64,000 nt of DNA from Formosa agariphila KMM 3901 (GTDB lineage Bacteria; Bacteroidota; Bacteroidia; Flavobacteriales; Flavobacteriaceae): positions 1,027,351-1,091,350 of the forward strand of contig NZ_HG315671.1 in NCBI RefSeq assembly GCF_000723205.1, read 5' to 3'. Shown here piece after piece: positions 1-64,000 of this stretch. Position 1 is the stretch's first letter; every line of letters starts with the position of its first letter. The translations under genes and the position numbers were made by a program. The notes under the pieces are model-generated. The model saw only the letters and a program-made list of their open reading frames with translations. It had not been told where the DNA came from and made no database searches.

Positions 1-551
1 CTAAAGCCTATTTAGAAGCGTTGGTAAGACGTAGTGTAGATACTTCGGTTTCTATACAAGAGGCAGAGCGCTACTATAAAACTAATATTGAAGCCTTTAA
101 GTTAAATGAAGATTTAATTAAATTTCGCTACATTAATATAGATGAAAACCGATTAGACTTTAAAAATATTCAGTCTAAGTTTAAACGATATAATTCCGTT
201 GATAAAAGAGAATTAGATTCTGTTTCCATACAATTTAAATCGTATGCTTTAAACGATTCTATTTGGATTAAAGTAAGTCAGGTTTTAAGCAAGATTCCTG
301 TGGTTTCTGCCGAAAATAAAGAGCAACTGTTAAAAAAATCTAATTTTATACAACTCAAAGATTCATTAGGAGTATATTTGATGCATGTTAACGACGTTTT
401 ATTGCGTGGTAGCACGGCACCACTGGAGTACGTAAAGCCTACGATTGACCAAATCGTGATAAACAAAAGAAAATTAGAACTCATTAGAGATTTAGAAAAA
501 GACATTACAAAAGATGCAATTAAGAACAAACAATTTGAAATCTATAATTAA
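1..551 (+). CDS. Periplasmic peptidyl-prolyl isomerase-like protein, C-terminal part (5' end outside window)
   Basis: The frame is open from base 3 with no stop, so the gene starts before the window and only its last 180 or so residues are seen. The TTG at 21 is an internal codon, not a start. The visible part is charged and mostly helical, with no parvulin catalytic signature. Its end, with 'KDITKDAIKNKQFEIYN', resembles the C-terminal tail of the foldase-like lipoproteins that flavobacteria encode just before a SurA-type isomerase. The next gene begins 38 bases inside this one, which indicates translational coupling. A role as a chaperone partner in outer-membrane protein folding is inferred from that neighbour. 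The family assignment is moderate because the N-terminus is missing. Confidence 0.6.
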   Translation, partial: KAYLEALVRRSVDTSVSIQEAERYYKTNIEAFKLNEDLIKFRYINIDENRLDFKNIQSKFKRYNSVDKRELDSVSIQFKSYALNDSIWIKVSQVLSKIPVVSAENKEQLLKKSNFIQLKDSLGVYLMHVNDVLLRGSTAPLEYVKPTIDQIVINKRKLELIRDLEKDITKDAIKNKQFEIYN

Positions 552-1986
552 CCTTAAACAGGCTTTATTTTTAAGCTTTATCCTTTGTGTAAATGGTATG
601 TTTGCACAAGAAATTATTCCAGACGAAGTTGCCGATACAAAACCAGAAGCAGTGGTTCAGCCAAAAAAAGTTGGAAAATTAGGAGTTTCTCCTGGAGCTA
701 AAAAAATTGATGGTGTTGCAGCAGTAATCGGAGAATATATTGTTCTGGAATCTGATGTAGATAATACCATCTTACAATTAAAAGCTCAAGGTGTAAATAC
801 AGACGATTTTACAGACTGTGAATTGTTTGGAAAACTTCTTGAAGATAAATTGTACTCTCATCAAGCAATTCAAGATAGTATTATTGTTTCTGATATTGAA
901 ATTCATTCATTTGTTGAGCAACAAGTTCAACGCTTTTTACAACAAACCAATGGGTCTATGGATGCCTTATTAAAATTATATAATAAGGAAGACGAAAAAA
1001 GTTTTAGAGACGAAATGTTTGAAATAAACAAGAGTCAGAAACTAGCTCAATTAATGCAAGAGAAAATTGTTGAAGAAGTAGAAATTACACCAGAAGAAGT
1101 TCGTGAATTTTTCAATAAAATTCCTGAAGACGAACGTCCAACATTTGGTACAGAATTACGCGTTGCACAAATTGTTGTAGAGCCAGAAGTTACTGAAGAA
1201 GAAAAGCAAAAAGTAATAGATCGTTTAAAAGAAATGAAAGCCGATGTTATAGAAAACGGCGCGAGTTTTAGATCTAAAGTTGTGTTGTATACAGACGATG
1301 CTGCTTCTAGAGGTAATGGTGGTTTATACACATTAAACCGTAAGCAACCAAAAATGGTAAAAGAGTTTAGACAAGTTGCTTTTTCTTTAGAAGAGGGTGA
1401 AATTTCAGAGCCTTTTGCTACAGAGTACGGGTATCATATTATTTATCTAGAAAAAATTAGAGGTCAAGAATATGATGTTCGTCACGTATTGTTGATGCCT
1501 AAAGTATCTGATGAAGAAATAAAAAAGGCTAAAGAGAAAATTGATAAAGTAAGACAAGAACTAGTAGACGAAGAAATTACTTTCGAAGAAGCGGCTAAAA
1601 AATATAGTGACGAGAAAGAAACTAAATTTGATGGCGGACAATTGATTAATCCAGCGACTCAAGATTATAATTTTGAATTAACAAAAATGGATCCAGAATT
1701 ATACGCACAAATTCAGAGTTTAAAAGACAACGAAATTAGCTTGGTTTTAAAAGACGAAGATCGTACTGGACGTATTAAATTTAAAGTGCTTACTGTTACA
1801 GATCGTGTAGATGAGCACGTTGCAAACTATGCTCAAGATTATCTTAAAATTAAAGAATTAGCTTTAGATGAAAAACGTTTAAACGCTATCGAAAAATGGC
1901 AAGAAGAAACTATTGGAGATACTTATATTAAAATAAGTGGTGATTATAGAGATTGTGATTTTGCTAGTAACTGGTTAAAAAAATAA
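514..1986 (+). CDS. SurA-like periplasmic peptidylprolyl isomerase (two parvulin domains)
   Basis: 490 residues. A hydrophobic signal segment (about residues 14-31, ending 'NGMFAQ') is followed by a SurA-type N-terminal chaperone region (about 60-205). Two parvulin-type rotamase domains follow at about 210-310 and 320-430. The first has the family's 'GNGGLYTL' and 'YGYHIIYLE' signatures, the second 'RHVLLMPKVS' and 'DGGQL'. The protein should act in the periplasm, isomerising prolyl bonds and escorting unfolded outer-membrane proteins to the BAM machine. ATG 514 overlaps the upstream gene by 38 bases; an in-frame TTG at 535 would still keep the signal peptide, so the exact start is open. The MoxR gene follows after only 3 bases, so these genes probably form one operon. 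Confidence 0.88.
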   Translation: MQLRTNNLKSIINLKQALFLSFILCVNGMFAQEIIPDEVADTKPEAVVQPKKVGKLGVSPGAKKIDGVAAVIGEYIVLESDVDNTILQLKAQGVNTDDFTDCELFGKLLEDKLYSHQAIQDSIIVSDIEIHSFVEQQVQRFLQQTNGSMDALLKLYNKEDEKSFRDEMFEINKSQKLAQLMQEKIVEEVEITPEEVREFFNKIPEDERPTFGTELRVAQIVVEPEVTEEEKQKVIDRLKEMKADVIENGASFRSKVVLYTDDAASRGNGGLYTLNRKQPKMVKEFRQVAFSLEEGEISEPFATEYGYHIIYLEKIRGQEYDVRHVLLMPKVSDEEIKKAKEKIDKVRQELVDEEITFEEAAKKYSDEKETKFDGGQLINPATQDYNFELTKMDPELYAQIQSLKDNEISLVLKDEDRTGRIKFKVLTVTDRVDEHVANYAQDYLKIKELALDEKRLNAIEKWQEETIGDTYIKISGDYRDCDFASNWLKK

Positions 1987-1989
1987 GGG

Positions 1990-2943
1990 ATGTCAGACGT
2001 TGCTGCTGTAGAACAATTTGTTAAGAAATTTGCTGCTTTAAAATCCGAAATATCTAAGGTTATAATTGGCCAAGATCAAGTGGTCGAGCAAATATTGATT
2101 TCAATTTTTTCTGGAGGTCACGCCTTACTAATAGGTGTGCCTGGTTTAGCAAAAACGTTAATGGTAAATACCATTTCTCAAGCATTAGGTCTAGATTTTA
2201 AACGAATACAGTTTACACCAGATTTAATGCCCAGCGATATTTTAGGAAGCGAAATTCTAGACGAAAGCAGAAATTTTAAATTCATTAAAGGCCCTATTTT
2301 TTCGAACATTGTATTAGCCGACGAAATAAATAGAACACCTCCAAAAACACAGGCAGCCTTATTAGAGGCCATGCAGGAACGTTCTGTAACAGTTGCAGGA
2401 CAGCATTATAAATTAAGTTTGCCTTATTTTGTGTTAGCTACACAAAACCCTATTGAGCAGGAAGGAACCTATCCGTTACCAGAAGCACAATTAGACCGTT
2501 TTATGTTTGCTATTCATTTAGGTTATCCATCATTTCAAGAAGAAGTAGATGTGGTTAAAGCTACAACTACAGATCAATCTATTACAGTCAATCCATTATT
2601 TAATGCCAGTGAAATTGTCGATTTTCAGAAACTAATTCGCCGTGTTCCTGTTGCAGATAATGTGATTGAGTATGCTGTACGTATGGTTGGAAAAACCAGA
2701 CCAGATGCCGAATCTGTGACAGATTTAGTTAAAAATTATCTCGATTGGGGCGCAGGACCAAGAGCATCTCAAAATCTTATTCTCGCTGCAAAAACACATG
2801 CGGTAATTCGAGGTAAGTTTTCTCCAGATATTGAAGATGTTCAAGCCGTTGCTTTAGGTGTTTTAAGACATCGCATTATTAAGAACTATAAAGCAGAAGC
2901 AGAAGGTGTATCAGAATCAGATATTATTAAAAGTTTATTTTAA
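1990..2943 (+). CDS. MoxR family AAA+ ATPase
   Basis: 317 residues, full length for the family. Walker A is 'GVPGLAKT' (49-56) and Walker B is 'VLADEINR' (108-115). They are followed by sensor-1 'ATQNPIEQEGTYPLPEAQLDRF', split here into its parts 'ATQNP' and 'LPEAQLDRF', and a C-terminal lid. MoxR ATPases are cytoplasmic AAA+ chaperones that usually help mature metal-containing or von Willebrand A-domain partners. They often sit beside DUF58 and VWA genes, but none of these lies downstream here: a 507-base non-coding stretch follows. The start 3 bases after the SurA-like gene suggests co-transcription. The substrate is unknown. Confidence 0.92.
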   Translation: MSDVAAVEQFVKKFAALKSEISKVIIGQDQVVEQILISIFSGGHALLIGVPGLAKTLMVNTISQALGLDFKRIQFTPDLMPSDILGSEILDESRNFKFIKGPIFSNIVLADEINRTPPKTQAALLEAMQERSVTVAGQHYKLSLPYFVLATQNPIEQEGTYPLPEAQLDRFMFAIHLGYPSFQEEVDVVKATTTDQSITVNPLFNASEIVDFQKLIRRVPVADNVIEYAVRMVGKTRPDAESVTDLVKNYLDWGAGPRASQNLILAAKTHAVIRGKFSPDIEDVQAVALGVLRHRIIKNYKAEAEGVSESDIIKSLF

Positions 2944-3450
2944 ATAGGCTACCGTATTTTCTTATCAGTTATCATATTTCACACATTTTAAAAGCCTTTT
3001 TATTACTACCTGAATTTAATTCTAACGTCATAAAATTTTAATTCAATTGTATCGATATAAATCGTTTTAAAATTTCAACTTCTAAAATGTATTATTCTAT
3101 TTAGAGATAATTGCATTTTCTTGGCTTTTATTCTCGATTTCATGTTTATTTTATGGTATTATTGATAAAATATCAATGAATTAGTGAGTATTTTTAATAT
3201 AAATCAATGAGGTATGAGTGTTTTTTCGTTAAAGAATATTCAGTAAATGTTTTAATATGTTATGATAATCTCAGCGATATTAAAAAATTATGATAGTATA
3301 ATAATTTAGTATAGTACAGCATTGTATTACAAGGTTTCTTTTAAGTAATTTGTCCTAAATTTTGTATTTTGCGGAGCTGAAAAACAAATTGGTGAACCAG
3401 TTACTTATTTAATATTTGCATTTAACACTGAAAAAGAATTCTAAGTATAT
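2944..3450. other. Non-coding interval upstream of acnB
   Basis: About 507 very AT-rich bases with no credible reading frame. No strong hairpin terminator follows the MoxR gene. Close to acnB there are TTTG-containing elements (TTTG at 3349-3352, TATTTTG at 3365-3371) that resemble, but do not exactly match, the Bacteroidota promoter. The acnB promoter and a leader of about 75 bases probably lie here. Confidence 0.5.
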
Positions 3451-6228
3451 ATGAACACATATAACGATTACATCAAAGAAATTGAAGAGCGTAAGGCGCA
3501 AGGACTTCATCCTAAACCAATTGATGGCGCTGAATTATTAAGCGAAATCATTGCGCAAATTAAAGATTTAGATAATGAGTATAGAGAAGATTCTCTTAAC
3601 TTTTTTATCTACAATGTTTTACCGGGTACAACAAGTGCCGCTGGTGTTAAAGCAAAGTTTTTAAAAGAAATTATTTTAGGAGAAACAGCAGTTAAGGAAA
3701 TTACACCTGCTTTTGCATTAGAGCAATTATCGCACATGAAGGGTGGACCTTCTATTGAAGTGTTGTTAGATTTAGCTTTAGGTTCAGATGAAGCTATCGC
3801 AAAAGATGCAGCAGCTGTTTTAAAAACGCAAGTATTCCTTTACGAAGCAGATACAGCACGTATTGAAAAAGCATATAATGAAGGAAGCGCAATTGCGAAA
3901 GATTTATTAGAAAGCTACGCGAAAGCAGAGTTTTTTACTAAGCTTCCAGAAATAGACGAAAAAATAGACGTGGTAACATTTATCGCAGGAGTTGGTGATA
4001 TCTCAACAGATTTATTATCTCCAGGTGGTGATGCACACTCGCGTTCAGATAGAGAATTACACGGTCAGTGTTTATTCGAACACAATAAAGAACAACAAGC
4101 TGAATTAAAAGCCTTACAAGCACAACATCCAGATAAACGTGTGATGTTAATTGCCGAAAAAGGAACAATGGGTGTTGGATCTTCTAGAATGTCAGGTGTT
4201 AACAACGTGGCGTTATGGACTGGTATTAAAGCTAGCCCGTATGTACCATTTATCAATATAGCACCAGTAATTGCTGGAACAAACGGAATTTCACCAATTT
4301 TCTTAACTACAGTTGGTGTTACAGGAGGTATTGGTTTAGATCTTAAAAACTGGGTGCAACAAAAAGATGCAGACGGAAACACGATCCGTGACGAAGAAGG
4401 AGAACCTATCTTAAAAGAAGAGTACTCTGTTGCAACAGGAACGGTACTTACTATTAATACAAAAGAGAAAAAATTATATAACGGCGATACCGTTTTAAAA
4501 GATATTTCTGCAGCATTTACACCACAAAAAATGGAGTTTATGAAAGCAGGTGGATCTTACGCTGTGGTATTCGGTAAGAAATTACAAACCATTGCTTCTA
4601 AAATATTAGGTATAGATATTGTACCAGTATATGCAACATCAAAAGAAATTTCTATAGAAGGACAAGGGCTTACAGCTGTTGAGAAAATATTCAACAAAAA
4701 TGCAGTAGGAACAACGCCAGGGAAAGTATTACATGCAGGTTCAGACGTTCGTGTAGAAGTTAATATTGTAGGGTCTCAAGATACTACAGGATTAATGACT
4801 TCTCAAGAATTAGAGATGATGGCTGCTACAGTAATTTCTCCAATTGTAGATGGAGCTTACCAATCAGGATGTCATACAGCATCTGTATGGGATAATAAAT
4901 CTAAAGCGAACATACCAAGATTAATGAGCTTTATGAACGACTTTGGTTTAATTACTGGTCGTGATCCTAAAGGGAAATATTTCCCAATGACAGATGTTAT
5001 TCATAAAGTACTTAACGATATTACAGTAGGGGATTGGGACATCATTATTGGTGGAGATTCTCATACACGTATGTCTAAAGGTGTGGCTTTCGGAGCAGAT
5101 TCAGGAACGGTGGCTTTAGCATTAGCTACAGGTGAGGCTTCTATGCCAATTCCACAGTCGGTTAAAGTAACCTTTAAAGGTGAAATGAAATCGTATATGG
5201 ATTTCCGTGATGTGGTACACGCAACGCAACAACAAATGTTGAAGCAATTTGGTGGTGAAAACGTATTCCAAGGACGAATCATCGAGGTTCATATTGGAAC
5301 ATTAACTGCCGATCAAGCTTTTACATTTACAGATTGGACTGCAGAAATGAAAGCTAAGGCGTCTATCTGTATTTCTGAAGACGATACTTTAATCGAATCT
5401 TTAGAGATAGCAAAAGGTCGTATCCAAATCATGATTGATAAAGGAATGGACAACGCAAAACAAGTACTTAAAGGGCTTGTTGAAAAAGCAGAAACTAGAA
5501 TCACTGAGCTTAAAACTGGAATTAAACCAGCGTTAAGACCAGATGCTAATGCAAAATATGAAGCAGAAGTTGTAATTGATTTAGATCAAATCGTTGAACC
5601 AATGATCGCTGATCCAGATGTAAATAACGACGATGTTTCTAAACGTTATACTCACGATGTTATTAGACCATTATCTTTCTACGGCGGAACTAAGCAGGTA
5701 GATTTAGGATTCGTTGGATCTTGTATGGTACATAAAGGTGATATGAAAATATTAGCTCAGATGTTAAAAAACATTGAGAAGCAAAAAGGAAAAGTAGAGT
5801 TTAAAGCACCTCTAGTAGTGGCGCCTCCAACTTACAATATTGTAGACGAGTTAAAAGCAGAAGGAGACTGGGAAGTATTACAAAAATATTCTGGTTTCGA
5901 ATTCGATGATAATGATCCAAAAGCAGTAGCGCGTACAGGATACGAAAACATGCTATATTTAGAGCGTCCAGGGTGTAACCTTTGTATGGGTAACCAAGAA
6001 AAGGCAGAACCAGGCGATACAGTAATGGCAACATCTACGCGTTTATTCCAAGGACGTGTGGTTAAGGATTCTGGAGAGAAAAAAGGAGAGTCTTTATTAT
6101 CTTCAACTCCAGTAGTTGTATTATCTACAATTTTAGGTAGAACACCTAATTTAGCAGAATACCAAGAAGCTGTAGAAGGTATCAATTTAACGAAGTTTAA
6201 ACCTTCAAGTAAGTTATTGTCTGTATAA
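3451..6228 (+). CDS. acnB: Aconitate hydratase B / 2-methylisocitrate dehydratase
   Basis: 925 residues, slightly longer than the roughly 865 of enterobacterial AcnB. It has the AcnB order: an N-terminal HEAT-like helical domain, the swivel domain placed N-terminally, then the Fe-S catalytic core. Typical segments seen are 'GGDAHSRSDREL', 'DSHTRMSKGVAFGADSG' and 'ERPGCNLCMGNQ', the last carrying Fe-S ligand cysteines. It interconverts citrate and isocitrate in the TCA cycle and may also act on 2-methylisocitrate. A strong hairpin terminator follows and the gene appears to be its own transcription unit. A second, unrelated-type aconitase gene lies directly downstream. Confidence 0.95.
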   Translation: MNTYNDYIKEIEERKAQGLHPKPIDGAELLSEIIAQIKDLDNEYREDSLNFFIYNVLPGTTSAAGVKAKFLKEIILGETAVKEITPAFALEQLSHMKGGPSIEVLLDLALGSDEAIAKDAAAVLKTQVFLYEADTARIEKAYNEGSAIAKDLLESYAKAEFFTKLPEIDEKIDVVTFIAGVGDISTDLLSPGGDAHSRSDRELHGQCLFEHNKEQQAELKALQAQHPDKRVMLIAEKGTMGVGSSRMSGVNNVALWTGIKASPYVPFINIAPVIAGTNGISPIFLTTVGVTGGIGLDLKNWVQQKDADGNTIRDEEGEPILKEEYSVATGTVLTINTKEKKLYNGDTVLKDISAAFTPQKMEFMKAGGSYAVVFGKKLQTIASKILGIDIVPVYATSKEISIEGQGLTAVEKIFNKNAVGTTPGKVLHAGSDVRVEVNIVGSQDTTGLMTSQELEMMAATVISPIVDGAYQSGCHTASVWDNKSKANIPRLMSFMNDFGLITGRDPKGKYFPMTDVIHKVLNDITVGDWDIIIGGDSHTRMSKGVAFGADSGTVALALATGEASMPIPQSVKVTFKGEMKSYMDFRDVVHATQQQMLKQFGGENVFQGRIIEVHIGTLTADQAFTFTDWTAEMKAKASICISEDDTLIESLEIAKGRIQIMIDKGMDNAKQVLKGLVEKAETRITELKTGIKPALRPDANAKYEAEVVIDLDQIVEPMIADPDVNNDDVSKRYTHDVIRPLSFYGGTKQVDLGFVGSCMVHKGDMKILAQMLKNIEKQKGKVEFKAPLVVAPPTYNIVDELKAEGDWEVLQKYSGFEFDDNDPKAVARTGYENMLYLERPGCNLCMGNQEKAEPGDTVMATSTRLFQGRVVKDSGEKKGESLLSSTPVVVLSTILGRTPNLAEYQEAVEGINLTKFKPSSKLLSV

Positions 6229-6257
6229 TTTACAGCATACACTAATTATATATTAAA

Positions 6258-6287
6258 AGCCTGAATCTAAGATTCAGGCTTTTTTTG
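6258..6287 (+). terminator. Rho-independent terminator after acnB
   Basis: Perfect 10-bp inverted repeat (6258-6267 with 6271-6280), 3-base loop, then seven T. It separates acnB from the downstream aconitase. The 283-base gap it sits in shows no gene; a TACATTTC element at 6462-6469 is one base off the promoter -7 box and may serve the next gene. Confidence 0.85.
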
Positions 6288-6511
6288 TGTTTCATTTTAA
6301 ATGTTTTCATTTAAAAGAGTGTCGTTTCAATTTAAGTGTATTTTTATCAAAAGGCCTTAATTTCTTTGGTAAAAAGACTAAATCACTCTGGTTTTTAGCT
6401 CTAACAGTTAAAATGTTTCCTATAATCATTCTATATAATATAAACTTTTTTATAGTCATCTTACATTTCGTATATTAGAATCTAAAATAGTTTAATAAAA
6501 CAATAAAAAAT

Positions 6512-8785
6512 ATGGCATTCGATATTGATATGATTAAGAGCGTTTACAGTCAGATTTCTGAACGTGTAGACAAAGCAAGAGAGGTAGTAGGAACACCATT
6601 AACACTATCTGAAAAGATTTTATATTCTCACCTCTGGGATGGGGTTTCTAATAAAGCATTTGTTAGGGGGAAGGACTACGTAGATTTCGCACCAGATCGT
6701 ATCGCTTGTCAGGATGCTACGGCACAAATGGCATTATTGCAATTTATGCAAGCCGGAAAAGATAACGTAGCTGTACCAACAACTGTACATTGCGATCACC
6801 TAATTCAAGCTAAAGAAGGCGCTTCAACAGATTTAAAACACGCAAACGATGTAAGTAGCGAAGTATTTAAATTTTTAGAATCGGTGTCTAATAAATATGG
6901 TATCGGATTCTGGAAACCAGGAGCAGGTATTATTCATCAAGTTGTTTTAGAAAATTATGCATTCCCAGGAGGAATGATGATTGGTACCGATTCTCACACT
7001 GTAAATGCCGGTGGATTAGGAATGGTAGCCATTGGAGTAGGTGGTGCCGATGCTGTAGATGTTATGGCAGGTATGGCTTGGGAATTAAAATTCCCTAAAT
7101 TAATAGGTGTGAAGTTAACCGGAAAACTTACAGGTTGGACTGCGCCTAAAGATGTTATTTTAAAAGTGGCAGAAATTCTTACCGTTAAAGGAGGAACAGG
7201 TGCTATTGTAGAATATTTTGGTGAAGGTGCAACGTCTATGTCGTGTACTGGAAAAGGAACCATTTGTAATATGGGTGCCGAAATTGGAGCAACAACTTCT
7301 ACTTTTGGTTACGACGAGTCTATGGAGCGTTATTTACGTGCTACAGAACGTGCCGATGTTGCAGATGCTGCAAATGAAGTAAAAGAGTATCTAACTGCAG
7401 ATCCAGAAGTGTATGCTAACCCAGAACAATATTTTGATGAAGTTATTGAAATTAATTTATCTGAATTAGGACCATTATTAAACGGGCCATTTACACCGGA
7501 TTTATCGACTACCGTAGGTGCTGCAATGACTGAAAAAGCCAAAGCTAACGATTGGCCAATAAAAGTAGAATGGGGATTAATCGGGTCGTGTACGAACTCG
7601 TCTTACGAAGATTTATCTCGTGCTTCTTCTATAGCGCAACAAGCTTTAGATAAAAAATTAAAAACAAAAGCAGAATTTGGTATCAATCCAGGTTCAGAAA
7701 AAGTAAGATATACCACAGAGCGTGACGGGATTCTTGAAATTTTCGAGAAATTAGATGCTACAATATTTACGAATGCTTGCGGACCATGTATTGGACAGTG
7801 GGCAAGATATAGCGATCCTAAAAACGCACCCAAAAACAGTATCATTCACTCGTTTAACAGAAACTTTGCTAAGCGTGCCGATGGAAATCCAAATACACAC
7901 GCCTTTGTAGCCTCTCCAGAAATGGTTGCTGCCATTGCGATTGCGGGACGTTTAGACTTTAATCCGTTAACAGATAAGTTAATTAATGAGGATGGAGAAG
8001 AAGTGATGTTCGATGAACCAACAGGATGGGAATTACCACCTAAAGGTTTCGAAGTAAAAGACAACGGATATTTAGCTCCAGACGAAGATGGTAGCAATGT
8101 TGTGGTATCTGTAGATCCAGATTCAGAGCGTTTACAATTGCTAGAGCCTTTTACTCCAATAGGAGATTCTATTACTGGCGCTAAATTATTAATTAAAGCT
8201 TTCGGAAAATGTACCACAGACCATATTTCTATGGCAGGACCATGGTTGCGTTTCCGTGGACATTTAGATAATATTTCTAATAACTGTTTAATTGGTGCTG
8301 TAAATGCATATAATAAAAAGACCAATTTTGTTAAAAATCAATTTACAGGAGATTATGCAGGAGTTCCAGACACAGCTCGTGAATATAAAGCGGCAGGTAT
8401 TAAATCTATAGTAGTTGGAGATCATAACTATGGAGAAGGATCATCTCGTGAACATGCGGCTATGGAGCCTCGTCATTTAGGGGTAGCTGCTGTATTGGTA
8501 AAATCTTTTGCGCGTATTCATGAAACAAACCTTAAGAAACAAGGGATGCTAGGATTAACGTTTGCAAACGAAGAAGATTACGATTTAATTCAGGAAGACG
8601 ATGTAATCAATTTCTTAGATTTAAATGAATTTGCTCCAGATAAACCTCTTTCTATAGAATTTGTACATGCAGATGGAACTAAAGATGTCATTTTAGCGAA
8701 TCACACTTATAATGCAGCTCAAATTGCATGGTATAATGAAGGTTCTGCATTAAACTTAATTAAAAAGGAAAATGCTTCAGCATAA
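6512..8785 (+). CDS. Aconitate hydratase, mitochondrial-type
   Basis: 757 residues, matching the length of mitochondrial-type aconitases and clearly different from AcnB. The Fe-S region has '[13 protein letters not shown]' and '[10 protein letters not shown]', giving the three cluster cysteines. Active-site segments '[13 protein letters not shown]' and '[12 protein letters not shown]' are present, with the swivel domain at the C-terminus as in AcnA. It catalyses citrate-isocitrate interconversion in the cytoplasm. It shares little linear sequence with the neighbouring AcnB, so the pair is two families, not a duplication. Terminators on both sides suggest independent transcription and therefore possibly different regulation, for example under oxidative stress or iron limitation. 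Confidence 0.94.
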
Positions 8786-8810
8786 TTAATTTTTAAAATT
8801 TTATATCTAA

Positions 8811-8837
8811 AAAGCTCCTGTTCTCAGGAGCTTTTTT
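8811..8837 (+). terminator. Rho-independent terminator after the second aconitase
   Basis: 10-bp stem (8811-8820 with 8825-8834), TTCT loop and a T run. Confidence 0.82.
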
Positions 8838-8906
8838 AGTTTCAGATGTAAGCAAATCAACACGATACCGACCGTTTAGTTATATTAATTTATTACATAA
8901 GCACAT

Positions 8907-9578
8907 ATGAGCACAGTCTGGTTTTTTGAAGATGTCAATTTATTTAAAATGTTGTGCCCTCATAAGTTTAAAGCTTATAAAAAAGATCATGCATTTAAAG
9001 CATACAAGAAAAAAGATTATATCTATTTTGAAGAAGATGCTTCTAATAAAATCTTTTTGATTGAACAAGGCAAAGTGAAAATCGGATATTATAATGAAGA
9101 TGGCGAGGAAATTGTCAAAGCCATTTTAGCTAAAGGCGAACTTTTTGGAGAAAAAGCCATCTTAGGTGAAGCTAAACGCGAAGAATTTGCACAGTCTCTA
9201 GATAATACTACATCAATTTGTCCTATAGGCGTGGAGACCATGTACGATTTAATGCGAAATAATCAATCGTTTAGTTTTAAAGTCTATAAGTTTATCGGAC
9301 TAAAATTTAAAAAACTAGAACGCAGATTGCAATTGTTATTGTTTAAAGATTCTAAAACACGATTAAAAGAATTTATTGACGAGTTGTGTGCAGACTCAGG
9401 ATATAGCTGTCCTAATACAGGAGATACAATTATATGTCATCATTATACACAAAGTGATATTGCTTCACTAATTGGGACTTCAAGACCAACTTTAAATATT
9501 CTTCTTAACGAACTTAAAGAGGAAAATTATCTAGAATTTCATCGTAAAGAAATCAGAATACTAAAAAAAGCAGCATAA
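8907..9578 (+). CDS. Crp/Fnr family transcriptional regulator
   Basis: 223 residues. The N-terminal cyclic-nucleotide-binding-like beta barrel spans about 20-125, with 'IFLIEQGKVKIGYYNEDG' and 'AKGELFGEKAILGE'. A long dimer helix follows (about 130-165), then a winged helix-turn-helix (about 185-222) with 'TQSDIASLIGTSRPTLNILL' as recognition region. The Arg and Ser that contact cAMP phosphate in Crp are not evident, and no cysteine cluster like that of FNR is seen at the N-terminus, so the signal is unknown. The short 'FKAYKK' motif occurs twice near the N-terminus (residues about 22-37). Two perfect dyads lie just downstream, ahead of the next gene, and could be operators. Confidence 0.9.
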   Translation: MSTVWFFEDVNLFKMLCPHKFKAYKKDHAFKAYKKKDYIYFEEDASNKIFLIEQGKVKIGYYNEDGEEIVKAILAKGELFGEKAILGEAKREEFAQSLDNTTSICPIGVETMYDLMRNNQSFSFKVYKFIGLKFKKLERRLQLLLFKDSKTRLKEFIDELCADSGYSCPNTGDTIICHHYTQSDIASLIGTSRPTLNILLNELKEENYLEFHRKEIRILKKAA

Positions 9579-9600
9579 TTTTTCAAACTATTTTCATTTG

Positions 9601-9631
9601 TGTTAGATAGCTAACAAAACAAGTTCTTGTT
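9601..9631. promoter_or_regulatory. Pair of adjacent short dyads, possible operator
   Basis: TGTTAG / CTAACA (9601-9606 and 9611-9616, 4-base spacer) and AACAAG / CTTGTT (9618-9623 and 9626-9631, 2-base spacer) lie side by side. They sit between the Crp/Fnr-type gene and the lipoprotein gene at 9685. No T run follows, so they do not look like a terminator. Operator function is inference. Confidence 0.3.
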
Positions 9632-9684
9632 ATCCTATAGATTTGCTTCATAAATATTTAATAACTGAAATTAAAATATAAATT

Positions 9685-11046
9685 ATGAAGAGATTAGTAT
9701 TAGGAATAGCCTTTTTAGGTTTATTAGGCATGTCGTGTTCAAGTGATGACGACAATTCAAACGAAAACACAACAGCAGATGGATCATTTACAGTAACTAT
9801 TGAAAATATAGCACCAGTAAATGCCTTTTTAAAGTCGGGTGTCTTTAACACGCCAGCCGGAGATGCCAACCCAGGACCTGCAACACCAGGGAAAAAATAT
9901 GAATTTACTATAGATGCAGGGAGAAGTCAAAAACTTTCTTTTATAACCATGTTAGCTGCTACTAACGATGCGTTTTTCGGGCCAGGGAATGATGGTATTG
10001 CATTGTACGACGATAACGGAAATCCTATTTCTGACGATGTTACTGACCAAGTGTATCTTTGGGATGCAGGAACAGAAGTTAATGAAGAGCCTGCCGTAGG
10101 TCCTAATACGGTTACAAATCAATCGGGACCTAATACTGGTGTTGTAGAAAATGGAAATGTATTATTAATGAGTAATGTTACAAACGGTGAGGCTTTCGAT
10201 TTTCCAGAGGTTAACGACATAATTAATGTAAGTGTAACTTATATAGAGGGGACTCAATTTTTAATTAGTATTGAGGATTTAGCCAATGCTACATTATCTA
10301 CAAGTCTAGGTGATAGAGTCGCGCCATTATCTCCAGGGGTTTACGTTGTTCATGGCGGAACAAATCCTTTATTTACTGAAGGTGAACCCGATTTAGGACA
10401 AGGGGTTGAAAATATTGCGGAAGATGGAGATGTTACTAATTTAGGAAATTATACGGCAGATAATACAGGTGTTACTTATCCAGCTTCTCCTGGAGTTTGG
10501 GTTGTACATAATGATGGAACTAAACCGTTGTTTACTGAAGGTGCAGTAGATTATGGTAATGGTGTAGAGGCCATAGCCGAAGATGGAAATACAGCTTTGT
10601 TAGGTGCAAATGTTTTAAGTTTAGAAGGTGTTACAAAAGGTGCCATTTTTAATACACCAGTAGGAAGTAGTAGTCCAGGTCCAATTTTACCAGGGAGTTC
10701 TTATGCATTTACATTCGATGCTCAAGTAGGCGACCATTTATCTTTTGTAAATATGTTAGCAGCAACTAACGATGTCTTTTTTGGAACATCAGACGAAGGA
10801 ATTGCGCTTTTTGATGCAAATGGAAATGCCATTAGTGGCGATCTAACAAATAGTATTTATTTATGGGATGTAGGAACAGAGGTTAATGAAGAGCCTGCAA
10901 TAGGACCAAATACGGTAACAAATCAATTAGATAGCAATACAGGAATTGAAGAAAATGGTACAGTAATACTTTTAAATAATACAAACGATGGATTTACTTA
11001 TCCGGCAGTAAACACGCTTCTTAAAGTAACAATTACAGCAAACTAA
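9685..11046 (+). CDS. Spondin-domain lipoprotein with internal duplications
   Basis: 453 residues. The signal peptide ends in a lipobox with Cys18 ('GLLGMSC'), followed by an acidic 'SSDDDN' stretch that in Bacteroidota often directs lipoproteins to the cell surface. The protein carries Spondin_N-type sequence in duplicate. One block ('GVFNTPAGD...', '...LWDAGTEVNEEP') occurs at about 53-150 and again at about 318-430. Another ('SPGVYVVHGG', 'PLFTEGE', 'AEDGD') occurs twice in the middle, at about 212-250 and 270-308. The order A-B-B-A is not a simple tandem of two whole domains. The likely role is surface or matrix adhesion, but the ligand is unknown. It has its own terminator and appears monocistronic. 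Confidence 0.8.
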   Translation: MKRLVLGIAFLGLLGMSCSSDDDNSNENTTADGSFTVTIENIAPVNAFLKSGVFNTPAGDANPGPATPGKKYEFTIDAGRSQKLSFITMLAATNDAFFGPGNDGIALYDDNGNPISDDVTDQVYLWDAGTEVNEEPAVGPNTVTNQSGPNTGVVENGNVLLMSNVTNGEAFDFPEVNDIINVSVTYIEGTQFLISIEDLANATLSTSLGDRVAPLSPGVYVVHGGTNPLFTEGEPDLGQGVENIAEDGDVTNLGNYTADNTGVTYPASPGVWVVHNDGTKPLFTEGAVDYGNGVEAIAEDGNTALLGANVLSLEGVTKGAIFNTPVGSSSPGPILPGSSYAFTFDAQVGDHLSFVNMLAATNDVFFGTSDEGIALFDANGNAISGDLTNSIYLWDVGTEVNEEPAIGPNTVTNQLDSNTGIEENGTVILLNNTNDGFTYPAVNTLLKVTITAN

Positions 11047-11102
11047 TAATTATAATTGAAATCGAAATTCTTAATGTAATTAGAATTTTGTCACTAAATT
11101 TG

Positions 11103-11136
11103 AAACGCATCATCGTTAAGATAGATGCGTTTCTTT
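11103..11136 (+). terminator. Hairpin after the spondin lipoprotein
   Basis: 9-bp stem (11103-11111 with 11124-11132), 12-base loop, and a short T-rich tail. Confidence 0.65.
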
Positions 11137-11158
11137 AGTTTAAAAGACTTCGTATACC

Positions 11159-11725
11159 ATGTTGAAATCAAAAAAAAATAAGCTTTCAAATCTCTTTTTC
11201 GGAATATTTATAGTGTTGTTAATTATTCCGCAAACACGGCAACCTATACAAGTGTTTCTCCAAAAAGGATTAGCAATGTTTAGCCCGTCGGTTGAAGCGA
11301 AAGCTGATCAGAAACAATTAGAGTCGTACCAATGGAAATTAACCGATTTAAACGGCGTACCGTACGATTTTAAGTCGGCAGAAGGTAAAGTTGTACTTAT
11401 TAATTTTTGGGCTACGTGGTGTCCGCCTTGTATTGCAGAAATGCCAAGTTTAGTTGGTCTACACAATGACTATAAAGGTAAAATCGAATTTTTATTTGTT
11501 TCTAACGAAGATAAGGACGTTGTAGAAGGGTTTTTAAAGAAACGTGATTTTAAGATTAAAGTATATCAGCCTATTTCATCTGTTCCAGAGATTTTAAGCA
11601 CGTCAACAATTCCACGAACACTATTAATAAGTAAAGCTGGTAAAATCGTTATAGATAAAACAGGAGCGTCTAATTGGAATAGCGATACGGTACGTGAAAC
11701 CATAGAAGTTTTATTACAAGAGTAA
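11159..11725 (+). CDS. TlpA/ResA-like thioredoxin-fold protein, membrane anchored
   Basis: 188 residues. An N-terminal membrane segment (about 11-24) tethers a thioredoxin domain facing the periplasm. The redox motif is 'WATWCPPC' with Cys88 and Cys91, and the cis-Pro region is 'STIPRTLLI'. Such proteins reduce periplasmic disulfides, for example apocytochrome c or other client thiols, using electrons passed across the membrane by CcdA/DsbD-type carriers. No cytochrome c maturation genes are next to it, so the client is unknown. Downstream is the tRNA cluster on the opposite strand, with a shared bidirectional terminator. Confidence 0.88.
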   Translation: MLKSKKNKLSNLFFGIFIVLLIIPQTRQPIQVFLQKGLAMFSPSVEAKADQKQLESYQWKLTDLNGVPYDFKSAEGKVVLINFWATWCPPCIAEMPSLVGLHNDYKGKIEFLFVSNEDKDVVEGFLKKRDFKIKVYQPISSVPEILSTSTIPRTLLISKAGKIVIDKTGASNWNSDTVRETIEVLLQE

Positions 11726-11757
11726 TTACAAAGTATGTAATTATTAGGCATAAAAAA

Positions 11758-11787
11758 AGGTTAAACGAAATGTTTAACCTTTTTTGT
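11758..11787. terminator. Bidirectional terminator between tlpA-like gene and tRNA-Lys
   Basis: Stem AGGTTAAAC (11758-11766) with GTTTAACCT (11772-11780). It has A-rich sequence on one side and T-rich on the other, so it can stop transcription from both directions. Confidence 0.8.
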
Positions 11788-11789
11788 TG

Positions 11790-11862
11790 TGACCGGGCTG
11801 GGGCTCGAACCCAGGACCCTCTCCTTAAAAGGGAGATGCTCTACCAACTGAGCTACCAGGTC
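11790..11862 (-). tRNA. tRNA-Lys (anticodon TTT), copy 1
   Basis: Complete cloverleaf on the minus strand. The anticodon loop is CTTTTAA with a 5-bp stem, the T arm is CTGGG-TTCGAGC-CCCAG, the D arm GCTCAGTTGGTAGAGC, and the discriminator is A. CCA is not encoded. The acceptor stem (GACCTGG with CCCGGTC) has one mismatch, U5 opposite C68, shared with copy 2. Confidence 0.96.
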
Positions 11863-11889
11863 ATTGTTTTTGTTTGCGTATTGCGGGTG

Positions 11890-11897
11890 CAAAGATA
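11890..11897 (-). promoter_or_regulatory. Promoter -7 box for tRNA-Lys copy 1
   Basis: On the minus strand this reads TATCTTTG, an exact match to TAnnTTTG, 27 bases before the tRNA 5' end. No clear TTTG -33 element is seen. Confidence 0.55.
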
Positions 11898-12094
11898 CTA
11901 TCTTTTATTAAAGTAACAACCTATTTTCAATAAAATCGTAAAATAAGTGTCGATTTTAATCATTTTAAATACAGCATTATAATAAAAATAGGAGTAAATT
12001 TATTGATAATGAGTAAGTTGTGATTCGTGTTTTTCTAAAAATAAAAATAAAAAAAACTGAAAATAAATTAAAAGAGAAGTTAAAGAAGATAAAG

Positions 12095-12179
12095 TGCGCA
12101 CGAGAAGATTCGAACTTCCACGTCCTTAACGGACACTGGCCCCTCAAGCCAACGCGTCTACCAATTCCGCCACGTGCGC
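12095..12179 (-). tRNA. tRNA-Leu (anticodon GAG)
   Basis: 85-nt class II tRNA on the minus strand. The acceptor stem GCGCACG/CGTGCGC is perfectly paired and the discriminator is A. The anticodon loop TTGAGGG gives GAG, the variable arm is long, and the T loop is TTCGAAT. It lies between the two tRNA-Lys cassettes and behind the terminator of copy 2. The roughly 200-base spacer to copy 1 holds nothing else recognised. Confidence 0.95.
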
Positions 12180-12200
12180 ATTAAATAAGGTATAAAACTA

Positions 12201-12230
12201 AAAAAGGTTAAACGAATATGTTTAACCTTT
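12201..12230 (-). terminator. Terminator of tRNA-Lys copy 2
   Basis: Stem AGGTTAAAC (12205-12213) with GTTTAACCT (12220-12228). On the minus strand it is followed by a T run (complement of 12201-12205). It is the duplicate of the hairpin at 11758. Confidence 0.75.
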
Positions 12231-12239
12231 TCTTTGTTG

Positions 12240-12312
12240 TGACCGGGCTGGGGCTCGAACCCAGGACCCTCTCCTTAAAAGGGAGATGCTCTACCAACTG
12301 AGCTACCAGGTC
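12240..12312 (-). tRNA. tRNA-Lys (anticodon TTT), copy 2
   Basis: Base-for-base identical to the copy at 11790-11862, including the U5-C68 acceptor mismatch. It is the first tRNA of the cluster in transcription order. Confidence 0.96.
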
Positions 12313-12339
12313 ATTGTTTTTGTTTGCGTATTGCGGGTG

Positions 12340-12347
12340 CAAATATA
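12340..12347 (-). promoter_or_regulatory. Promoter -7 box for tRNA-Lys copy 2
   Basis: Minus strand reads TATATTTG, an exact TAnnTTTG match at the same 27-base distance from the tRNA as in copy 1. Confidence 0.55.
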
Positions 12348-12445
12348 TCACCTTTATTTAAAAAACCAAGCCTGTTTCTTATTTTTTTTCGTTTTTTTGT
12401 TGTCTAAATACGTATGTTTTTAAGTATCAATAAAAAGCACCTGAA

Positions 12446-12967
12446 ATGAATTTAATTTTAATAGGATATATGGGCTCTGGAAAATCAACTTTAGGTAAAA
12501 AGTTGGCCAAAACACTAAATCATTCATTTATAGATTTAGACGATTATATTGAAGAAAAAGAACAGTTGTCTATTTCAGAACTTTTTAAAGTACGTGGTGA
12601 AATTTATTTCCGTAAAAAAGAACATGAGTATTTAAAGGAGATACTAGAGGAGCAAAGTGATGTGGTATTAGCGCTAGGAGGAGGAACACCTTGTTATGCC
12701 AATAATATGGAATTAATTGCCGCAGATAAATCAAGCACTTCAATTTACTTTAAAGCAGGAATTAATGAATTGGTTGGACGTTTAAAACATGAACGCGCTA
12801 AGCGTCCATTATTAAGTCGTTTTAATTCTGATGAAGAATTAATAGAGTTTATAGGAAAGCATTTGTTTGAGCGTGCTGCATATTACAACCAAGCCGATAT
12901 TGTTTTAAGTGTAGATAAAAAGTCGCAATTTGAAATTTTAGACGAGTTAATGACTCAATTAGTCTAA
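12446..12967 (+). CDS. aroK: Shikimate kinase
   Basis: 173 residues, normal length. The P-loop 'GYMGSGKST' is at 7-15. The shikimate-binding residues of 'DLDDYIEE' and 'RGEIYFRKKE' follow, then 'LALGGGTPC' and the lid arginines in 'ERAKRPLL'. It phosphorylates shikimate at the 3-hydroxyl with ATP, step five of the chorismate pathway, in the cytoplasm. It converges with the phosphoribosyltransferase gene on the other strand, and the two coding regions overlap by 9 bases (12959-12967). No terminator lies between them. Confidence 0.95.
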   Translation: MNLILIGYMGSGKSTLGKKLAKTLNHSFIDLDDYIEEKEQLSISELFKVRGEIYFRKKEHEYLKEILEEQSDVVLALGGGTPCYANNMELIAADKSSTSIYFKAGINELVGRLKHERAKRPLLSRFNSDEELIEFIGKHLFERAAYYNQADIVLSVDKKSQFEILDELMTQLV

Positions 12968-13462
12968 ATACGCTTCATATTGTTTACCATCAAAATCAAC
13001 CGTTACGTGGTTGTTTAAAGAAGTCGACAAGGAAATTCCTTTAAAATCTGCTTTTACTGGATATTTTTTATGATTTCTATTTACCAGAACAGCCGTTTTA
13101 AATTGCTTTAAGGGCACATCTAAAAAGAAACGTACACCATAAATTAAAGCGGTTCCAGAGTTTAAAACGTCATCAATTAAAATAATAGATTTGTCTTTAT
13201 AATCCTTTACAGCTAAAGACGTTTTAATCTCGTTTCTCGGATTTTTTTTGTCAATACTCACCTTGCAAAGCACGGGTTTTATAGGTGAGATTTTGCTTAA
13301 AACGGCCTTTAATTTTTTAGCTAATACATACCCATTACTATCAATTCCAGCTAAAATTACCTCTTCTTCGTAGACGTTACTTTCATAAATTTGATAAGCG
13401 ATACGCTTAATTTTATGATTGATTTCATCGTGAGTTAAGATAATGTTTTTAGTTGTTTCCAT
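12959..13462 (-). CDS. PyrR-like phosphoribosyltransferase family protein
   Basis: 167 residues with a type I PRTase fold. The PRPP-binding signature is 'IILIDDVLNSGTAL' (about 93-106), with upstream 'AGIDSNGYVLA'. The length and motif fit the PyrR/hypoxanthine PRTase group. In flavobacteria the gene regularly neighbours shikimate kinase. Whether it is a uracil PRTase, a regulator or a purine salvage enzyme cannot be told from the motif. A TAnnTTTG box lies just upstream on the minus strand. Confidence 0.82.
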   Translation of the reverse strand: METTKNIILTHDEINHKIKRIAYQIYESNVYEEEVILAGIDSNGYVLAKKLKAVLSKISPIKPVLCKVSIDKKNPRNEIKTSLAVKDYKDKSIILIDDVLNSGTALIYGVRFFLDVPLKQFKTAVLVNRNHKKYPVKADFKGISLSTSLNNHVTVDFDGKQYEAYLD

Positions 13463-13481
13463 TTGAGTATTGAAATTTAAT

Positions 13482-13489
13482 CAAAGATA
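13482..13489 (-). promoter_or_regulatory. Promoter -7 box for the phosphoribosyltransferase gene
   Basis: Minus strand reads TATCTTTG, an exact match, 20 bases before the ATG. No -33 TTTG is visible, so it is a partial match. Confidence 0.45.
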
Positions 13490-13551
13490 AAAGAGTTTTT
13501 TTATCCCGTTATCATTTTAAGAATAAAAATTAGTAAGACCAATCTTATTAA

Positions 13552-13941
13552 TTAATTGTTCTCAGTAGTTTCTTCCTGGTCATCTTGATAGTCGTCTATA
13601 TCCCTACGATCCTTTTTAGTTGGGCGTCCGGTTCCTTTTTTACGGTAATAATCTTTAGCGTATTTTAAAAGTTCTTGAGCTTCAAAAGCTTCTTTAGGTG
13701 TTGTATCTACGCGATAAATATCGACTAATTTAGCTCCAACACGATTTGGAGGTAAGTCATTAACCTTTAGACTGTAGTTTATTTGATCTTTCCGAACTTC
13801 TATTTTATCTTGAGGATAAACGTCCCGACTAGGTTTCACTACAGCTCCATTTACTTTTACATGGCCTTTTTTACATGCTGTTGTTGCAATACTCCTTGTT
13901 TTGTAATAGCGCACGCACCATAAATATTTATCTATTCGCAT
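13552..13941 (-). CDS. S4-domain RNA-binding protein (Hsp15/HslR-like)
   Basis: 129 residues. The S4 domain occupies about 1-65, with the family opening 'MRIDKYLWCVRYYKTRS' and 'GHVKVNGAVVKPS'. A basic middle ('YYRKKGTGRPTKKDRR') and an acidic end follow. Hsp15-type proteins bind the 50S subunit carrying a stranded nascent chain and help recycle it. The order S4 domain then basic tail matches bacterial Hsp15. It follows the PRTase gene by about 90 bases on the same strand and may have its own promoter. Confidence 0.87.
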   Translation of the reverse strand: MRIDKYLWCVRYYKTRSIATTACKKGHVKVNGAVVKPSRDVYPQDKIEVRKDQINYSLKVNDLPPNRVGAKLVDIYRVDTTPKEAFEAQELLKYAKDYYRKKGTGRPTKKDRRDIDDYQDDQEETTENN

Positions 13942-14024
13942 CTTTAATTTGTGAAAATCATCAATTAACTAATTGTGCAAAATTCTATTTTAAATCGTAT
14001 CTTGCGCCCCAAAAATAAGCAATA

Positions 14025-14978
14025 ATGAAATTAAGAACAGTCACTTTAACTATTTTATTGGCAGCATTAGTTTTTACCTGTAAAAGCGACGATGATGGCG
14101 ATGATATTATAGACGTAGAAGTAAGAGATAGAACAGAAGTGTATGAGGAAGATAAAGCGGCGATTGATGTTTATTTAGATACGCATTTTTATAATTACGA
14201 CGAATTCGATTTTGAAAACCCATACAGTGAAGCTAACGATAGTTTTCAGGTTGTTTTTGATACAATAGCAGGAGAGAACAGTGATAAAATTCCTTTAAGT
14301 CAACGTCCAGAGTTAATTAGTAAACAAGTTGCTGATTCTGAAGAAGAAGATTTAATTTATACCATGTACTATTTAATGGTACGAGAAGGTGAAGGTGAAG
14401 TTATTCATTTTACAGATCGTGCTCATGTACAATATTCAGGAACATTATTAGATGGCACAATATTCGATAGTACCATTACTCCGGTAGGATTAAGTCTATC
14501 TTCTATTGGTGGTGAATATGGTGTGGTAGATGGATTTAAAGAAGGTGTTATAGAGTTTAAAACGTCTACATCAAATTCAGAAAACGGAGATGGTACAGTA
14601 ACATATCATAAGCATGGAATTGGAGCTACAATTTTTCCATCTGGTTTAGGCTATTTTAGTGCTTCAACTACAAAAATACCACAATATTCTCCTCTTATAT
14701 TTACACTTAGAACGCCAGGAGTAACGTATTTAGATCATGATAATGATGGTGTTTATTCGTATTTAGAAGATATTAATAATAATGGTGATGTTTATGATGA
14801 TGACACCGATGGAGATGGTATTTATGATGTTTTAGATTTAGATGATGATGGTGACGGTGTATTTACTATTTGGGAAGATTTAGACGAAGATGGTGATCCT
14901 ACTAATGATATTGGTGCAAATGGAATACCTAATTATTTAGACCCAACTGAAACAGCTTCGACTCAAGACGAAGACTAA
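14025..14978 (+). CDS. FKBP-type peptidylprolyl isomerase lipoprotein with Asp-rich tail
   Basis: 317 residues. The lipobox ends at Cys19 ('LVFTC'), followed by acidic 'KSDDDGDD' typical of surface-exported Bacteroidota lipoproteins. An FKBP domain covers about 110-235, with 'GDRAHVQYSGTLLDGTIFDS'-like core seen as 'AHVQYSGTLLDGTIFDS', then 'VDGFKEGV' and 'GIGATIFPSGLGY'. The last 70 residues are rich in D-x-D-G motifs ('DHDNDG', 'DTDGDG', 'DDDGDG', 'DEDGD') like thrombospondin type 3 or EF-hand calcium loops. It probably isomerises prolyl bonds of envelope proteins. The tail may bind calcium in sea-water-like conditions (inference). A strong bidirectional terminator follows. Confidence 0.85.
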   Translation: MKLRTVTLTILLAALVFTCKSDDDGDDIIDVEVRDRTEVYEEDKAAIDVYLDTHFYNYDEFDFENPYSEANDSFQVVFDTIAGENSDKIPLSQRPELISKQVADSEEEDLIYTMYYLMVREGEGEVIHFTDRAHVQYSGTLLDGTIFDSTITPVGLSLSSIGGEYGVVDGFKEGVIEFKTSTSNSENGDGTVTYHKHGIGATIFPSGLGYFSASTTKIPQYSPLIFTLRTPGVTYLDHDNDGVYSYLEDINNNGDVYDDDTDGDGIYDVLDLDDDGDGVFTIWEDLDEDGDPTNDIGANGIPNYLDPTETASTQDED

Positions 14979-15000
14979 ATTCAAATTCTTTTGGATACAA

Positions 15001-15038
15001 AAAAATCCGCTTTAAGCATCGTCTTAAAGCGGATTTTT
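15001..15038. terminator. Strong bidirectional terminator
   Basis: 16-bp perfect stem (15001-15016 with 15023-15038), 6-base loop, A run on one side and T run on the other. It serves the convergent FKBP and barrel-protein genes. Confidence 0.9.
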
Positions 15039-15058
15039 TTATGAATGATATGTTGTGT

Positions 15059-15643
15059 TTATAATTTAAAAGATACACTTAAAATAAGTTGGTCTGACCT
15101 CGCATCTACTGTAGCTACATCTAAGCCGTTGTTAGTAATGAAACGCATTTCGTAATCATTAAAACCGCGCTCGTACCTTAAATCAATTCCAATGCGTCTA
15201 ATGTTTACAGCAAACCCAAAGTTTAATCCCATAGTAATATCTTCACTTCGGTCTTCCGCTTTTACGTCGTCTAGTTTAGAATCTATTATTAATTGAAATG
15301 CAGGTCCTGCAAAAACACTTAACGGACCAATAAGTCTAAAACCAACCAATACAGGTGCATCTACCTTTTGTACTAAAAAGTCTTTATGGTTATAACTACT
15401 ATTCGTTTGCGTATACATCGCCTCGGTTTTTAAGTAAATTTTTGAACCAAATTTACCAAAAACACCCAGATGGAAACCAACGTTTCTGTCTGGGTGCTTT
15501 ATTTGTTCTCCTATAGACGAAATATAATTTCCGTTAGAACTATAATTTAATCCGCCTTTAATTCCGAAACCAGAACCGGCTTGTGCAGAAGTTAGTTGAA
15601 TTGCTCCAACAACTACACTAAGTATTAATATTAATTTTTTCAT
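15059..15643 (-). CDS. Outer-membrane beta-barrel protein, PorT-like
   Basis: 194 residues. The signal peptide ends around 'LTSAQA' (about residue 22). The mature part alternates polar and aromatic/hydrophobic residues and starts 'GSGFGIKGGLNYSSNG', the usual opening of the outer-membrane beta-barrel family that includes PorT. The C-terminal strand 'DQLILSVSFKL' ends in a hydrophobic residue suited to BAM recognition. It is a small predicted 8-stranded barrel of unknown function. It lies immediately downstream of, and on the same strand as, the transketolase pair, separated by about 37 bases, and could be read through from it. Confidence 0.8.
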   Translation of the reverse strand: MKKLILILSVVVGAIQLTSAQAGSGFGIKGGLNYSSNGNYISSIGEQIKHPDRNVGFHLGVFGKFGSKIYLKTEAMYTQTNSSYNHKDFLVQKVDAPVLVGFRLIGPLSVFAGPAFQLIIDSKLDDVKAEDRSEDITMGLNFGFAVNIRRIGIDLRYERGFNDYEMRFITNNGLDVATVDARSDQLILSVSFKL

Positions 15644-15679
15644 AGCAAGCGTTTTTTTTTAAACGCGAAACTACTAAAA

Positions 15680-16633
15680 TTATTTCCTTTTTATTACGGT
15701 TTCGCAAGCCTTAACAATAGCTTCTGCATTTAAACCGTACTTATCCATTAGTTGTGCAGGTGTTCCAGATTCTCCAAACGTATCGTTAGTTCCTATAAAT
15801 TCTTGAGGTGTAGGTTTGTTAGTTGCTAACACACGTGCAACACTTTCTCCTAAACCGCCCATTATATTGTGTTCTTCTGCAGTAACAATACATCCTGTTT
15901 TAGAAACAGAATCTATAATAGCTTTAGCATCTAAAGGCTTAATAGTATGTATGTCTATCACTTCGGCAGTGATCCCTTTTTCGTATAATGCTTTTGATGC
16001 TTCTAAAGCTTCCCAAACTAAATGTCCAGTGGCTACAATAGTAACATCTGCACCTTCTGTTAATTGAAGTGCTTTCCCAATTTCAAATTTCTGATCTGCA
16101 GGTGTGAAAATTGGCACAGACGGACGACCGAAACGTAAGTAAACAGGTCCTTTATGTTCTGCAATAGCAATAGTTGCCGCTTTAGTCTGGTTGTAATCGC
16201 AAGGATTAATAACCGTCATACCAGGTAACATTTTCATTAACCCAATATCTTCAAGAATTTGGTGTGTTGCACCATCTTCACCTAAAGTTAAACCTGCGTG
16301 AGAAGCACAAATTTTTACATTCTTATCTGAATACGCAATAGACTGACGAATTTGATCGTAAACACGACCTGTAGAAAAGTTAGCAAATGTTCCTGTAAAT
16401 GGAATTTTACCACCAATAGTTAAACCTGCAGCAATTCCCATCATGTTTGCTTCAGCAATACCAATTTGAAAAAAACGTTCAGGATTTTCTTTAATAAATT
16501 CGTCCATTTTTAATGAACCAATTAAATCAGCACATAAAGCTACAACATTAGGGTTTGTTCTTCCAAGTTCGGCTAACCCTGCTCCAAATCCGCTTCTTGT
16601 ATCTTTTTTCTCTGTATATGTGTATGTTTTCAT
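15680..16633 (-). CDS. Transketolase, C-terminal subunit
   Basis: 317 residues, covering the pyrimidine-binding and C-terminal domains of a split transketolase. Recognisable parts are '[13 protein letters not shown]', '[14 protein letters not shown]' (the catalytic Glu of the family), '[15 protein letters not shown]' and the C-terminal '[14 protein letters not shown]'. With the N-terminal subunit encoded 21 bases upstream it forms the thiamine-diphosphate enzyme that moves two-carbon ketol units in the pentose phosphate pathway. The split arrangement is common in Bacteroidota and many other bacteria. Confidence 0.93.
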
Positions 16634-16654
16634 TGTCTTTGTAAATTGTGAAGA

Positions 16655-17500
16655 TTAATAGTCGCCTAAAGTTGCTGGGTTTTGAGCTAATGCGTTTTCT
16701 AATTGCTCGTCGCTAGGTGCTTTACCATGCCAAGCGTGTGTGTACATCATAAAGTCTACACCATTACCCATTACTGTTTTTAATAAAACACAAACAGGTT
16801 TTTCTTTTCCTGTTAATGCTTTAGCTTCAGCCATACCTTTTAATATCGCGTCTATATCGTTCCCTTCTTCAATAGTTATAACGTCCCAACCAAAAGCCAC
16901 AAATTTAGCCTCTATGCTTCCCATTGGTAAAACCGTATCTGTAGCCCCATCAATTTGCTGTCCGTTTAAATCGATTGTACAAATTATATTGTCTACTTTC
17001 TTTGCTGAAGCATACATAATCGCTTCCCAGTTCTGACCTTCTTGTAATTCACCATCTCCATGTAAAGTGTAAACTAAAGAGTCATCTCCGTTTAATTTTT
17101 TTGCTTGAGCTGCACCAAGTGCAACAGACATACCTTGACCTAAAGAACCAGATGCAATACGTACACCAGGTAAACCTTCGTGAGTAGTTGGGTGTCCTTG
17201 TAACCTAGAATCAATTAATCTAAACGTGTTTAATTCTTCAACTGGAAAATATCCAGCATGTGCAAGTACACTGTAAAATACAGGTGAAATATGTCCGTTA
17301 GATAAGAAGAATAAATCTTCGTTAATACCGTCCATGTCGAAACCGTCTTTACGGTCCATGATTTCATTGTATAGGGCAACTAAAAATTCTGCGCATCCTA
17401 AAGAACCTCCTGGATGACCAGAATTTACTTTGTGTACCATGCGTAGAATATCTCTACGAACCTGAGTCGTTAAATCTTGTAATTCTTTTGTGTTAGCCAT
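16655..17500 (-). CDS. Transketolase, N-terminal subunit
   Basis: 281 residues, covering the pyrophosphate-binding half of transketolase. Seen are 'NSGHPGGSLGCAEFL', the substrate-side 'LSNGHISPVFYS', and the ThDP/Mg motif 'HGDGELQEGQNWEA' running to 'TIDLNGQQIDG'. It needs the downstream subunit for catalysis. A near-perfect promoter precedes it on the minus strand, so the pair is an operon, and the small barrel gene after it may be included. Confidence 0.94.
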   Translation of the reverse strand: MANTKELQDLTTQVRRDILRMVHKVNSGHPGGSLGCAEFLVALYNEIMDRKDGFDMDGINEDLFFLSNGHISPVFYSVLAHAGYFPVEELNTFRLIDSRLQGHPTTHEGLPGVRIASGSLGQGMSVALGAAQAKKLNGDDSLVYTLHGDGELQEGQNWEAIMYASAKKVDNIICTIDLNGQQIDGATDTVLPMGSIEAKFVAFGWDVITIEEGNDIDAILKGMAEAKALTGKEKPVCVLLKTVMGNGVDFMMYTHAWHGKAPSDEQLENALAQNPATLGDY

Positions 17501-17526
17501 GTTTTATAACTTGATTTTTAAAGGCT

Positions 17527-17557
17527 CAAAAATAACCCTTTATGTCTGTTTAACAAA
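17527..17557 (-). promoter_or_regulatory. Promoter of the transketolase operon
   Basis: On the minus strand TTTG (17554-17557), 19 bases, then TATTTTTG (17527-17534). This matches the Bacteroidota -33/-7 consensus in sequence and spacing. The -7 box ends 26 bases before the ATG. Confidence 0.75.
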
Positions 17558-17641
17558 TTAATGTTTTAGTAATTTACGTAAAGGTTTACGTTGATGTCTT
17601 TTTATATTTTTTTTAATACCAATATATCACAATGAGTTAAT

Positions 17642-17649
17642 TATCTTTG
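17642..17649 (+). promoter_or_regulatory. Promoter -7 box of tgt
   Basis: TATCTTTG, an exact TAnnTTTG match. It overlaps an in-frame TTG at 17647, which argues that translation starts at the ATG at 17671, not at that TTG. Confidence 0.65.
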
Positions 17650-17670
17650 CGCCCTGAAGAATTTTTGTAC

Positions 17671-18801
17671 ATGATATTCGATTTAAAAGCTAAAGACACA
17701 CAAAGTAATGCCAGAGCTGGAGTAATTACTACAGACCATGGTAAAATAGAAACGCCAATTTTTATGCCCGTAGGGACTGTAGGTTCTGTAAAAGGGGTGC
17801 ACCAGCGTGAACTTAAAAATGATATAAATCCCGATATTATTCTTGGGAATACCTATCATTTATACTTGCGCCCGAAAACCAAAATCCTTGAAAAAGCAGG
17901 TGGTTTGCATAAATTTATAAATTGGGATCGTAACATTTTAACCGATTCTGGAGGATACCAAGTGTATTCGTTATCTTCTAATAGAAAGATTAAAGAGGAA
18001 GGTGTGAAGTTTAAATCGCATATCGATGGCAGTTACCATGTGTTTACGCCAGAAAATGTAATGGAAATTCAGCGTAGTATTGGTGCCGATATTATTATGG
18101 CATTCGACGAATGTACGCCTTACCCTTGCGATTATAACTATGCAAGACGCTCAATGCATATGACGCACCGTTGGTTAGAACGTTGTTTAACGCATTTAGA
18201 CAAAACACCGTTTACATACGATTATGCACAAACATTCTTCCCAATTGTACAAGGAAGTACATATAAAGATTTACGTAAGCAATCTGCAGAATATATTGCT
18301 GGAGTAGGAGCAGAAGGAAACGCTATTGGTGGATTATCGGTAGGAGAACCTGCAGAAGAAATGTATGCCATGACAGAAGTGGTAACAGATATTTTACCAT
18401 GGGATAAGCCTAGATATTTAATGGGCGTAGGTACACCTATTAATATATTAGAAAATATTGCATTGGGTGTAGATATGTTCGATTGTGTTATGCCAACGCG
18501 TAATGCAAGAAACGGAATGTTGTTTACAGCTTACGGTTCTATCAACATAAAAAATAAAAAATGGGAAGACGATTTTTCTCCAATTGATGACATGGGCATC
18601 ACTTTTGTAGATACAGAATACTCTAAAGCCTATTTAAAACATTTATTTTCGGTAAATGAATTATTAGGAAAGCAAATCGCAACCATTCACAATTTAGGAT
18701 TCTATATGTGGTTGGTTCGTGAAGCGAGAAAACATATCTTAGCCGGAGACTTTAGAGTTTGGAAAGATATGATGGTTAAACAAATGGATAATAGGCTATA
18801 G
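17671..18801 (+). CDS. tgt: tRNA-guanine transglycosylase (queuine tRNA-ribosyltransferase)
   Basis: 376 residues from ATG 17671; the frame extends 8 codons further but that part overlaps the promoter box. Family segments are 'TPIFMPVGTVGSVKG', 'ILTDSGGYQVYSL', 'GSVAEGNAIGGLSVGE'-like 'GNAIGGLSVGEPAEE' and 'FDCVMPTRNARNGML', which includes a catalytic Asp. The usual zinc-binding cysteine cluster near the C-terminus is not apparent: the region reads 'FVDTEYSKAYLKHLFSVNE', where many bacterial enzymes have CxCxxC. It swaps guanine-34 for preQ1 in tRNAs with GUN anticodons. The next gene begins 2 bases after the stop. Confidence 0.93.
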   Translation: MIFDLKAKDTQSNARAGVITTDHGKIETPIFMPVGTVGSVKGVHQRELKNDINPDIILGNTYHLYLRPKTKILEKAGGLHKFINWDRNILTDSGGYQVYSLSSNRKIKEEGVKFKSHIDGSYHVFTPENVMEIQRSIGADIIMAFDECTPYPCDYNYARRSMHMTHRWLERCLTHLDKTPFTYDYAQTFFPIVQGSTYKDLRKQSAEYIAGVGAEGNAIGGLSVGEPAEEMYAMTEVVTDILPWDKPRYLMGVGTPINILENIALGVDMFDCVMPTRNARNGMLFTAYGSINIKNKKWEDDFSPIDDMGITFVDTEYSKAYLKHLFSVNELLGKQIATIHNLGFYMWLVREARKHILAGDFRVWKDMMVKQMDNRL

Positions 18802-18803
18802 GC

Positions 18804-19880
18804 TTGAAGATATTAGACTGGTACATATTAAAGCGGTATTTGCTCACATTTTTAATGATGTTGTTGCTCTTTATTCCTATAGGGATTACCGTGAATTTAG
18901 CAGAAAAAATTGGTAAAATTTTAGAAAGAGAAGTGCCTTTTGGAGAGGTGGCTTTGTTTTATTTAGACTTTACCATCTATTTTGCGCACCTACTTTTTCC
19001 GTTGTTTTTATTCCTGTCGGTTATATTTTTCACCTCCAAATTAGCGAATAATACAGAAGTTATTGCCTTTTTAAGTTCTGGTGTTTCCTTTTCAAGGTTT
19101 TTAAGACCTTACATGATTGGAGCAACTATTGTTGCATTATTGGCTTTGGTTTTAGGAATGTATCTAGCGCCAAAAGCAAGTAAAGGGTTTAACGATTTCG
19201 ATTATAAGTACTTTAAAAACAATAGAAAAGCTGTAGAAACGGGTAGTGTATACAGACAAATTAACGATAACGATTTTATTTATGTAAGTAGTTTTGATGC
19301 TAAGAATAAATTAGGACAAAACTTCTCTTTAGAACATATTGTCGATAATAGAATGGTCTATAAAATGAGTGCTAGAAACATTCGTTGGATTGAAAAAGAC
19401 TCTGTGTACCGCATGGTCGATTACGTAAAAAGAACAGTAGGTGTAGATGGCGATATTCTAGAATCAGAACGAAGAAAAGATACTGTTTTTAGTTTCGACT
19501 TAGTTGATTTAACTCCTCTAGAATATATTGCGGAGACCTTAACATATCGTGACTTAAACGAATTTATTGATAAAGAAAAAAAACGAGGGTCTTCAAGTAT
19601 AGGACGTTACGAATTGGTAAAATATAGAAAATGGAGTTTACCTGTTTCTGTCTATATATTAACTATTATTGCCGTTGCTGTTTCGTCTCAAAAACGACGA
19701 GGAGGAATGGGAGTAAATTTAGCTTTCGGGATTAGTATTGCCATGGTTTTTGTCTTTTTCGACAAAATATTTGGTGTCATGGCCGAACAGTCAGATTTCT
19801 CACCAATTGTTGCCGTTTGGTTTCCTAATATTATTTTTGGGGTGCTAGCCGCCTACCTATTATATAATGCGAGACGCTAA
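18804..19880 (+). CDS. LptF/LptG family permease (YjgP/YjgQ)
   Basis: 358 residues, with a TTG start 2 bases after the tgt stop and the family opening 'LKILDWYILKRYLLTFL'. Membrane segments lie at about 13-35, 55-78 and 100-120, then a large periplasmic beta-jellyroll (about 125-265), then three C-terminal segments ('LPVSVYILTIIAVAV', 'GISIAMVFVFFDKIF', 'IVAVWFPNIIFGVLAAYLL'). LptF and LptG form the ABC permease that extracts lipopolysaccharide from the inner membrane with LptB. Only one is encoded here, so its partner must be elsewhere. It is probably in an operon with tgt. Confidence 0.9.
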   Translation: MKILDWYILKRYLLTFLMMLLLFIPIGITVNLAEKIGKILEREVPFGEVALFYLDFTIYFAHLLFPLFLFLSVIFFTSKLANNTEVIAFLSSGVSFSRFLRPYMIGATIVALLALVLGMYLAPKASKGFNDFDYKYFKNNRKAVETGSVYRQINDNDFIYVSSFDAKNKLGQNFSLEHIVDNRMVYKMSARNIRWIEKDSVYRMVDYVKRTVGVDGDILESERRKDTVFSFDLVDLTPLEYIAETLTYRDLNEFIDKEKKRGSSSIGRYELVKYRKWSLPVSVYILTIIAVAVSSQKRRGGMGVNLAFGISIAMVFVFFDKIFGVMAEQSDFSPIVAVWFPNIIFGVLAAYLLYNARR

Positions 19881-20763
19881 ATTACTTAATTACCTGCATG
19901 TACATCTATTGGTATTTATAGCAGGATTTACCGCCATTTTAGGAGAGTTAATAACCATAGATGCCATTCCTTTAGTTTGGTTTCGTATGCTTATGGCTAC
20001 AGTTTTAATGTATGCATATATTCGTTTTAAAGGTATTGCTATTAAAATACCACCAAAAGCCATTGCTAGATTATCGTTCGCCGGAATTATAATTGCTTTG
20101 CATTGGATCACTTTTTTTGGAGCAATAAAAGCATCAAATATTTCAATTACGCTATCTATGGTATCTTCTGGAGCTTTTTTTGCTTCCATTTTAGAGCCAA
20201 TTATTCATAAACGAAAAATTATTGCCTACGAAATGATCTTCGGTTTAGTCGTGGTTTTGGGCGTTTTTTTAATCACTCAAAGCGAACTTCAGTACATAGA
20301 AGGTATAATTTTAGGTATTGTTTCAGCATTTTTATCGGCTTTATTCGCTGTACTAAATGGAAAGTTTGTTAAAGAATATAGACCTTCTGTGATTTCAATT
20401 TATGAATTCATTAGCGGTGTCTTATTTATCACTTTATTTATTGCCCTTTTTGGTACGGGATTCAATCAAGAATTTTTTAATGTAAGCACTTCAGACCTGT
20501 GGTATCTATTTATTTTAGCCTCAGTTTGTACTGCTTATGCTTTTATTGCATCGGTAAAAGTTATGGAGCATATTAGTCCGTATACAGTGATGCTAACTTA
20601 TAATTTAGAGCCTATTTATGGGATTATTTTAGCTCTAATTTTGTTCCCAGAAAAAGAAAAAATGTCTACTAATTTTTATTACGGTGCAGCAATTATTTTG
20701 GGAGCAGTATTGCTAAATGGTATCTTGAAAAATTGGAAAGCTTTAAAAAGAAAACAGTCTTAA
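19867..20763 (+). CDS. DMT-superfamily transporter (EamA family)
   Basis: 298 residues with about ten predicted membrane helices arranged as two EamA repeats (about 8-140 and 150-290). The opening 'LNYLHVHLLVFIAGFTAILG' and the conserved end-of-repeat motif 'LTYNLEPIYGIILALILF' are family features. It overlaps the LptF/G-type gene by 14 bases, so the genes are translationally coupled. EamA proteins export or exchange amino acids and other small metabolites. The substrate cannot be predicted. Confidence 0.9.
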   Translation: MRDAKLLNYLHVHLLVFIAGFTAILGELITIDAIPLVWFRMLMATVLMYAYIRFKGIAIKIPPKAIARLSFAGIIIALHWITFFGAIKASNISITLSMVSSGAFFASILEPIIHKRKIIAYEMIFGLVVVLGVFLITQSELQYIEGIILGIVSAFLSALFAVLNGKFVKEYRPSVISIYEFISGVLFITLFIALFGTGFNQEFFNVSTSDLWYLFILASVCTAYAFIASVKVMEHISPYTVMLTYNLEPIYGIILALILFPEKEKMSTNFYYGAAIILGAVLLNGILKNWKALKRKQS

Positions 20764-20768
20764 TGATA

Positions 20769-20794
20769 TTTGAACGCTAAAGTTTTTATATTTG
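20769..20794 (+). promoter_or_regulatory. Possible accA promoter
   Basis: TTTG (20769-20772) and TATATTTG (20787-20794, exact -7 match) with a 14-base spacer, shorter than the usual 17-23. Read-through from the upstream operon is an alternative. Confidence 0.5.
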
Positions 20795-20826
20795 TAAGCT
20801 AACGAAAATAGAAATCCTTAATTGGT

Positions 20827-21780
20827 ATGGAGTATTTAGAATTTGAACTTCCTATAAAAGAGCTTGAAGAGCAATTAGATAAATGCCAAATTATAGGCAA
20901 GGAAAGTGACGTTGATGTAACAGAAACTTGTAAGCAAATCGAGAAGAAGCTTATTGAGACTAAGACAGATATATATAAAAACCTGAGCCCATGGCAACGC
21001 GTTATGTTATCGCGTCATCCCAACAGACCTTATACATTAGATTATATTAAAGCCCTGTGCGGAGATACGTTTTTAGAGCTTCACGGCGATAGAAATGTAA
21101 AAGACGATAAGGCCATGATTGGTGGTTTAGGTAAAATTGGAGACCAAAGCTTTATGTTTATTGGTCAACAAAAAGGGTTTAATACCAAAACAAGACAATT
21201 ACGAAACTTTGGAATGTCTAATCCAGAAGGCTATCGTAAAGCGTTACGCTTAATGAAATCTGCCGAGAAATTTGGAATTCCTGTAGTTACTTTAATAGAC
21301 ACCCCTGGTGCATACCCTGGTTTAGAAGCAGAAGAACGCGGACAAGGAGAAGCTATTGCAAGAAACATCTTGGAAATGACACGTCTAAAAGTGCCAATTA
21401 TTACTGTAATTATTGGTGAAGGTGCTTCTGGAGGAGCGCTAGGTATTGGTGTAGGAGACCGCGTATTAATGCTAGAAAACACATGGTATTCGGTAATATC
21501 ACCAGAATCATGTTCGTCTATTTTATGGCGTAGTTGGGAATACAAGGAACAAGCTGCCGAGGCTTTAAAATTAACTGCTACCGACATGAAAAAACAGAAG
21601 TTGGTAGACGAAATTGTTAAAGAACCTTTAGGTGGGGCACACACAGATCGCCAACAAACCTTTATAATTGTTAAAGATGCAATTTTAAAATCTTTTAAAG
21701 AGCTTAAAAACTTATCACCAAAAGATTTAGTTAAAAAACGAATGACAAAATATGAAAATATGGGTGTCTACAAAGACTAA
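20827..21780 (+). CDS. accA: Acetyl-CoA carboxylase carboxyltransferase subunit alpha
   Basis: 317 residues, normal length. An N-terminal helical segment is followed by the carboxyltransferase core: '[11 protein letters not shown]', '[17 protein letters not shown]', '[17 protein letters not shown]', '[21 protein letters not shown]' and the oxyanion-hole region '[15 protein letters not shown]'. With AccD it transfers the carboxyl group from biotin on AccB to acetyl-CoA, giving malonyl-CoA for fatty acid synthesis. A hairpin terminator follows. Confidence 0.96.
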
Positions 21781-21804
21781 TCCTTTGATACCCTTATGTT
21801 ATAA

Positions 21805-21834
21805 AACCTGAAGTTGAAAAACTTCAGGTTTTTT
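21805..21834 (+). terminator. Terminator after accA
   Basis: 11-bp perfect stem (21805-21815 with 21820-21830), GAAA loop and a T run. Confidence 0.85.
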
Positions 21835-21946
21835 ATGGTTATTAACAATTTTTATAAGTTGTTAACAGTTAGAATGTTGAAGAAAGGTTAACATCAAGAC
21901 TTAAAAATCATATTATAATAGCACCATTTTAGTTACTTTCGCAGTT

Positions 21947-23491
21947 ATGAAACAACCCAATCAATTACAAGGCTACAAAGTCGATAAAAGTACTTTAATC
22001 AATTTAGAACGTGGTAAAATTCCGCCACAAGCTACTGATTTAGAAGAGGTTGTGTTGGGTGCGATGATGATTGATAAAAAAGGTGTGGATGAAGTTATCG
22101 ACATCTTAAGCTCCGATGCATTCTACAAAGATTCGCATAGACACATATTTGACGCTATATTTCAGTTGTTTGAAAATAGTGAACCGATTGACTTATTAAC
22201 CGTTTCTACACAATTAAAGAAGAATGGCAAGCTAGATGCAGCAGGTGGCGATTTTTACCTGATTTCATTAACTCAAAAAGTGTCGTCTTCGGCACATATC
22301 GAGTTTCATGCACGTATTATTCTTCAGAAATTTATTCAGCGTAGTTTAATCAAGATTTCTTCAGAAATTATTGAAGAAGCTTACGATGAAACCAAAGATG
22401 TTTTCGATTTATTAGATGCGGCCGAAACCAAATTATACGAAGTTACCCAAGGGAACATTAAAAAATCGAGTGAAACTGCTCAAGATTTGGTAATTCAAGC
22501 CAAGAAAAAAATTGAAGAAATATCTAATAAAGAAGGATTAAGTGGTATTCCTACCGGATTCGATAAACTGGATAAATTAACTTCGGGATGGCAACCTTCC
22601 GATTTAATTATTGTGGCTGCTCGTCCAGGGATGGGAAAAACAGCATTAACCTTATCCATGGCGCGTAACATTGCCGTAGACCAAAATATACCAGTGGCCT
22701 TTTTCTCTTTAGAGATGGCATCTGTACAGTTAATTATGCGTTTAATTTCGTCTGAAACGGGATTATCTTCAGAGAAATTAAGAACAGGAAAATTAGAAAA
22801 ACACGAGTGGGAACAGTTAAATGTAAAAGTAAAAGGACTTGAAAAAGCCCCGCTTTTTATAGATGATACGCCTTCACTTTCTATATTCGATTTACGTGCA
22901 AAAGCCAGACGTTTATCGTCGCAACACGGTATTAAATTAATCATGATTGACTACTTGCAGTTAATGACAGGTGGACCAAGCCATGGTGGAAACCGTGAAC
23001 AAGAGATCTCGATGATTTCTCGAAACTTAAAGGCTTTAGCAAAAGAATTAATGGTGCCTGTAATTGCACTGTCTCAGTTATCGCGTGCGGTTGAAACACG
23101 TGGAGGTTCTAAACGGCCGTTACTTTCTGACCTTCGTGAATCTGGTGCGATTGAGCAAGATGCCGATATTGTATCGTTTATTTATCGTCCGGAATACTAT
23201 AAAATTGAAGAATGGGATGATGACGAGCGTTCTCCAACCGAAGGACAAGCCGAATTTATTATTGCGAAACATAGGAATGGTGGTTTAGAAAATATCCGTC
23301 TGAAGTTCTTAGGACACTTAGGGAAGTTCGACAACTTAGACGATTTCGATTCGCCATACGAATTCCATAGTAAAATGAATACCAATCCAAATGAAGACTC
23401 AGGGTTTGCATCAGGAAATAGTTTCCCAACACCAACTGATGCCTTTGGTAGTGCGATGAATGAAGACGATGATAACGACGTACCGTTCTAA
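21947..23491 (+). CDS. dnaB: Replicative DNA helicase
   Basis: 514 residues. The N-terminal primase-interaction domain (about 25-130, 'PPQATDLEEVVLGAMMID') is joined by a linker to the RecA-like motor. Walker A is 'RPGMGKT' (226-232), followed by 'VAFFSLEMAS', the Walker B region 'IKLIMIDYLQLM' and the arginine-finger area 'LSDLRESGAIEQDAD'. The C-terminal tail is acidic, ending 'DDDNDVPF'. It unwinds the replication fork as a hexamer. No intein or insertion interrupts it. It is flanked by terminators and is therefore its own unit. Confidence 0.97.
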   Translation: MKQPNQLQGYKVDKSTLINLERGKIPPQATDLEEVVLGAMMIDKKGVDEVIDILSSDAFYKDSHRHIFDAIFQLFENSEPIDLLTVSTQLKKNGKLDAAGGDFYLISLTQKVSSSAHIEFHARIILQKFIQRSLIKISSEIIEEAYDETKDVFDLLDAAETKLYEVTQGNIKKSSETAQDLVIQAKKKIEEISNKEGLSGIPTGFDKLDKLTSGWQPSDLIIVAARPGMGKTALTLSMARNIAVDQNIPVAFFSLEMASVQLIMRLISSETGLSSEKLRTGKLEKHEWEQLNVKVKGLEKAPLFIDDTPSLSIFDLRAKARRLSSQHGIKLIMIDYLQLMTGGPSHGGNREQEISMISRNLKALAKELMVPVIALSQLSRAVETRGGSKRPLLSDLRESGAIEQDADIVSFIYRPEYYKIEEWDDDERSPTEGQAEFIIAKHRNGGLENIRLKFLGHLGKFDNLDDFDSPYEFHSKMNTNPNEDSGFASGNSFPTPTDAFGSAMNEDDDNDVPF

Positions 23492-23516
23492 TCTCAAAAA
23501 ATAAATATGTTAACAT

Positions 23517-23556
23517 AAACCACGAAATCTCTGCAAAAGGTGTTTCGTGGTTTTTG
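23517..23556 (+). terminator. Terminator after dnaB
   Basis: 11-bp stem (23517-23527 with 23543-23553), 15-base loop, followed by T-rich sequence. Confidence 0.78.
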
Positions 23557-23750
23557 TTTTTGATTATGTTCTATTTAACTAGTTGTTAGTAATCTCAATT
23601 TTATATAAATGTGAAATGGATTAAGATTAATAGCAATAGAGAAATCAGGTTAAGATTAATAAAACATTAATACCAATCTTTTTATAAAGTGTTTTAAACC
23701 ACATCAAAAATTAAGTATCTTTCAAATTCAATTTTCAGTCTGTAAATATT

Positions 23751-25010
23751 TTGAAACACATCCTATTTGTTTTCTTATTTCTATGCCTTTCAGCAAAAGC
23801 TTTTGCATCTTATGTTCTCATTCCTATGGATTCTGAGGGACAAAAAAACCATTTAAAAGCATATGGAATTACCTTTTGGACGCTCGATAAACAATTAAAA
23901 GTAAAGTGGTTGTTAAATTATCGTGGTGGTTCATTCTTGTTGCCAGATACAGATGCTATTCAAAAAGAATGTCAGATTCGTGGTGTGTCTTTCGAGGTGA
24001 TATCAAATGAAAAAGCTGAAAGCATTCTAGAGTTAGTGGAAAGTCCGAGTCAGAATATGGAGTCCGTCGTGTTAGAAAAAGCACCTAAAATAGCAGTGTA
24101 CACACCTAAAGGTAAATTACCTTGGGATGATGCGGTAACTATGGTGTTAACATACGCAGAGATTCCTTATACAACCGTATACGACGAAGATGTTTTAAAC
24201 GATAATTTATTACTTTACGATTGGCTGCATTTGCATCATGAGGATTTTACAGGACAGTTTGGAAAATTTTATAATAGTTTTAAAACTACTGCCTGGTATA
24301 TAGAAGATAAAAAAGAAGCCGAAGCTTTAGCGGCACGTTTAGGGTATAATAAAGTCTCTGAAGAGAAGTTAGCAGTTGCTCTAAAGATTAGAGATTATGT
24401 TGTTGGTGGTGGTTTTATGTTTGCCATGTGTAGTGCCACCGATTCTTTCGATATTGCTCTATCTGCCGAAGGTGTAGATATATGTGAAGCCATGTTTGAT
24501 GGCGATGCTAGTGATCCCGATTATCAGAAACAGATAGATTATTCCAAAACCTTTGCGTTTACAGATTTTACCCTAGAGCGTAATCCTAAAGTATATGAGT
24601 TTTCATCAATAGATATGACGCCTAAACGGCGTATTTTTAAAGAAGCAGATTATTTTTCATTAATGGATTTCTCGGCAAAATGGGATCCTGTTCCAACCAT
24701 GTTATGCCAGAACCATACGGCTTTGGTAAAAGGATTTATGGGGCAAACCACTTCGTTTACGCGAGATGAAATTAAATCGAATGTTTTGGTGTTAGGAGAA
24801 AATAAAAGTAATGGTGAAGCAAAATATATTCATGGTATAAAAGGAAAAGGTTTTTTTACATTTTATGGCGGGCATGATCCAGAAGACTATACGCATAAAG
24901 TAGGAGACCCTAAAACCGAATTAGAGCTACATCCCACGTCGCCGGGTTACAGGTTAATCCTTAATAATGTGTTATTTCCGGCTGCTAAGAAGAAGAAACA
25001 GAAAACGTAA
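23751..25010 (+). CDS. Secreted GATase1-like protein (family often labelled 'asparagine synthetase B')
   Basis: 419 residues with a TTG start, no upstream ATG, and a clear signal peptide ('LFLCLSAKAFAS', cleavage near residue 19). The name often given to this flavobacterial family is asparagine synthetase B. However, the mature protein has no N-terminal catalytic Cys, no class II glutaminase domain and no PP-loop. The middle ('VGGGFMFAMCSATDSFD', about 222-238) looks like the nucleophile-elbow region of a class I glutamine amidotransferase-like fold, with Cys at about 230. A later 'GFFTFYGGHDPEDYTH' could supply histidines. I infer a periplasmic protein with a GATase1-like fold and unknown substrate. 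It appears monocistronic. Confidence 0.7.
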   Translation: MKHILFVFLFLCLSAKAFASYVLIPMDSEGQKNHLKAYGITFWTLDKQLKVKWLLNYRGGSFLLPDTDAIQKECQIRGVSFEVISNEKAESILELVESPSQNMESVVLEKAPKIAVYTPKGKLPWDDAVTMVLTYAEIPYTTVYDEDVLNDNLLLYDWLHLHHEDFTGQFGKFYNSFKTTAWYIEDKKEAEALAARLGYNKVSEEKLAVALKIRDYVVGGGFMFAMCSATDSFDIALSAEGVDICEAMFDGDASDPDYQKQIDYSKTFAFTDFTLERNPKVYEFSSIDMTPKRRIFKEADYFSLMDFSAKWDPVPTMLCQNHTALVKGFMGQTTSFTRDEIKSNVLVLGENKSNGEAKYIHGIKGKGFFTFYGGHDPEDYTHKVGDPKTELELHPTSPGYRLILNNVLFPAAKKKKQKT

Positions 25011-25136
25011 TTTGTTGTCGTTTAAGCTTTTTTTGATGTTTAATGTGTTTATATAGGGCTGACTAAAAGTAGGAAGAAGTAAACCGTATAAAAGCTCTTC
25101 ATTTTAAATCTCGTGAATTTTTCAATATAAATTTCA

Positions 25137-25562
25137 ATGATGAAAACGTATCAAAAAGAAATCACTTTAAAACCTTACAAACGCGGTTTTCATATTATTA
25201 CCGACACTATTGTTACCGAATTCCCAGAGTTAAAACATATAAATGTGGGCATGCTTCAGGTGTTTATAAAACATACATCGGCGAGTTTAACTATTAATGA
25301 AAATGCAGACCCATCGGTACGTACCGATTTTGAAAGTCATATTAATGTGATGGTTCCCGAAAATCAACCGTATTATATTCATACCTATGAAGGTGCAGAC
25401 GATATGCCAGCACATATTAAGTCCTCATTAATGGGTGCAAGTGTACAAGTTCCAATTACTAATGGTCGCCTAAATTTAGGAACTTGGCAAGGAATCTATT
25501 TATGCGAGCATCGAGATTATGGAGGTTCAAGACGTATTGTATTGACTGCTTTTGGGACTTAA
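25137..25562 (+). CDS. YjbQ family protein (secondary thiamine-phosphate synthase type)
   Basis: 141 residues, the full family length. Conserved parts are 'GMLQVFIKHTSASLTINENAD', shortened here to its core 'IKHTSASLTINENADP', then 'SSLMGASVQVPI' and 'GTWQGIYLCEHRD'. The family (UPF0047) has a trimeric fold with a metal-binding site, and some members show weak thiamine-phosphate synthase activity. The physiological role is unsettled. ATG codons at 25137 and 25140 are both usable. Confidence 0.9.
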   Translation: MMKTYQKEITLKPYKRGFHIITDTIVTEFPELKHINVGMLQVFIKHTSASLTINENADPSVRTDFESHINVMVPENQPYYIHTYEGADDMPAHIKSSLMGASVQVPITNGRLNLGTWQGIYLCEHRDYGGSRRIVLTAFGT

Positions 25563-25601
25563 TCTGCTATAGAATAGATGCCGAATATCTATGCTTGAAT
25601 C

Positions 25602-26408
25602 TTATTTTTTAGCGGCAATAAGTTGCTCTAGAATAGTTTCAACACCAAGTTCGTCATTGCTTTTTGTGGCAAAACGCGCTGCTTTTTTTACATTTGGGTG
25701 AGCATTTGCCATGGCATAACTAAAATACGAACGATTAAGCATTTCTAAATCGTTGTTATAATCTCCAAAAACCATGGTTTCATTTTCAGAAATCCCAAAT
25801 TCTTCTTGCACTTGTTTTAGAGCAAAACCTTTATTGGCGTCATGATGAGAAATGTCTAACCAATTTTGTCCGGAGACTTTAATCTGAAGTTGATCTTCTA
25901 AATGTTTCACTATTGGGTAAATATAATCTTCAGAACTGTCTGTATGGTAAATTGCAATTTTTAGAAATTCATCGTCTGTCACTTCACTAAGGTCGGAAAC
26001 GGTATTAAATTCGGTATAATATTCACTTAAAAGTTTAGGAAAATGTATATCGTCAGTTTCAATATACGCTTTGTTTTTTCCGCATAGTACAATAAACGTT
26101 TTGTCTATTGTTCTTAGAAGCGGTAATATGCTGTCAATTTTATCTTTAGAAAGTAGCATCTTTGCCAATTCTTGGTCTCCACGTCTGGTAATTCCTCCAT
26201 TTTCAGCTATTATAGTAATATCGTTTTTAATAGCGTCTAATTTTTCAACCATACTAAAATATTGTCGGCCACTTGCTGCAATAAATTGAATATTATTGGC
26301 TTGTAATTCACGAAATAAACTATAAAAACTTGAGCTTACTTGCCCTTTAGAATTCAGTAAGGTACCATCCATATCGGTGACTACTAATTTAACTTGAGAT
26401 AATTCCAT
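25602..26408 (-). CDS. Cof-type HAD-IIB family hydrolase
   Basis: 268 residues. Motif I is 'VTDMDGTLLNSKG' (9-21, nucleophile Asp) and motif II is 'AASGRQYFS'. A cap domain covers about 85-190. The C-terminal motif is 'FGDYNNDLEMLNRS', with the Asp pair that binds Mg. This is a cytoplasmic sugar-phosphate or nucleotide phosphatase of the Cof/YbiV type; the exact substrate is unpredictable. It converges on the YjbQ gene, with only about 40 bases between stops. Confidence 0.92.
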   Translation of the reverse strand: MELSQVKLVVTDMDGTLLNSKGQVSSSFYSLFRELQANNIQFIAASGRQYFSMVEKLDAIKNDITIIAENGGITRRGDQELAKMLLSKDKIDSILPLLRTIDKTFIVLCGKNKAYIETDDIHFPKLLSEYYTEFNTVSDLSEVTDDEFLKIAIYHTDSSEDYIYPIVKHLEDQLQIKVSGQNWLDISHHDANKGFALKQVQEEFGISENETMVFGDYNNDLEMLNRSYFSYAMANAHPNVKKAARFATKSNDELGVETILEQLIAAKK

Positions 26409-26428
26409 AGTGCATATTTTTCAAGTGC

Positions 26429-26436
26429 CAAAAATA
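26429..26436 (-). promoter_or_regulatory. Promoter -7 box for the HAD hydrolase gene
   Basis: Minus strand reads TATTTTTG, an exact TAnnTTTG match 20 bases before the ATG. No -33 TTTG is seen. Confidence 0.45.
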
Positions 26437-26496
26437 CAGTAATTAATGGCGTTGAGGTGTTAAGTGAGCGTTATTTTTGACTCATATGAAAATCAG

Positions 26497-26952
26497 TTAA
26501 CTCTCGTGCTGAGACACGCGAACCACCTTTCCATACTTAAAGTAAATGTCTAGCACATCTGGGTCTATATTAAATAAACCTGGAAGAAAACCGAGGTTGT
26601 AAGAAATATGATTTTCGTTATAAACATAAAAATCTGAACCTAATACATCTGAAACCTCCGATTTAGATTTGCCAATAAGCATCTCACTCTCAATAAGATT
26701 TTGAGACATGGTGTAGCGTTCTTCGCTATTGGCCTCCCATTGCAATTTGTTAAATTCATGCGTAGGATAATAGGACGATGATGCCATCCAAATTAATATA
26801 AAAGCTATATAAAACAACGGACTTAAATTAAAAGTAGGAAATAAGGCAATGTATTTGCGGTTTTTACTCGTGCCTATATCTAGCTTTTTTAAACTCCATT
26901 TGGAGATGAAAAAACTCGGAATGGCTAAAATTAGAATAAAGATGAGACTCAT
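26497..26952 (-). CDS. Small membrane protein with BamE/SmpA-like C-terminal part
   Basis: 151 residues. Two hydrophobic segments (about 1-17 and 42-61) are followed by a soluble part (about 65-151) reading 'IESEMLIGKSKSEVSDVLG' and ending with a strand 'LDIYFKYGKVVRVSQ'. The pattern 'hydrophilic helix, IGKSKSEVxxxLG, beta hairpin, YFxxGKV' recalls the SmpA/OmlA (BamE) fold. Unlike BamE it is tethered by membrane helices and is not a lipoprotein. The function is unknown. No clear promoter is seen, and the gene stands alone between the HAD hydrolase and the copper block. Confidence 0.6.
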   Translation of the reverse strand: MSLIFILILAIPSFFISKWSLKKLDIGTSKNRKYIALFPTFNLSPLFYIAFILIWMASSSYYPTHEFNKLQWEANSEERYTMSQNLIESEMLIGKSKSEVSDVLGSDFYVYNENHISYNLGFLPGLFNIDPDVLDIYFKYGKVVRVSQHES

Positions 26953-27082
26953 GTAATCGCTTAGGTTAGCAGGAAATAGTATTGATAATATTCTACACCA
27001 TTAAAATATGTAAAATCAGTTGACCTTTTGTAATAATCTATAGAAAAAGTATCGGCTTAAATTTAGTTTAAATTAAAATGAC

Positions 27083-27090
27083 TAATTTTG
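27083..27090 (+). promoter_or_regulatory. Promoter -7 box of the copper block
   Basis: TAATTTTG, an exact TAnnTTTG match, ends only 7 bases before the ATG at 27098. If used, the transcript would have almost no leader. Confidence 0.5.
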
Positions 27091-27097
27091 TATTCGA

Positions 27098-27514
27098 ATG
27101 AAAACCATTTTTCACAATATAACAGCAATTTTTATGGCCTTTGTGGTCTTAATGTCTACCTTGTCTTTTAGTGTAGATATGCATTATTGTGGAGATACTT
27201 TGGTAGATGTGGCTTTAAATACAGATGCAGCTACTTGTGGCATGGAGAGTATGCAGAACTTGCCTTTAGAATCATCAATCACGAAGTCGGGCTGTTGTAC
27301 ATATCAAAAATTGGTGGTTAGCGGACAAGATGAATTAAAATTATCACCTAGTCAATTATCATTAGATCATCAGTTATTTGTAACTGCATTTGCTTACGTT
27401 TATCAAACCTTATTATTCGAAACATTACCTAAGGAAATTATTCCTTTTCAGGACTACCGTCCACCCATACTCGTATCCGATTTTCAAGTGGATTTCGAGA
27501 CCTTCTTAATCTGA
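27098..27514 (+). CDS. HYC_CC_PP family secreted protein
   Basis: 138 residues. An N-terminal hydrophobic segment (about 8-25) is followed by 'HYC' (29-31), Cys47, 'CC' (66-67) and a late 'RPP' (about 125-127). This combination defines the HYC_CC_PP proteins that Bacteroidota often encode just ahead of heavy-metal RND pumps. His, Cys and Met ('MHYC', 'CGMESM') suggest copper or another soft metal as ligand (inference). It is the first gene of the copper block, about 95 bases upstream of the CusA start, and probably periplasmic. Confidence 0.8.
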   Translation: MKTIFHNITAIFMAFVVLMSTLSFSVDMHYCGDTLVDVALNTDAATCGMESMQNLPLESSITKSGCCTYQKLVVSGQDELKLSPSQLSLDHQLFVTAFAYVYQTLLFETLPKEIIPFQDYRPPILVSDFQVDFETFLI

Positions 27515-27608
27515 TTTTTTTAAACTTTAAACACGTTAAAACGTATGGTTTTAGCAGAACGGCCTTATGCTGTTCAATTTTCTATGTTTAATTGTTTATA
27601 CAGATATC

Positions 27609-30600
27609 ATGCTGAATAAAAGCATAAAATTTTTAATAGAACATAAATTTGTAGCGGTTTTAATGCTCGCTCTATTTGTAAGTTGGGGTATTATAAACTC
27701 GCCTTTTGGTTGGGATACCGGCATTCTGCCTAGCAATCCCGTGGCAGTAGATGCGATTCCTGATATTGGAGAAAATCAACAAATTATCTTTACCAAATGG
27801 GATGGGCGCTCGCCTCAAGATATTGAAGACCAAATTACTTATCCGCTAACAGCAACTTTACTCGGTATTCCTGGTGTTAAAACCATCAGAAGTTCGTCTA
27901 TGTTTGGAGTGTCTAGTATTTATATCATTTTTGAAGAAGACATTGAGTTTTACTGGAGTAGAAGTCGCATTCTTGAGAAACTAAATGCTTTGCCAAGCGG
28001 TTTATTACCGACAGATGTAAAACCGGCTTTAGGACCAGATGCCACAGGTTTAGGTCAGATTTTTTGGTATACTTTAGAAGGACGAGATAAAAATGGAAAC
28101 GTTACCGGCGGATGGAACCTTCAGGAGTTACGAAGTATTCAAGATTACTTTGTAAAGTATGGATTGTCCTCGGCAAGTGGTGTTTCTGAAGTAGCTTCTA
28201 TAGGAGGTTATGTTCAGGAATATCAGGTTGATGTAAATCCTGAATTGATGAGGCAATATAATATTTCGCTTCAAAATGTAGTAAAAGCCATAAAAGGCAC
28301 AAATCAAGATATCGGTGCTCAGACTTTAGAAATTAATCAAGCTGAGTATTTAGTGCGTGGTTTAGGGTATGTAAAATCAATTTCAGATATAGAAAATGCC
28401 GTAGTAACGTCTCAAGATTTTAAATCTATTCGCATAAAAGATATCGCGCATGTGGTTTTAGGCCCAGAAGCGAGGCGTGGTATTTTAGATAAAGAAGGTG
28501 CCGAAGTGGTTGGAGGTGTAGTTGTGGCACGTTATGGTGCAAACCCTATGGAAGTGATTACAAATGTGAAGCAGAAAATTGCTGAAATGCATAACGGTTT
28601 GCCAACAAAAGTATTGGCAGATGGTACTGTTTCTCAGCTTACAGTCGTGCCATTTTACGACAGAACAATTCTTATTAAAGAAACTTTAAATACGCTAGAT
28701 GAAGCCCTTACCCTAGAAATTCTGATTACCATATTAGTTATCGTTGTTATGGTGTTTAATTTAAGGGCGTCTATCTTAATTTCAGGTTTACTTCCTGTAG
28801 CGGTATTAATGGTTTTTATAGCGATGAAGTATTTTGATGTTAGCGCAAATATTGTTGCGCTTTCTGGAATCGCAATTGCTATAGGAACTATGGTTGATGT
28901 TGGGGTAATTTTAGCCGAAAATATTATACGACATCTTGATGAAGATACAGATGATACGCCCATAAATGAAGTGGTTTATAATGCGACTTCAGAAATTTCT
29001 GGCGCATTGCTTACGGCAGTTGCCACAACAATAATTAGTTTTTTACCAGTATTTACAATGATTGGTGCGGAAGGGAAACTGTTTCGTCCGTTAGCATTCA
29101 CAAAAACCATGGCTTTAGTTGCTTCTGTTATGGTAGCTCTGTTTTTAATTCCGCCATTCGCTGCATTTTTATTTAGAAAAAGAAACATTAAAAAGCAATT
29201 AACTTTAGTCCTGAATGTGATACTAATCGGGTTAGGGTTATGGGCCGTATTTACTGGATTCTTAATCGGATTGATACTTTTAGCTTTTGGAATTATAGGA
29301 TTTTTAAAACTGAAATTTAAGTGGCCTGACACACGAATAAATACCATTAACAGTATAGTAGTAGCCACCACGATTGTCTTTTTATTAGCCGAATACTGGC
29401 GACCTTTAGGCGTGTCTAGGAGTTTATTTATCAACCTAATTTTTGTGTCTGTAATTTGTTTCGGATTACTTGGTTTTTTCTCGGTGTTTAGACGTTATTA
29501 TACACAGATATTACATTGGGCATTGCGCAATAAAGTCATGTTTTTATTAATTCCAACAACAATTGTGGTGTTTGGATTTTTAATTATGAAATACCGGGAA
29601 AGAGTTTATGCCATCTTTAAATGAAGGTTCTTTTTTACTGATGCCAACGTCTATGCCACATGCAGGTGTCGCAGAAAATAAACGTGTTTTACAACAATTA
29701 GATATGGCGGTGGCAAGTATTCCAGAAATTGAAACCGTTGTTGGAAAGGCTGGTCGTACCGAATCGGCTTTAGACCCTGCGCCTTTATCGATGTATGAAA
29801 ATATTATTCAATATAAACCCGAATATATGTTGAATACAGCCGGTAAACTTCAGCGTTATCAAGTTAATGAATCTGGTTATTTTATGCTAAAAGATGGTCG
29901 TTTAATAAAGAATATTAATCATGAAGACTCAGCTGAAGAACCAATAGATTCAGGAGCGATACTATCAACACAATTAAGCGTTGAAGCAAATCAATTGATA
30001 GCTGATGATGAGGGTGAATTTTATAGAAACTGGCGACCAGAAATTAAATCGGCCGACGATATTTGGACAGCAATTATTTCAAAAACGAATCTTCCAGGAG
30101 TTACATCTGCACCTAAATTACAACCTATAGAAACCCGTTTGGTGATGTTGCAAACAGGAATGCGAGCACCAATGGGTATTAAAATTAAAGGGCAGGATTT
30201 AAAACAAATTGAAGCTTTTGGAAAAGCTCTTGAAGATATTCTTAAAACCTCTGAAGGTGTAAAACAAGAAGCTGTTTTTGCCGATCGTATTGTTGGAAAA
30301 CCATATGTGTTAATTGATATTGATCGCGAAAAATTAGGGCGATACGGTATTTCTATAGAAACAGTACAAAACGAATTAAAGGTTGCCGTTGGTGGTATGG
30401 TACTGACTCAAACTATTGAAGGGCGTGAGCGTTACGGCGTTCGAGTGCGCTATCCACGAGAATTACGTTCAAGTCCAGACGATTTAAATGATATTTATAT
30501 TCCTGTTGCCCAAGGAAGCCCCGTACCTTTAAGTGAATTGGCTAGCATTCGTTACGAGCAAGGGCCACAAGTTATTAAAAGTGAAGATACATTTTTGGTT

Positions 30601-31356
30601 GGTTATGTTCTGTTCGATAAACAAGATGGTTTTGCTGAGGTTAATGTTGTAGAAACTGCGCAAAAACACATACAAGATAAAGTTGAAAGCGGAGATTTAA
30701 TTATTCCAAAAGGGATTACGTATCAATTTACAGGAACTTATGAAAACCAATTACGAGCAGAAAAAACGTTAAGTGTCGTGGTGCCGTTAGCCTTAGCAAT
30801 CATTCTCCTAATTTTATATTTTCAGTTCAAATCGATTTCAACGTCACTAATGGTATTCACAGGGATTTCGGTTGCATTTGCTGGCGGATTTATCATGATG
30901 TGGTTATATGGGCAAGATTGGTTTTTTAACTTTAGTGTATTTGGCGAAAATCTGCGTCATTTATTTCAAATGCATCCCATCAATTTGAGTGTGGCTGTTT
31001 GGGTTGGTTTTATTGCGCTATTTGGTATTGCTACAGATGATGGTGTTGTTATGGCAACCTATTTAACTCAGACATTCAATAAAGAAAAACCTCAAGACAT
31101 TCAAAGCATTCGTAAGGCTGCGATACAGGCAGCAGAGAAACGTATTCGTCCGTGTTTAATGACTACAGCCACCACAATATTAGCATTGTTGCCAGTGTTA
31201 ACGTCAACGGGACGCGGAAGTGATATTATGATCCCCATGTCCATTCCCGTTTTTGGAGGTATGATTATAGATATTACATCTTATTTTATTGTACCAGTGT
31301 TATACAGTTGGAAACAAGAATTTATGTGGAAGAGAAATCAAAAAAAAATAGAATAA
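27609..31356 (+). pseudogene. CusA/CzcA-type heavy-metal RND efflux permease, frameshifted
   Basis: The gene is read in two frames: 27609-29624, then 29608-31356. The break lies in a short A-rich stretch at 29589-29595. Restoring one reading (two bases missing or one extra) joins 'FLIMK' to 'TGKEFMPSLNEGSF', the expected continuous family sequence. The start is ATG 27609 (opening 'MLNKSIKFLIEHKFVAV'); the frame is open 14 codons further up but without family similarity. Both halves carry the RND porter domains and 6+6 helices, with 'GIAIAIGTMVDVGVILAENI' in TM4 and 'FGIATDDGVVMATYL' in the second half. Four extra hydrophobic segments lie between TM6 and TM7 (about 29180-29500). In an intact form it would export Cu+/Ag+ or Zn-type ions with the CusB- and TolC-like proteins nearby. 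It may be a real null mutation or a sequencing error. Confidence 0.88.
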
Positions 31357-31361
31357 AACGT

Positions 31362-32600
31362 ATGAAAATTAAAATAAAACATAGTGTTGCATTCGGTATT
31401 GTTTGGTGTTGTTTTATGGGGATTATTCCAACGGTAGTTGCTCAAGATTTACAGACGTTAATTCAGTTGGGGTTACAGGATAATCCAAGTATAAATAAAG
31501 CCGATTTACAATATCAAATAGCTTCAGAACAAGTAAATGAAGTAAACGAGTTACCGAATACAGAATTTGGATTGGGATATTTTGTAAGTGAACCAGAAAC
31601 GCGAACAGGGCCTCAAAAGTTTAAGGTTTCGGTAAATCAAATGTTGCCTTGGTTTGGATCTATTACAGCACGCGAGAATTATGCAACGGCACTAGCAGAT
31701 GCGGAATATGAAAGCATTGCCATTGCCCAACGTCAGTTGGTAATGTCTATTTCTCAGAACTATTACGAATTGTGGGCTAATCAATCAACCCAAGAGATAA
31801 TGATATCCCAAAAAGAGCTTTTAGATCATTATAAAACGTTAGCATTAACTAGTATTGAAGTTGGTCAGGCCAATGCTGTAGATGTTTTAAAATTGGAGAT
31901 GCGAGCAAACGATATTAAAGAACAGATTTCTATTTTACAACAAGAGTATCTCGCAATACAAACAGACATTAATATGGATTTAAATCGTGAGAAAACGGTA
32001 GGTGTTACTGTGACTTCCGACTTGAAAATTCCTGATTATGAAAGTTTAGATACTGTAGAAATTACTGATTTACATCCAGAATTATTACAGTATGACAAGC
32101 TGTATGAATCTGTAGAACAATCCGACCAATTATTAGCTAAAGCACGTGCACCAATGATAGGATTTGGGTTAGATTACATTGCTATAGAAAAACGGCCGGA
32201 GCCTGTTGTCGATAACGGAAAGGACGTTTTAATGCCTATGTTATCGGTGTCTATTCCTGTTTTTAATTCAAAATATAAATCTCAAAGCGTTCAAAATAAG
32301 ATTCAAAAAGAAACGTATCGCGCACAAAAAGCAGAGAAAAGAAATAATCTGATAGCTTTATTAGATACAGCAGAAAAAAATAGGACTGCAGCAAAAATTA
32401 GTTTTAATACACAGACTAAAAATTTAGAACAAGCAAAATACGCTCAGGATATTCTATTAAAAAGTTACGAAACAGGTATCATCGATTTTAATGATGTATT
32501 AGATATTCAAGAGCTTCAATTGAAGTATGAAGTAAGTCGTATTACTGCAATAAAATCGTATTATCAACAACAAACAATAATCAATTATTTAACACAATAA
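31362..32600 (+). CDS. TolC/CusC-type outer-membrane efflux channel
   Basis: 412 residues from ATG 31362, 5 bases after the RND stop. An in-frame ATG at 31308 lies inside the RND gene and would put a non-hydrophobic stretch before the signal peptide. The signal sequence ends near 'IIPTVVAQ' (about residue 28). Two OEP repeats of long coiled-coil helices follow (about 30-220 and 235-412), with 'PAMIGFGLDY'-like barrel strands seen as 'APMIGFGLDY' and a late 'TGIIDFNDVLDIQE'. It forms the trimeric outer-membrane duct of the heavy-metal tripartite pump. It is part of the copper operon. Confidence 0.9.
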   Translation: MKIKIKHSVAFGIVWCCFMGIIPTVVAQDLQTLIQLGLQDNPSINKADLQYQIASEQVNEVNELPNTEFGLGYFVSEPETRTGPQKFKVSVNQMLPWFGSITARENYATALADAEYESIAIAQRQLVMSISQNYYELWANQSTQEIMISQKELLDHYKTLALTSIEVGQANAVDVLKLEMRANDIKEQISILQQEYLAIQTDINMDLNREKTVGVTVTSDLKIPDYESLDTVEITDLHPELLQYDKLYESVEQSDQLLAKARAPMIGFGLDYIAIEKRPEPVVDNGKDVLMPMLSVSIPVFNSKYKSQSVQNKIQKETYRAQKAEKRNNLIALLDTAEKNRTAAKISFNTQTKNLEQAKYAQDILLKSYETGIIDFNDVLDIQELQLKYEVSRITAIKSYYQQQTIINYLTQ

Positions 32601-32625
32601 ATCAAATCTATATCACTTTTAAATT

Positions 32626-33162
32626 ATGAAAAACGTAAAACACATCATCAATGCAACCGTATTAGGAATCGCTTTAATTTCGGTTGTGTCTTGTAAAAAT
32701 GAAACAAAGGAAAAATCTGTAGAGACTGCAGTAGAGTCGTCAAAAGAAAATACAGTAGAAGTAGTTCAGGCAAAGCCAAAATTTAAAGCTGCGAACGTTA
32801 CTGCCACTTTTCAAAATTATATAAAATTAAAAGATGCGTTGGTGAATACCGATGCTGTTGCTGCTAAAAATGGAGCTGAACTCATTGCTAACACTACCGA
32901 AAATTCAGAAATTAAAGCCTTAGCATCAGCGATAGCTTCAGAATCTGATATCGCTAAACAACGTGAGCAATTTTCAGATTTAACAACTTTACTTAAACCG
33001 GTATTGGTAGCAAATTTATCTTCTGGTGAAATATACGAGCAACACTGTCCGATGGCTTTAAAAGATGGAGCAAATTGGTTCGCCGTAGAGAAAGAAATTA
33101 ATAACCCGTATTACGGAGATAAAATGTTGCATTGCGGATTGGTGCAAGAGACTTTACAATAA
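32626..33162 (+). CDS. DUF3347 lipoprotein
   Basis: 178 residues. The lipobox ends with Cys near residue 23 ('SVVSCKNE') and is followed by a Glu/Lys-rich linker. The DUF3347 domain spans about 50-178. It is helical, with a metal-type signature 'EQHCPMA' (His140, Cys141, Met143) and 'NPYYGDKMLHCG' (Met167, His169, Cys170). The same domain, with the same residues, forms the C-terminus of the CusB-like protein encoded at 37494. A periplasmic copper-binding or metallochaperone role is plausible from the residues and the neighbourhood but unproven. Confidence 0.85.
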   Translation: MKNVKHIINATVLGIALISVVSCKNETKEKSVETAVESSKENTVEVVQAKPKFKAANVTATFQNYIKLKDALVNTDAVAAKNGAELIANTTENSEIKALASAIASESDIAKQREQFSDLTTLLKPVLVANLSSGEIYEQHCPMALKDGANWFAVEKEINNPYYGDKMLHCGLVQETLQ

Positions 33163-33256
33163 GCCGTTCACTTGAAAAAATCAAGCTGAAATCACTCTAA
33201 ATTTTAGTCGATTCAGTGCATGGGTCAATTACAAATAATACACAAATATAGACATA

Positions 33257-33820
33257 ATGAAACAACATCTTTATATAAAAAATATGGTTTGCGATCGCTG
33301 TAAAGCATCAGTCGATCAGTTGCTGTTATCTTTAAATGTACATGTGTATACATTAAATTTGGGTGACGTTGTTGTAGAACAAGTAGATTATGAAACCTAT
33401 GCTGTTTTAAAAGAAAAACTTAAACAGACAGGTTTTGAATTGATAGAGAGCGAAGATGATGTACTTATAGAACAGATTAAAACTATAATTATTGAAAGTC
33501 TAAACACTCCAGAGCAATTACAAATTAAAACATCAGAGTTATTGACACAGAACATTCCAAAGGAGTATTCGGTTTTAAGCAAGTTGTTTAGTAAACGTAT
33601 GGGAATTACTATCGAGAAATATGTGATTCAATTAAAAATTGAAAAGGTTAAAGAGTTACTGCAATTGGGGCAATTACAATTTGCGGAAATAGCAGATTAT
33701 TTAAAATATACAAGTAGTAGCCATTTGGCAAATCAGTTTAAAAGTGTCACCGGTATGTCAATGAGCGATTACAAGACATTACAGGAATGGAATAGGAAAA
33801 CAATCGACAAAATTATATAA
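33257..33820 (+). CDS. AraC-type regulator with CxxC, HMA-like N-terminus
   Basis: 187 residues. The N-terminal 70 look like a heavy-metal-associated fold with 'YIKNMVCDRCKASV' (Cys12, Cys15), where HMA domains have GMTCxxC. The C-terminal 100 are an AraC-family DNA-binding domain, seen in 'FSKRMGITIEKYVIQLKIEK' and 'IADYLKYTSSSHLANQFK', with recognition helix and 'TGMSMSDYK'. The simplest reading is a one-component metal sensor that controls the flanking copper genes: Cu+ or Zn2+ binding at the CxxC would alter DNA binding. That control is inferred from architecture and position, directly upstream of the copper ATPase. Short (about 190 residues) AraC proteins of this sort are common in flavobacterial metal islands. 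Confidence 0.8.
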   Translation: MKQHLYIKNMVCDRCKASVDQLLLSLNVHVYTLNLGDVVVEQVDYETYAVLKEKLKQTGFELIESEDDVLIEQIKTIIIESLNTPEQLQIKTSELLTQNIPKEYSVLSKLFSKRMGITIEKYVIQLKIEKVKELLQLGQLQFAEIADYLKYTSSSHLANQFKSVTGMSMSDYKTLQEWNRKTIDKII

Positions 33821-33888
33821 GTATTGTCCATAATAATGTAATTGGAGTTGGTGTTTAAGTGGTAATTTTATAGTCAAGACAAAAGACA

Positions 33889-34716
33889 ATGAAACATATA
33901 TATAGCATATCGGGAATGACATGTAATGGCTGTCGTAGTCATGTAGAACAAGCGCTTTCTAAAGTTGAAGGTGTGAAGCAGGCGTCAGTAGATTTAGAGA
34001 AATCTGAAGCGATTATTGTATCTGAAGATTTGATTCCGATAGCAACGTTTCAAAAGGCATTACAAGTCGATGGCGGACGTTATAGTATAGCATCCTTACC
34101 AGATTCTTCAACTGCTGAAAATTTAGATTCTGAAGATGAAAAATTCGAAGCTATACCTGCAGGATGTTGTGGTTCAAAACCTGGTTCTGAAACTAAATCT
34201 CAAACATTCCATGTTCACGGGATGACGTGTAATGGTTGTCGAGGTCATGTAGAAACAATTTTAAATAAAGTTGAAGGCGTGAAGCAGGCGTTGGTGGATT
34301 TAGAGAAATCTGAAGCGACTATTGTATCTGAAGATTTGATTCCGATAGCAACGTTTCAAAAGGCATTACAAGCCGATGGCGGACGTTATAGTATAGTATC
34401 CTTGCCAGATTCTTCAACTGCTGAAAATTTAGATTCTGAAGATGAAAAATTCGAAGCTAAACCGGCAGAATGTTGTGGTTCAAAACCTGGTTCTGAAACT
34501 AAATCTCAAACATTCTATGTTCACGGGATGACGTGTAATGGTTGTCGTGATCATGTAGAAACAATTTTAAATAAAGTTGAAGGCGTGAAGCAGGTATCGG
34601 TAGATTTAGAGAAATCTGAAGCGACTATTGTATCTGAAGATTTGATTCCAATAGAAACGTTTCAAAAGGCATTACAAGCCGATGGAGATACGTATACTAT
34701 TCATCCGTTAGGAACG
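33889..34716 (+). repeat. In-frame 306-base tandem repeat encoding HMA domains
   Basis: The motif ATG of each unit lies at 33916, 34222 and 34528, exactly 306 bases (102 codons) apart. Units 1 and 2 include HMA domain plus linker; unit 3 has the HMA domain only. Units are nearly identical at DNA level, so the expansion is recent or maintained by gene conversion. Confidence 0.93.
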
Positions 34717-36993
34717 CCACAACATCAATTGCCAACTAAAAAAGTTAAAGACACAGGTGCAGGCACATATTATTGTCCGATGCACTGCGAAGGCGATAAA
34801 ACTTATAATCAACATGGAGATTGCCCTGTTTGTGGAATGGATTTGGTTAAGGAGCAAAGTTTAACGCCGTCTAAAACACAATATACGTGTCCTATGCATC
34901 CAGAAGTCATCTCCGATAAACCTGGAGATTGTGATATTTGCGGTATGGATTTAGTGCCTATGGAACCGGAAGCTTCTGCAGAAGAACAAACATATAATAG
35001 ACTTCTTAAAAAGCTAAAATTAGCTACGGCATTTACACTTCCTATTTTTATTATAGCGATGTCCGAAATGATTCCAAATAATCCATTATACACTATTTTA
35101 CCTTTAAAAATGTGGAATTGGATACAGTTTGCATTATCCATTCCTGTGGTGTTTTATGCTACTTGGATGTTTTTTGAACGCGCGTATAAAAGTGTAAAAA
35201 CCTGGAATTTAAATATGTTTACCCTAATTGGAATAGGAGCTGGGGTTGCTTGGTTATTTAGTGTGTTTGGTATGCTGTTTCCTGATGTTATTCCGGATCA
35301 GTTTAAAACTGAAGCAGGAACTGTTCATGTGTATTTTGAAGCCGCAACAGTGATATTAACCTTAGTATTAATGGGGCAAGTTTTAGAAGCAAGAGCGCAT
35401 AGTAAAACTAACGATGCTATAAAAGAATTATTAAAATTAGCTCCCAATGAAGCGACACGCGTTGTAAATGGAAAAGATGAAGTTGTTGCTATTGATGAAA
35501 TAAAATTAGGAGATTTACTACGTGTAAAACCAGGTGGAAAAATTCCTGTAGATGGACGAATTCAAGAGGGTGAAAGTGCTGTAGATGAAGCAATGATTAC
35601 AGGAGAACCCATTCCTGTTACAAAACGGGTAGGAGATCAAGTGAATTCTGGAACCATAAATGGTAATCAATCATTTATTATGACTGCCGAAAAAGTAGGT
35701 AACGATACTTTACTGTCTCAAATCATCGAGATGGTAAATAAAGCCAGCCGCAGTCAAGCACCGATTCAGAAATTAGCCGATAAAATATCGGGGTATTTTG
35801 TACCTGTGGTTGTGGGGATTTCAATACTAACTTTTATTATATGGGTAGCTTTTGGTCCAGACCCTAAATATGCATTTGCGTTTGTTAATGCTATTGCGGT
35901 GTTAATTATTGCATGTCCGTGTGCTTTAGGTTTAGCTACACCCATGTCGGTTATGGTTGGGATTGGTAAAGGTGCTCAAAATGGTGTGTTAATTAAGAAT
36001 GCTGAAGCGTTAGAACGTTTAAATACTGTAGATACATTAATTATAGATAAAACAGGAACCATTACAGAAGGGAAGCCTTCTGTGGAATCTGTAGCAAGTG
36101 TGTCTAAATCGATAGACGATTCTAAGGTATTACAATATATCGCGTCTTTAAATACGCTTAGTGAGCATCCGTTAGCAGAAGCCACTGTAAAATACGCAAA
36201 ATCGAAATCTGTAGAACTTTTGAAAGTCACCGATTTTAATGCCATTTCTGGTCAGGGTGTTACTGGAATTATAGACGGTAAATCTATTGCTCTAGGAAAC
36301 GCTAAACTGATGCAAACAAATAAATCGTCTGTATCTGAAGTTTTAGAAGATGAAGTAGTAAAGGCTCAAAAACAAGGTAAAACAGTATCGTATGTATCGG
36401 TAGATCATGCGGCTGTAGGTTATGTTGTTATTTCAGATAAAATAAAACCAACAAGTAAACAAGCCATTAAAGCACTACAAGATGCAGGGATAGATGTTAT
36501 CATGTTGTCTGGAGATAATGAGGATACAGCACGTGCGGTTGCAGATGCATTAGGTCTGTCTCATTTTAAGGGCAGTATGTTGCCTCAAGATAAATTAAGT
36601 GAGGTAGAACGTTTACAAGCCGAAGGCAAGATTGTAGCTATGGCTGGCGATGGTGTAAATGATGTACCTGCATTGGCGAAAAGTGATGTTGGGATTGCCA
36701 TGGGAACAGGAACCGATGTGGCTATAGAAAGTGCAGAAATCACCTTAGTAAAAGGCGATTTGCATGGTATTGTAAAAGCGAGAACATTAAGTGAAAATGT
36801 GATGAAAAATATTAAGCAGAATTTATTCTTCGCTTTAATATATAATAGCGTAGGTGTGCCTATAGCTGCTGGGATTTTATATCCGGTTTTCGGATTATTA
36901 TTATCGCCAATGATTGCGGCTTTAGCCATGAGCTTTAGCTCGGTTTCGGTAATCGCCAATGCGCTGCGATTACGAACAAAGCGTATAGATTAA
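33889..36993 (+). CDS. copA: Copper-translocating P1B-type ATPase with three HMA and two metal-binding modules
   Basis: 1034 residues, long for CopA. The N-terminus has three HMA domains with 'GMTCNGC' at 9-15, 111-117 and 213-219, joined by linkers with a 'CCGSKPGSE' motif. Two heavy-metal-binding modules follow ('CPMHCEG'...'CPVCGMDL', from Cys296; 'CPMHPEV'...'CDICGMDL', from Cys334). The motor has 'TGEPIPV', the ion-binding 'CPC' (676-678) in TM6, the phosphorylated Asp720 in 'DKTGT', 'SEHPLAEA', '[10 protein letters not shown]', and the Cu(I)-specific 'YNSVGVP' and 'MSFSS' in the last two helices. It pumps Cu+ from cytoplasm to periplasm. The HMA region is a near-identical 306-base DNA repeat. 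It probably works with the RND pump, which would carry copper onward out of the cell. Confidence 0.95.
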
Positions 36994-37011
36994 TCAATTA
37001 AAATAAACCCT

Positions 37012-37497
37012 ATGAAACATTCAAAAAATCATTCAAATAAGAATAATTACACACGATTTTTTATTATGCTTGGTGCTTCATTTTTAGCCATGTATGTCAC
37101 TATGTATTTAAATACGTATACAATTGATCATGTCTATTTTAGTTTAACACGTTTTTACATGACGTGTCTAGGAATTTCAACCATGGCTATTATCATGTTT
37201 GTGGCGATGCGAAACATGTATCAAAATAAAAAGAAGAATATAGCCATAATAGCGGGAAGCATTGTTCTGTTTTTTGGAGCACTCGGGTTAGTACGTTCTC
37301 AAGCTCCAATTGTTGGAGATGTATTATGGTTAAAAGCGATGATTCCGCATCATTCTATAGCAATTCTCACGAGTGAAAGAGCAGATATTAAAGATCCGGA
37401 AGTGAAGAGATTAGCAGAAGATATTATAGAAGCACAAAGGAAAGAAATTGAAGAGATGAAGCTTATGATTAAGCGTTTAGAACAACATGAAAAATGA
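37012..37497 (+). CDS. DUF305 family membrane protein
   Basis: 161 residues. Three hydrophobic segments (about 17-35, 45-65 and 77-95) precede a helical domain with the DUF305 signature 'MIPHHSIAILTSERA' and 'AEDIIEAQRKEIEEMK'. The paired His and following Met residues suggest metal binding. DUF305 proteins (CopM-like in cyanobacteria) are linked to copper binding outside the cytoplasm. The stop overlaps the start of the CusB-like gene by 4 bases (ATGA), so the two are translationally coupled. Confidence 0.85.
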   Translation: MKHSKNHSNKNNYTRFFIMLGASFLAMYVTMYLNTYTIDHVYFSLTRFYMTCLGISTMAIIMFVAMRNMYQNKKKNIAIIAGSIVLFFGALGLVRSQAPIVGDVLWLKAMIPHHSIAILTSERADIKDPEVKRLAEDIIEAQRKEIEEMKLMIKRLEQHEK

Positions 37498-39239
37498 ATA
37501 AAAATATAATTTATATCGGATTGGCATTAGTGGTTGGTTTGGGCTTGGGATTCGTGTTTTTTGGACATACAGAATCTCAAATTCTGACAGAATCTCATAA
37601 TCATGAAATTGGCGAAAGTTCAGAAAAATGGACTTGTTCCATGCATCCTCAAATTGTGAGAGATGAAGCCGGAAGTTGCCCCATTTGTGGTATGGCACTT
37701 ATTCCTATAGCTATAGATAGCGATGGATTAACAGCTCAGCAATTTAAGCTGACTAAACATGCTATGGCTTTGGCAAATATTGAGACTACAACTATTGGTG
37801 AAGCTAGTTCTGACGATATCCAATTACAATTGTCAGGAACAATTCAGGTGAATGATGATGAGATATTTATTCAGCCAGCTCATTTTAATGGTCGTATTGA
37901 AAAACTATATGTTACCTCTGTTGGTCAAAAGGTTAATAAAGGTCAATTGGTTGCTAAAATATATTCTCCAGCGTTACTTAGTGCGCAACAGGAATTAATT
38001 ACGGCGTATAAGATGAAGGGGTCTCAACCCGAATTATATAAAGCGGTTCGTAATAAATTTAAAAACTGGATGATTCATGATGCACAATTAAATGCTATCG
38101 AAACATCTGGAACAGTAATTAACCCATTTCAAATCTATTCGCATGTATCGGGAACTGTTTCCGAAATTTCAGCAAAAGAAGGTGATCATGTAATGGACGG
38201 CAAAGCCATCTTTAAAGTCGCTAATTTAAATACGGTATGGGCAGAATTTGATGCTTACGAAAATCAGATTTCCGCATTACAAGTGGGGCAAACCGTAGCC
38301 ATTTCAGCAAAAGCGTATCCAAATCGCATTATTACATCTAAAATTACATTTATCGATCCTATTTTAAACGCATCGACAAGAACGGTTACAGTACGAGCTG
38401 TTTTAAATAATTCAGATCATTTGTTTAAACCCGGTATGTTTGTAGAGGGTGCAATTATACGCATGCAAACAATAAACACAAATAAATTAACCATTCCGGC
38501 TTCGGCAGTCATGTGGACAGGAAAACGTTCTGTAGTCTATTTAAAAGCTAATGTAGATGAACCTGTTTTTGAAATGCGCGAAATAGATTTAGGGACAAAA
38601 CAAGGCGATACTTACGAGGTATTAGATGGGGTAGATGTTGGAGATGTTATTGTTACTCATGGTACTTTTACTGTAGATGCAGCAGCACAATTAAAAGGTA
38701 AAGCATCTATGATGAATACAAATGAAACTTCTAAAACCACTGCAGCTGTTATTGAAACAAAATCAATGACTTCAGAAAAATTTAAAGATGTACCAGAAGT
38801 GTTTCAGAAAGAACTTGAGTCGGTATTGTATTTGTATCTAAATTTAAAAGATCAATTGGTAGACAGTGATTTAAAATCGGCTAAATTACAAGCAGATTTG
38901 CTTTTAGCGCGGTTAAACACAATAACAACGGAGTCTATTTCAAATCATCCAAAAATGATGAAGGATTGGAAAACAATTTCAGAACAGATGAAAACAGATT
39001 TAGTAACTATTCAAAATGAAGATAACTTAAAATCTTTTCGTTCACAATTTTCTACAATCTCTTTAGATTTAATTCAGTTGATTGAAAAATATGGTGTTCC
39101 CATACAAGTTTATGTTCAGTTTTGTCCCATGGCAAATACAAACAAAGGTGGATATTGGCTAAGTTTATCAGAAGAGATCTTGAATCCGTATTATGGTGCT
39201 GCAATGTTAGGTTGTGGTGAAAATGACAAAATACTATAG
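37494..39239 (+). CDS. CusB-type RND adaptor with N-terminal metal-binding and C-terminal DUF3347 domains
   Basis: 581 residues. An N-terminal membrane anchor (about 5-23) is followed by a heavy-metal-binding module (Cys48, Met50, His51, Cys62, Cys65, Met67 in 'WTCSMHPQ' and 'CPICGMAL'). The adaptor core comes next (about 80-400): lipoyl halves, a helical hairpin ('IYSPALLSAQQEL'), and barrel 'NTVWAEFDAYENQISAL'. The DUF3347 domain lies at about 440-575 with 'QFCPMAN' and 'NPYYGAAMLGCGE'. It links the inner-membrane RND pump to the outer-membrane channel and could hand metal to the pump. It lies several genes after the pump, separated by the regulator and copA. It is complete, although the pump gene is broken. 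Confidence 0.93.
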   Translation: MNKNIIYIGLALVVGLGLGFVFFGHTESQILTESHNHEIGESSEKWTCSMHPQIVRDEAGSCPICGMALIPIAIDSDGLTAQQFKLTKHAMALANIETTTIGEASSDDIQLQLSGTIQVNDDEIFIQPAHFNGRIEKLYVTSVGQKVNKGQLVAKIYSPALLSAQQELITAYKMKGSQPELYKAVRNKFKNWMIHDAQLNAIETSGTVINPFQIYSHVSGTVSEISAKEGDHVMDGKAIFKVANLNTVWAEFDAYENQISALQVGQTVAISAKAYPNRIITSKITFIDPILNASTRTVTVRAVLNNSDHLFKPGMFVEGAIIRMQTINTNKLTIPASAVMWTGKRSVVYLKANVDEPVFEMREIDLGTKQGDTYEVLDGVDVGDVIVTHGTFTVDAAAQLKGKASMMNTNETSKTTAAVIETKSMTSEKFKDVPEVFQKELESVLYLYLNLKDQLVDSDLKSAKLQADLLLARLNTITTESISNHPKMMKDWKTISEQMKTDLVTIQNEDNLKSFRSQFSTISLDLIQLIEKYGVPIQVYVQFCPMANTNKGGYWLSLSEEILNPYYGAAMLGCGENDKIL

Positions 39240-39399
39240 TAAAAAAGACTGTTAATTTGGGTTATGATAGAATTTATGATTATTTAGTGAGAATAATTAA
39301 ATACTTTAACACAAAAAAACGAGTCTATATGTGGAGTGTTTCGTAATTAAATGTTAATTTGCGATTGTATTAATACTTTAATTAATCAAAAAGCTATAC

Positions 39400-39660
39400 A
39401 TGGAAATCTTGTTAGATAATGTAATACCAGAAGATCATCCTCGAACATTTACTACAAACGCATCTGACCATAAAGATGTTATAAAAGTAAAACAAGCTGT
39501 AATGGCTCTCGAAGGTGTAGAATCTATTGAATTTTTAGATGTTGTTTTTCCTAAGCAGTTTAAGGTAAGTGTTTCAAAAATGATTGAAGTTCGTTTTGTA
39601 GAAGAAGCCGTTAACGAAGTAGGATTTAACGCCATTCCAAGGGAGTTTTTATCCTTTTAA
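39400..39660 (+). CDS. Small HMA-like protein lacking the CxxC metal motif
   Basis: 86 residues. The strand-helix order, 'DVIKVKQAVMALEGVESIEF' then 'KMIEVRFVEEAVNEVGF', matches an HMA (ferredoxin-like) fold. However, the loop that carries the two cysteines in HMA proteins is absent and the protein has no cysteine at all. It follows the copper block by 160 bases on the same strand and is closed by a bidirectional terminator. It may be a structural or interaction partner rather than a chaperone. The fold is inferred from pattern only. Confidence 0.65.
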   Translation: MEILLDNVIPEDHPRTFTTNASDHKDVIKVKQAVMALEGVESIEFLDVVFPKQFKVSVSKMIEVRFVEEAVNEVGFNAIPREFLSF

Positions 39661-39664
39661 TATA

Positions 39665-39696
39665 AAAAAGCTAGTAATTTTAATTACTAGCTTTTT
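39665..39696. terminator. Bidirectional terminator
   Basis: 15-bp perfect stem (39665-39679 with 39682-39696), 2-base spacer, A and T runs inside the stem ends. It lies between the convergent HMA-like gene and the secreted-protein gene. Confidence 0.88.
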
Positions 39697-39718
39697 TATT
39701 TCTATTGTACAGTATTGG

Positions 39719-40171
39719 TTATTTTAAACCGTATACTGTTACATCTGCAGTACCGTTTAAAATACCTTTAGTGTCGTACCAAAACTCGATACTTCTTAAT
39801 TTTCGTTTTCCTCCTCTTAAATCGATAACTCTACTTTCTCCATTTTTAGGAATATCGAATCGGGTATCAATTTTTTCTGGAGCACCGTTATCGTAAGTTA
39901 CAACCATACGCTGTATGTTAACAGGAGCATCTCTTACTTTAAATTTAATTTTTCTGTAATAATCGAAAGGTCCAGGAACATTTATTCTATCGTGATCCGC
40001 TGTGTGTTTAGCATGCGTAGTTCCTAGATTAACCCAGCCAATAGGCTTGCTACTGTTATTATAATTGTTATTATGAACTGGTGGGCGTATGTTTCTTTGT
40101 GCAGAAACAAACTGAATACTCAATACGCATACAACAAGTGCTGTAAGCAGATTTCTAGTTATGGTTTTCAT
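39719..40171 (-). CDS. Secreted protein resembling DUF2541
   Basis: 150 residues. The signal peptide ends near 'IQFVSAQ' (about residue 24). An Asn-rich stretch is followed by a beta-rich domain (about 45-150) with 'WVNLGTTHAKHTADHDRI', 'VNIQRMVVTYDNG', and 'GESRVIDLRGGKRKLRSIEF'. The last two resemble the DUF2541 pattern (jelly-roll-like secreted domain). No catalytic residues stand out. It appears monocistronic. The function is unknown. Confidence 0.65.
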   Translation of the reverse strand: MKTITRNLLTALVVCVLSIQFVSAQRNIRPPVHNNNYNNSSKPIGWVNLGTTHAKHTADHDRINVPGPFDYYRKIKFKVRDAPVNIQRMVVTYDNGAPEKIDTRFDIPKNGESRVIDLRGGKRKLRSIEFWYDTKGILNGTADVTVYGLK

Positions 40172-40248
40172 GAAAATTTTTGTTTAATAGTCGTTAATTT
40201 GAAAATAAATATACAGAAAAAGTATTACTTAGACCGGTTTGATTTTTA

Positions 40249-40998
40249 TTAAATGATTTTTTTTATGACACGTAATTTATGGGTGTGCATATTTTTATCT
40301 GCATTATAAATACCAGAATGGTCTAATCTGTCTATTCTAATTTTTCCGTGTGCATGGATAATATAATTATCGTTCATGATAATACCAACATGAACAATCT
40401 GTCCTTCATTATTATCGAAAAACGCTAAATCTCCAGCTTCACTCTCTTCTATAAAACTTAAGGCTTCGCCTTGAGTAGCTTGTTGCGAGGCATCTCTAAA
40501 TATTTTATAGCCGTTAAGTTTATAAACCATTTGTGTAAACCCAGAACAGTCTATACCAAACGGTGTTTTTCCTCCCCATAAATACGGAGCATTTAAATAC
40601 ATAAATGCGGTATCTATAAGATTGCTTTTAGGTTTAATTGTATCTGTTACTTCACCATCATGAGAATGGTTTAAAAGTTGTAAACTGTTTAATGTAGACC
40701 CTAAAGGAATTGGGTAAAGTTGTTGATTATTATCGTATACAAATTCGACTAAATCTGTAGATAATTTTAGAGGTTCAGAATTTAGTGAGTTGTATATGTC
40801 TTCAGAAATTTCAACATATTGTTTATTATCTATCCAACCTTCATAAGTGTCGAAAGCCAATCTTATTTTACTCCATTTTTTTCGCTGTTCTAATATCTTA
40901 AAATGTTCACCATAGAGTACCTGAGAAATAAGTTCAGAAGCATCACTAGGTTCTATTCTTAAAGGGACAATGCTTAAATTACAAACGCCGTATTGCAT
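40249..40998 (-). CDS. C40 family cysteine peptidase (NlpC/P60) with SH3 domain
   Basis: 249 residues. An N-terminal bacterial SH3-like domain (about 5-65, 'LIVPLRIEPSDASE'-type opening seen as 'LSIVPLRIEPSDASELISQV') precedes an NlpC/P60 domain (about 125-249). The catalytic Cys151 is in 'GIDCSGF', His203 in 'IVHVGI', and a third polar residue lies around His215. It should cleave peptide cross-bridges such as D-Glu-meso-diaminopimelate in peptidoglycan stem peptides. No signal peptide is obvious, so it may act on recycled muropeptides inside the cell, as in other Bacteroidota homologues. The next gene on the same strand upstream is a thiolase. Confidence 0.9.
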   Translation of the reverse strand: MQYGVCNLSIVPLRIEPSDASELISQVLYGEHFKILEQRKKWSKIRLAFDTYEGWIDNKQYVEISEDIYNSLNSEPLKLSTDLVEFVYDNNQQLYPIPLGSTLNSLQLLNHSHDGEVTDTIKPKSNLIDTAFMYLNAPYLWGGKTPFGIDCSGFTQMVYKLNGYKIFRDASQQATQGEALSFIEESEAGDLAFFDNNEGQIVHVGIIMNDNYIIHAHGKIRIDRLDHSGIYNADKNMHTHKLRVIKKII

Positions 40999-41064
40999 TA
41001 ATTAACTATTGGATTTTGGTCTAAATATAGAATTTAATGTGTTTTTAAAAAAGATATTTTCAAT

Positions 41065-42243
41065 TTAAAGACGTTCTATTACCATTGCAGAAGCTCCACC
41101 ACCTCCATTACAAATTGCAGCAGCACCTAGTTTAGCATTATTTTGTTCTAAAACATTTAAAAGCGTGATAACAATTCGTACTCCAGAACAGCCTAAAGGA
41201 TGCCCTAAAGAAACGGCACCTCCGTTAACATTTACATTGGTATCTGTTAATCCTAAGAGTTTCATATTGGCTAAACCTACTACAGAAAAGGCTTCATTAA
41301 ATTCGAAAAACTCTATATCTTCAATTTTCAAATTTGCTTTATCTAATGCTTTTGGTAATGCTTTTGCAGGAGCCGTTGTAAACCATTCAGGAGCAAGAGA
41401 GGCATCTGCATAGCTTTTTATAACGGCTAAAGGTTTTAATCCTAAAGATTCCGCTTTGTCTTTACTCATTAAAATTACAGCGCCAGCACCATCATTTATT
41501 GTAGAGGCATTTGCGGCAGTTACAGTACCGTCTTTTGTAAATACGGCGCGTAGTGAAGGAATTTTATCTAATTTAACATTTGTGAATTCTTCGTCTTTCC
41601 TAAAGATAACAGGCTCTCCGCGTCGCTGAGGTATTTCAACCGGAACAACTTCATTGTCGAATTTTCCAGATTCCCAAGCTTTTGCAGAACGTGAATAGGA
41701 TTGTATTGCATAAGCATCTTGTGCTTCTCGAGTAAATTTATGCTCTGTTGCGCAGGCATCTGCACAAACTCCCATAGCATTTTGGTTGTAGGCATCTAAT
41801 AACCCATCTTGTTGAAGTCCGTCGACTAAAGTCGTAGGACCAAATTTAGTACCTGTTCTAGCATGCATATAATGTGGAATCATACTCATGTTTTCCATAC
41901 CACCTGCTACAATAATTTCAGCATCGCCAAGTGCAATAGACTGTGCAGCTAGCATCATGGCTTTCATACCCGAAGCACAAACTTTATTTACTGTTGTACA
42001 AGGTACTGTATTAGGAATACCTGCAAAGATAGCCGCTTGTTTTGCCGGAGCTTGCCCTGCACCAGCTTGTACCACTTGTCCCATAAAAACTTCATCGACC
42101 AAATTCGGGTCAAGTTGTATTTTATCGAGCGCACCTTTAATGGCGACAGCACCTAATTTTGGCGCGGGAATAGTAGAAATTGAGCCTAAAAAACTTCCAA
42201 TTGGTGTTCGGGCTGCTGAAACAATAACGACTTCTTTACTCAT
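41065..42243 (-). CDS. Acetyl-CoA C-acetyltransferase (thiolase)
   Basis: 392 residues, typical of biosynthetic or degradative thiolases. The acyl-accepting Cys89 lies in 'TVNKVCASGMKAMM'. 'EFNEAFSVVG' supplies the Asn-Glu pair, 'GGAVSLGHPLGCSG' the catalytic His, and 'AAICNGGGGASAMVI' the second Cys. It condenses two acetyl-CoA or cleaves acetoacetyl-CoA in the cytoplasm. It is not clustered with other fatty-acid or ketone genes, apart from an acyl-CoA dehydrogenase 6 kb away, so the direction of flux is unclear. Confidence 0.93.
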   Translation of the reverse strand: MSKEVVIVSAARTPIGSFLGSISTIPAPKLGAVAIKGALDKIQLDPNLVDEVFMGQVVQAGAGQAPAKQAAIFAGIPNTVPCTTVNKVCASGMKAMMLAAQSIALGDAEIIVAGGMENMSMIPHYMHARTGTKFGPTTLVDGLQQDGLLDAYNQNAMGVCADACATEHKFTREAQDAYAIQSYSRSAKAWESGKFDNEVVPVEIPQRRGEPVIFRKDEEFTNVKLDKIPSLRAVFTKDGTVTAANASTINDGAGAVILMSKDKAESLGLKPLAVIKSYADASLAPEWFTTAPAKALPKALDKANLKIEDIEFFEFNEAFSVVGLANMKLLGLTDTNVNVNGGAVSLGHPLGCSGVRIVITLLNVLEQNNAKLGAAAICNGGGGASAMVIERL

Positions 42244-42343
42244 TTGAATCTATTTGCAATTAATTGTTACGAATTTAATGAAATTAATAGGATTTATAAA
42301 GGATTCCTCAGTTATAAAGCTGTTAAAACGCCTTAATTTTTAT

Positions 42344-42351
42344 TACATTTG
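42344..42351 (+). promoter_or_regulatory. Promoter -7 box of the 7TM-HD gene
   Basis: TACATTTG, an exact match. It overlaps an in-frame TTG at 42349, which supports the ATG at 42370 as start. Confidence 0.6.
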
Positions 42352-42369
42352 ATTTACTTAATTCCATTC

Positions 42370-44421
42370 ATGAAAGATTTTGTAAATACCTTGTATAGAA
42401 ATCATACGTTGTTATATAAAGTGTTGCTTTTTATATGTACCACTTTTTTAATAGTGTATTTATTTCCTAAAAGCGGACGATTTAAATATGATTTTGAAAA
42501 AGGTAAGCCATGGCAGTCCGAAAACTTATATGCGCCTTTCAATTTTGCCATTAAAAAAAGTAATGAAGAAATTTCTACAGAGAAACAAGATGTTACTAAT
42601 AATGCCATTCGGTATTTCGACATCGATAGTGGTATAAAAGAACAAGTTTTTAAGAATTATAAAATTACGTTTGAAGAAACCGTCCCAGATTCAATCCCTA
42701 AATCCGATTATAGAACGCTCTTTTCTGAAGGAACAAAAATTCTAAACGAGTTCTATCATTATGGTGTACTGCATGAAGATCATAGTTTTAATGCAAAAAG
42801 TACGGTAGTTCTTTTAGAAAACCGTGTAGAAAAAGTAAGTGCAGAATATTCCAATTTAGTTAAGCAAGGAAATATAAAACCACAACTCATTCAAACGTTA
42901 ATCAATCATGAATTGAGTAGTTATGAAAAATTATTCTTATCTATTTTTTATGATGTTGTAGAGCCTAACTTAACGTATAATAAAGAGTTTACCGAACGTG
43001 CACTAGAAGAAGAACTCAGTAAAATTTCGTACACAAGAGGAAGTATCGAGAAAGAAACACTTCTAATTTCTAAGGGAGAAGTTGTTGAGGGTGACAAGTT
43101 TCAAGTCTTAAAATCGTTAGAATCTGAATACGAATCGCAAGTTTGGAATGCGTCCAATTACAATTGGATTGTGTTTGCATATACCGTGTTGGTTTCACTC
43201 GCTTTATTAATGTTATTACTGTTTTTAAGAAAATACAGACGCGATGTGTTCGAAAATAATAATAAAGTAACCTTTATTTTTTTCAACATATTATTCATGG
43301 TTTTTATCACCTCGTTTGTTGTAAATTATAATGCGCACTATATTTATGTGGTGCCTATTTGTATTCTGCCATTGGTTTTAAAAGCCTTTTTCGATGCGCG
43401 ATTAGGTTTGTTTACTCATGTAGTAACGATGTTGCTATTGGGGTCTATTGTGCCTAATAGTTACGAGTATATGTTTCTTCAAATTATTGCGGGAATTGTA
43501 ACAATTTTAACGGTTTCAGAATTATACAAACGTGCCAATTTATTTATTTCGATAGGACAAATTACCATAGTTTATATCATTGCTTATTTTGCATTCTTTG
43601 TAATTCATGAAGGAAGTATAGATAACCTGAAATGGGAAACTTTTTTAATGTTTATTCTATGCGGGTTAGCCACGCTGTTTGTGCAACCATTAATTTATGC
43701 TTACGAAAAAATGTTCGGGTTAGTGTCAGACGTATCCTTGTTGGAGCTTACAGATACCAATTCTAAGTTATTAAAAGAATTAGCAGAGAAAGCCCCGGGT
43801 ACATTTCACCATTCCTTAAATGTCGCTAATTTGGCAGAAGCTTCAGCAAACGAAATTGGCGCAAATGCGATGTTAATTCGAGTTGGAGCTTTGTATCATG
43901 ATATTGGTAAAATGAAAAACCCAACATATTTCACCGAAAATCAATCTACAGGTATAAATCCACATGATGAGTTAGCACCTAAGGAAAGCGCAAAAATCAT
44001 TATAGACCATGTTTTAAATGGTATCGAAATAGGGAAGAAGCGCAATCTGCCAGATCGTGTAATCGATTTTATTAGAACACATCACGGAACCAGTGTGGTT
44101 TATTATTTTTATATGATGGAGAAAAAATCGAATCCAGAAGATGTTAATATAGATGATTTTAGATATTTAGGGCCGAAGCCATTTAGTAAGGAGACCGCTA
44201 TTTTAATGATGTGCGATAGTGTGGAAGCTGCTTCAAAAAGTTTAAAAGACCCTACTTCTACAAAAATTGATGCGTTTGTTGAAAATATTATTGATAAGCA
44301 GATGGACGAAGGACAATTTTTAAATTCTAATATTACTTTTAAAGAAATTCAATCTATTAAAAAAGTGCTAAAACTCAAGCTAGCAAACATTTACCATTTA
44401 AGAATTGAATACCCTGAATAA
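42370..44421 (+). CDS. 7TM receptor with intracellular HD hydrolase (PgpH/YqfF-like)
   Basis: 683 residues from ATG 42370; an upstream in-frame TTG falls inside the promoter box. One N-terminal membrane segment (about 15-30) is followed by an extracytoplasmic 7TMR-HDED domain (about 45-265), seven membrane segments (about 270-455), and a cytoplasmic HD domain with 'PGTFHHSLNVANLAE' (His480, His481) and 'ALYHDIGKM' (His510, Asp511). Homologues such as PgpH hydrolyse c-di-AMP. Whether this one does, and what its external domain senses, is unknown. A tRNA pair with its own promoter follows. Confidence 0.92.
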   Translation: MKDFVNTLYRNHTLLYKVLLFICTTFLIVYLFPKSGRFKYDFEKGKPWQSENLYAPFNFAIKKSNEEISTEKQDVTNNAIRYFDIDSGIKEQVFKNYKITFEETVPDSIPKSDYRTLFSEGTKILNEFYHYGVLHEDHSFNAKSTVVLLENRVEKVSAEYSNLVKQGNIKPQLIQTLINHELSSYEKLFLSIFYDVVEPNLTYNKEFTERALEEELSKISYTRGSIEKETLLISKGEVVEGDKFQVLKSLESEYESQVWNASNYNWIVFAYTVLVSLALLMLLLFLRKYRRDVFENNNKVTFIFFNILFMVFITSFVVNYNAHYIYVVPICILPLVLKAFFDARLGLFTHVVTMLLLGSIVPNSYEYMFLQIIAGIVTILTVSELYKRANLFISIGQITIVYIIAYFAFFVIHEGSIDNLKWETFLMFILCGLATLFVQPLIYAYEKMFGLVSDVSLLELTDTNSKLLKELAEKAPGTFHHSLNVANLAEASANEIGANAMLIRVGALYHDIGKMKNPTYFTENQSTGINPHDELAPKESAKIIIDHVLNGIEIGKKRNLPDRVIDFIRTHHGTSVVYYFYMMEKKSNPEDVNIDDFRYLGPKPFSKETAILMMCDSVEAASKSLKDPTSTKIDAFVENIIDKQMDEGQFLNSNITFKEIQSIKKVLKLKLANIYHLRIEYPE

Positions 44422-44447
44422 TTTTTATAAAAAAGACGTAAAAAGGT

Positions 44448-44477
44448 TTTGATTTGTGATAATATAGCTTAAATTTG
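44448..44477 (+). promoter_or_regulatory. Promoter of the tRNA-Ser/tRNA-Pro pair
   Basis: TTTG (44448-44451), 18 bases, TAAATTTG (44470-44477): full consensus in sequence and spacing, 34 bases before tRNA-Ser. This is one of the two best promoter matches in the window. Confidence 0.78.
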
Positions 44478-44511
44478 CAACCGCAAAATTATTGCAATGT
44501 TCATGAATTTA

Positions 44512-44595
44512 GGAGAGGTGCCAGAGTGGTAATGGAGCAGATTGCTAATCTGTCGACGGGTAACTGTCGCCAGGGTTCGAGTCCCTGTCTCTCCG
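44512..44595 (+). tRNA. tRNA-Ser (anticodon GCT)
   Basis: 84-nt class II tRNA. The acceptor stem GGAGAGG/TCTCTCC ends in a G-U pair and the discriminator is G. The anticodon loop TTGCTAA gives GCT, the variable arm is long, and the T loop is TTCGAGT. CCA is not encoded. Confidence 0.96.
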
Positions 44596-44646
44596 CAATT
44601 AATCTTTAATATAATATCGGGAATTAAAGATTTTAACAATACACCT

Positions 44647-44721
44647 CGGGGTGTAGCGTAGCCCGGTTATCGCGCCACGTTTGGGACGTGGAGGCCGCAG
44701 GTTCGAATCCTGCCACCCCGA
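44647..44721 (+). tRNA. tRNA-Pro (anticodon TGG)
   Basis: 75 nt. Acceptor stem CGGGGTG/CACCCCG, anticodon stem CCACG/CGTGG with loop TTTGGGA giving TGG, T loop TTCGAAT, discriminator A. A decayed integrase follows 230 bases downstream, so its 3' end is a likely old integration site. Confidence 0.96.
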
Positions 44722-44746
44722 CAATAGTCAATTGTAAATTGATTCA

Positions 44747-44781
44747 AAACCTTGTAAATCGTATGATTTACAAGGTTTTAT
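44747..44781 (+). terminator. Terminator after the tRNA pair
   Basis: 14-bp perfect stem (44747-44760 with 44765-44778), GTAT loop, then T-rich sequence. Confidence 0.82.
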
Positions 44782-44820
44782 TGTTTTAGGACATTTATTT
44801 AAATTGATATCATATCAATC

Positions 44821-44876
44821 TAATCGGTTCACAATTCGGTTCACAGTTTTTAAATCTTAAAAATGTAAACCGATTA
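44821..44876. other. Repeat cluster beside tRNA-Pro, possible attachment-site remnant
   Basis: TCGGTTCACA occurs twice, 12 bases apart (44824-44833 and 44836-44845). TAATCGGTT (44821-44829) is also repeated inverted as AACCGATTA (44868-44876). It lies between tRNA-Pro and the integrase remnant, as the recombination sites of tRNA-targeted elements do. That role is inference. Confidence 0.4.
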
Positions 44877-44949
44877 ACTTTAAAAAACGTGTATAGTAAT
44901 AGTTGATTTGACTTTCGTCTTGAACATGTTTAACATTAAAACAACCACT

Positions 44950-45399
44950 ATGCAAACACAATCCACACTCAGTATTTTGTTCTAGATTACTGCTTCCAGA
45001 GCAAGGAATAATTTTGTATCTATTTACACTAGAATTACAGTAAATGTGAAACGCGGTGATATCAGTTTAAATAGCGAAGACTTTCCTCAACGTTTTTTAA
45101 GATTTTATTAAGTAACTTATAATAGTCTTGGCGTGGTTTCTTTTGCCATTGGAAAATGCTTTATAGATGCTCAGGCTATTAAATCACGGGTTTAGGTCAA
45201 GATTTACAGGAGTATTCTTTACTCACTTTAATTAACTATCATACTATTCAAATTAGTAGGGCATTCACTTATGGTATGTTTATAAACTATTACACTACTC
45301 AAAAATATATTAAGTTATTCCTTGCAAAGCAGAAGGATCAGGATATGAATTTATCCCAAGTAACATTTAAATTTTTAACTAATCTTTTTTCTATTGCTT
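44950..45399 (+). pseudogene. Decayed tyrosine recombinase (integrase), N-terminal part
   Basis: Reading across stops and frames recovers the Bacteroidota site-specific integrase pattern. From ATG 44950: 'MQTQSTLSILF', stop, then 'IYTRITVNVKRGDISLNSE' (arm-type DNA-binding domain). Then comes 'DAQAIKSR', a frame change, and 'GQDLQEYSLLTLINYH', followed by 'TYGMFINYYTTQKYIKLFL' (SAM-like core-binding domain), ending at a stop at 45397-45399. At least three disruptions are present, and the catalytic R-H-R-Y domain is missing altogether. The position just past tRNA-Pro is the classic integration site. It marks an old mobile element that has lost mobility. 45400-45614 shows nothing recognisable. 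Confidence 0.8.
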
Positions 45400-45614
45400 A
45401 AATTTTAAGCAACTCTTTTAGTAAACACAACCGAAATTCCATTCCTATAAAAATAGGTTTAGTCTAAAAACAGGATACAATATCTTCCTTAATTTTTAAG
45501 GTTAATATAATTCTCGATAGAGTAAACCAACTCGCGCTTTCATTTATAATTTTATAGTCTAACAATGTAAAAGAAACTCCTGTAGTATTCTGAATACAAT
45601 AAAATTAAAATGAT

Positions 45615-46268
45615 ATGGCAGAAATTAAAATAGAAAAGAAAAAGCCAATATGGCCTTGGATTTTAGGATTATTAGTTGTTTTAGGAATAATATTATTCCT
45701 GTTTTATGCGACTAATAATAACGACGATTATATGGATGATACTAATACAAATCAGCCAGTAATGACCGATACGATTACCGATAATAGTAATGCGACTTAT
45801 AATAATGCACCGTCTAGCAACACTACAACTGAATATAAACCCAGCTCAACTTACTTGGTGAATGTACAGAAGTCCTTAAATGATTCTATGAAACTGGGAA
45901 CAGATTCTATATACACGGCAAAGGCCTTTTACAATTTAGCCAATGCCTCTGCTTCTAAAGCAGTAGAAATGAACTTGTATAGTTCTCCAGCTTTAAGCAG
46001 TTTAGAATCAGATTTAAATCAATTTAAGTCGGCTCAAATGGGGCAAGAAGATTTCAGCAAAATAGATTTAAAAACGCTAAGTTCTGAGATTACCGCTGTT
46101 ATTTCTGAAATTCAGAATAAAAATGCTCCAAATTTAGACAAGGAAGTTTCTAATTTAAAGACCCTTTCTAATGAATTAAATTCTTCTACAGACTGGACAA
46201 AGCAACAGAAAAACATTCAAGATTATCTTAATACATCTTATGAAATCTTGACAACTATTAATTATTAA
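45615..46268 (+). CDS. Membrane-anchored protein of unknown function
   Basis: 217 residues. A short basic N-terminus ('KIEKKKPIWPW') and one membrane helix (about 13-29) are followed by an Asn/Asp/Thr-rich low-complexity linker (about 30-75) and an all-helical, probably coiled-coil domain (about 78-217). There are no cysteines and no catalytic motif. I do not recognise the family. It lies 10 bases before a PRC-barrel gene, so the two are likely co-transcribed and may act together at the envelope under stress. This is inferred from adjacency only. Confidence 0.65.
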   Translation: MAEIKIEKKKPIWPWILGLLVVLGIILFLFYATNNNDDYMDDTNTNQPVMTDTITDNSNATYNNAPSSNTTTEYKPSSTYLVNVQKSLNDSMKLGTDSIYTAKAFYNLANASASKAVEMNLYSSPALSSLESDLNQFKSAQMGQEDFSKIDLKTLSSEITAVISEIQNKNAPNLDKEVSNLKTLSNELNSSTDWTKQQKNIQDYLNTSYEILTTINY

Positions 46269-46278
46269 ATCTTACAAA

Positions 46279-46977
46279 ATGAACACAAACGAAAAGCACT
46301 TATACGATTTAGACGAACTTTCTGATTATAAAATTTCTGAAGGCTATGCCGATATTAGAGGTTGGGATGTAAAAGACATAGATAACCGAGTAATTGGAAA
46401 AGTAGATAATTTACTAGTTAATAAAGAAGCACAGCGCGTCGTTTACATTGACGTAGAGGTAGACAAATCTATAATCGACGCAAGTCATGATCCATATAGT
46501 ACAGACAGCAACCGAGAGGTTAGGGAATTTATTAATAAAGATGGTGAAAATCATATTATTATTCCCATAGGTTTGTTAGATATCAATTCCGATTTAAAAC
46601 ACGTTTATACCCACACTGTAAACTACAGAACGTTTTCTGAAACTAAGCGTTATAGAAAAGGTGACAATGTAGATCGCGCTTACGAAGTACAAGTATTAGA
46701 TTCTTATAAACGTGATATCGCGCTTCAAAACCTTCAGGATGCAGTTAAAACTGAAAGAACAGAAACTTTTGAAGAAGAACGTATAAGAGAACTGGTGCGT
46801 GACGAAATAAGAAAATTTCATAACATTGGCACCTCCTATTTCTCTAAAGTTGAAACAGATGAAACGGATTTACCATCGAAAACTCATAAAAATAACCCGT
46901 ATGACGAGGAAAATTTTTACAACAGACATGAGTTCGAAAACAACCCTTTTAAAAGTAATCAGGGGTCTAGAAGATAA
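46279..46977 (+). CDS. PRC-barrel domain protein
   Basis: 232 residues. A PRC-barrel domain covers about 12-75, with 'YADIRGWDVKDIDNRVIGKV' and 'RVVYIDVEVD'. A second strand-rich part with 'NHIIIPIGLLDIN' (about 92-104) may complete another barrel half. The C-terminus is charged and disordered-looking ('RTETFEEERIRELVRDEIRK', then Asn-rich). It is cytoplasmic by sequence. PRC-barrel proteins of this size occur in stress and photosynthesis-related contexts across bacteria, with mostly unknown roles. A strong terminator follows, so the operon probably ends here. Confidence 0.82.
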   Translation: MNTNEKHLYDLDELSDYKISEGYADIRGWDVKDIDNRVIGKVDNLLVNKEAQRVVYIDVEVDKSIIDASHDPYSTDSNREVREFINKDGENHIIIPIGLLDINSDLKHVYTHTVNYRTFSETKRYRKGDNVDRAYEVQVLDSYKRDIALQNLQDAVKTERTETFEEERIRELVRDEIRKFHNIGTSYFSKVETDETDLPSKTHKNNPYDEENFYNRHEFENNPFKSNQGSRR

Positions 46978-46983
46978 TTCTAA

Positions 46984-47027
46984 AATAAGGATTATTCCGT
47001 TATGGGATAATCCTTATTATTTTTTTT
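46984..47027 (+). terminator. Terminator after the PRC-barrel gene
   Basis: 12-bp stem (46984-46995 with 47007-47018), 11-base loop, then a T run. Confidence 0.83.
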
Positions 47028-47081
47028 AAAATTAGTTATTCCAATAAATTATTATGATTATTTACTAACCTCCAACCTCTT

Positions 47082-48308
47082 ATGCCATCCTATTTTATAA
47101 TATTATTAATTATTGGTTTAACCACACTTTTAGCTAGTTTTTCACCCATAGTTCTAAAGTACTTTAAGATTAGTTACACCATACCTTTTCTTGTTTTAGG
47201 TGGCTTATTGTATTATTTAAAAGCGCCATTACCTTGGCCCGATCCGATTTGGGATATTGATTCAACCTTAAAGTTTTCTGAAATGGTTGTAATTATTAGT
47301 ATAATGGTAGCAGGGTTAAAAATAGGTTTAAACTATACGTGGAAAGAATGGCTGAACCCATTACGATTATTAGGTATTACGATGCCTCTTTTCATGATTT
47401 TTGTATTCCTATATTCATATTTTATTTTAGACTTTTCTGGAGCACTTGCATTGCTATTAGCAGCGGTTTTATCGCCGACAGATCCAGCATTGGCTTCCGA
47501 AATTCAACTTAATGAAAAACAATCCGATGTGTCTAAAAGAAATACTGGGGTAGAATATAATTTAACTGCAGAAGCAGGCTTAAATGATGGTTTGGCATTT
47601 CCGTTTGTTTATTTGGCTATTTTATGGTCTAAAAAAGATAATTTAAACAGCGAAGTTTGGACAACTTGGTTAAGTTATCATGTGTTGTATAAAATTGTAG
47701 TTGGGGTTGTAGTCGGTATACTTATCGGATTTCTATATAGTTATTTTACCACTAAACTGACTAAAAAAAGAGAAAGCAAAATTCATCAAGCCTTTGTCGC
47801 CATTTCGCTAACATTAGTGTCCTATGGCTTAGCTGAGGTTATGAGCTCTTATGGTTTTATAAGTGTATTTTTTACAGGCCTTTTTGCACATTATCATGCG
47901 CATATAAATAGTGAAAGAAATAATTACGAACCCAGTTTAGAATTCATTACCAATGTTGAAAAATTTCTAATCATTTTTTGGATGGTCTTTTTTGGAGGAT
48001 CTATAATGGGGGGTATCTTAAATTTCCTCGATCTTAAATTAGTACTATTTTGTTTATGTTTAGTTTTAGTAGCAAGACCTGTATTAGGTTATATTTCACT
48101 AACACATTCTGGTTTAGATTTAAAGAAAAAATTAGCCATATCCTTTTTCGGAATTAGAGGCATAGGCTCTGTTTTTTATTTAACCTATGCCATTAAAAAT
48201 GGTGAATTTGAGAATACCGACCAGCTATTTTCTATTATAGCCTTAGTCATTTTAATTTCAATTATTCTGCATGGTTTAACTGTTAAAAGATCTATTTCTA
48301 AAATTTAA
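47082..48308 (+). CDS. Na+/H+ antiporter, CPA1 (NhaP-like) family
   Basis: 408 residues with about twelve predicted membrane helices. Family motifs are 'LLAAVLSPTDPALASEIQ', containing the ion-binding Asp, 'NLTAEAGLNDGLAFPFVYL' (Asn-Asp pair region), and the late 'FFGIRGIGSVFYLTYA' with the conserved Arg. It exchanges sodium (or potassium) for protons at the inner membrane for pH and salt balance. There is no cytoplasmic regulatory tail. It stands alone after a terminator. Confidence 0.92.
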   Translation: MPSYFIILLIIGLTTLLASFSPIVLKYFKISYTIPFLVLGGLLYYLKAPLPWPDPIWDIDSTLKFSEMVVIISIMVAGLKIGLNYTWKEWLNPLRLLGITMPLFMIFVFLYSYFILDFSGALALLLAAVLSPTDPALASEIQLNEKQSDVSKRNTGVEYNLTAEAGLNDGLAFPFVYLAILWSKKDNLNSEVWTTWLSYHVLYKIVVGVVVGILIGFLYSYFTTKLTKKRESKIHQAFVAISLTLVSYGLAEVMSSYGFISVFFTGLFAHYHAHINSERNNYEPSLEFITNVEKFLIIFWMVFFGGSIMGGILNFLDLKLVLFCLCLVLVARPVLGYISLTHSGLDLKKKLAISFFGIRGIGSVFYLTYAIKNGEFENTDQLFSIIALVILISIILHGLTVKRSISKI

Positions 48309-48377
48309 AAATGATACCCATGTTAATTGAATAGCATGAGTTCAAATATCTTTTTTAGAAATAAATCGTAAAAACCA

Positions 48378-49739
48378 TTACACAAAGGCACTGTAACCTG
48401 TTATCGCCCTTCCAACTATTAGTGTATTTATTTCTTTGGTACCTTCATAAGAATATATAGCTTCTGCATCGGCTACAAAGCGCGCCACATCATATTCCAA
48501 TAATATTCCATTACCGCCCATCACTTCTCGCGCACGACTTACTACATCTCGAGTTCGCATAGAACAAAACACTTTTGCAAGCGATGCATGCTCGTCTGTT
48601 AAAAGTCCTTGATCTTGTAATTCTGAAAGACGATATACCATCGCTTTCATTGCAGTTAAGTTTGCTAACATTTCCACCAAATGATTTTGAATCAGCTGAA
48701 ATTTAGCAATAGGTTTCCCAAATTGTTCCCGTTTCTTGGTATATTTTAATGCACTTTCATAAGCACCTCTGGCACAACCTAAAGCTTGCCAAGCTACGCC
48801 TGCTCTAGTCATTCTTAACACTTTTGCTGTATCTCGAAATGAATTTGCTTTTTGTAACCGATCGGATTCGAGCACTTTACAATCTGTAATTGTAATTAAG
48901 GCATTTTGCACCGTTCTTAAGGCCATTTTATCTTCAATCTTCTCCGCTTTATAACCTGGATTTCCTTTTCTAACTAAAAAGCCTTTCGCCTGATTACTAT
49001 CTACATCTCTTGCCCAGATTATAATAACATCGGCAAAAGTGGCATTTCCAATCCATTTCTTTTGTCCGTTTAAAATCCATTCATCACCCACTTTCTTACA
49101 TGTGGTTTCCATACCACCCGCAACGCCACTTCCTACATTAGGTTCTGTTAAAGCAAAAGCGCCAATGCTTTCCATTTTTTGCATTTTTGGTAACCACTCT
49201 TGTTTTTGTTCTTCACTTCCGCATAGGTAAATAGATCCCATTGCCAATCCGCTATGAACCCCAAAAAAAGTAGATATAGACACATCGACTCGAGAAATTT
49301 CTTCAGCGATAATACCTTCCATAACGAATGATAAATTAGGACAGCCATAGCCTACATAGGCCACACCTGTAATATTTAGTTCGGCTAATTTTGGGATAAT
49401 TTCCATGGGAAACTCTGCGCGCTTCCAATAGTCGTTTGCAATAGGTTCGACCTCGGTCTCCATGAAATTACGCACTTTCATCTGAATTTCTCGCTGTTCC
49501 TGAGTCAGGTTTAAATCATAATCGTAGAAATCGCCATCTATAGGAGGCAATTGACGTTGTCCTTTTTTGGCTTTTTCGGTGAGTAGTTTAGTTAATCCCT
49601 TAAGCTGAGTATCGTCCAATTCCCCAACTGATTTCATAATTTTTGGTAAGTCTATTTTCTCTGAAATCTCATTTAATTCAGCAAAGTCTACTTGCTTCAT
49701 TAAGTGTGTAATTTGTTTTATTTTTTTAAAAAATTCCAT
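48378..49739 (-). CDS. Acyl-CoA dehydrogenase family protein (GCDH/ACX4-like clade)
   Basis: 453 residues. A 70-residue N-terminal extension of charged helix precedes the usual acyl-CoA dehydrogenase domains: N-terminal helices (about 75-185), a beta middle ('GAFALTEPNVGSG', 'WILNGQKKWIGNA') and C-terminal helices. The catalytic Glu432 lies in 'YSYEGTKEINTLIVGRAITG', the arrangement of the glutaryl-CoA dehydrogenase / acyl-CoA oxidase 4 branch. It oxidises an acyl-CoA at C2-C3 with FAD. The true substrate is uncertain. It is an isolated gene, with no electron-transfer flavoprotein or hydratase nearby. Confidence 0.9.
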   Translation of the reverse strand: MEFFKKIKQITHLMKQVDFAELNEISEKIDLPKIMKSVGELDDTQLKGLTKLLTEKAKKGQRQLPPIDGDFYDYDLNLTQEQREIQMKVRNFMETEVEPIANDYWKRAEFPMEIIPKLAELNITGVAYVGYGCPNLSFVMEGIIAEEISRVDVSISTFFGVHSGLAMGSIYLCGSEEQKQEWLPKMQKMESIGAFALTEPNVGSGVAGGMETTCKKVGDEWILNGQKKWIGNATFADVIIIWARDVDSNQAKGFLVRKGNPGYKAEKIEDKMALRTVQNALITITDCKVLESDRLQKANSFRDTAKVLRMTRAGVAWQALGCARGAYESALKYTKKREQFGKPIAKFQLIQNHLVEMLANLTAMKAMVYRLSELQDQGLLTDEHASLAKVFCSMRTRDVVSRAREVMGGNGILLEYDVARFVADAEAIYSYEGTKEINTLIVGRAITGYSAFV

Positions 49740-50067
49740 CCTTTTGTTTTTAATTCACAAATGCATCTGACATGGACACTTGTAAAATTCCACAATTAAA
49801 GTACTAAAAAGCAACCACATTTGCTAATATGATAAAATTTCACGTAAATTATTATCAAATAGATAATTTTAATCCCGCTTCAGCTAACTCAAACACTTAC
49901 AGTAAGTTACATTATTTCATTTCCATTTAGTAGTGAGACTTTGCACTTTAAACGTCTGTAATTTTATAGTTTTATTATGATTTTTAGCGTCTAAGTCTAT
50001 TGGAATGCAGCACATAAATCAAATAATTTAAATGTAAATTTATGATTTAAGTAATTACGCTATAAAG
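49740..50067. other. Non-coding interval between divergent genes
   Basis: 328 AT-rich bases between the acyl-CoA dehydrogenase (minus) and AI-2E (plus) starts. No gene, RNA or strong promoter match is seen. Confidence 0.5.
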
Positions 50068-51102
50068 ATGAAAGAAAACAAACCTCAATCTACTTCAAAA
50101 AACAATCCGTCTTTTCAAAAAAAAGTATGGATAGTCGTTGGAATACTTGCTTTTTCAATAATTACCATATTACTTTTAAAAGCTACATTTAGAGTTTTTT
50201 TACTAATATTAGCTGGTGCACTTATCGCTATATTTTTTAGAGGATTGAGTAGTTTTATTCAAAAAAAGACCAAATGGAAGGAAGGAATATGTGTCGCTAT
50301 TTCCATTATAAGTACCTTTTTAATAGTCATAGGATTATTCTGGTTGATTGGTGCAAAGGTACAAGATCAAATGGCTGAACTCGTAGAAACCTTACCTAAG
50401 ACCGTTGAAAATGCAAAGGCGAAATTAAATGAAAGTTCGATAGGTAGAAATATTGTAGACAATTTCTCTTCTGTAGACTCGATTGAGAAAGCACAAGGTT
50501 TTGCTGGGCAATTCTTCCAATCTACATTCGGATTTTTTGGCGATCTTTATGTTGTTTTATTCATTGGAATTTTCTTTACCATATCTCCTAAAATCTATAT
50601 TAATGGCTTAGTACAACTCATACCTATTAAGGGGCAAGAAGCTGGTAAGCAGGTCCTAAATAATATAAGCAATCAGTTACTTAACTGGTTAAAAGGAACC
50701 TTCTTCTCTATGTTTGTTGTTTTTGTTTTAACGGCAATAGGTTTGGCTATTATTGGGATCCCGCTTTGGCTTGTTCTAGCTCTTCTAGCTGGTTTAATTA
50801 GTTTTATTCCAAATTTTGGACCTTTAATAGCATTAATCCCAGCGGTATTAATTGGACTTTTACAGAGTCCTGAAACGGCGCTTTTAGTCGTTGGACTTTA
50901 TATACTAATTCAGTTTATTGAAAGTAATTTTATTACAACACTTGTTCAGAAAAAATTACTAGACCTGCCTCCAGCGCTTATAATTATCGCACAGCTTATT
51001 ATGGGAACACTAACAGGGATATGGGGATTGGTTTTAGCTACTCCAATAATTGTAATCCTAATTGTATTAGTGCAAGATTTATATATAAAAAACAGAGAGT
51101 AA
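50068..51102 (+). CDS. AI-2E family transporter (PerM type)
   Basis: 344 residues with about eight membrane helices: an early pair near 20-60, the family's amphipathic middle (about 95-150), and a C-terminal cluster with 'LALLAGLISFIPNFGPLIALIPAV' split as 'LAGLISFIPNFGPLIA' and 'LPPALIIIAQLIMGTLTGIWG'. Members include the AI-2 exporter TqsA and Na+/H+ antiporter-like proteins in halophiles. The substrate here is unknown. The opening 'MKENKPQSTSKNNPSFQKK' is a soluble cytoplasmic tail. It is monocistronic, followed by a long non-coding stretch. Confidence 0.9.
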   Translation: MKENKPQSTSKNNPSFQKKVWIVVGILAFSIITILLLKATFRVFLLILAGALIAIFFRGLSSFIQKKTKWKEGICVAISIISTFLIVIGLFWLIGAKVQDQMAELVETLPKTVENAKAKLNESSIGRNIVDNFSSVDSIEKAQGFAGQFFQSTFGFFGDLYVVLFIGIFFTISPKIYINGLVQLIPIKGQEAGKQVLNNISNQLLNWLKGTFFSMFVVFVLTAIGLAIIGIPLWLVLALLAGLISFIPNFGPLIALIPAVLIGLLQSPETALLVVGLYILIQFIESNFITTLVQKKLLDLPPALIIIAQLIMGTLTGIWGLVLATPIIVILIVLVQDLYIKNRE

Positions 51103-52010
51103 ATTAGAGTACACTTAAAACACTGCCAATAAGATTATATTTATAAAGAGTTAAAGCTTTTACAAGCTGAAACACAGAATATGAATTTCGAATTAGTTTC
51201 TCATCACTAAAAAATAAAATCTGCACTCTAGCACATATGTTTTATGCTTACTTATACTTTTACTAGTGAAGCTGATTTTACTAGATATTGGTATGTTTAA
51301 ATAAGAATTTAAACCTTTATATAAAAATTTAGGGTATCTTTAAATTAAACTTAGAATGTTTAAAAATAGGTAATATTAAATGAGGTGATTCCTGTAACAG
51401 CTATGCAGGTGGTGGTAAAATAGAAAGTATAATGTATGATTAATGCGTTGGCCCTCTAACTTTAAACGTTTCACTTCTTATTGGTCCTGAAAAAATTTCC
51501 AATAAAATAAACGAGCCAAAATTATCAGACATTCATGTAGTAAGATCCTCTAAAAAGGTTTTGTAGTACTGAAACGATACTTTGCCTACAACGAGCTATG
51601 ATGCTCCTGTACGGATTAATTTAACGGTACCAAAATCGTTTTCTTTTTTCCGATAGTAAAGTTATGAGATTACATCGTATTATTAAAATAGAAATCCATC
51701 TTAGGATATTCTAGTGACGGTTTTTGCACCACATTCTTATTTAGGAATGAGTTGTTTTACTGTTTGCATATAGTCAGGAGACACCTTTGTGTTGTCCATA
51801 ATAATTGTATACAAATAATTAATTTCACATTATTTCACTTTAGCCTGAAGTGCATTTATTAATTCAAAAAAATTGATTGGGTTGAGGTTTTGAAAGTAAA
51901 AAAAAAACTATAAACAATTGATTACGATAAAGATATTTGCGTTTGCAATCTTGATTTTTGCTGATTAATTTTAAATTCATCGACTAAAACAAAACTGAAA
52001 ATTAGGGGGT
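51103..52010. other. 908-base non-coding interval with broken reading frames
   Basis: No intact gene. The middle part still reads as protein-like sequence interrupted by stops (see the relic at 51444). No repeats, tRNA or hairpin of note. Confidence 0.55.
51444..51656 (+). pseudogene. Possible gene relic, unidentified
   Basis: One frame is open for about 40 codons ('VGPLTLNVSLLIGPEKI...'), broken by two closely spaced stops near 51565, then open again in the same frame ('NDTLPTTSYDAPVRINLTVP') to a stop at 51654. The amino-acid make-up looks protein-like, unlike random AT-rich sequence. The family is not recognised. Confidence 0.35.
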
Positions 52011-52445
52011 ATGACCATATTAAAATTCATATTAATTAATACAGTAGCTGTAGCACTTATGACTGGATTTTCATATGTAATCTCTCAGGCTTATAATATT
52101 AATTTCAGTGAACCCAAGCGTTTAAAACAATTAGTAAATCGTGCACGTATCATAAGAAAATCTGATTTTGGAATATGGGTGGGATGGTGTTTACACTTTG
52201 GTATTGGCTTAGTGTTTTTGTTAGTGTATTTTCTGTTTAGAAACATTTTTCCCAACGGTCCTGAGTTAGTATATGCTTTAATTTTTGGTTTTTTAGCAGG
52301 ACTACTTGGTGTAGTAGGGTGGAGACTTATGTTTGCTTTACACGATAATCCGCCACAATTTCCTAAATTCCCATTTTATGTTCAGCTTGTTGGAGCTCAC
52401 ATTGTATTTAGTGCAACTGTGGCAGGGATGTTGTTTTTATTTTAA
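52011..52445 (+). CDS. Small integral membrane protein of unknown function
   Basis: 144 residues with four predicted membrane helices (about 3-25, 55-78, 86-106 and 122-143). A short basic loop between helices 1 and 2 ('EPKRLKQLVNRARIIRKSD') should face the cytoplasm. No cysteines in a motif, no catalytic residues. I do not recognise the family. It sits alone between two long gene-poor stretches, so context gives no hint. Confidence 0.7.
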   Translation: MTILKFILINTVAVALMTGFSYVISQAYNINFSEPKRLKQLVNRARIIRKSDFGIWVGWCLHFGIGLVFLLVYFLFRNIFPNGPELVYALIFGFLAGLLGVVGWRLMFALHDNPPQFPKFPFYVQLVGAHIVFSATVAGMLFLF

Positions 52446-52617
52446 GCAAAATACTTCAAAGATAAACCCTATCAATGAGTGTTTTTGAGAACTAATACAA
52501 TTCAAATAATTTAGTATCCTTGGAAATCATCTGACACATTAAAACCATTTTAATTTTGTCATGGCGCTTAAAATTATAAGTATCATACTAAAACATTTTT
52601 TGAAATAGATCATATAA

Positions 52618-53004
52618 ATCTGTCCGACTGTACACTATATAATTATCATAAAAAGAAAAGAAGCAATAACTAATGGGACTTATTATTTCAATCCTGATAG
52701 CGGAAGAGATAATCTAAATATAGATGTATTTGCCTTACCATTTAAAGTCATTTCAAAAAAAGAAATAGTATTAAATGATTATGAGATAAGTCGTTTAAAA
52801 GGGGGTGATTATAATTGGATTAAGGATAACAGCTGGAAAATAGTAACAAATGAAACACGTAATTTTAAAAACCTGTATTTTTTAGAGAGGGAAGAAAATA
52901 ACAATTTCGTTTTATATAAAGTAGAGACTGTTATCTATACATTTAAAAGTAGAAAAAGCAGCTTCCTTAGTTATAAGTTGGAAATTATAGTGTGTTTTTG
53001 TTAA
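52618..53004 (+). pseudogene. Open frame without start codon, likely gene fragment
   Basis: The frame is open from a stop at 52615-52617 to TAA at 53002, but it has no ATG or TTG, and its only GTG is near the end. The translation looks like genuine protein, for example 'NGTYYFNPDSGRDNLNIDVF' and 'YNWIKDNSWKIVTNE'. An ATG-led frame at 52561, in the same phase, stops at 52606. The simplest reading is a small gene whose 5' part has mutated. The family is unknown. Confidence 0.4.
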
Positions 53005-53268
53005 TGTAAAGAGTAGTAGTTAACTGGAGTGTTTACGAGACGCTTTTAATACAGTGTTAAGTGCTTATTCATCCATACCTTTTATCAAAATCAAAAGTCT
53101 ATTCAGTTTAGGTTTTATCCAAACTCGTTTAAGAGTAACAAGCAGTAATCCATTTTCATTAATAATTGCTTTAAAGAGTTTTCTATAGTATTAAGGCTAA
53201 TTTCTCATTTGTAACTGCCAAATTCTAATTAAGGTAGAATTTATGCCGTAAAGGAGTTAGACTTGTTT

Positions 53269-53412
53269 ATGAAGTATAAAATAAAATCCCATGCAACGAC
53301 CAACCTCAACGCCAAAGAACTCGAAAACCGTTATGGTTCCCGTGTACGTTCAAGATTGCGAAGTATGTTTAATCTTATAGCATTCGATACTAGTTCAAAG
53401 GATAAACGATAG
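53269..53412 (+). CDS. 47-residue ORF, uncertain
   Basis: ATG 53269 to TAG 53410. The product is basic, 'MKYKIKSHATTNLNAKELEN' then 'RYGSRVRSRLRSMF'. Its first half is clearly richer in G+C than the surrounding DNA. It may be a fragment of a larger imported gene, perhaps a DNA-binding or transposase-type protein, but nothing proves it is expressed. Confidence 0.25.
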   Translation: MKYKIKSHATTNLNAKELENRYGSRVRSRLRSMFNLIAFDTSSKDKR

Positions 53413-53682
53413 CAAATAAAATATTATTCTTTGAACAAGTATAAAGTCTTCAGTTTGTAAATCTTATCAATTTATATATGTAAAATATTAAGGAGAGTAT
53501 TATTAATCTTATTTGAATGTAAAACCTTTGAGTGAAATATAAATAATAATCAACCTATAAGAAATATGATGTTTAGAGGAGAAAGTATTAATATTAAAAT
53601 TTAATCTTTATAGAGGTGTTTCGTCCCTTTTCAATATTTGTCATTTAAATTATGACGATTTAAGTTTGATTTTTTTAATAAT

Positions 53683-54366
53683 TTGATAAAAAAGAATATT
53701 CAAAATTATAAATCGAGTTTTTATTTAGAAATTATTATATCATCTAATGTAGATAGGTGTATTTCTAATAGGTTTTATCTAGTTTTGTTAACAAATAATT
53801 CTTCTGAAAATTTGCAAGAAAATAACGTTTTAAATAATATAGGCAATAAAGCTGTGTTTAAGTCTACATTTAATAAGTTTTATAAGGAGTTGGTTATATA
53901 TGCCCATAACTTTTTGTATGACCAGCAAGCAAGTGAGGACTTAGTACAAGACGTTTATATTTATTTATGGGAAAATTCAGAAAAAATAGAAATTAAAACA
54001 TCAATACGTGCTTACCTATATAAAGCGGTTCAAAATCGATGTTTAAATTATCTAAAATCTTTAAAAGTTGAAGTTGATTTAGATACCATTAATTTAAATA
54101 CTTATATCACGACCGATTATGATTTAAATATTTTAGATAATCAAGATAAATTAATTATTTATAATCATGTGTTAAAAGTAGTTGATCAATTTCCTGAAAG
54201 AATGAAACAAATTTTTAAGTTGAAATATCTTCAAGGTTATAAGTATTCAGAAATTGCAGAGGAGTTAGATGTTTCTATTAATTCAGTTAAAACTCAACTA
54301 CAGAGAGCAAAATTAAAATTGAATGAGGCCATGGTTGTAATTCTTCTTCTGATAAGTAATTCGTAA
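53683..54366 (+). CDS. ECF-type RNA polymerase sigma factor (FecI-like)
   Basis: Region 2 is seen in 'VIYAHNFLYDQQASEDLVQDVYIYLW', given here as 'DQQASEDLVQDVYIYLW', and region 4 in 'PERMKQIFKLKYLQGYKYSEI' and 'VSINSVKTQLQRAKLKLNE'. The frame is open from a TTG at 53683 (227 residues). Similarity to the family begins later, and an in-frame TTG at 53812 would give 184 residues, the usual size. There is no ATG in the first part, so the start is unsure. It directs RNA polymerase to the adjacent SusC/SusD operon when released by the FecR-type anti-sigma encoded next. Confidence 0.88.
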   Translation: MIKKNIQNYKSSFYLEIIISSNVDRCISNRFYLVLLTNNSSENLQENNVLNNIGNKAVFKSTFNKFYKELVIYAHNFLYDQQASEDLVQDVYIYLWENSEKIEIKTSIRAYLYKAVQNRCLNYLKSLKVEVDLDTINLNTYITTDYDLNILDNQDKLIIYNHVLKVVDQFPERMKQIFKLKYLQGYKYSEIAEELDVSINSVKTQLQRAKLKLNEAMVVILLLISNS

Positions 54367-54518
54367 TGTTTTTCTTTTTTTGTTAGAGTATGTTTGCTTT
54401 TTTTGTCTGAACTCAGAAAAAAATTCATGTTTTTGTCACCCTTTTTAAATTTTCTGTTGTCATATTAAAAAAAGGTTACTTTTCTGTTAAGAGCAAAACC
54501 TTGATTTCTTTATAAGAT

Positions 54519-55649
54519 ATGACATTCAAACTTATTATTAAAAAAATAAAAAAGACATTAAACCAACAAGAATCTGAAATATTTGATGCTTGGTTTAATG
54601 AGTCTCCAGAACATCGTGCATATTTCAATAAGGTTAAAGTGAATTTTAACTCTGAAATCGATAATTTTAATATGAATGAGGCATGGAGTAAGATTCAAAA
54701 TAGTACACAAGAGCCAAGATTTAAAGTAAATTGGAAATATATGGTTGCGGCTATTTTAATTGGAATATTAGTTACTGCTAATTTTATAGTAAAACAGAAC
54801 GATAGTGAAAATTTCATTCAAGAATCTTCAAAAATTTCAGAAATAAGTATTGGTTCTAATAAGGCAATTTTAACATTGAATGATGGTTCAGAACTAGAAT
54901 TAAAAGAGGGTAATAGCCAAGCATTAACAAATGCCTCCTCCAATGGTAAAGAATTAATTTATAAGTGTTCGAAAAAACATAGAAGTGAAGTTATTTATAA
55001 TTATTTAACTATCCCAAGAGGTGGGCAGTATGTTGTAAAATTAGCTGACAACACCAAAGTATGGTTGAATTCTGAAACTAAAATCAAATACCCCGTAGAA
55101 TTTGAGGAGGGACAAGTTCGTCAAGTTGAACTTATTTACGGTGAAGCTTATTTTGAAGTTACATCAAGTGCAGTTAATAACGGAAGTTCTTTTAGAGTTT
55201 TAACTAAAGGGCAAGAAATTGAGGTTTTAGGCACTGAATTCAATGTAAGTGCATATCAAAATGAAATTTTAATATATACAACATTAGTTGAAGGAAGTGT
55301 GTCGATTGTTACAAATGAAAAGGAAATAAAACTAAAGCCAGGTGAACAATCTATTTTAGATACAAGCGATAATTCTATTCAAGTTCAATCTACTGAAACA
55401 TATTTTGTTACAGCTTGGAAAAAGGGGTTGTTTGCATTTAAAAATAAAACACTCTTAGAAATTGTGCCTATTTTATCTAGATGGTATGATGTGGAAATTA
55501 CTATTGATGACGAAAATTTAGAATCTGTTGGGTTTAAAGGAGTCTTAAGTAAAAATCAGTCTATTGAACAAATATTAGAATTAATAAAAAAAACAAACTT
55601 TTTAAAATCTTATGAAATAAAAGGAAATAAAATAGAAATAAAAAAATAA
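54519..55649 (+). CDS. FecR-type anti-sigma factor (FecR + DUF4974)
   Basis: 376 residues. The N-terminal cytoplasmic part (about 1-70, 'NQQESEIFDAWFNESPEHRAY') binds the sigma factor. One membrane helix lies at about 74-91. The periplasmic FecR domain (about 160-270) includes 'IPRGGQYVVKLADNTKVWLN' and 'RQVELIYGEAYFEVT'. DUF4974 at about 300-375 ('FAFKNKTLLEIVPILSRWYD') contacts the STN domain of the SusC-type receptor. It transmits the 'substrate bound' signal from outer membrane to sigma factor. It lies 150 bases after the sigma gene and 96 before susC. Confidence 0.93.
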   Translation: MTFKLIIKKIKKTLNQQESEIFDAWFNESPEHRAYFNKVKVNFNSEIDNFNMNEAWSKIQNSTQEPRFKVNWKYMVAAILIGILVTANFIVKQNDSENFIQESSKISEISIGSNKAILTLNDGSELELKEGNSQALTNASSNGKELIYKCSKKHRSEVIYNYLTIPRGGQYVVKLADNTKVWLNSETKIKYPVEFEEGQVRQVELIYGEAYFEVTSSAVNNGSSFRVLTKGQEIEVLGTEFNVSAYQNEILIYTTLVEGSVSIVTNEKEIKLKPGEQSILDTSDNSIQVQSTETYFVTAWKKGLFAFKNKTLLEIVPILSRWYDVEITIDDENLESVGFKGVLSKNQSIEQILELIKKTNFLKSYEIKGNKIEIKK

Positions 55650-55745
55650 GGGAGTTAAAGTTCACACCGTCCAAAGTATTAACCTTTTCTCCCTTTTGAG
55701 AATTAATAATCAACAAATGTTAAATTAAAAAATCATTACAAATTT

Positions 55746-58700
55746 ATGGAAAATAAACTAATAGCACCCTTTCTTAGTGTAAGGAAAAAACTTTTTAGAT
55801 TAATGGTTAAAACTTTTATATTCTTCTTTTGCACATCTTTATTTGCATTAGCACCAAATAGAATTTCATCTCAAAATGTTAATATAAAAATTGAAGAAGA
55901 TGTTACAGTGTCTATTGATGGGTTGTTCGACTTAATAATGGAACAAACCGATTTTATATTTGTATATCAAGTCAATCTGTTCAAAGATGTTCCGGATATT
56001 AAATTAAAAAAAGGAAATCCTAAGGTCGAGGAAATACTTGAAAATCATATCACTTCTAATAATTTGGTATTCTCTATTAATAGCCAAAACACAATTATAA
56101 TTGATAAAGTTCAAAATAGAGATCAAAACTTATTAAGCATTAAAGGTACAGTCAAAGATGAAAATGGAGTTCCGGCTGCCGGAGTAAACGTACTTGAAAA
56201 AGGTACACTCAATGGAGTTTACACCGACTTTGATGGGAATTTTAAAATTTCTGTAAATGAAGGAAGCGTTTTAGTTTTTAGCTATGTTGGTATGAAAGCT
56301 CAGGAAATAAAAGCAACTGATGATACTTATATGAATGTAATACTTAAGATGGACTCAGAATCTTTAGATGAAGTTGTTTTAGTTGGGTATGGAAGTCAAA
56401 AGAAAAGAGATTTAACTGGGTCTGTGGCTTCGGTTGATGTTCAAGAATTACAGAAAACTAACCCTATAAACTTCGATAACGCTTTAGTGGGTAGGGTTTC
56501 TGGTGTCTATACTGTGCCTTCTTCTGGAGCACCAGGTTCTGAAGCTTCTATTAGAATTCGTGGTATAACGTCCATCTTTGGTAATAACGAGCCATTATAT
56601 GTTATAGATGGTCTACCTATTGAGGTGGGGCAGGGATTAGGGAATTCTTTTTATAACGAAAATTCTTATTCTACAATTTCACCTCTAAGTTCAATTAATC
56701 CACAAGATATAGAAAGTATTGATATATTAAAAGATGCATCAGCTACAGCGATATATGGTTCACGAGGGGCCAATGGTGTTGTAATTGTAACTACTAAAAA
56801 AGGGAGTTATTCTTCAGTGCCTAGTATCAGTTTAAGTGTAAATACAAGTATTTCTAATTTTACTAATCAGTATGATATGCTTAATTCTGAAAAATTTCAT
56901 GATGTGATAGAACAAGCTTATAGTAATACTGGAACAACGTTACCGGCCGAAAGTTCTTTATATCCTTATGGAAAGGATGTTGAGACTAATTGGCAGAAAG
57001 AAACTGACCAAGCTGCAATTAATGCAAATTATTATTTAAATGCTAATGGTGGCTCATTGGATGGAGGTTCACTTTATTCTCTTTCTGCAGGAGTTACAGA
57101 TCAAGCAGGAGCTTTAATAGGAACTAATTTTAGAAGAAATACATTAAGAACAAAATTAGAAACAAAACTATTTGAAAGATTAAGAGTAGGAACTAATTTT
57201 AATTATAATGATTCTAATAATGAAGGAAAAGGTACTTTAACATATTATCAAGCAGCTAAATATAGACCAGATATCCCTATTTATGATGACAATGGCGATT
57301 TTGCTTATGATGCTCCAAGTTATTCTTTTCAAGCTAACCCATATGCCAAAACAACATATTCTAACGATATAAATAGCAAGAGTTTAATTTTATCGTTATT
57401 CGGAGAATTTGAAATTACTAAAAACTTATTATTTAAAACAACATATTCTTATACCACTAACGACAATGATACCTTTAGATATACACCAAGTTATGATCCT
57501 TTAGAACAGGCTTATGGTAGAAAAGGAACATTAAATCAAAATGAAAATAAATTTTCTTCAAGGGTATTAGATAATGTATTGAGTTTTAATAAAAACTATA
57601 ATAAACATGGTGTTAATGCTATATTAGGTGCTTCCTATACACAAAACAAAAGTGAGTTTTTAAGTATTAGTGCTACCGATTTTCCTGATGATGAAAATTT
57701 AATTACTCCTGGAGCAGCTTCTAGTGTTTCACTAACAAGCGGAGGAACTATTAGTGGTTTAGCATCTTATTTCTTTAGGTCTAACTATAATTATAATGAT
57801 AAGTATTATTTAACTTTTACAGGAAGAGCCGATAAGTCTACTAAATTTGGTCCAGAAAATAGATGGGGATATTTTCCATCTGGTGCAGTAGCTTGGAGGA
57901 TTTCTAAAGAATCCTTTTTAGAAGATTCTAATTTTATAAATGATTTAAAACTTAGAGCATCTTATGGAAAAACGGGTTCTGCAAACTTTTCAGATTTCCA
58001 ATATGATACATTTTTTGCAGCTGGTAGTTTTTATAATAATAATAATGGGGTAATTTCTAATACAATTCCAAATCCTAATATTAAATGGGAAACGACAAAT
58101 CAGTTAGATTTATCAATAGATTACTCTTTATGGGATAGAAGGATTAATGGAACAGTAGGTTATTTTAATAAGAAAACCTTCGATCAAATTTTATTAAGAG
58201 ATGTTATTTTAGAAACTGGAGGAAGTAGCCAATTCTCTAATATTGGAGATTTTTTAAATGAAGGTTTTGAGTTTCAGTTGAGTGTTGATGTAATTTCTAC
58301 AAACAAAGTACAATGGACTACAGATTTTAATATTTCTACAATTAATAGTAAAGTTCTTAAATTGAATGGAGGATATTATAATAACTTAATTGAAGGTGAG
58401 TCTATTAGCTATTTTTCTGGATATAAAATAGATGGAATTTTTCAAAATCAAAATGAAATAGATGCTTTAAATAGTAATTCGCCTAATAGTATTTACCAAT
58501 CATCAAATACATCACCAGGAGATTTTAAATTCGTAGATGTTAATAATGATGGTTATATTGGTGAAGACGATTCTACTATTATAGGTGACGCCTCACCAGA
58601 TTTTTTTGGAGGATGGAATAACATAGTTAGATTCGGTAACTTCGAAATATCTGCATTGTTTAATTTTAGCGTTGGTAATTATTTATACAATACCAATAAA

Positions 58701-59100
58701 AAAGATCTCACAATTTTTACAAATTACACTTCCAATTATTCTACAGAAATTTTAGATGCATGGAGTCCTACTAATACCGACTCAGGTATTCCGCGTTTAG
58801 CATATGGAGATCCGAATGATAATAATAGAGATTCAGATTTTTTTTATAGAAGATGCTTCATTTTTTAGACTTAAAAATTTAAATATTACATATAATTTAA
58901 AGCCTGAATTACTTAAAAAAATATTTATACAACGCGCTAGTTTTTCACTTACAGCTAGTAATATTTTTGTTATTACATCATACAGTGGTTTAGATCCAGA
59001 GGTGAATTATAATGGGACTAGTAATTTTAATCAAGGTTACGATAATGCTGCTTATCCTCCAACTAGAACAATCACTTTAGGATTAAACTTAAACTTATAA
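55746..59100 (+). pseudogene. SusC/RagA-type TonB-dependent receptor with STN domain, frameshifted near the 3' end
   Basis: Order: signal segment (about 18-36); STN domain (about 45-118) that signals to FecR; carboxypeptidase-regulatory-like domain (about 130-205); plug domain opening 'LDEVVLVGYGSQKKRDLTGSV', given here as 'EVVLVGYGSQKKRDLTG'; then a large beta barrel. The first frame stops at 58866-58868 after a run of eight T (58838-58845). With seven T the reading continues 'SDFFIEDASFFRLKNLNITY' in the frame 58804-59100 and ends 'TRTITLGLNLNL', the expected C-terminal barrel strand, giving 1117 residues. As read, the protein lacks its last strands and would not assemble. It could be a real mutation, slippage-based switching, or a base-calling error. 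It would import a large or complex substrate using TonB energy, with the SusD partner encoded 4 bases downstream. Confidence 0.9.
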
Positions 59101-59104
59101 TATT

Positions 59105-60475
59105 ATGAAAATTTTAAAATTTACACTTATATACATATTCTTATTTACGTCTTTTAATTTATTTACATCTTGTGAGGTTATTGATGTTACAGATGTTCAA
59201 CCTGTTTATCAAGTCTCTGAAGAAAATGTTATCACTAATCTAGAACAAGCTCAGGCTGTATTATATGGTACTTATGGTATTCTTATAGATGGTTTAGAAT
59301 TTACTTCATATGCTCCTGGTTTAACTTCTTGTATGGGACTAACAATGAAGGTGGGGAGTAGAGGTCCGTCCTCATTCAATCAATTTGTAAATAATGAGGT
59401 TAACTCTAGTAATACTTATGTAGAATTAATATATACTAAAATGTATTTTCTTCTAAATAATGCAAATCATATAATTACTAAGACTCAGGAATTAGAAGGA
59501 GACTCTTCTGCTAAAAATGAAATTATTGCTGAAGCAAAAACTTTAAGAGCTTTAACTCATTTTTACTTGTTAAGATTATGGGGTCAATTCTATGATGAAA
59601 ATTCAAGTTATGGAATTGTATTGAAACAACAACCAATTAGTGATGCTGTTATCCAGGAACGATCAAGTGTATTAGATACTTATAATTTAATTCTAGAAGA
59701 CTTAGAATTTGCTATCGAGCATGGACCTGAATTTTCTAACACATTCTATACGTCTAATTTATTTGCTAAAGCTTTAAAAAGTAAAGTACTTCTTTATAAA
59801 AAAGATTATAGTAATGCGGCTCAATTAGCCTTAGAAGTTATCAATTCAGGAGAAAGAAATTTAGAAGATACTTATGCTGATATTTTTATAAAAAAAATAA
59901 GTAATACAAATGAGGTCTTATTCCAGACTCCTTTTGATAATGCTAATGATAGAAATAATAAAGCTTTCATATTTAGATCTTATTTTTCGTTGTCAGATAC
60001 TTATAAAGAATTTATGCAAGATGATTTACGATATGATGCAGCAATAGCATCTAATGGGAATAATAATAAATTCAATAATTCAACTTATAATGGAGAAACT
60101 TTAACTGCAGATACAGAATATTTTATGCGTCTAGATGAGGTGTATTTAATCTATGCAGAAGCGGTGCTAAGAGGTGATGATAATTTAGAGGAAGCATTAT
60201 CTGCTCTAAATAAAATTAGAGAAAGAAGTGGAAATGTTTTGTTTGAAATGACGACGAAAGAGTCCTTGCTTGATAAAATAAGAGAGGAAAAAATGTATGA
60301 ATTAGGAGCTGAGAGTGGTGAAGAATGGTTTGATTTAGTAAGATATCACATAGAGGGAGATATCAATATAAATGATTTTAAACCTTTAACATCCGACTCA
60401 AAACTTATTTTACCTCTACCTACACAGTCTATTCAATTATCAGAAGGTAAAATAGTTCAAAATCCAAATTACTAA
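59105..60475 (+). CDS. SusD/RagB family outer-membrane lipoprotein
   Basis: 456 residues, short for SusD. The lipobox ends at Cys23 ('FNLFTSC'). TPR-like helices follow: 'LRALTHFYLLRLWGQFYDEN' and 'SSVLDTYNLILEDLEFAIEH'. The C-terminal RagB region has 'RLDEVYLIYAEAVLRGD', 'ALNKIRERSG' and 'REEKMYELGAESGEEWFDLV'. It caps the SusC barrel outside the cell and captures the substrate. The stop overlaps the next start by one base (TAATG), so it is translationally coupled to the thioredoxin gene. Confidence 0.93.
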   Translation: MKILKFTLIYIFLFTSFNLFTSCEVIDVTDVQPVYQVSEENVITNLEQAQAVLYGTYGILIDGLEFTSYAPGLTSCMGLTMKVGSRGPSSFNQFVNNEVNSSNTYVELIYTKMYFLLNNANHIITKTQELEGDSSAKNEIIAEAKTLRALTHFYLLRLWGQFYDENSSYGIVLKQQPISDAVIQERSSVLDTYNLILEDLEFAIEHGPEFSNTFYTSNLFAKALKSKVLLYKKDYSNAAQLALEVINSGERNLEDTYADIFIKKISNTNEVLFQTPFDNANDRNNKAFIFRSYFSLSDTYKEFMQDDLRYDAAIASNGNNNKFNNSTYNGETLTADTEYFMRLDEVYLIYAEAVLRGDDNLEEALSALNKIRERSGNVLFEMTTKESLLDKIREEKMYELGAESGEEWFDLVRYHIEGDININDFKPLTSDSKLILPLPTQSIQLSEGKIVQNPNY

Positions 60476-61671
60476 TGAGAAATCTATTTGTTGTATTATT
60501 TTGCTTTCTATTAATTGCCTGTAAATCTGAGGGTAAACAGGAGCAGAAACAGAATCAGGAAATAATGTTTCATGAAGATTCATTTCAGAATATTTTGGCT
60601 TTAGCTAAAAAAGAAAATAAGTTAATTTTTATTGATTGTTATACAACTTGGTGTGCACCTTGTAAATGGATGGATAAATATGTGTTTATTAATAAAGATG
60701 TAGCTAGCTATTACAATAAAAATTTTATTAATGTAAAACTAGATATGGAAAAAGGAGAAGGGCTTAAACTAAGAGATACTTACGGTGTAAAGTCATTTCC
60801 AACATATTTGTATTTAAATGCAGAAGGAGAATTAGTTCATAAGTCTGGCTCTAAAATGAGTGTAGAACGATTTATTGAGGAAGGCCGAAATGCATTGAAC
60901 CCTAAAAAAGCTATAGGATTATTAGCTAAAAATTATGAAAAAGGTTTTTTAAACTTAGATGATAAAGTTCAATATGCTATTATGTTAAAAGGTGCTGATG
61001 GGGCTAAAAGTAAGAAAGTTTTAAATGAAATTTATTCTGAGGTTGATAGTAATTATATGCAGACTTATTCTGGTTGGAAAATAATTGAAGCTTTTACAGA
61101 TAATAATCAGTCAAATCTTTTTAAAACCCTAAATAACAATAAGAAACATTATACTGAAATGGCAGGAATAGAATCTGTAAATAAAATTTATGAAAGAGTT
61201 TTGTTAAATGATATTTATAGTAATCTTGAAGAAAAAGATAGCTTACTATTTTTTAGTAAGCTAGATTCTTTAAAAAATGTGTCTTTAAACTCTAGAACTG
61301 TCCCTATTCTACATTGTGACTACTATTTGCGAAATATGGATCCTGAAAATTTTATTAAAACATCTAACTATTATGTGGATAATGATTTAAAAAATGATCC
61401 AGAAACTATTGCTTTTATAGCGCGATCGGCAACAAGATATTCTCAACCTCTAAATCATAAGGTTTTGGAGCAAGCTTCAGTTCTAATTACGAAAGCTTAT
61501 AGAACAGAATCTCCTAGTTATGGTACAGTATCAACATATGCAGACATTCAAAATAAAATAGGAAATAAAGAAGAAGCTATACGTGCTGGAGAACTTGCAG
61601 TAAAAATGGCAGATACTATCAGTAGTAAAATAAAAAAAATAGCAGAGAAAAATTTGCAAGACATGCAATAA
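60475..61671 (+). CDS. Lipoprotein with N-terminal thioredoxin domain
   Basis: 398 residues. The lipobox Cys16 is in 'FLLIAC'. A thioredoxin-fold domain covers about 30-145, with redox motif 'TTWCAPCKWMD' (Cys60, Cys63) and cis-Pro 'VKSFPTYLYL'. The remaining 250 residues are helical and unrecognised, with TPR-like character near the end ('GNKEEAIRAGELAVKMA'). It probably acts in the periplasm or at the membrane face, reducing or isomerising disulfides in whatever the SusC/D pair imports. That link is inferred from the one-base overlap with susD. Confidence 0.85.
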   Translation: MRNLFVVLFCFLLIACKSEGKQEQKQNQEIMFHEDSFQNILALAKKENKLIFIDCYTTWCAPCKWMDKYVFINKDVASYYNKNFINVKLDMEKGEGLKLRDTYGVKSFPTYLYLNAEGELVHKSGSKMSVERFIEEGRNALNPKKAIGLLAKNYEKGFLNLDDKVQYAIMLKGADGAKSKKVLNEIYSEVDSNYMQTYSGWKIIEAFTDNNQSNLFKTLNNNKKHYTEMAGIESVNKIYERVLLNDIYSNLEEKDSLLFFSKLDSLKNVSLNSRTVPILHCDYYLRNMDPENFIKTSNYYVDNDLKNDPETIAFIARSATRYSQPLNHKVLEQASVLITKAYRTESPSYGTVSTYADIQNKIGNKEEAIRAGELAVKMADTISSKIKKIAEKNLQDMQ

Positions 61672-61709
61672 ATTGGAATGCTTAATAATAAATAAAATAA
61701 AAATATAAT

Positions 61710-63080
61710 ATGAAAGCTTTTATAAGTTTACTCATTGTTCTTAGCATTTTTTCTTGCAAGAAAGAAAAAGATGTTAATTATATTGTTTTTTCAGGAGTTA
61801 TTAAAAATCAGGTAAATGATTATTTGATTTTAACTAAGAGCAATAAAGATATAGATACAATTAATATAGATTCAGTTGGGACGTTTATAGATACCCTATT
61901 TATAAATAATGGTTATTATTTAATATCTCATGGTAAAACATTCTTAAGACCTTATTTTGAAGTGGGAGAAGATTTTTCTGTAAACTTTGATGTAGAAAAT
62001 TTCACAGAAACATTAAGATATGAGGGTAGTGGTGCAGAAATTAATAATTATGTAACCAAAAAAAGACAAAACGAATTAGATATTATAGAAAATAGAGCTG
62101 AATTTTATGGCTTGCCAGAAAGTGAATATAAGTCTAAAGTTTATGCTATAAAAGATAATAATATAAAATTATTAAAAGAATATGAAGCTATTTCAATTAA
62201 TTTCAAATCTAAAGAATTAAAAAATATTGAATATGAATTTGTAAATAACCTATTAAGTTATGAAGAATTCCATGCCTACTTTACAAAAGTAGATTCTTTT
62301 GAAGTCTCAAGTACTTTTCTCCCTGATTTATCTAATTTTGATTTTAATAATGGAAAAGATTATTTGTTTTCTCCTGCATACAAAAGAATTTTAAACTTAA
62401 GTTTAAAAGACTCGACCGAAGCTGTTCTTAAAACCAAAGATAGCCCTAGAGATATAGTGTTGCTTAGTCGAATAGCTGAAATTGACAATGATACAATTAG
62501 AAATAGTATGCTTTATAATGAATCTGTCTATGGAATTACATACACTAATAATTTGGATGATTATTATAAAATCTTTATGAATGGGAGTACTAATCAAAAT
62601 GATAAGTTAGAAATAACTGAAGCGTTTCAGAAATTAAAAAAAGTAGATAAAGGGCAAGTGTCTCCAGAATTTATAGATTATATAAATTTTAATGGAGGTA
62701 AAAATTCATTATCAGATTATCAAGGCAAATATGTATATATTGATATTTGGGCAACATGGTGTGCACCTTGTAAGAAAGAAATTCCATTTTTAAAAGAAAT
62801 TGAACAGCAGTATAAAAATAAAAATATTGAGTTCATTTCAATTTCAATAGATAAACAATCAGATTTTGATAAATGGAAAAAAATGGTATCCCAAGAGAAC
62901 TTGAGTGGTATTCAACTTTATGCAGATAATGCATGGAATTCACAATTTGTTCAGGATTATCTTATTAAAGGTATACCTCGTTTTATTATTATCGATCCTG
63001 TAGGGAAAATTTATAACGCTAATGCGCCTAGACCTTCAGACAAAGATTTACATAAGCAATTCGAATCTATGAATATCTAA
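61710..63080 (+). CDS. TlpA-type thioredoxin lipoprotein with N-terminal DUF4369-like domain
   Basis: 456 residues. The lipobox Cys16 is in 'SIFSC'. The N-terminal domain (about 22-115) is beta-rich, with 'VIKNQVNDYLILTKSNKDID' and 'INNGYYLISHGKTFLRPYFE', resembling DUF4369. A helical spacer follows (about 115-320), then a TlpA/AhpC-TSA domain with 'IWATWCAPCKKEI' (Cys351, Cys354) and 'IKGIPRFIIIDPVGKI'. This architecture is common in Bacteroidota and presumed to reduce periplasmic disulfides. It is the second thioredoxin-type gene of the island, 38 bases after the first, and ends the operon: a hairpin follows. Confidence 0.9.
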   Translation: MKAFISLLIVLSIFSCKKEKDVNYIVFSGVIKNQVNDYLILTKSNKDIDTINIDSVGTFIDTLFINNGYYLISHGKTFLRPYFEVGEDFSVNFDVENFTETLRYEGSGAEINNYVTKKRQNELDIIENRAEFYGLPESEYKSKVYAIKDNNIKLLKEYEAISINFKSKELKNIEYEFVNNLLSYEEFHAYFTKVDSFEVSSTFLPDLSNFDFNNGKDYLFSPAYKRILNLSLKDSTEAVLKTKDSPRDIVLLSRIAEIDNDTIRNSMLYNESVYGITYTNNLDDYYKIFMNGSTNQNDKLEITEAFQKLKKVDKGQVSPEFIDYINFNGGKNSLSDYQGKYVYIDIWATWCAPCKKEIPFLKEIEQQYKNKNIEFISISIDKQSDFDKWKKMVSQENLSGIQLYADNAWNSQFVQDYLIKGIPRFIIIDPVGKIYNANAPRPSDKDLHKQFESMNI

Positions 63081-63443
63081 AAAAATAATCTTGAATGTAA
63101 ATCATACTACATTTAAGTATTAAACTTTTTTTAATTTTTACTAAATAATTGTTTGAAAACACTTTTGAATTAGTCCATATTATTTAGTGAAAAAGGACTG
63201 TGTTTAACATGCAGTCCTTTAATTTCTTAAGATTAACTTAGGTAGATTCATTAACAATGTAAGTAGTGTTTTGGACATATGTTCCAAAAAGACATGCAAC
63301 TTATCCCCTTGTGCATTTAAAATCCTTATCGAATCTAATTCATGCAATTAAATTAATCTACAATAAATAGCACGATGAATATTCCAGCATAGTAAGATGA
63401 ATAAACTGTCCTATATCAGACAAATAATTTAAATATTTATTAA
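63081..63443. other. Non-coding interval closing the SusCD island
   Basis: 363 AT-rich bases. It holds the operon's hairpin terminator (63192-63220) and, presumably, the promoter of the DsbD-like gene. No reading frame of note. Confidence 0.5.
63192..63226 (+). terminator. Terminator of the sigma/SusCD/thioredoxin operon
   Basis: 9-bp perfect stem (63192-63200 with 63212-63220), 11-base loop, partly T-rich tail. Confidence 0.65.
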
Positions 63444-64000
63444 ATGAAAAACATACTAATAGCACTCGCTTTTTTAACATGTGGTTTTGTAAATAGCCAA
63501 GTCCTAGATCCTGTAAAATGGACGACTTCTGTAGAGAAAATATCAGATACTGAATATAACTTGATTGCTACAGCACATATCGATGCGGGTTGGCATTTAT
63601 ATTCGCAAGTCGTACCCGAAGGTGGCCCGGTAGCGACGACCTTTATCTACGATAACTCGGAAGAAAATTTCATTTTAAACGGCAATACTGTAGAAGGAGA
63701 AGGGCATACGGTACATGATTCTATTTTCGAAATGGAAATAAAATATTTTGATGGTGAAGCTAAATTTAGTCAAAACGTAAAAGTCACAAAAGCAACCTCT
63801 ACAATAAACGGATTTGTGGAGTTTATGGTCTGCGACGATACACGTTGTTTACCACCTACAGAAATAGATTTAGAATTTCAGCTTAACGGAAAAACAGCCT
63901 TAGCTACAGAAACGACTGAAGCTGTAACACCCGCGGTCGCTGTAGATAACACCATTAAAACCACCGATGATTCAGCCTCTAATAAAGGACTTTGGTCAAT
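63444..64000 (+). CDS. DsbD-type thiol:disulfide interchange protein, N-terminal part (runs off the window)
   Basis: ATG 63444, open to the last base (about 185 residues seen). The signal peptide is 'MKNILIALAFLTCGFVNSQ'. A beta-sandwich domain follows (about 25-150), with 'AGWHLYSQVVPEGGPVATTF' and the conserved pair in 'MVCDDTRCLPPTEIDL' (Cys130, Cys135), matching the periplasmic alpha domain of DsbD. A low-complexity Thr/Ala linker comes next; the membrane domain would follow outside. The full protein would carry electrons from cytoplasmic thioredoxin to periplasmic thioredoxin-like proteins, such as the two lipoproteins just upstream. Base composition looks like the core genome, not the island. 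Confidence 0.88.
   Translation, partial: MKNILIALAFLTCGFVNSQVLDPVKWTTSVEKISDTEYNLIATAHIDAGWHLYSQVVPEGGPVATTFIYDNSEENFILNGNTVEGEGHTVHDSIFEMEIKYFDGEAKFSQNVKVTKATSTINGFVEFMVCDDTRCLPPTEIDLEFQLNGKTALATETTEAVTPAVAVDNTIKTTDDSASNKGLWS

Follow-up and report, generated by a model that had tools for sequence, protein, structure and literature searches.

What was left behind a tRNA-Pro gene of Formosa agariphila KMM 3901, how far does it extend, and did it ever move again after it had lost the means to do so? The stretch analysed here (the window; 64,000 bp, G000:C1:1027351-1091350, in a genome of a single 4,228,350-bp contig) had been interpreted in a preliminary description as bearing, at 44647-45399, the trace of an integrated element: repeats and a fragmentary tyrosine integrase without its catalytic part just past the tRNA, an old insertion, and accessory genes up to 53.6 kb as its possible cargo. 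Our analysis indicates that this feature is very probably the left end of a 20.75-kb island that a tyrosine integrase once placed in tRNA-Pro, at its 3' end. The range described carries the feature but holds the left end of the island only. The features are collected in Table 1.

Table 1. Features of the tRNA-Pro island and its surroundings, in window numbering.
Feature	Position	Strand	Evidence or remark
tRNA-Ser	44512-44596		upstream neighbour of tRNA-Pro
tRNA-Pro (TGG), integration target, kept whole	44647-44722	+	ARAGORN
attL core, 16 bp, the tRNA-Pro 3' end	44707-44722	+	exact repeat
Genomic island, visible part	44707-64000	+	cores, unoccupied sites in G001 and G002, cargo absent behind tRNA-Pro of 11 relatives save for remote matches
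Hairpin directly 3' of tRNA-Pro	44746-44779	+	15-bp arms, 100% complementary
Short direct and inverted repeats	44821-44876	+	repeat search, recurrence elsewhere in the genome
Integrase pseudogene (residues 1-45 and from 102; beyond about 176 missing)	44950-45391	+	blastx against 500 shuffles
Cargo block 1 with leader (217-aa protein, PRC-barrel, Na/H exchanger, acyl-CoA dehydrogenase on the - strand, AI-2E family transporter)	45481-51146	+	Pfam; 94% match to G004
Relics and 144-aa ORF	51439-52800	+	fragments resembling other places of the same genome
Cargo block 2 (ECF sigma factor, FecR, SusC, SusD, two thioredoxin-fold proteins, DsbD)	53683-64000 (last gene, DsbD, ends at 65414)	+	Pfam, frames
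attR core, 16 bp	65458-65473 (G000:C1:1092808-1092823)	+	exact repeat, past the window end

The borders were identified by the core. Its two copies are identical over 16 bp, lie on the same strand and are 20,751 bp apart, the right-hand one 1.46 kb beyond the window end; inside the window no second copy of the tRNA-Pro 3' end was found. Genome-wide, the 17-mer of the tRNA 3' end (at most 2 mismatches) occurred at four places, namely the two tRNA-Pro genes, 65458 in window numbering and 2584784, and a reversed control pattern at none. The sequence to the right of the 65458 core is the one found directly 3' of tRNA-Pro in the congeners G002 (97%) and G001 (90%). When the left and right flanks were joined across the junction, 426 of 469 positions were identical in G002 and 433 of 471 in G001, so that both genomes display the unoccupied site; it was seen in two of five congeners only, and the part shared to the right of the core is about 44 bp in both. 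Three genes taken from the right of attR were found behind tRNA-Pro in none of 11 relatives. Because of the second core and the joined flanks matching the unoccupied tRNA-Pro of two congeners, 44707-65473 is evidently an old site-specific insertion, the remnant of a mobile island of about 21 kb at tRNA-Pro. The locus has the hallmarks of a tRNA-integrated genomic island: both borders carry the tRNA 3' end as a direct repeat, relatives show the unoccupied site, and an integrase gene, here a pseudogene, stands at one border.

The left end retains several traces of the element. Immediately behind the tRNA stands a perfect inverted repeat with 15-bp arms (44746-44760 and 44765-44779), possibly a terminator brought by the element; judged by eye, the other integrase-side ends compared have a hairpin-like sequence in the corresponding position. 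The 12-bp repeats that follow, a direct pair at 44824 and 44836 (92% alike) and an inverted copy at 44821/44861 (88%), may be arm-type sites of the integrase. The left-end stretch 44700-44965 recurs at G000:C1:2584.5-2584.8 kb with 90-91% identity. No ORF of at least 50 aa was listed between the repeats behind tRNA-Pro and 45615. When 44723-45620 was compared by blastx, with stops kept, to the intact 411-aa integrase beside the other tRNA-Pro of the genome, two pieces were recognized, the first (residues 1-45) at 44950-45084 with 53% identity and 43.9 bits, the second (residues 102-176) starting at 45195 with 31% identity and 48.9 bits. Against the set of six integrases used in this comparison, 500 dinucleotide shuffles scored 27.3 bits at best, which rules out a chance similarity of the relic. 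Pfam gave PF13102 for the second piece at 19.9 bits, under the cut-off of 22.3, and no match for the first. Because tblastn searches from six integrases, at an E limit of 1, detected nothing beyond residue 204 in 44700-66500, we take 44950-45391 to be a tyrosine-integrase pseudogene whose catalytic half is absent. That the whole locus reflects chance, with no insertion at all, has a negligible probability: the sub-threshold Pfam score would speak for it, and it is already refuted by the shuffles, the exact core repeat, the unoccupied sites and the 94% identical cargo. The preliminary description was thus right about the left end, where repeats and a fragmentary integrase do lie just past tRNA-Pro, the translated comparison with Bacteroidota integrases gives a significant match and the catalytic part is gone; its reading as an old insertion is supported by the two cores, the unoccupied site and the integrase match.

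Between the cores 13 proteins are encoded (Pfam), two of which, of 217 and 144 aa, have no Pfam match. Behind the tRNA-Pro of 11 relatives (11.7-20 kb each), the 13 proteins were matched only remotely, never above 31% identity: SusC-like in three relatives, FecR- and sigma-like in one and AI-2E-like in two. The 217-aa protein had a match in 19 of 299 genomes of the family, its own included, a figure that says little about close relatives since the draw probably did not include G004 (no G004 match was listed). As for the earlier proposal that the following genes could be cargo, 45.5-51.1 kb matches, at 94% identity, a block standing behind a core in another species, which speaks for it, but the island runs to 65.47 kb and not to 53.6 kb.

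Intact relatives of the element were sought within and outside the genome. The second tRNA-Pro (tRNA-Pro-2) is followed by the intact 411-aa integrase, related to the relic, and by an island of 100.4 kb reaching to the core at 2584784, with a hybrid two-component regulator, SusC, SusD and a sulfatase among the proteins sampled. That core starts a further unit, whose left end is 90-91% identical to that of the window and which has SusC, SusD, a sulfatase and GH3 downstream. The polysaccharide-locus content of the tRNA-Pro-2 region and of unit B in G004 (see below) was read from 20 sampled proteins. A TraG of the Bac_Flav type beside the tRNA-Pro islands of this genome was ruled out, both TIGR03783 matches lying at 3.10 and 3.72 Mb.

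When named genomes were scanned with the 411-aa integrase, a search that reaches close relatives only, 10 loci with a related integrase were obtained (74-86% identity). tRNA-Pro stood directly in front of the integrase in eight of them (ARAGORN) and a core without tRNA in the other two; in six of the eight a second core followed on the same strand and contig after 28-85 kb, and two of these were examined inside. The ICE-like element of Olleya marilimosa (L200-L202, 44.0 kb) resembles the window island in its tRNA-Pro target, its core and an integrase of the family of the relic's closest intact relative. It differs by an intact integrase, TraG and MobB relaxase, all above the NCBIfam cut-offs (TraK, TraM and MobC below), and by a heavy-metal cargo (RND transporter, P-type ATPase). 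The Gelidibacter element (28.3 kb) has no TraG-like ORF of 800 aa, and its right-end 18 kb is that of Olleya at 97%. Five loci (L184, L185, L186, L187 and L189) from four genera, all Flavobacteriaceae, carried element DNA at least 99.93% identical, starting at the core. Among the records of Olleya, Arenibacter, Gelidibacter mesophilus and Aquimarina the identity was 99.93-100% over a fetched length of 4,499 bp, of which 4,321 bp also occurred in an uncultured Gelidibacter. The DNA before the tRNA aligned in two of ten record pairs only (74-80% over 221-977 bp). The spread of this tRNA-Pro element through four genera appears to be very recent, and heavy-metal genes are present in the two examined.

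Since four of the 11 relatives carry integrase sequence behind tRNA-Pro, some of it broken, relics like that of the window evidently recur at this site. The integrase is intact in G004, lies in two frames in G021 (L086) and is represented in G015 by a piece running off the fetched stretch. The fourth, G003 (L082), has a broken N-terminal relic (residues 1-81, at 2133-2376) and, 1.6 kb beyond it, a separate full-length integrase-like frame at 3881-5161.

Integrases of the relic's type occur in phages too, and this would suit a prophage that has decayed, with no kinship to conjugative or mobilizable elements, a reading that we regard as very improbable. Bacteroidota prophages can use tRNA-proline: in the part of the source available, those of Porphyromonas gingivalis (proposed Nixviridae; PMC10367356) have the same kind of target tRNA in the same phylum. 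Those are phages, whereas the island proteins include no structural or packaging family (PHROGs on 10 of 13, Pfam on 13); all PHROGs matches, with SusC, SusD and DsbD left out, were to transcription regulators or to families whose function is unknown. A search of phage DNA at an E limit of 1 gave 27 records and, among the matches listed (20), E values of about 0.9 and covers of 3-6%. The related living element of Olleya, moreover, has a MobB relaxase and TraG.

The congener G004 carries a tandem array of three units on one strand, with cores at 841668 (tRNA-Pro), 803907 (1 mismatch) and 745125; further cores lie elsewhere in that genome at 1539613 (within a match to tRNA) and 1358992. Unit A has an intact integrase, DUF5712, a TraG-type coupling protein, Cas1 and an HNH_4 protein of 1433 aa, in our reading Cas9-like. 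At L083 (G004:C1:823500-843499) a mobilizable-type element stands at tRNA-Pro with Cas1 and the Cas9-like protein between integrase and mobilisation genes. Unit B has an intact integrase, with SusC-like, SusD and sulfatase among the proteins sampled. The third unit, C, has a truncated integrase followed by the block shared with the window: 45560-51146 corresponds to G004:C1:738970-744572 at 94% identity, and the leader of the 217-aa gene (45481-45614) is 92.5% identical over 134 positions. No part of the island other than 45.2-51.1 kb is shared with G004. Similarity to the integrase ends near residue 176 in the window and near 191 in G004, and then the same leader of the 217-aa gene begins; on the simplest reading, the truncation would predate the exchange. 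Relic identity to G004 falls to 65-72% between 45311 and 45480, where a recombination joint is possible. The left ends differ, that of unit C resembling the end at tRNA-Pro-2 of the window genome (88% over 172 bp).

The backbone of the two genomes is far less alike than the block. Over 20 kb to the left of the tRNA, identity was mostly 73-78%, with one 1-kb piece at 83%, and the 823 bp ending with tRNA-Pro reached 87%. Four-fold sites were 82-88% identical in five shared block-1 genes; the HD gene next to the tRNA had 44% (66/151). With a 94% block and 82-88% of four-fold sites against a backbone of 73-78% and 44% in the HD gene, block 1 was thus exchanged after the lineages of the window and G004 had split, directly or via a third lineage. 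Because both copies lack the catalytic half of the integrase, it was probably an island without a working integrase that changed hosts. It is also conceivable, if unlikely, that ordinary homologous recombination or transformation brought block 1 into G004, the shared att site playing no part. No integrase is left in either copy, as this would have it, but the flanking backbone is too dissimilar to have shared the event, and the block in G004 lies again directly behind a core. Finding one and the same truncated unit in two species suggests that the death of its own integrase need not stop an island from travelling.

The right part of the island is less easily placed, and for 51.2-65.4 kb original cargo and later addition are both possible readings. 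An old tRNA-Pro element may have given attL, the integrase and block 1, and the ECF-FecR-SusC-SusD-DsbD block may have come later by recombination, replacing what had been the right end as far as 44 bp short of attR. We give this composite origin serious weight, if somewhat short of an even chance. G004 shares block 1 only, relics lie between blocks 1 and 2, and copies of dsbD 95-96% identical exist elsewhere in the genome. Arm sites before attR were likewise not found, the score of 21 being reached by 66 of 500 shuffles and so at chance level. Such repeats were above chance in the tRNA-Pro-2 island (3/500), G004 unit A (0/500) and Olleya (0/500), and at chance level in G004 unit B (84/500). 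On the other hand, block 2 lies within the cores, and no second border was found between the blocks. The missing right-hand arms would count against easy mobility of the window island.

The best reading of the feature is a decayed CIME-like island, a kind already known. Both att cores are kept, with right-hand arm sites not found, and no transfer or relaxase family occurs among the 13 island proteins (Pfam); the own integrase and relaxase of an IME are thus represented here by a broken integrase only. The closest intact relatives of the relic include ICE- and IME-like elements, and no intact sister of the window island was found. The integrase would have recombined a 16-bp core carried by the element with the identical 16 bp of tRNA-Pro, so that the tRNA stayed whole at attL and the second core became the right border, attR. 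The ancestor was probably related to the tRNA-Pro elements that are intact in the window genome, in G004 and in the named Flavobacteriaceae, and would have decayed to a unit that kept its borders and lost its integrase and transfer genes. Less certainly, a dead unit of this kind might go on moving with the help of a living element that inserts next to it at the common core; this would account for the third place that the truncated unit takes in the array of G004.

Tandem accretion of this type is known from the ICESt1-related elements of Streptococcus (PMC5704250). In the part of that source available, CIMEs have both att sites and no integration or transfer genes, as does the window unit, and stand in tandem with living elements of a common att site, as does the truncated unit in G004. 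It would follow from that description that a living element sharing the core could insert next to the dead unit, and that the two could leave together. Unlike these CIMEs, the window unit belongs to Bacteroidota, sits at tRNA-Pro and carries SusC/SusD cargo, no right-hand arms were found in it, and its mobilisation is putative. We tentatively propose, as an idea that may well prove wrong, that tRNA-Pro is a stacking site where Flavobacteriaceae accumulate and exchange islands, SusC/SusD and sulfatase loci among them, that living tandem elements carry along units with a dead integrase, and that the window unit is such a passenger, its host having changed after integrase loss. Polysaccharide utilization loci are exchanged between Bacteroidota species, according to the part of the source available (PMC13188876). 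Our search, from which subscription journals were mostly absent, found no literature on tRNA-Pro islands with such loci in Flavobacteria. With the core sequence, the integrase family and apparently intact elements at hand, a vehicle for polysaccharide loci becomes testable.

Some minor observations concern the cargo. The SusC gene (55746-58868) ends early and its usual C-terminal part continues downstream in another frame, so that it is either broken or misread near its end. The dsbD gene (63444-65414) has two further full-length copies in the genome (G000:C1:2104911-2106912 and 2966041-2967957, 95-96% identical) and a partial one (3116671-3117030, 94%), with the similarity confined to the gene. 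The stretch 51439-52466 resembles 552785-553941 of the same genome at 83-84%; the counterpart there is a 616-aa gene whose start is broken in the island, where the 144-aa gene is intact. Finally, 52602-52794 and L018 (65545-65852, just right of attR) match the two halves of a 500-bp stretch 7 kb further right (G000:C1:1100090-1100591) at 92% and 90%, the halves being consecutive there and reversed in order here.
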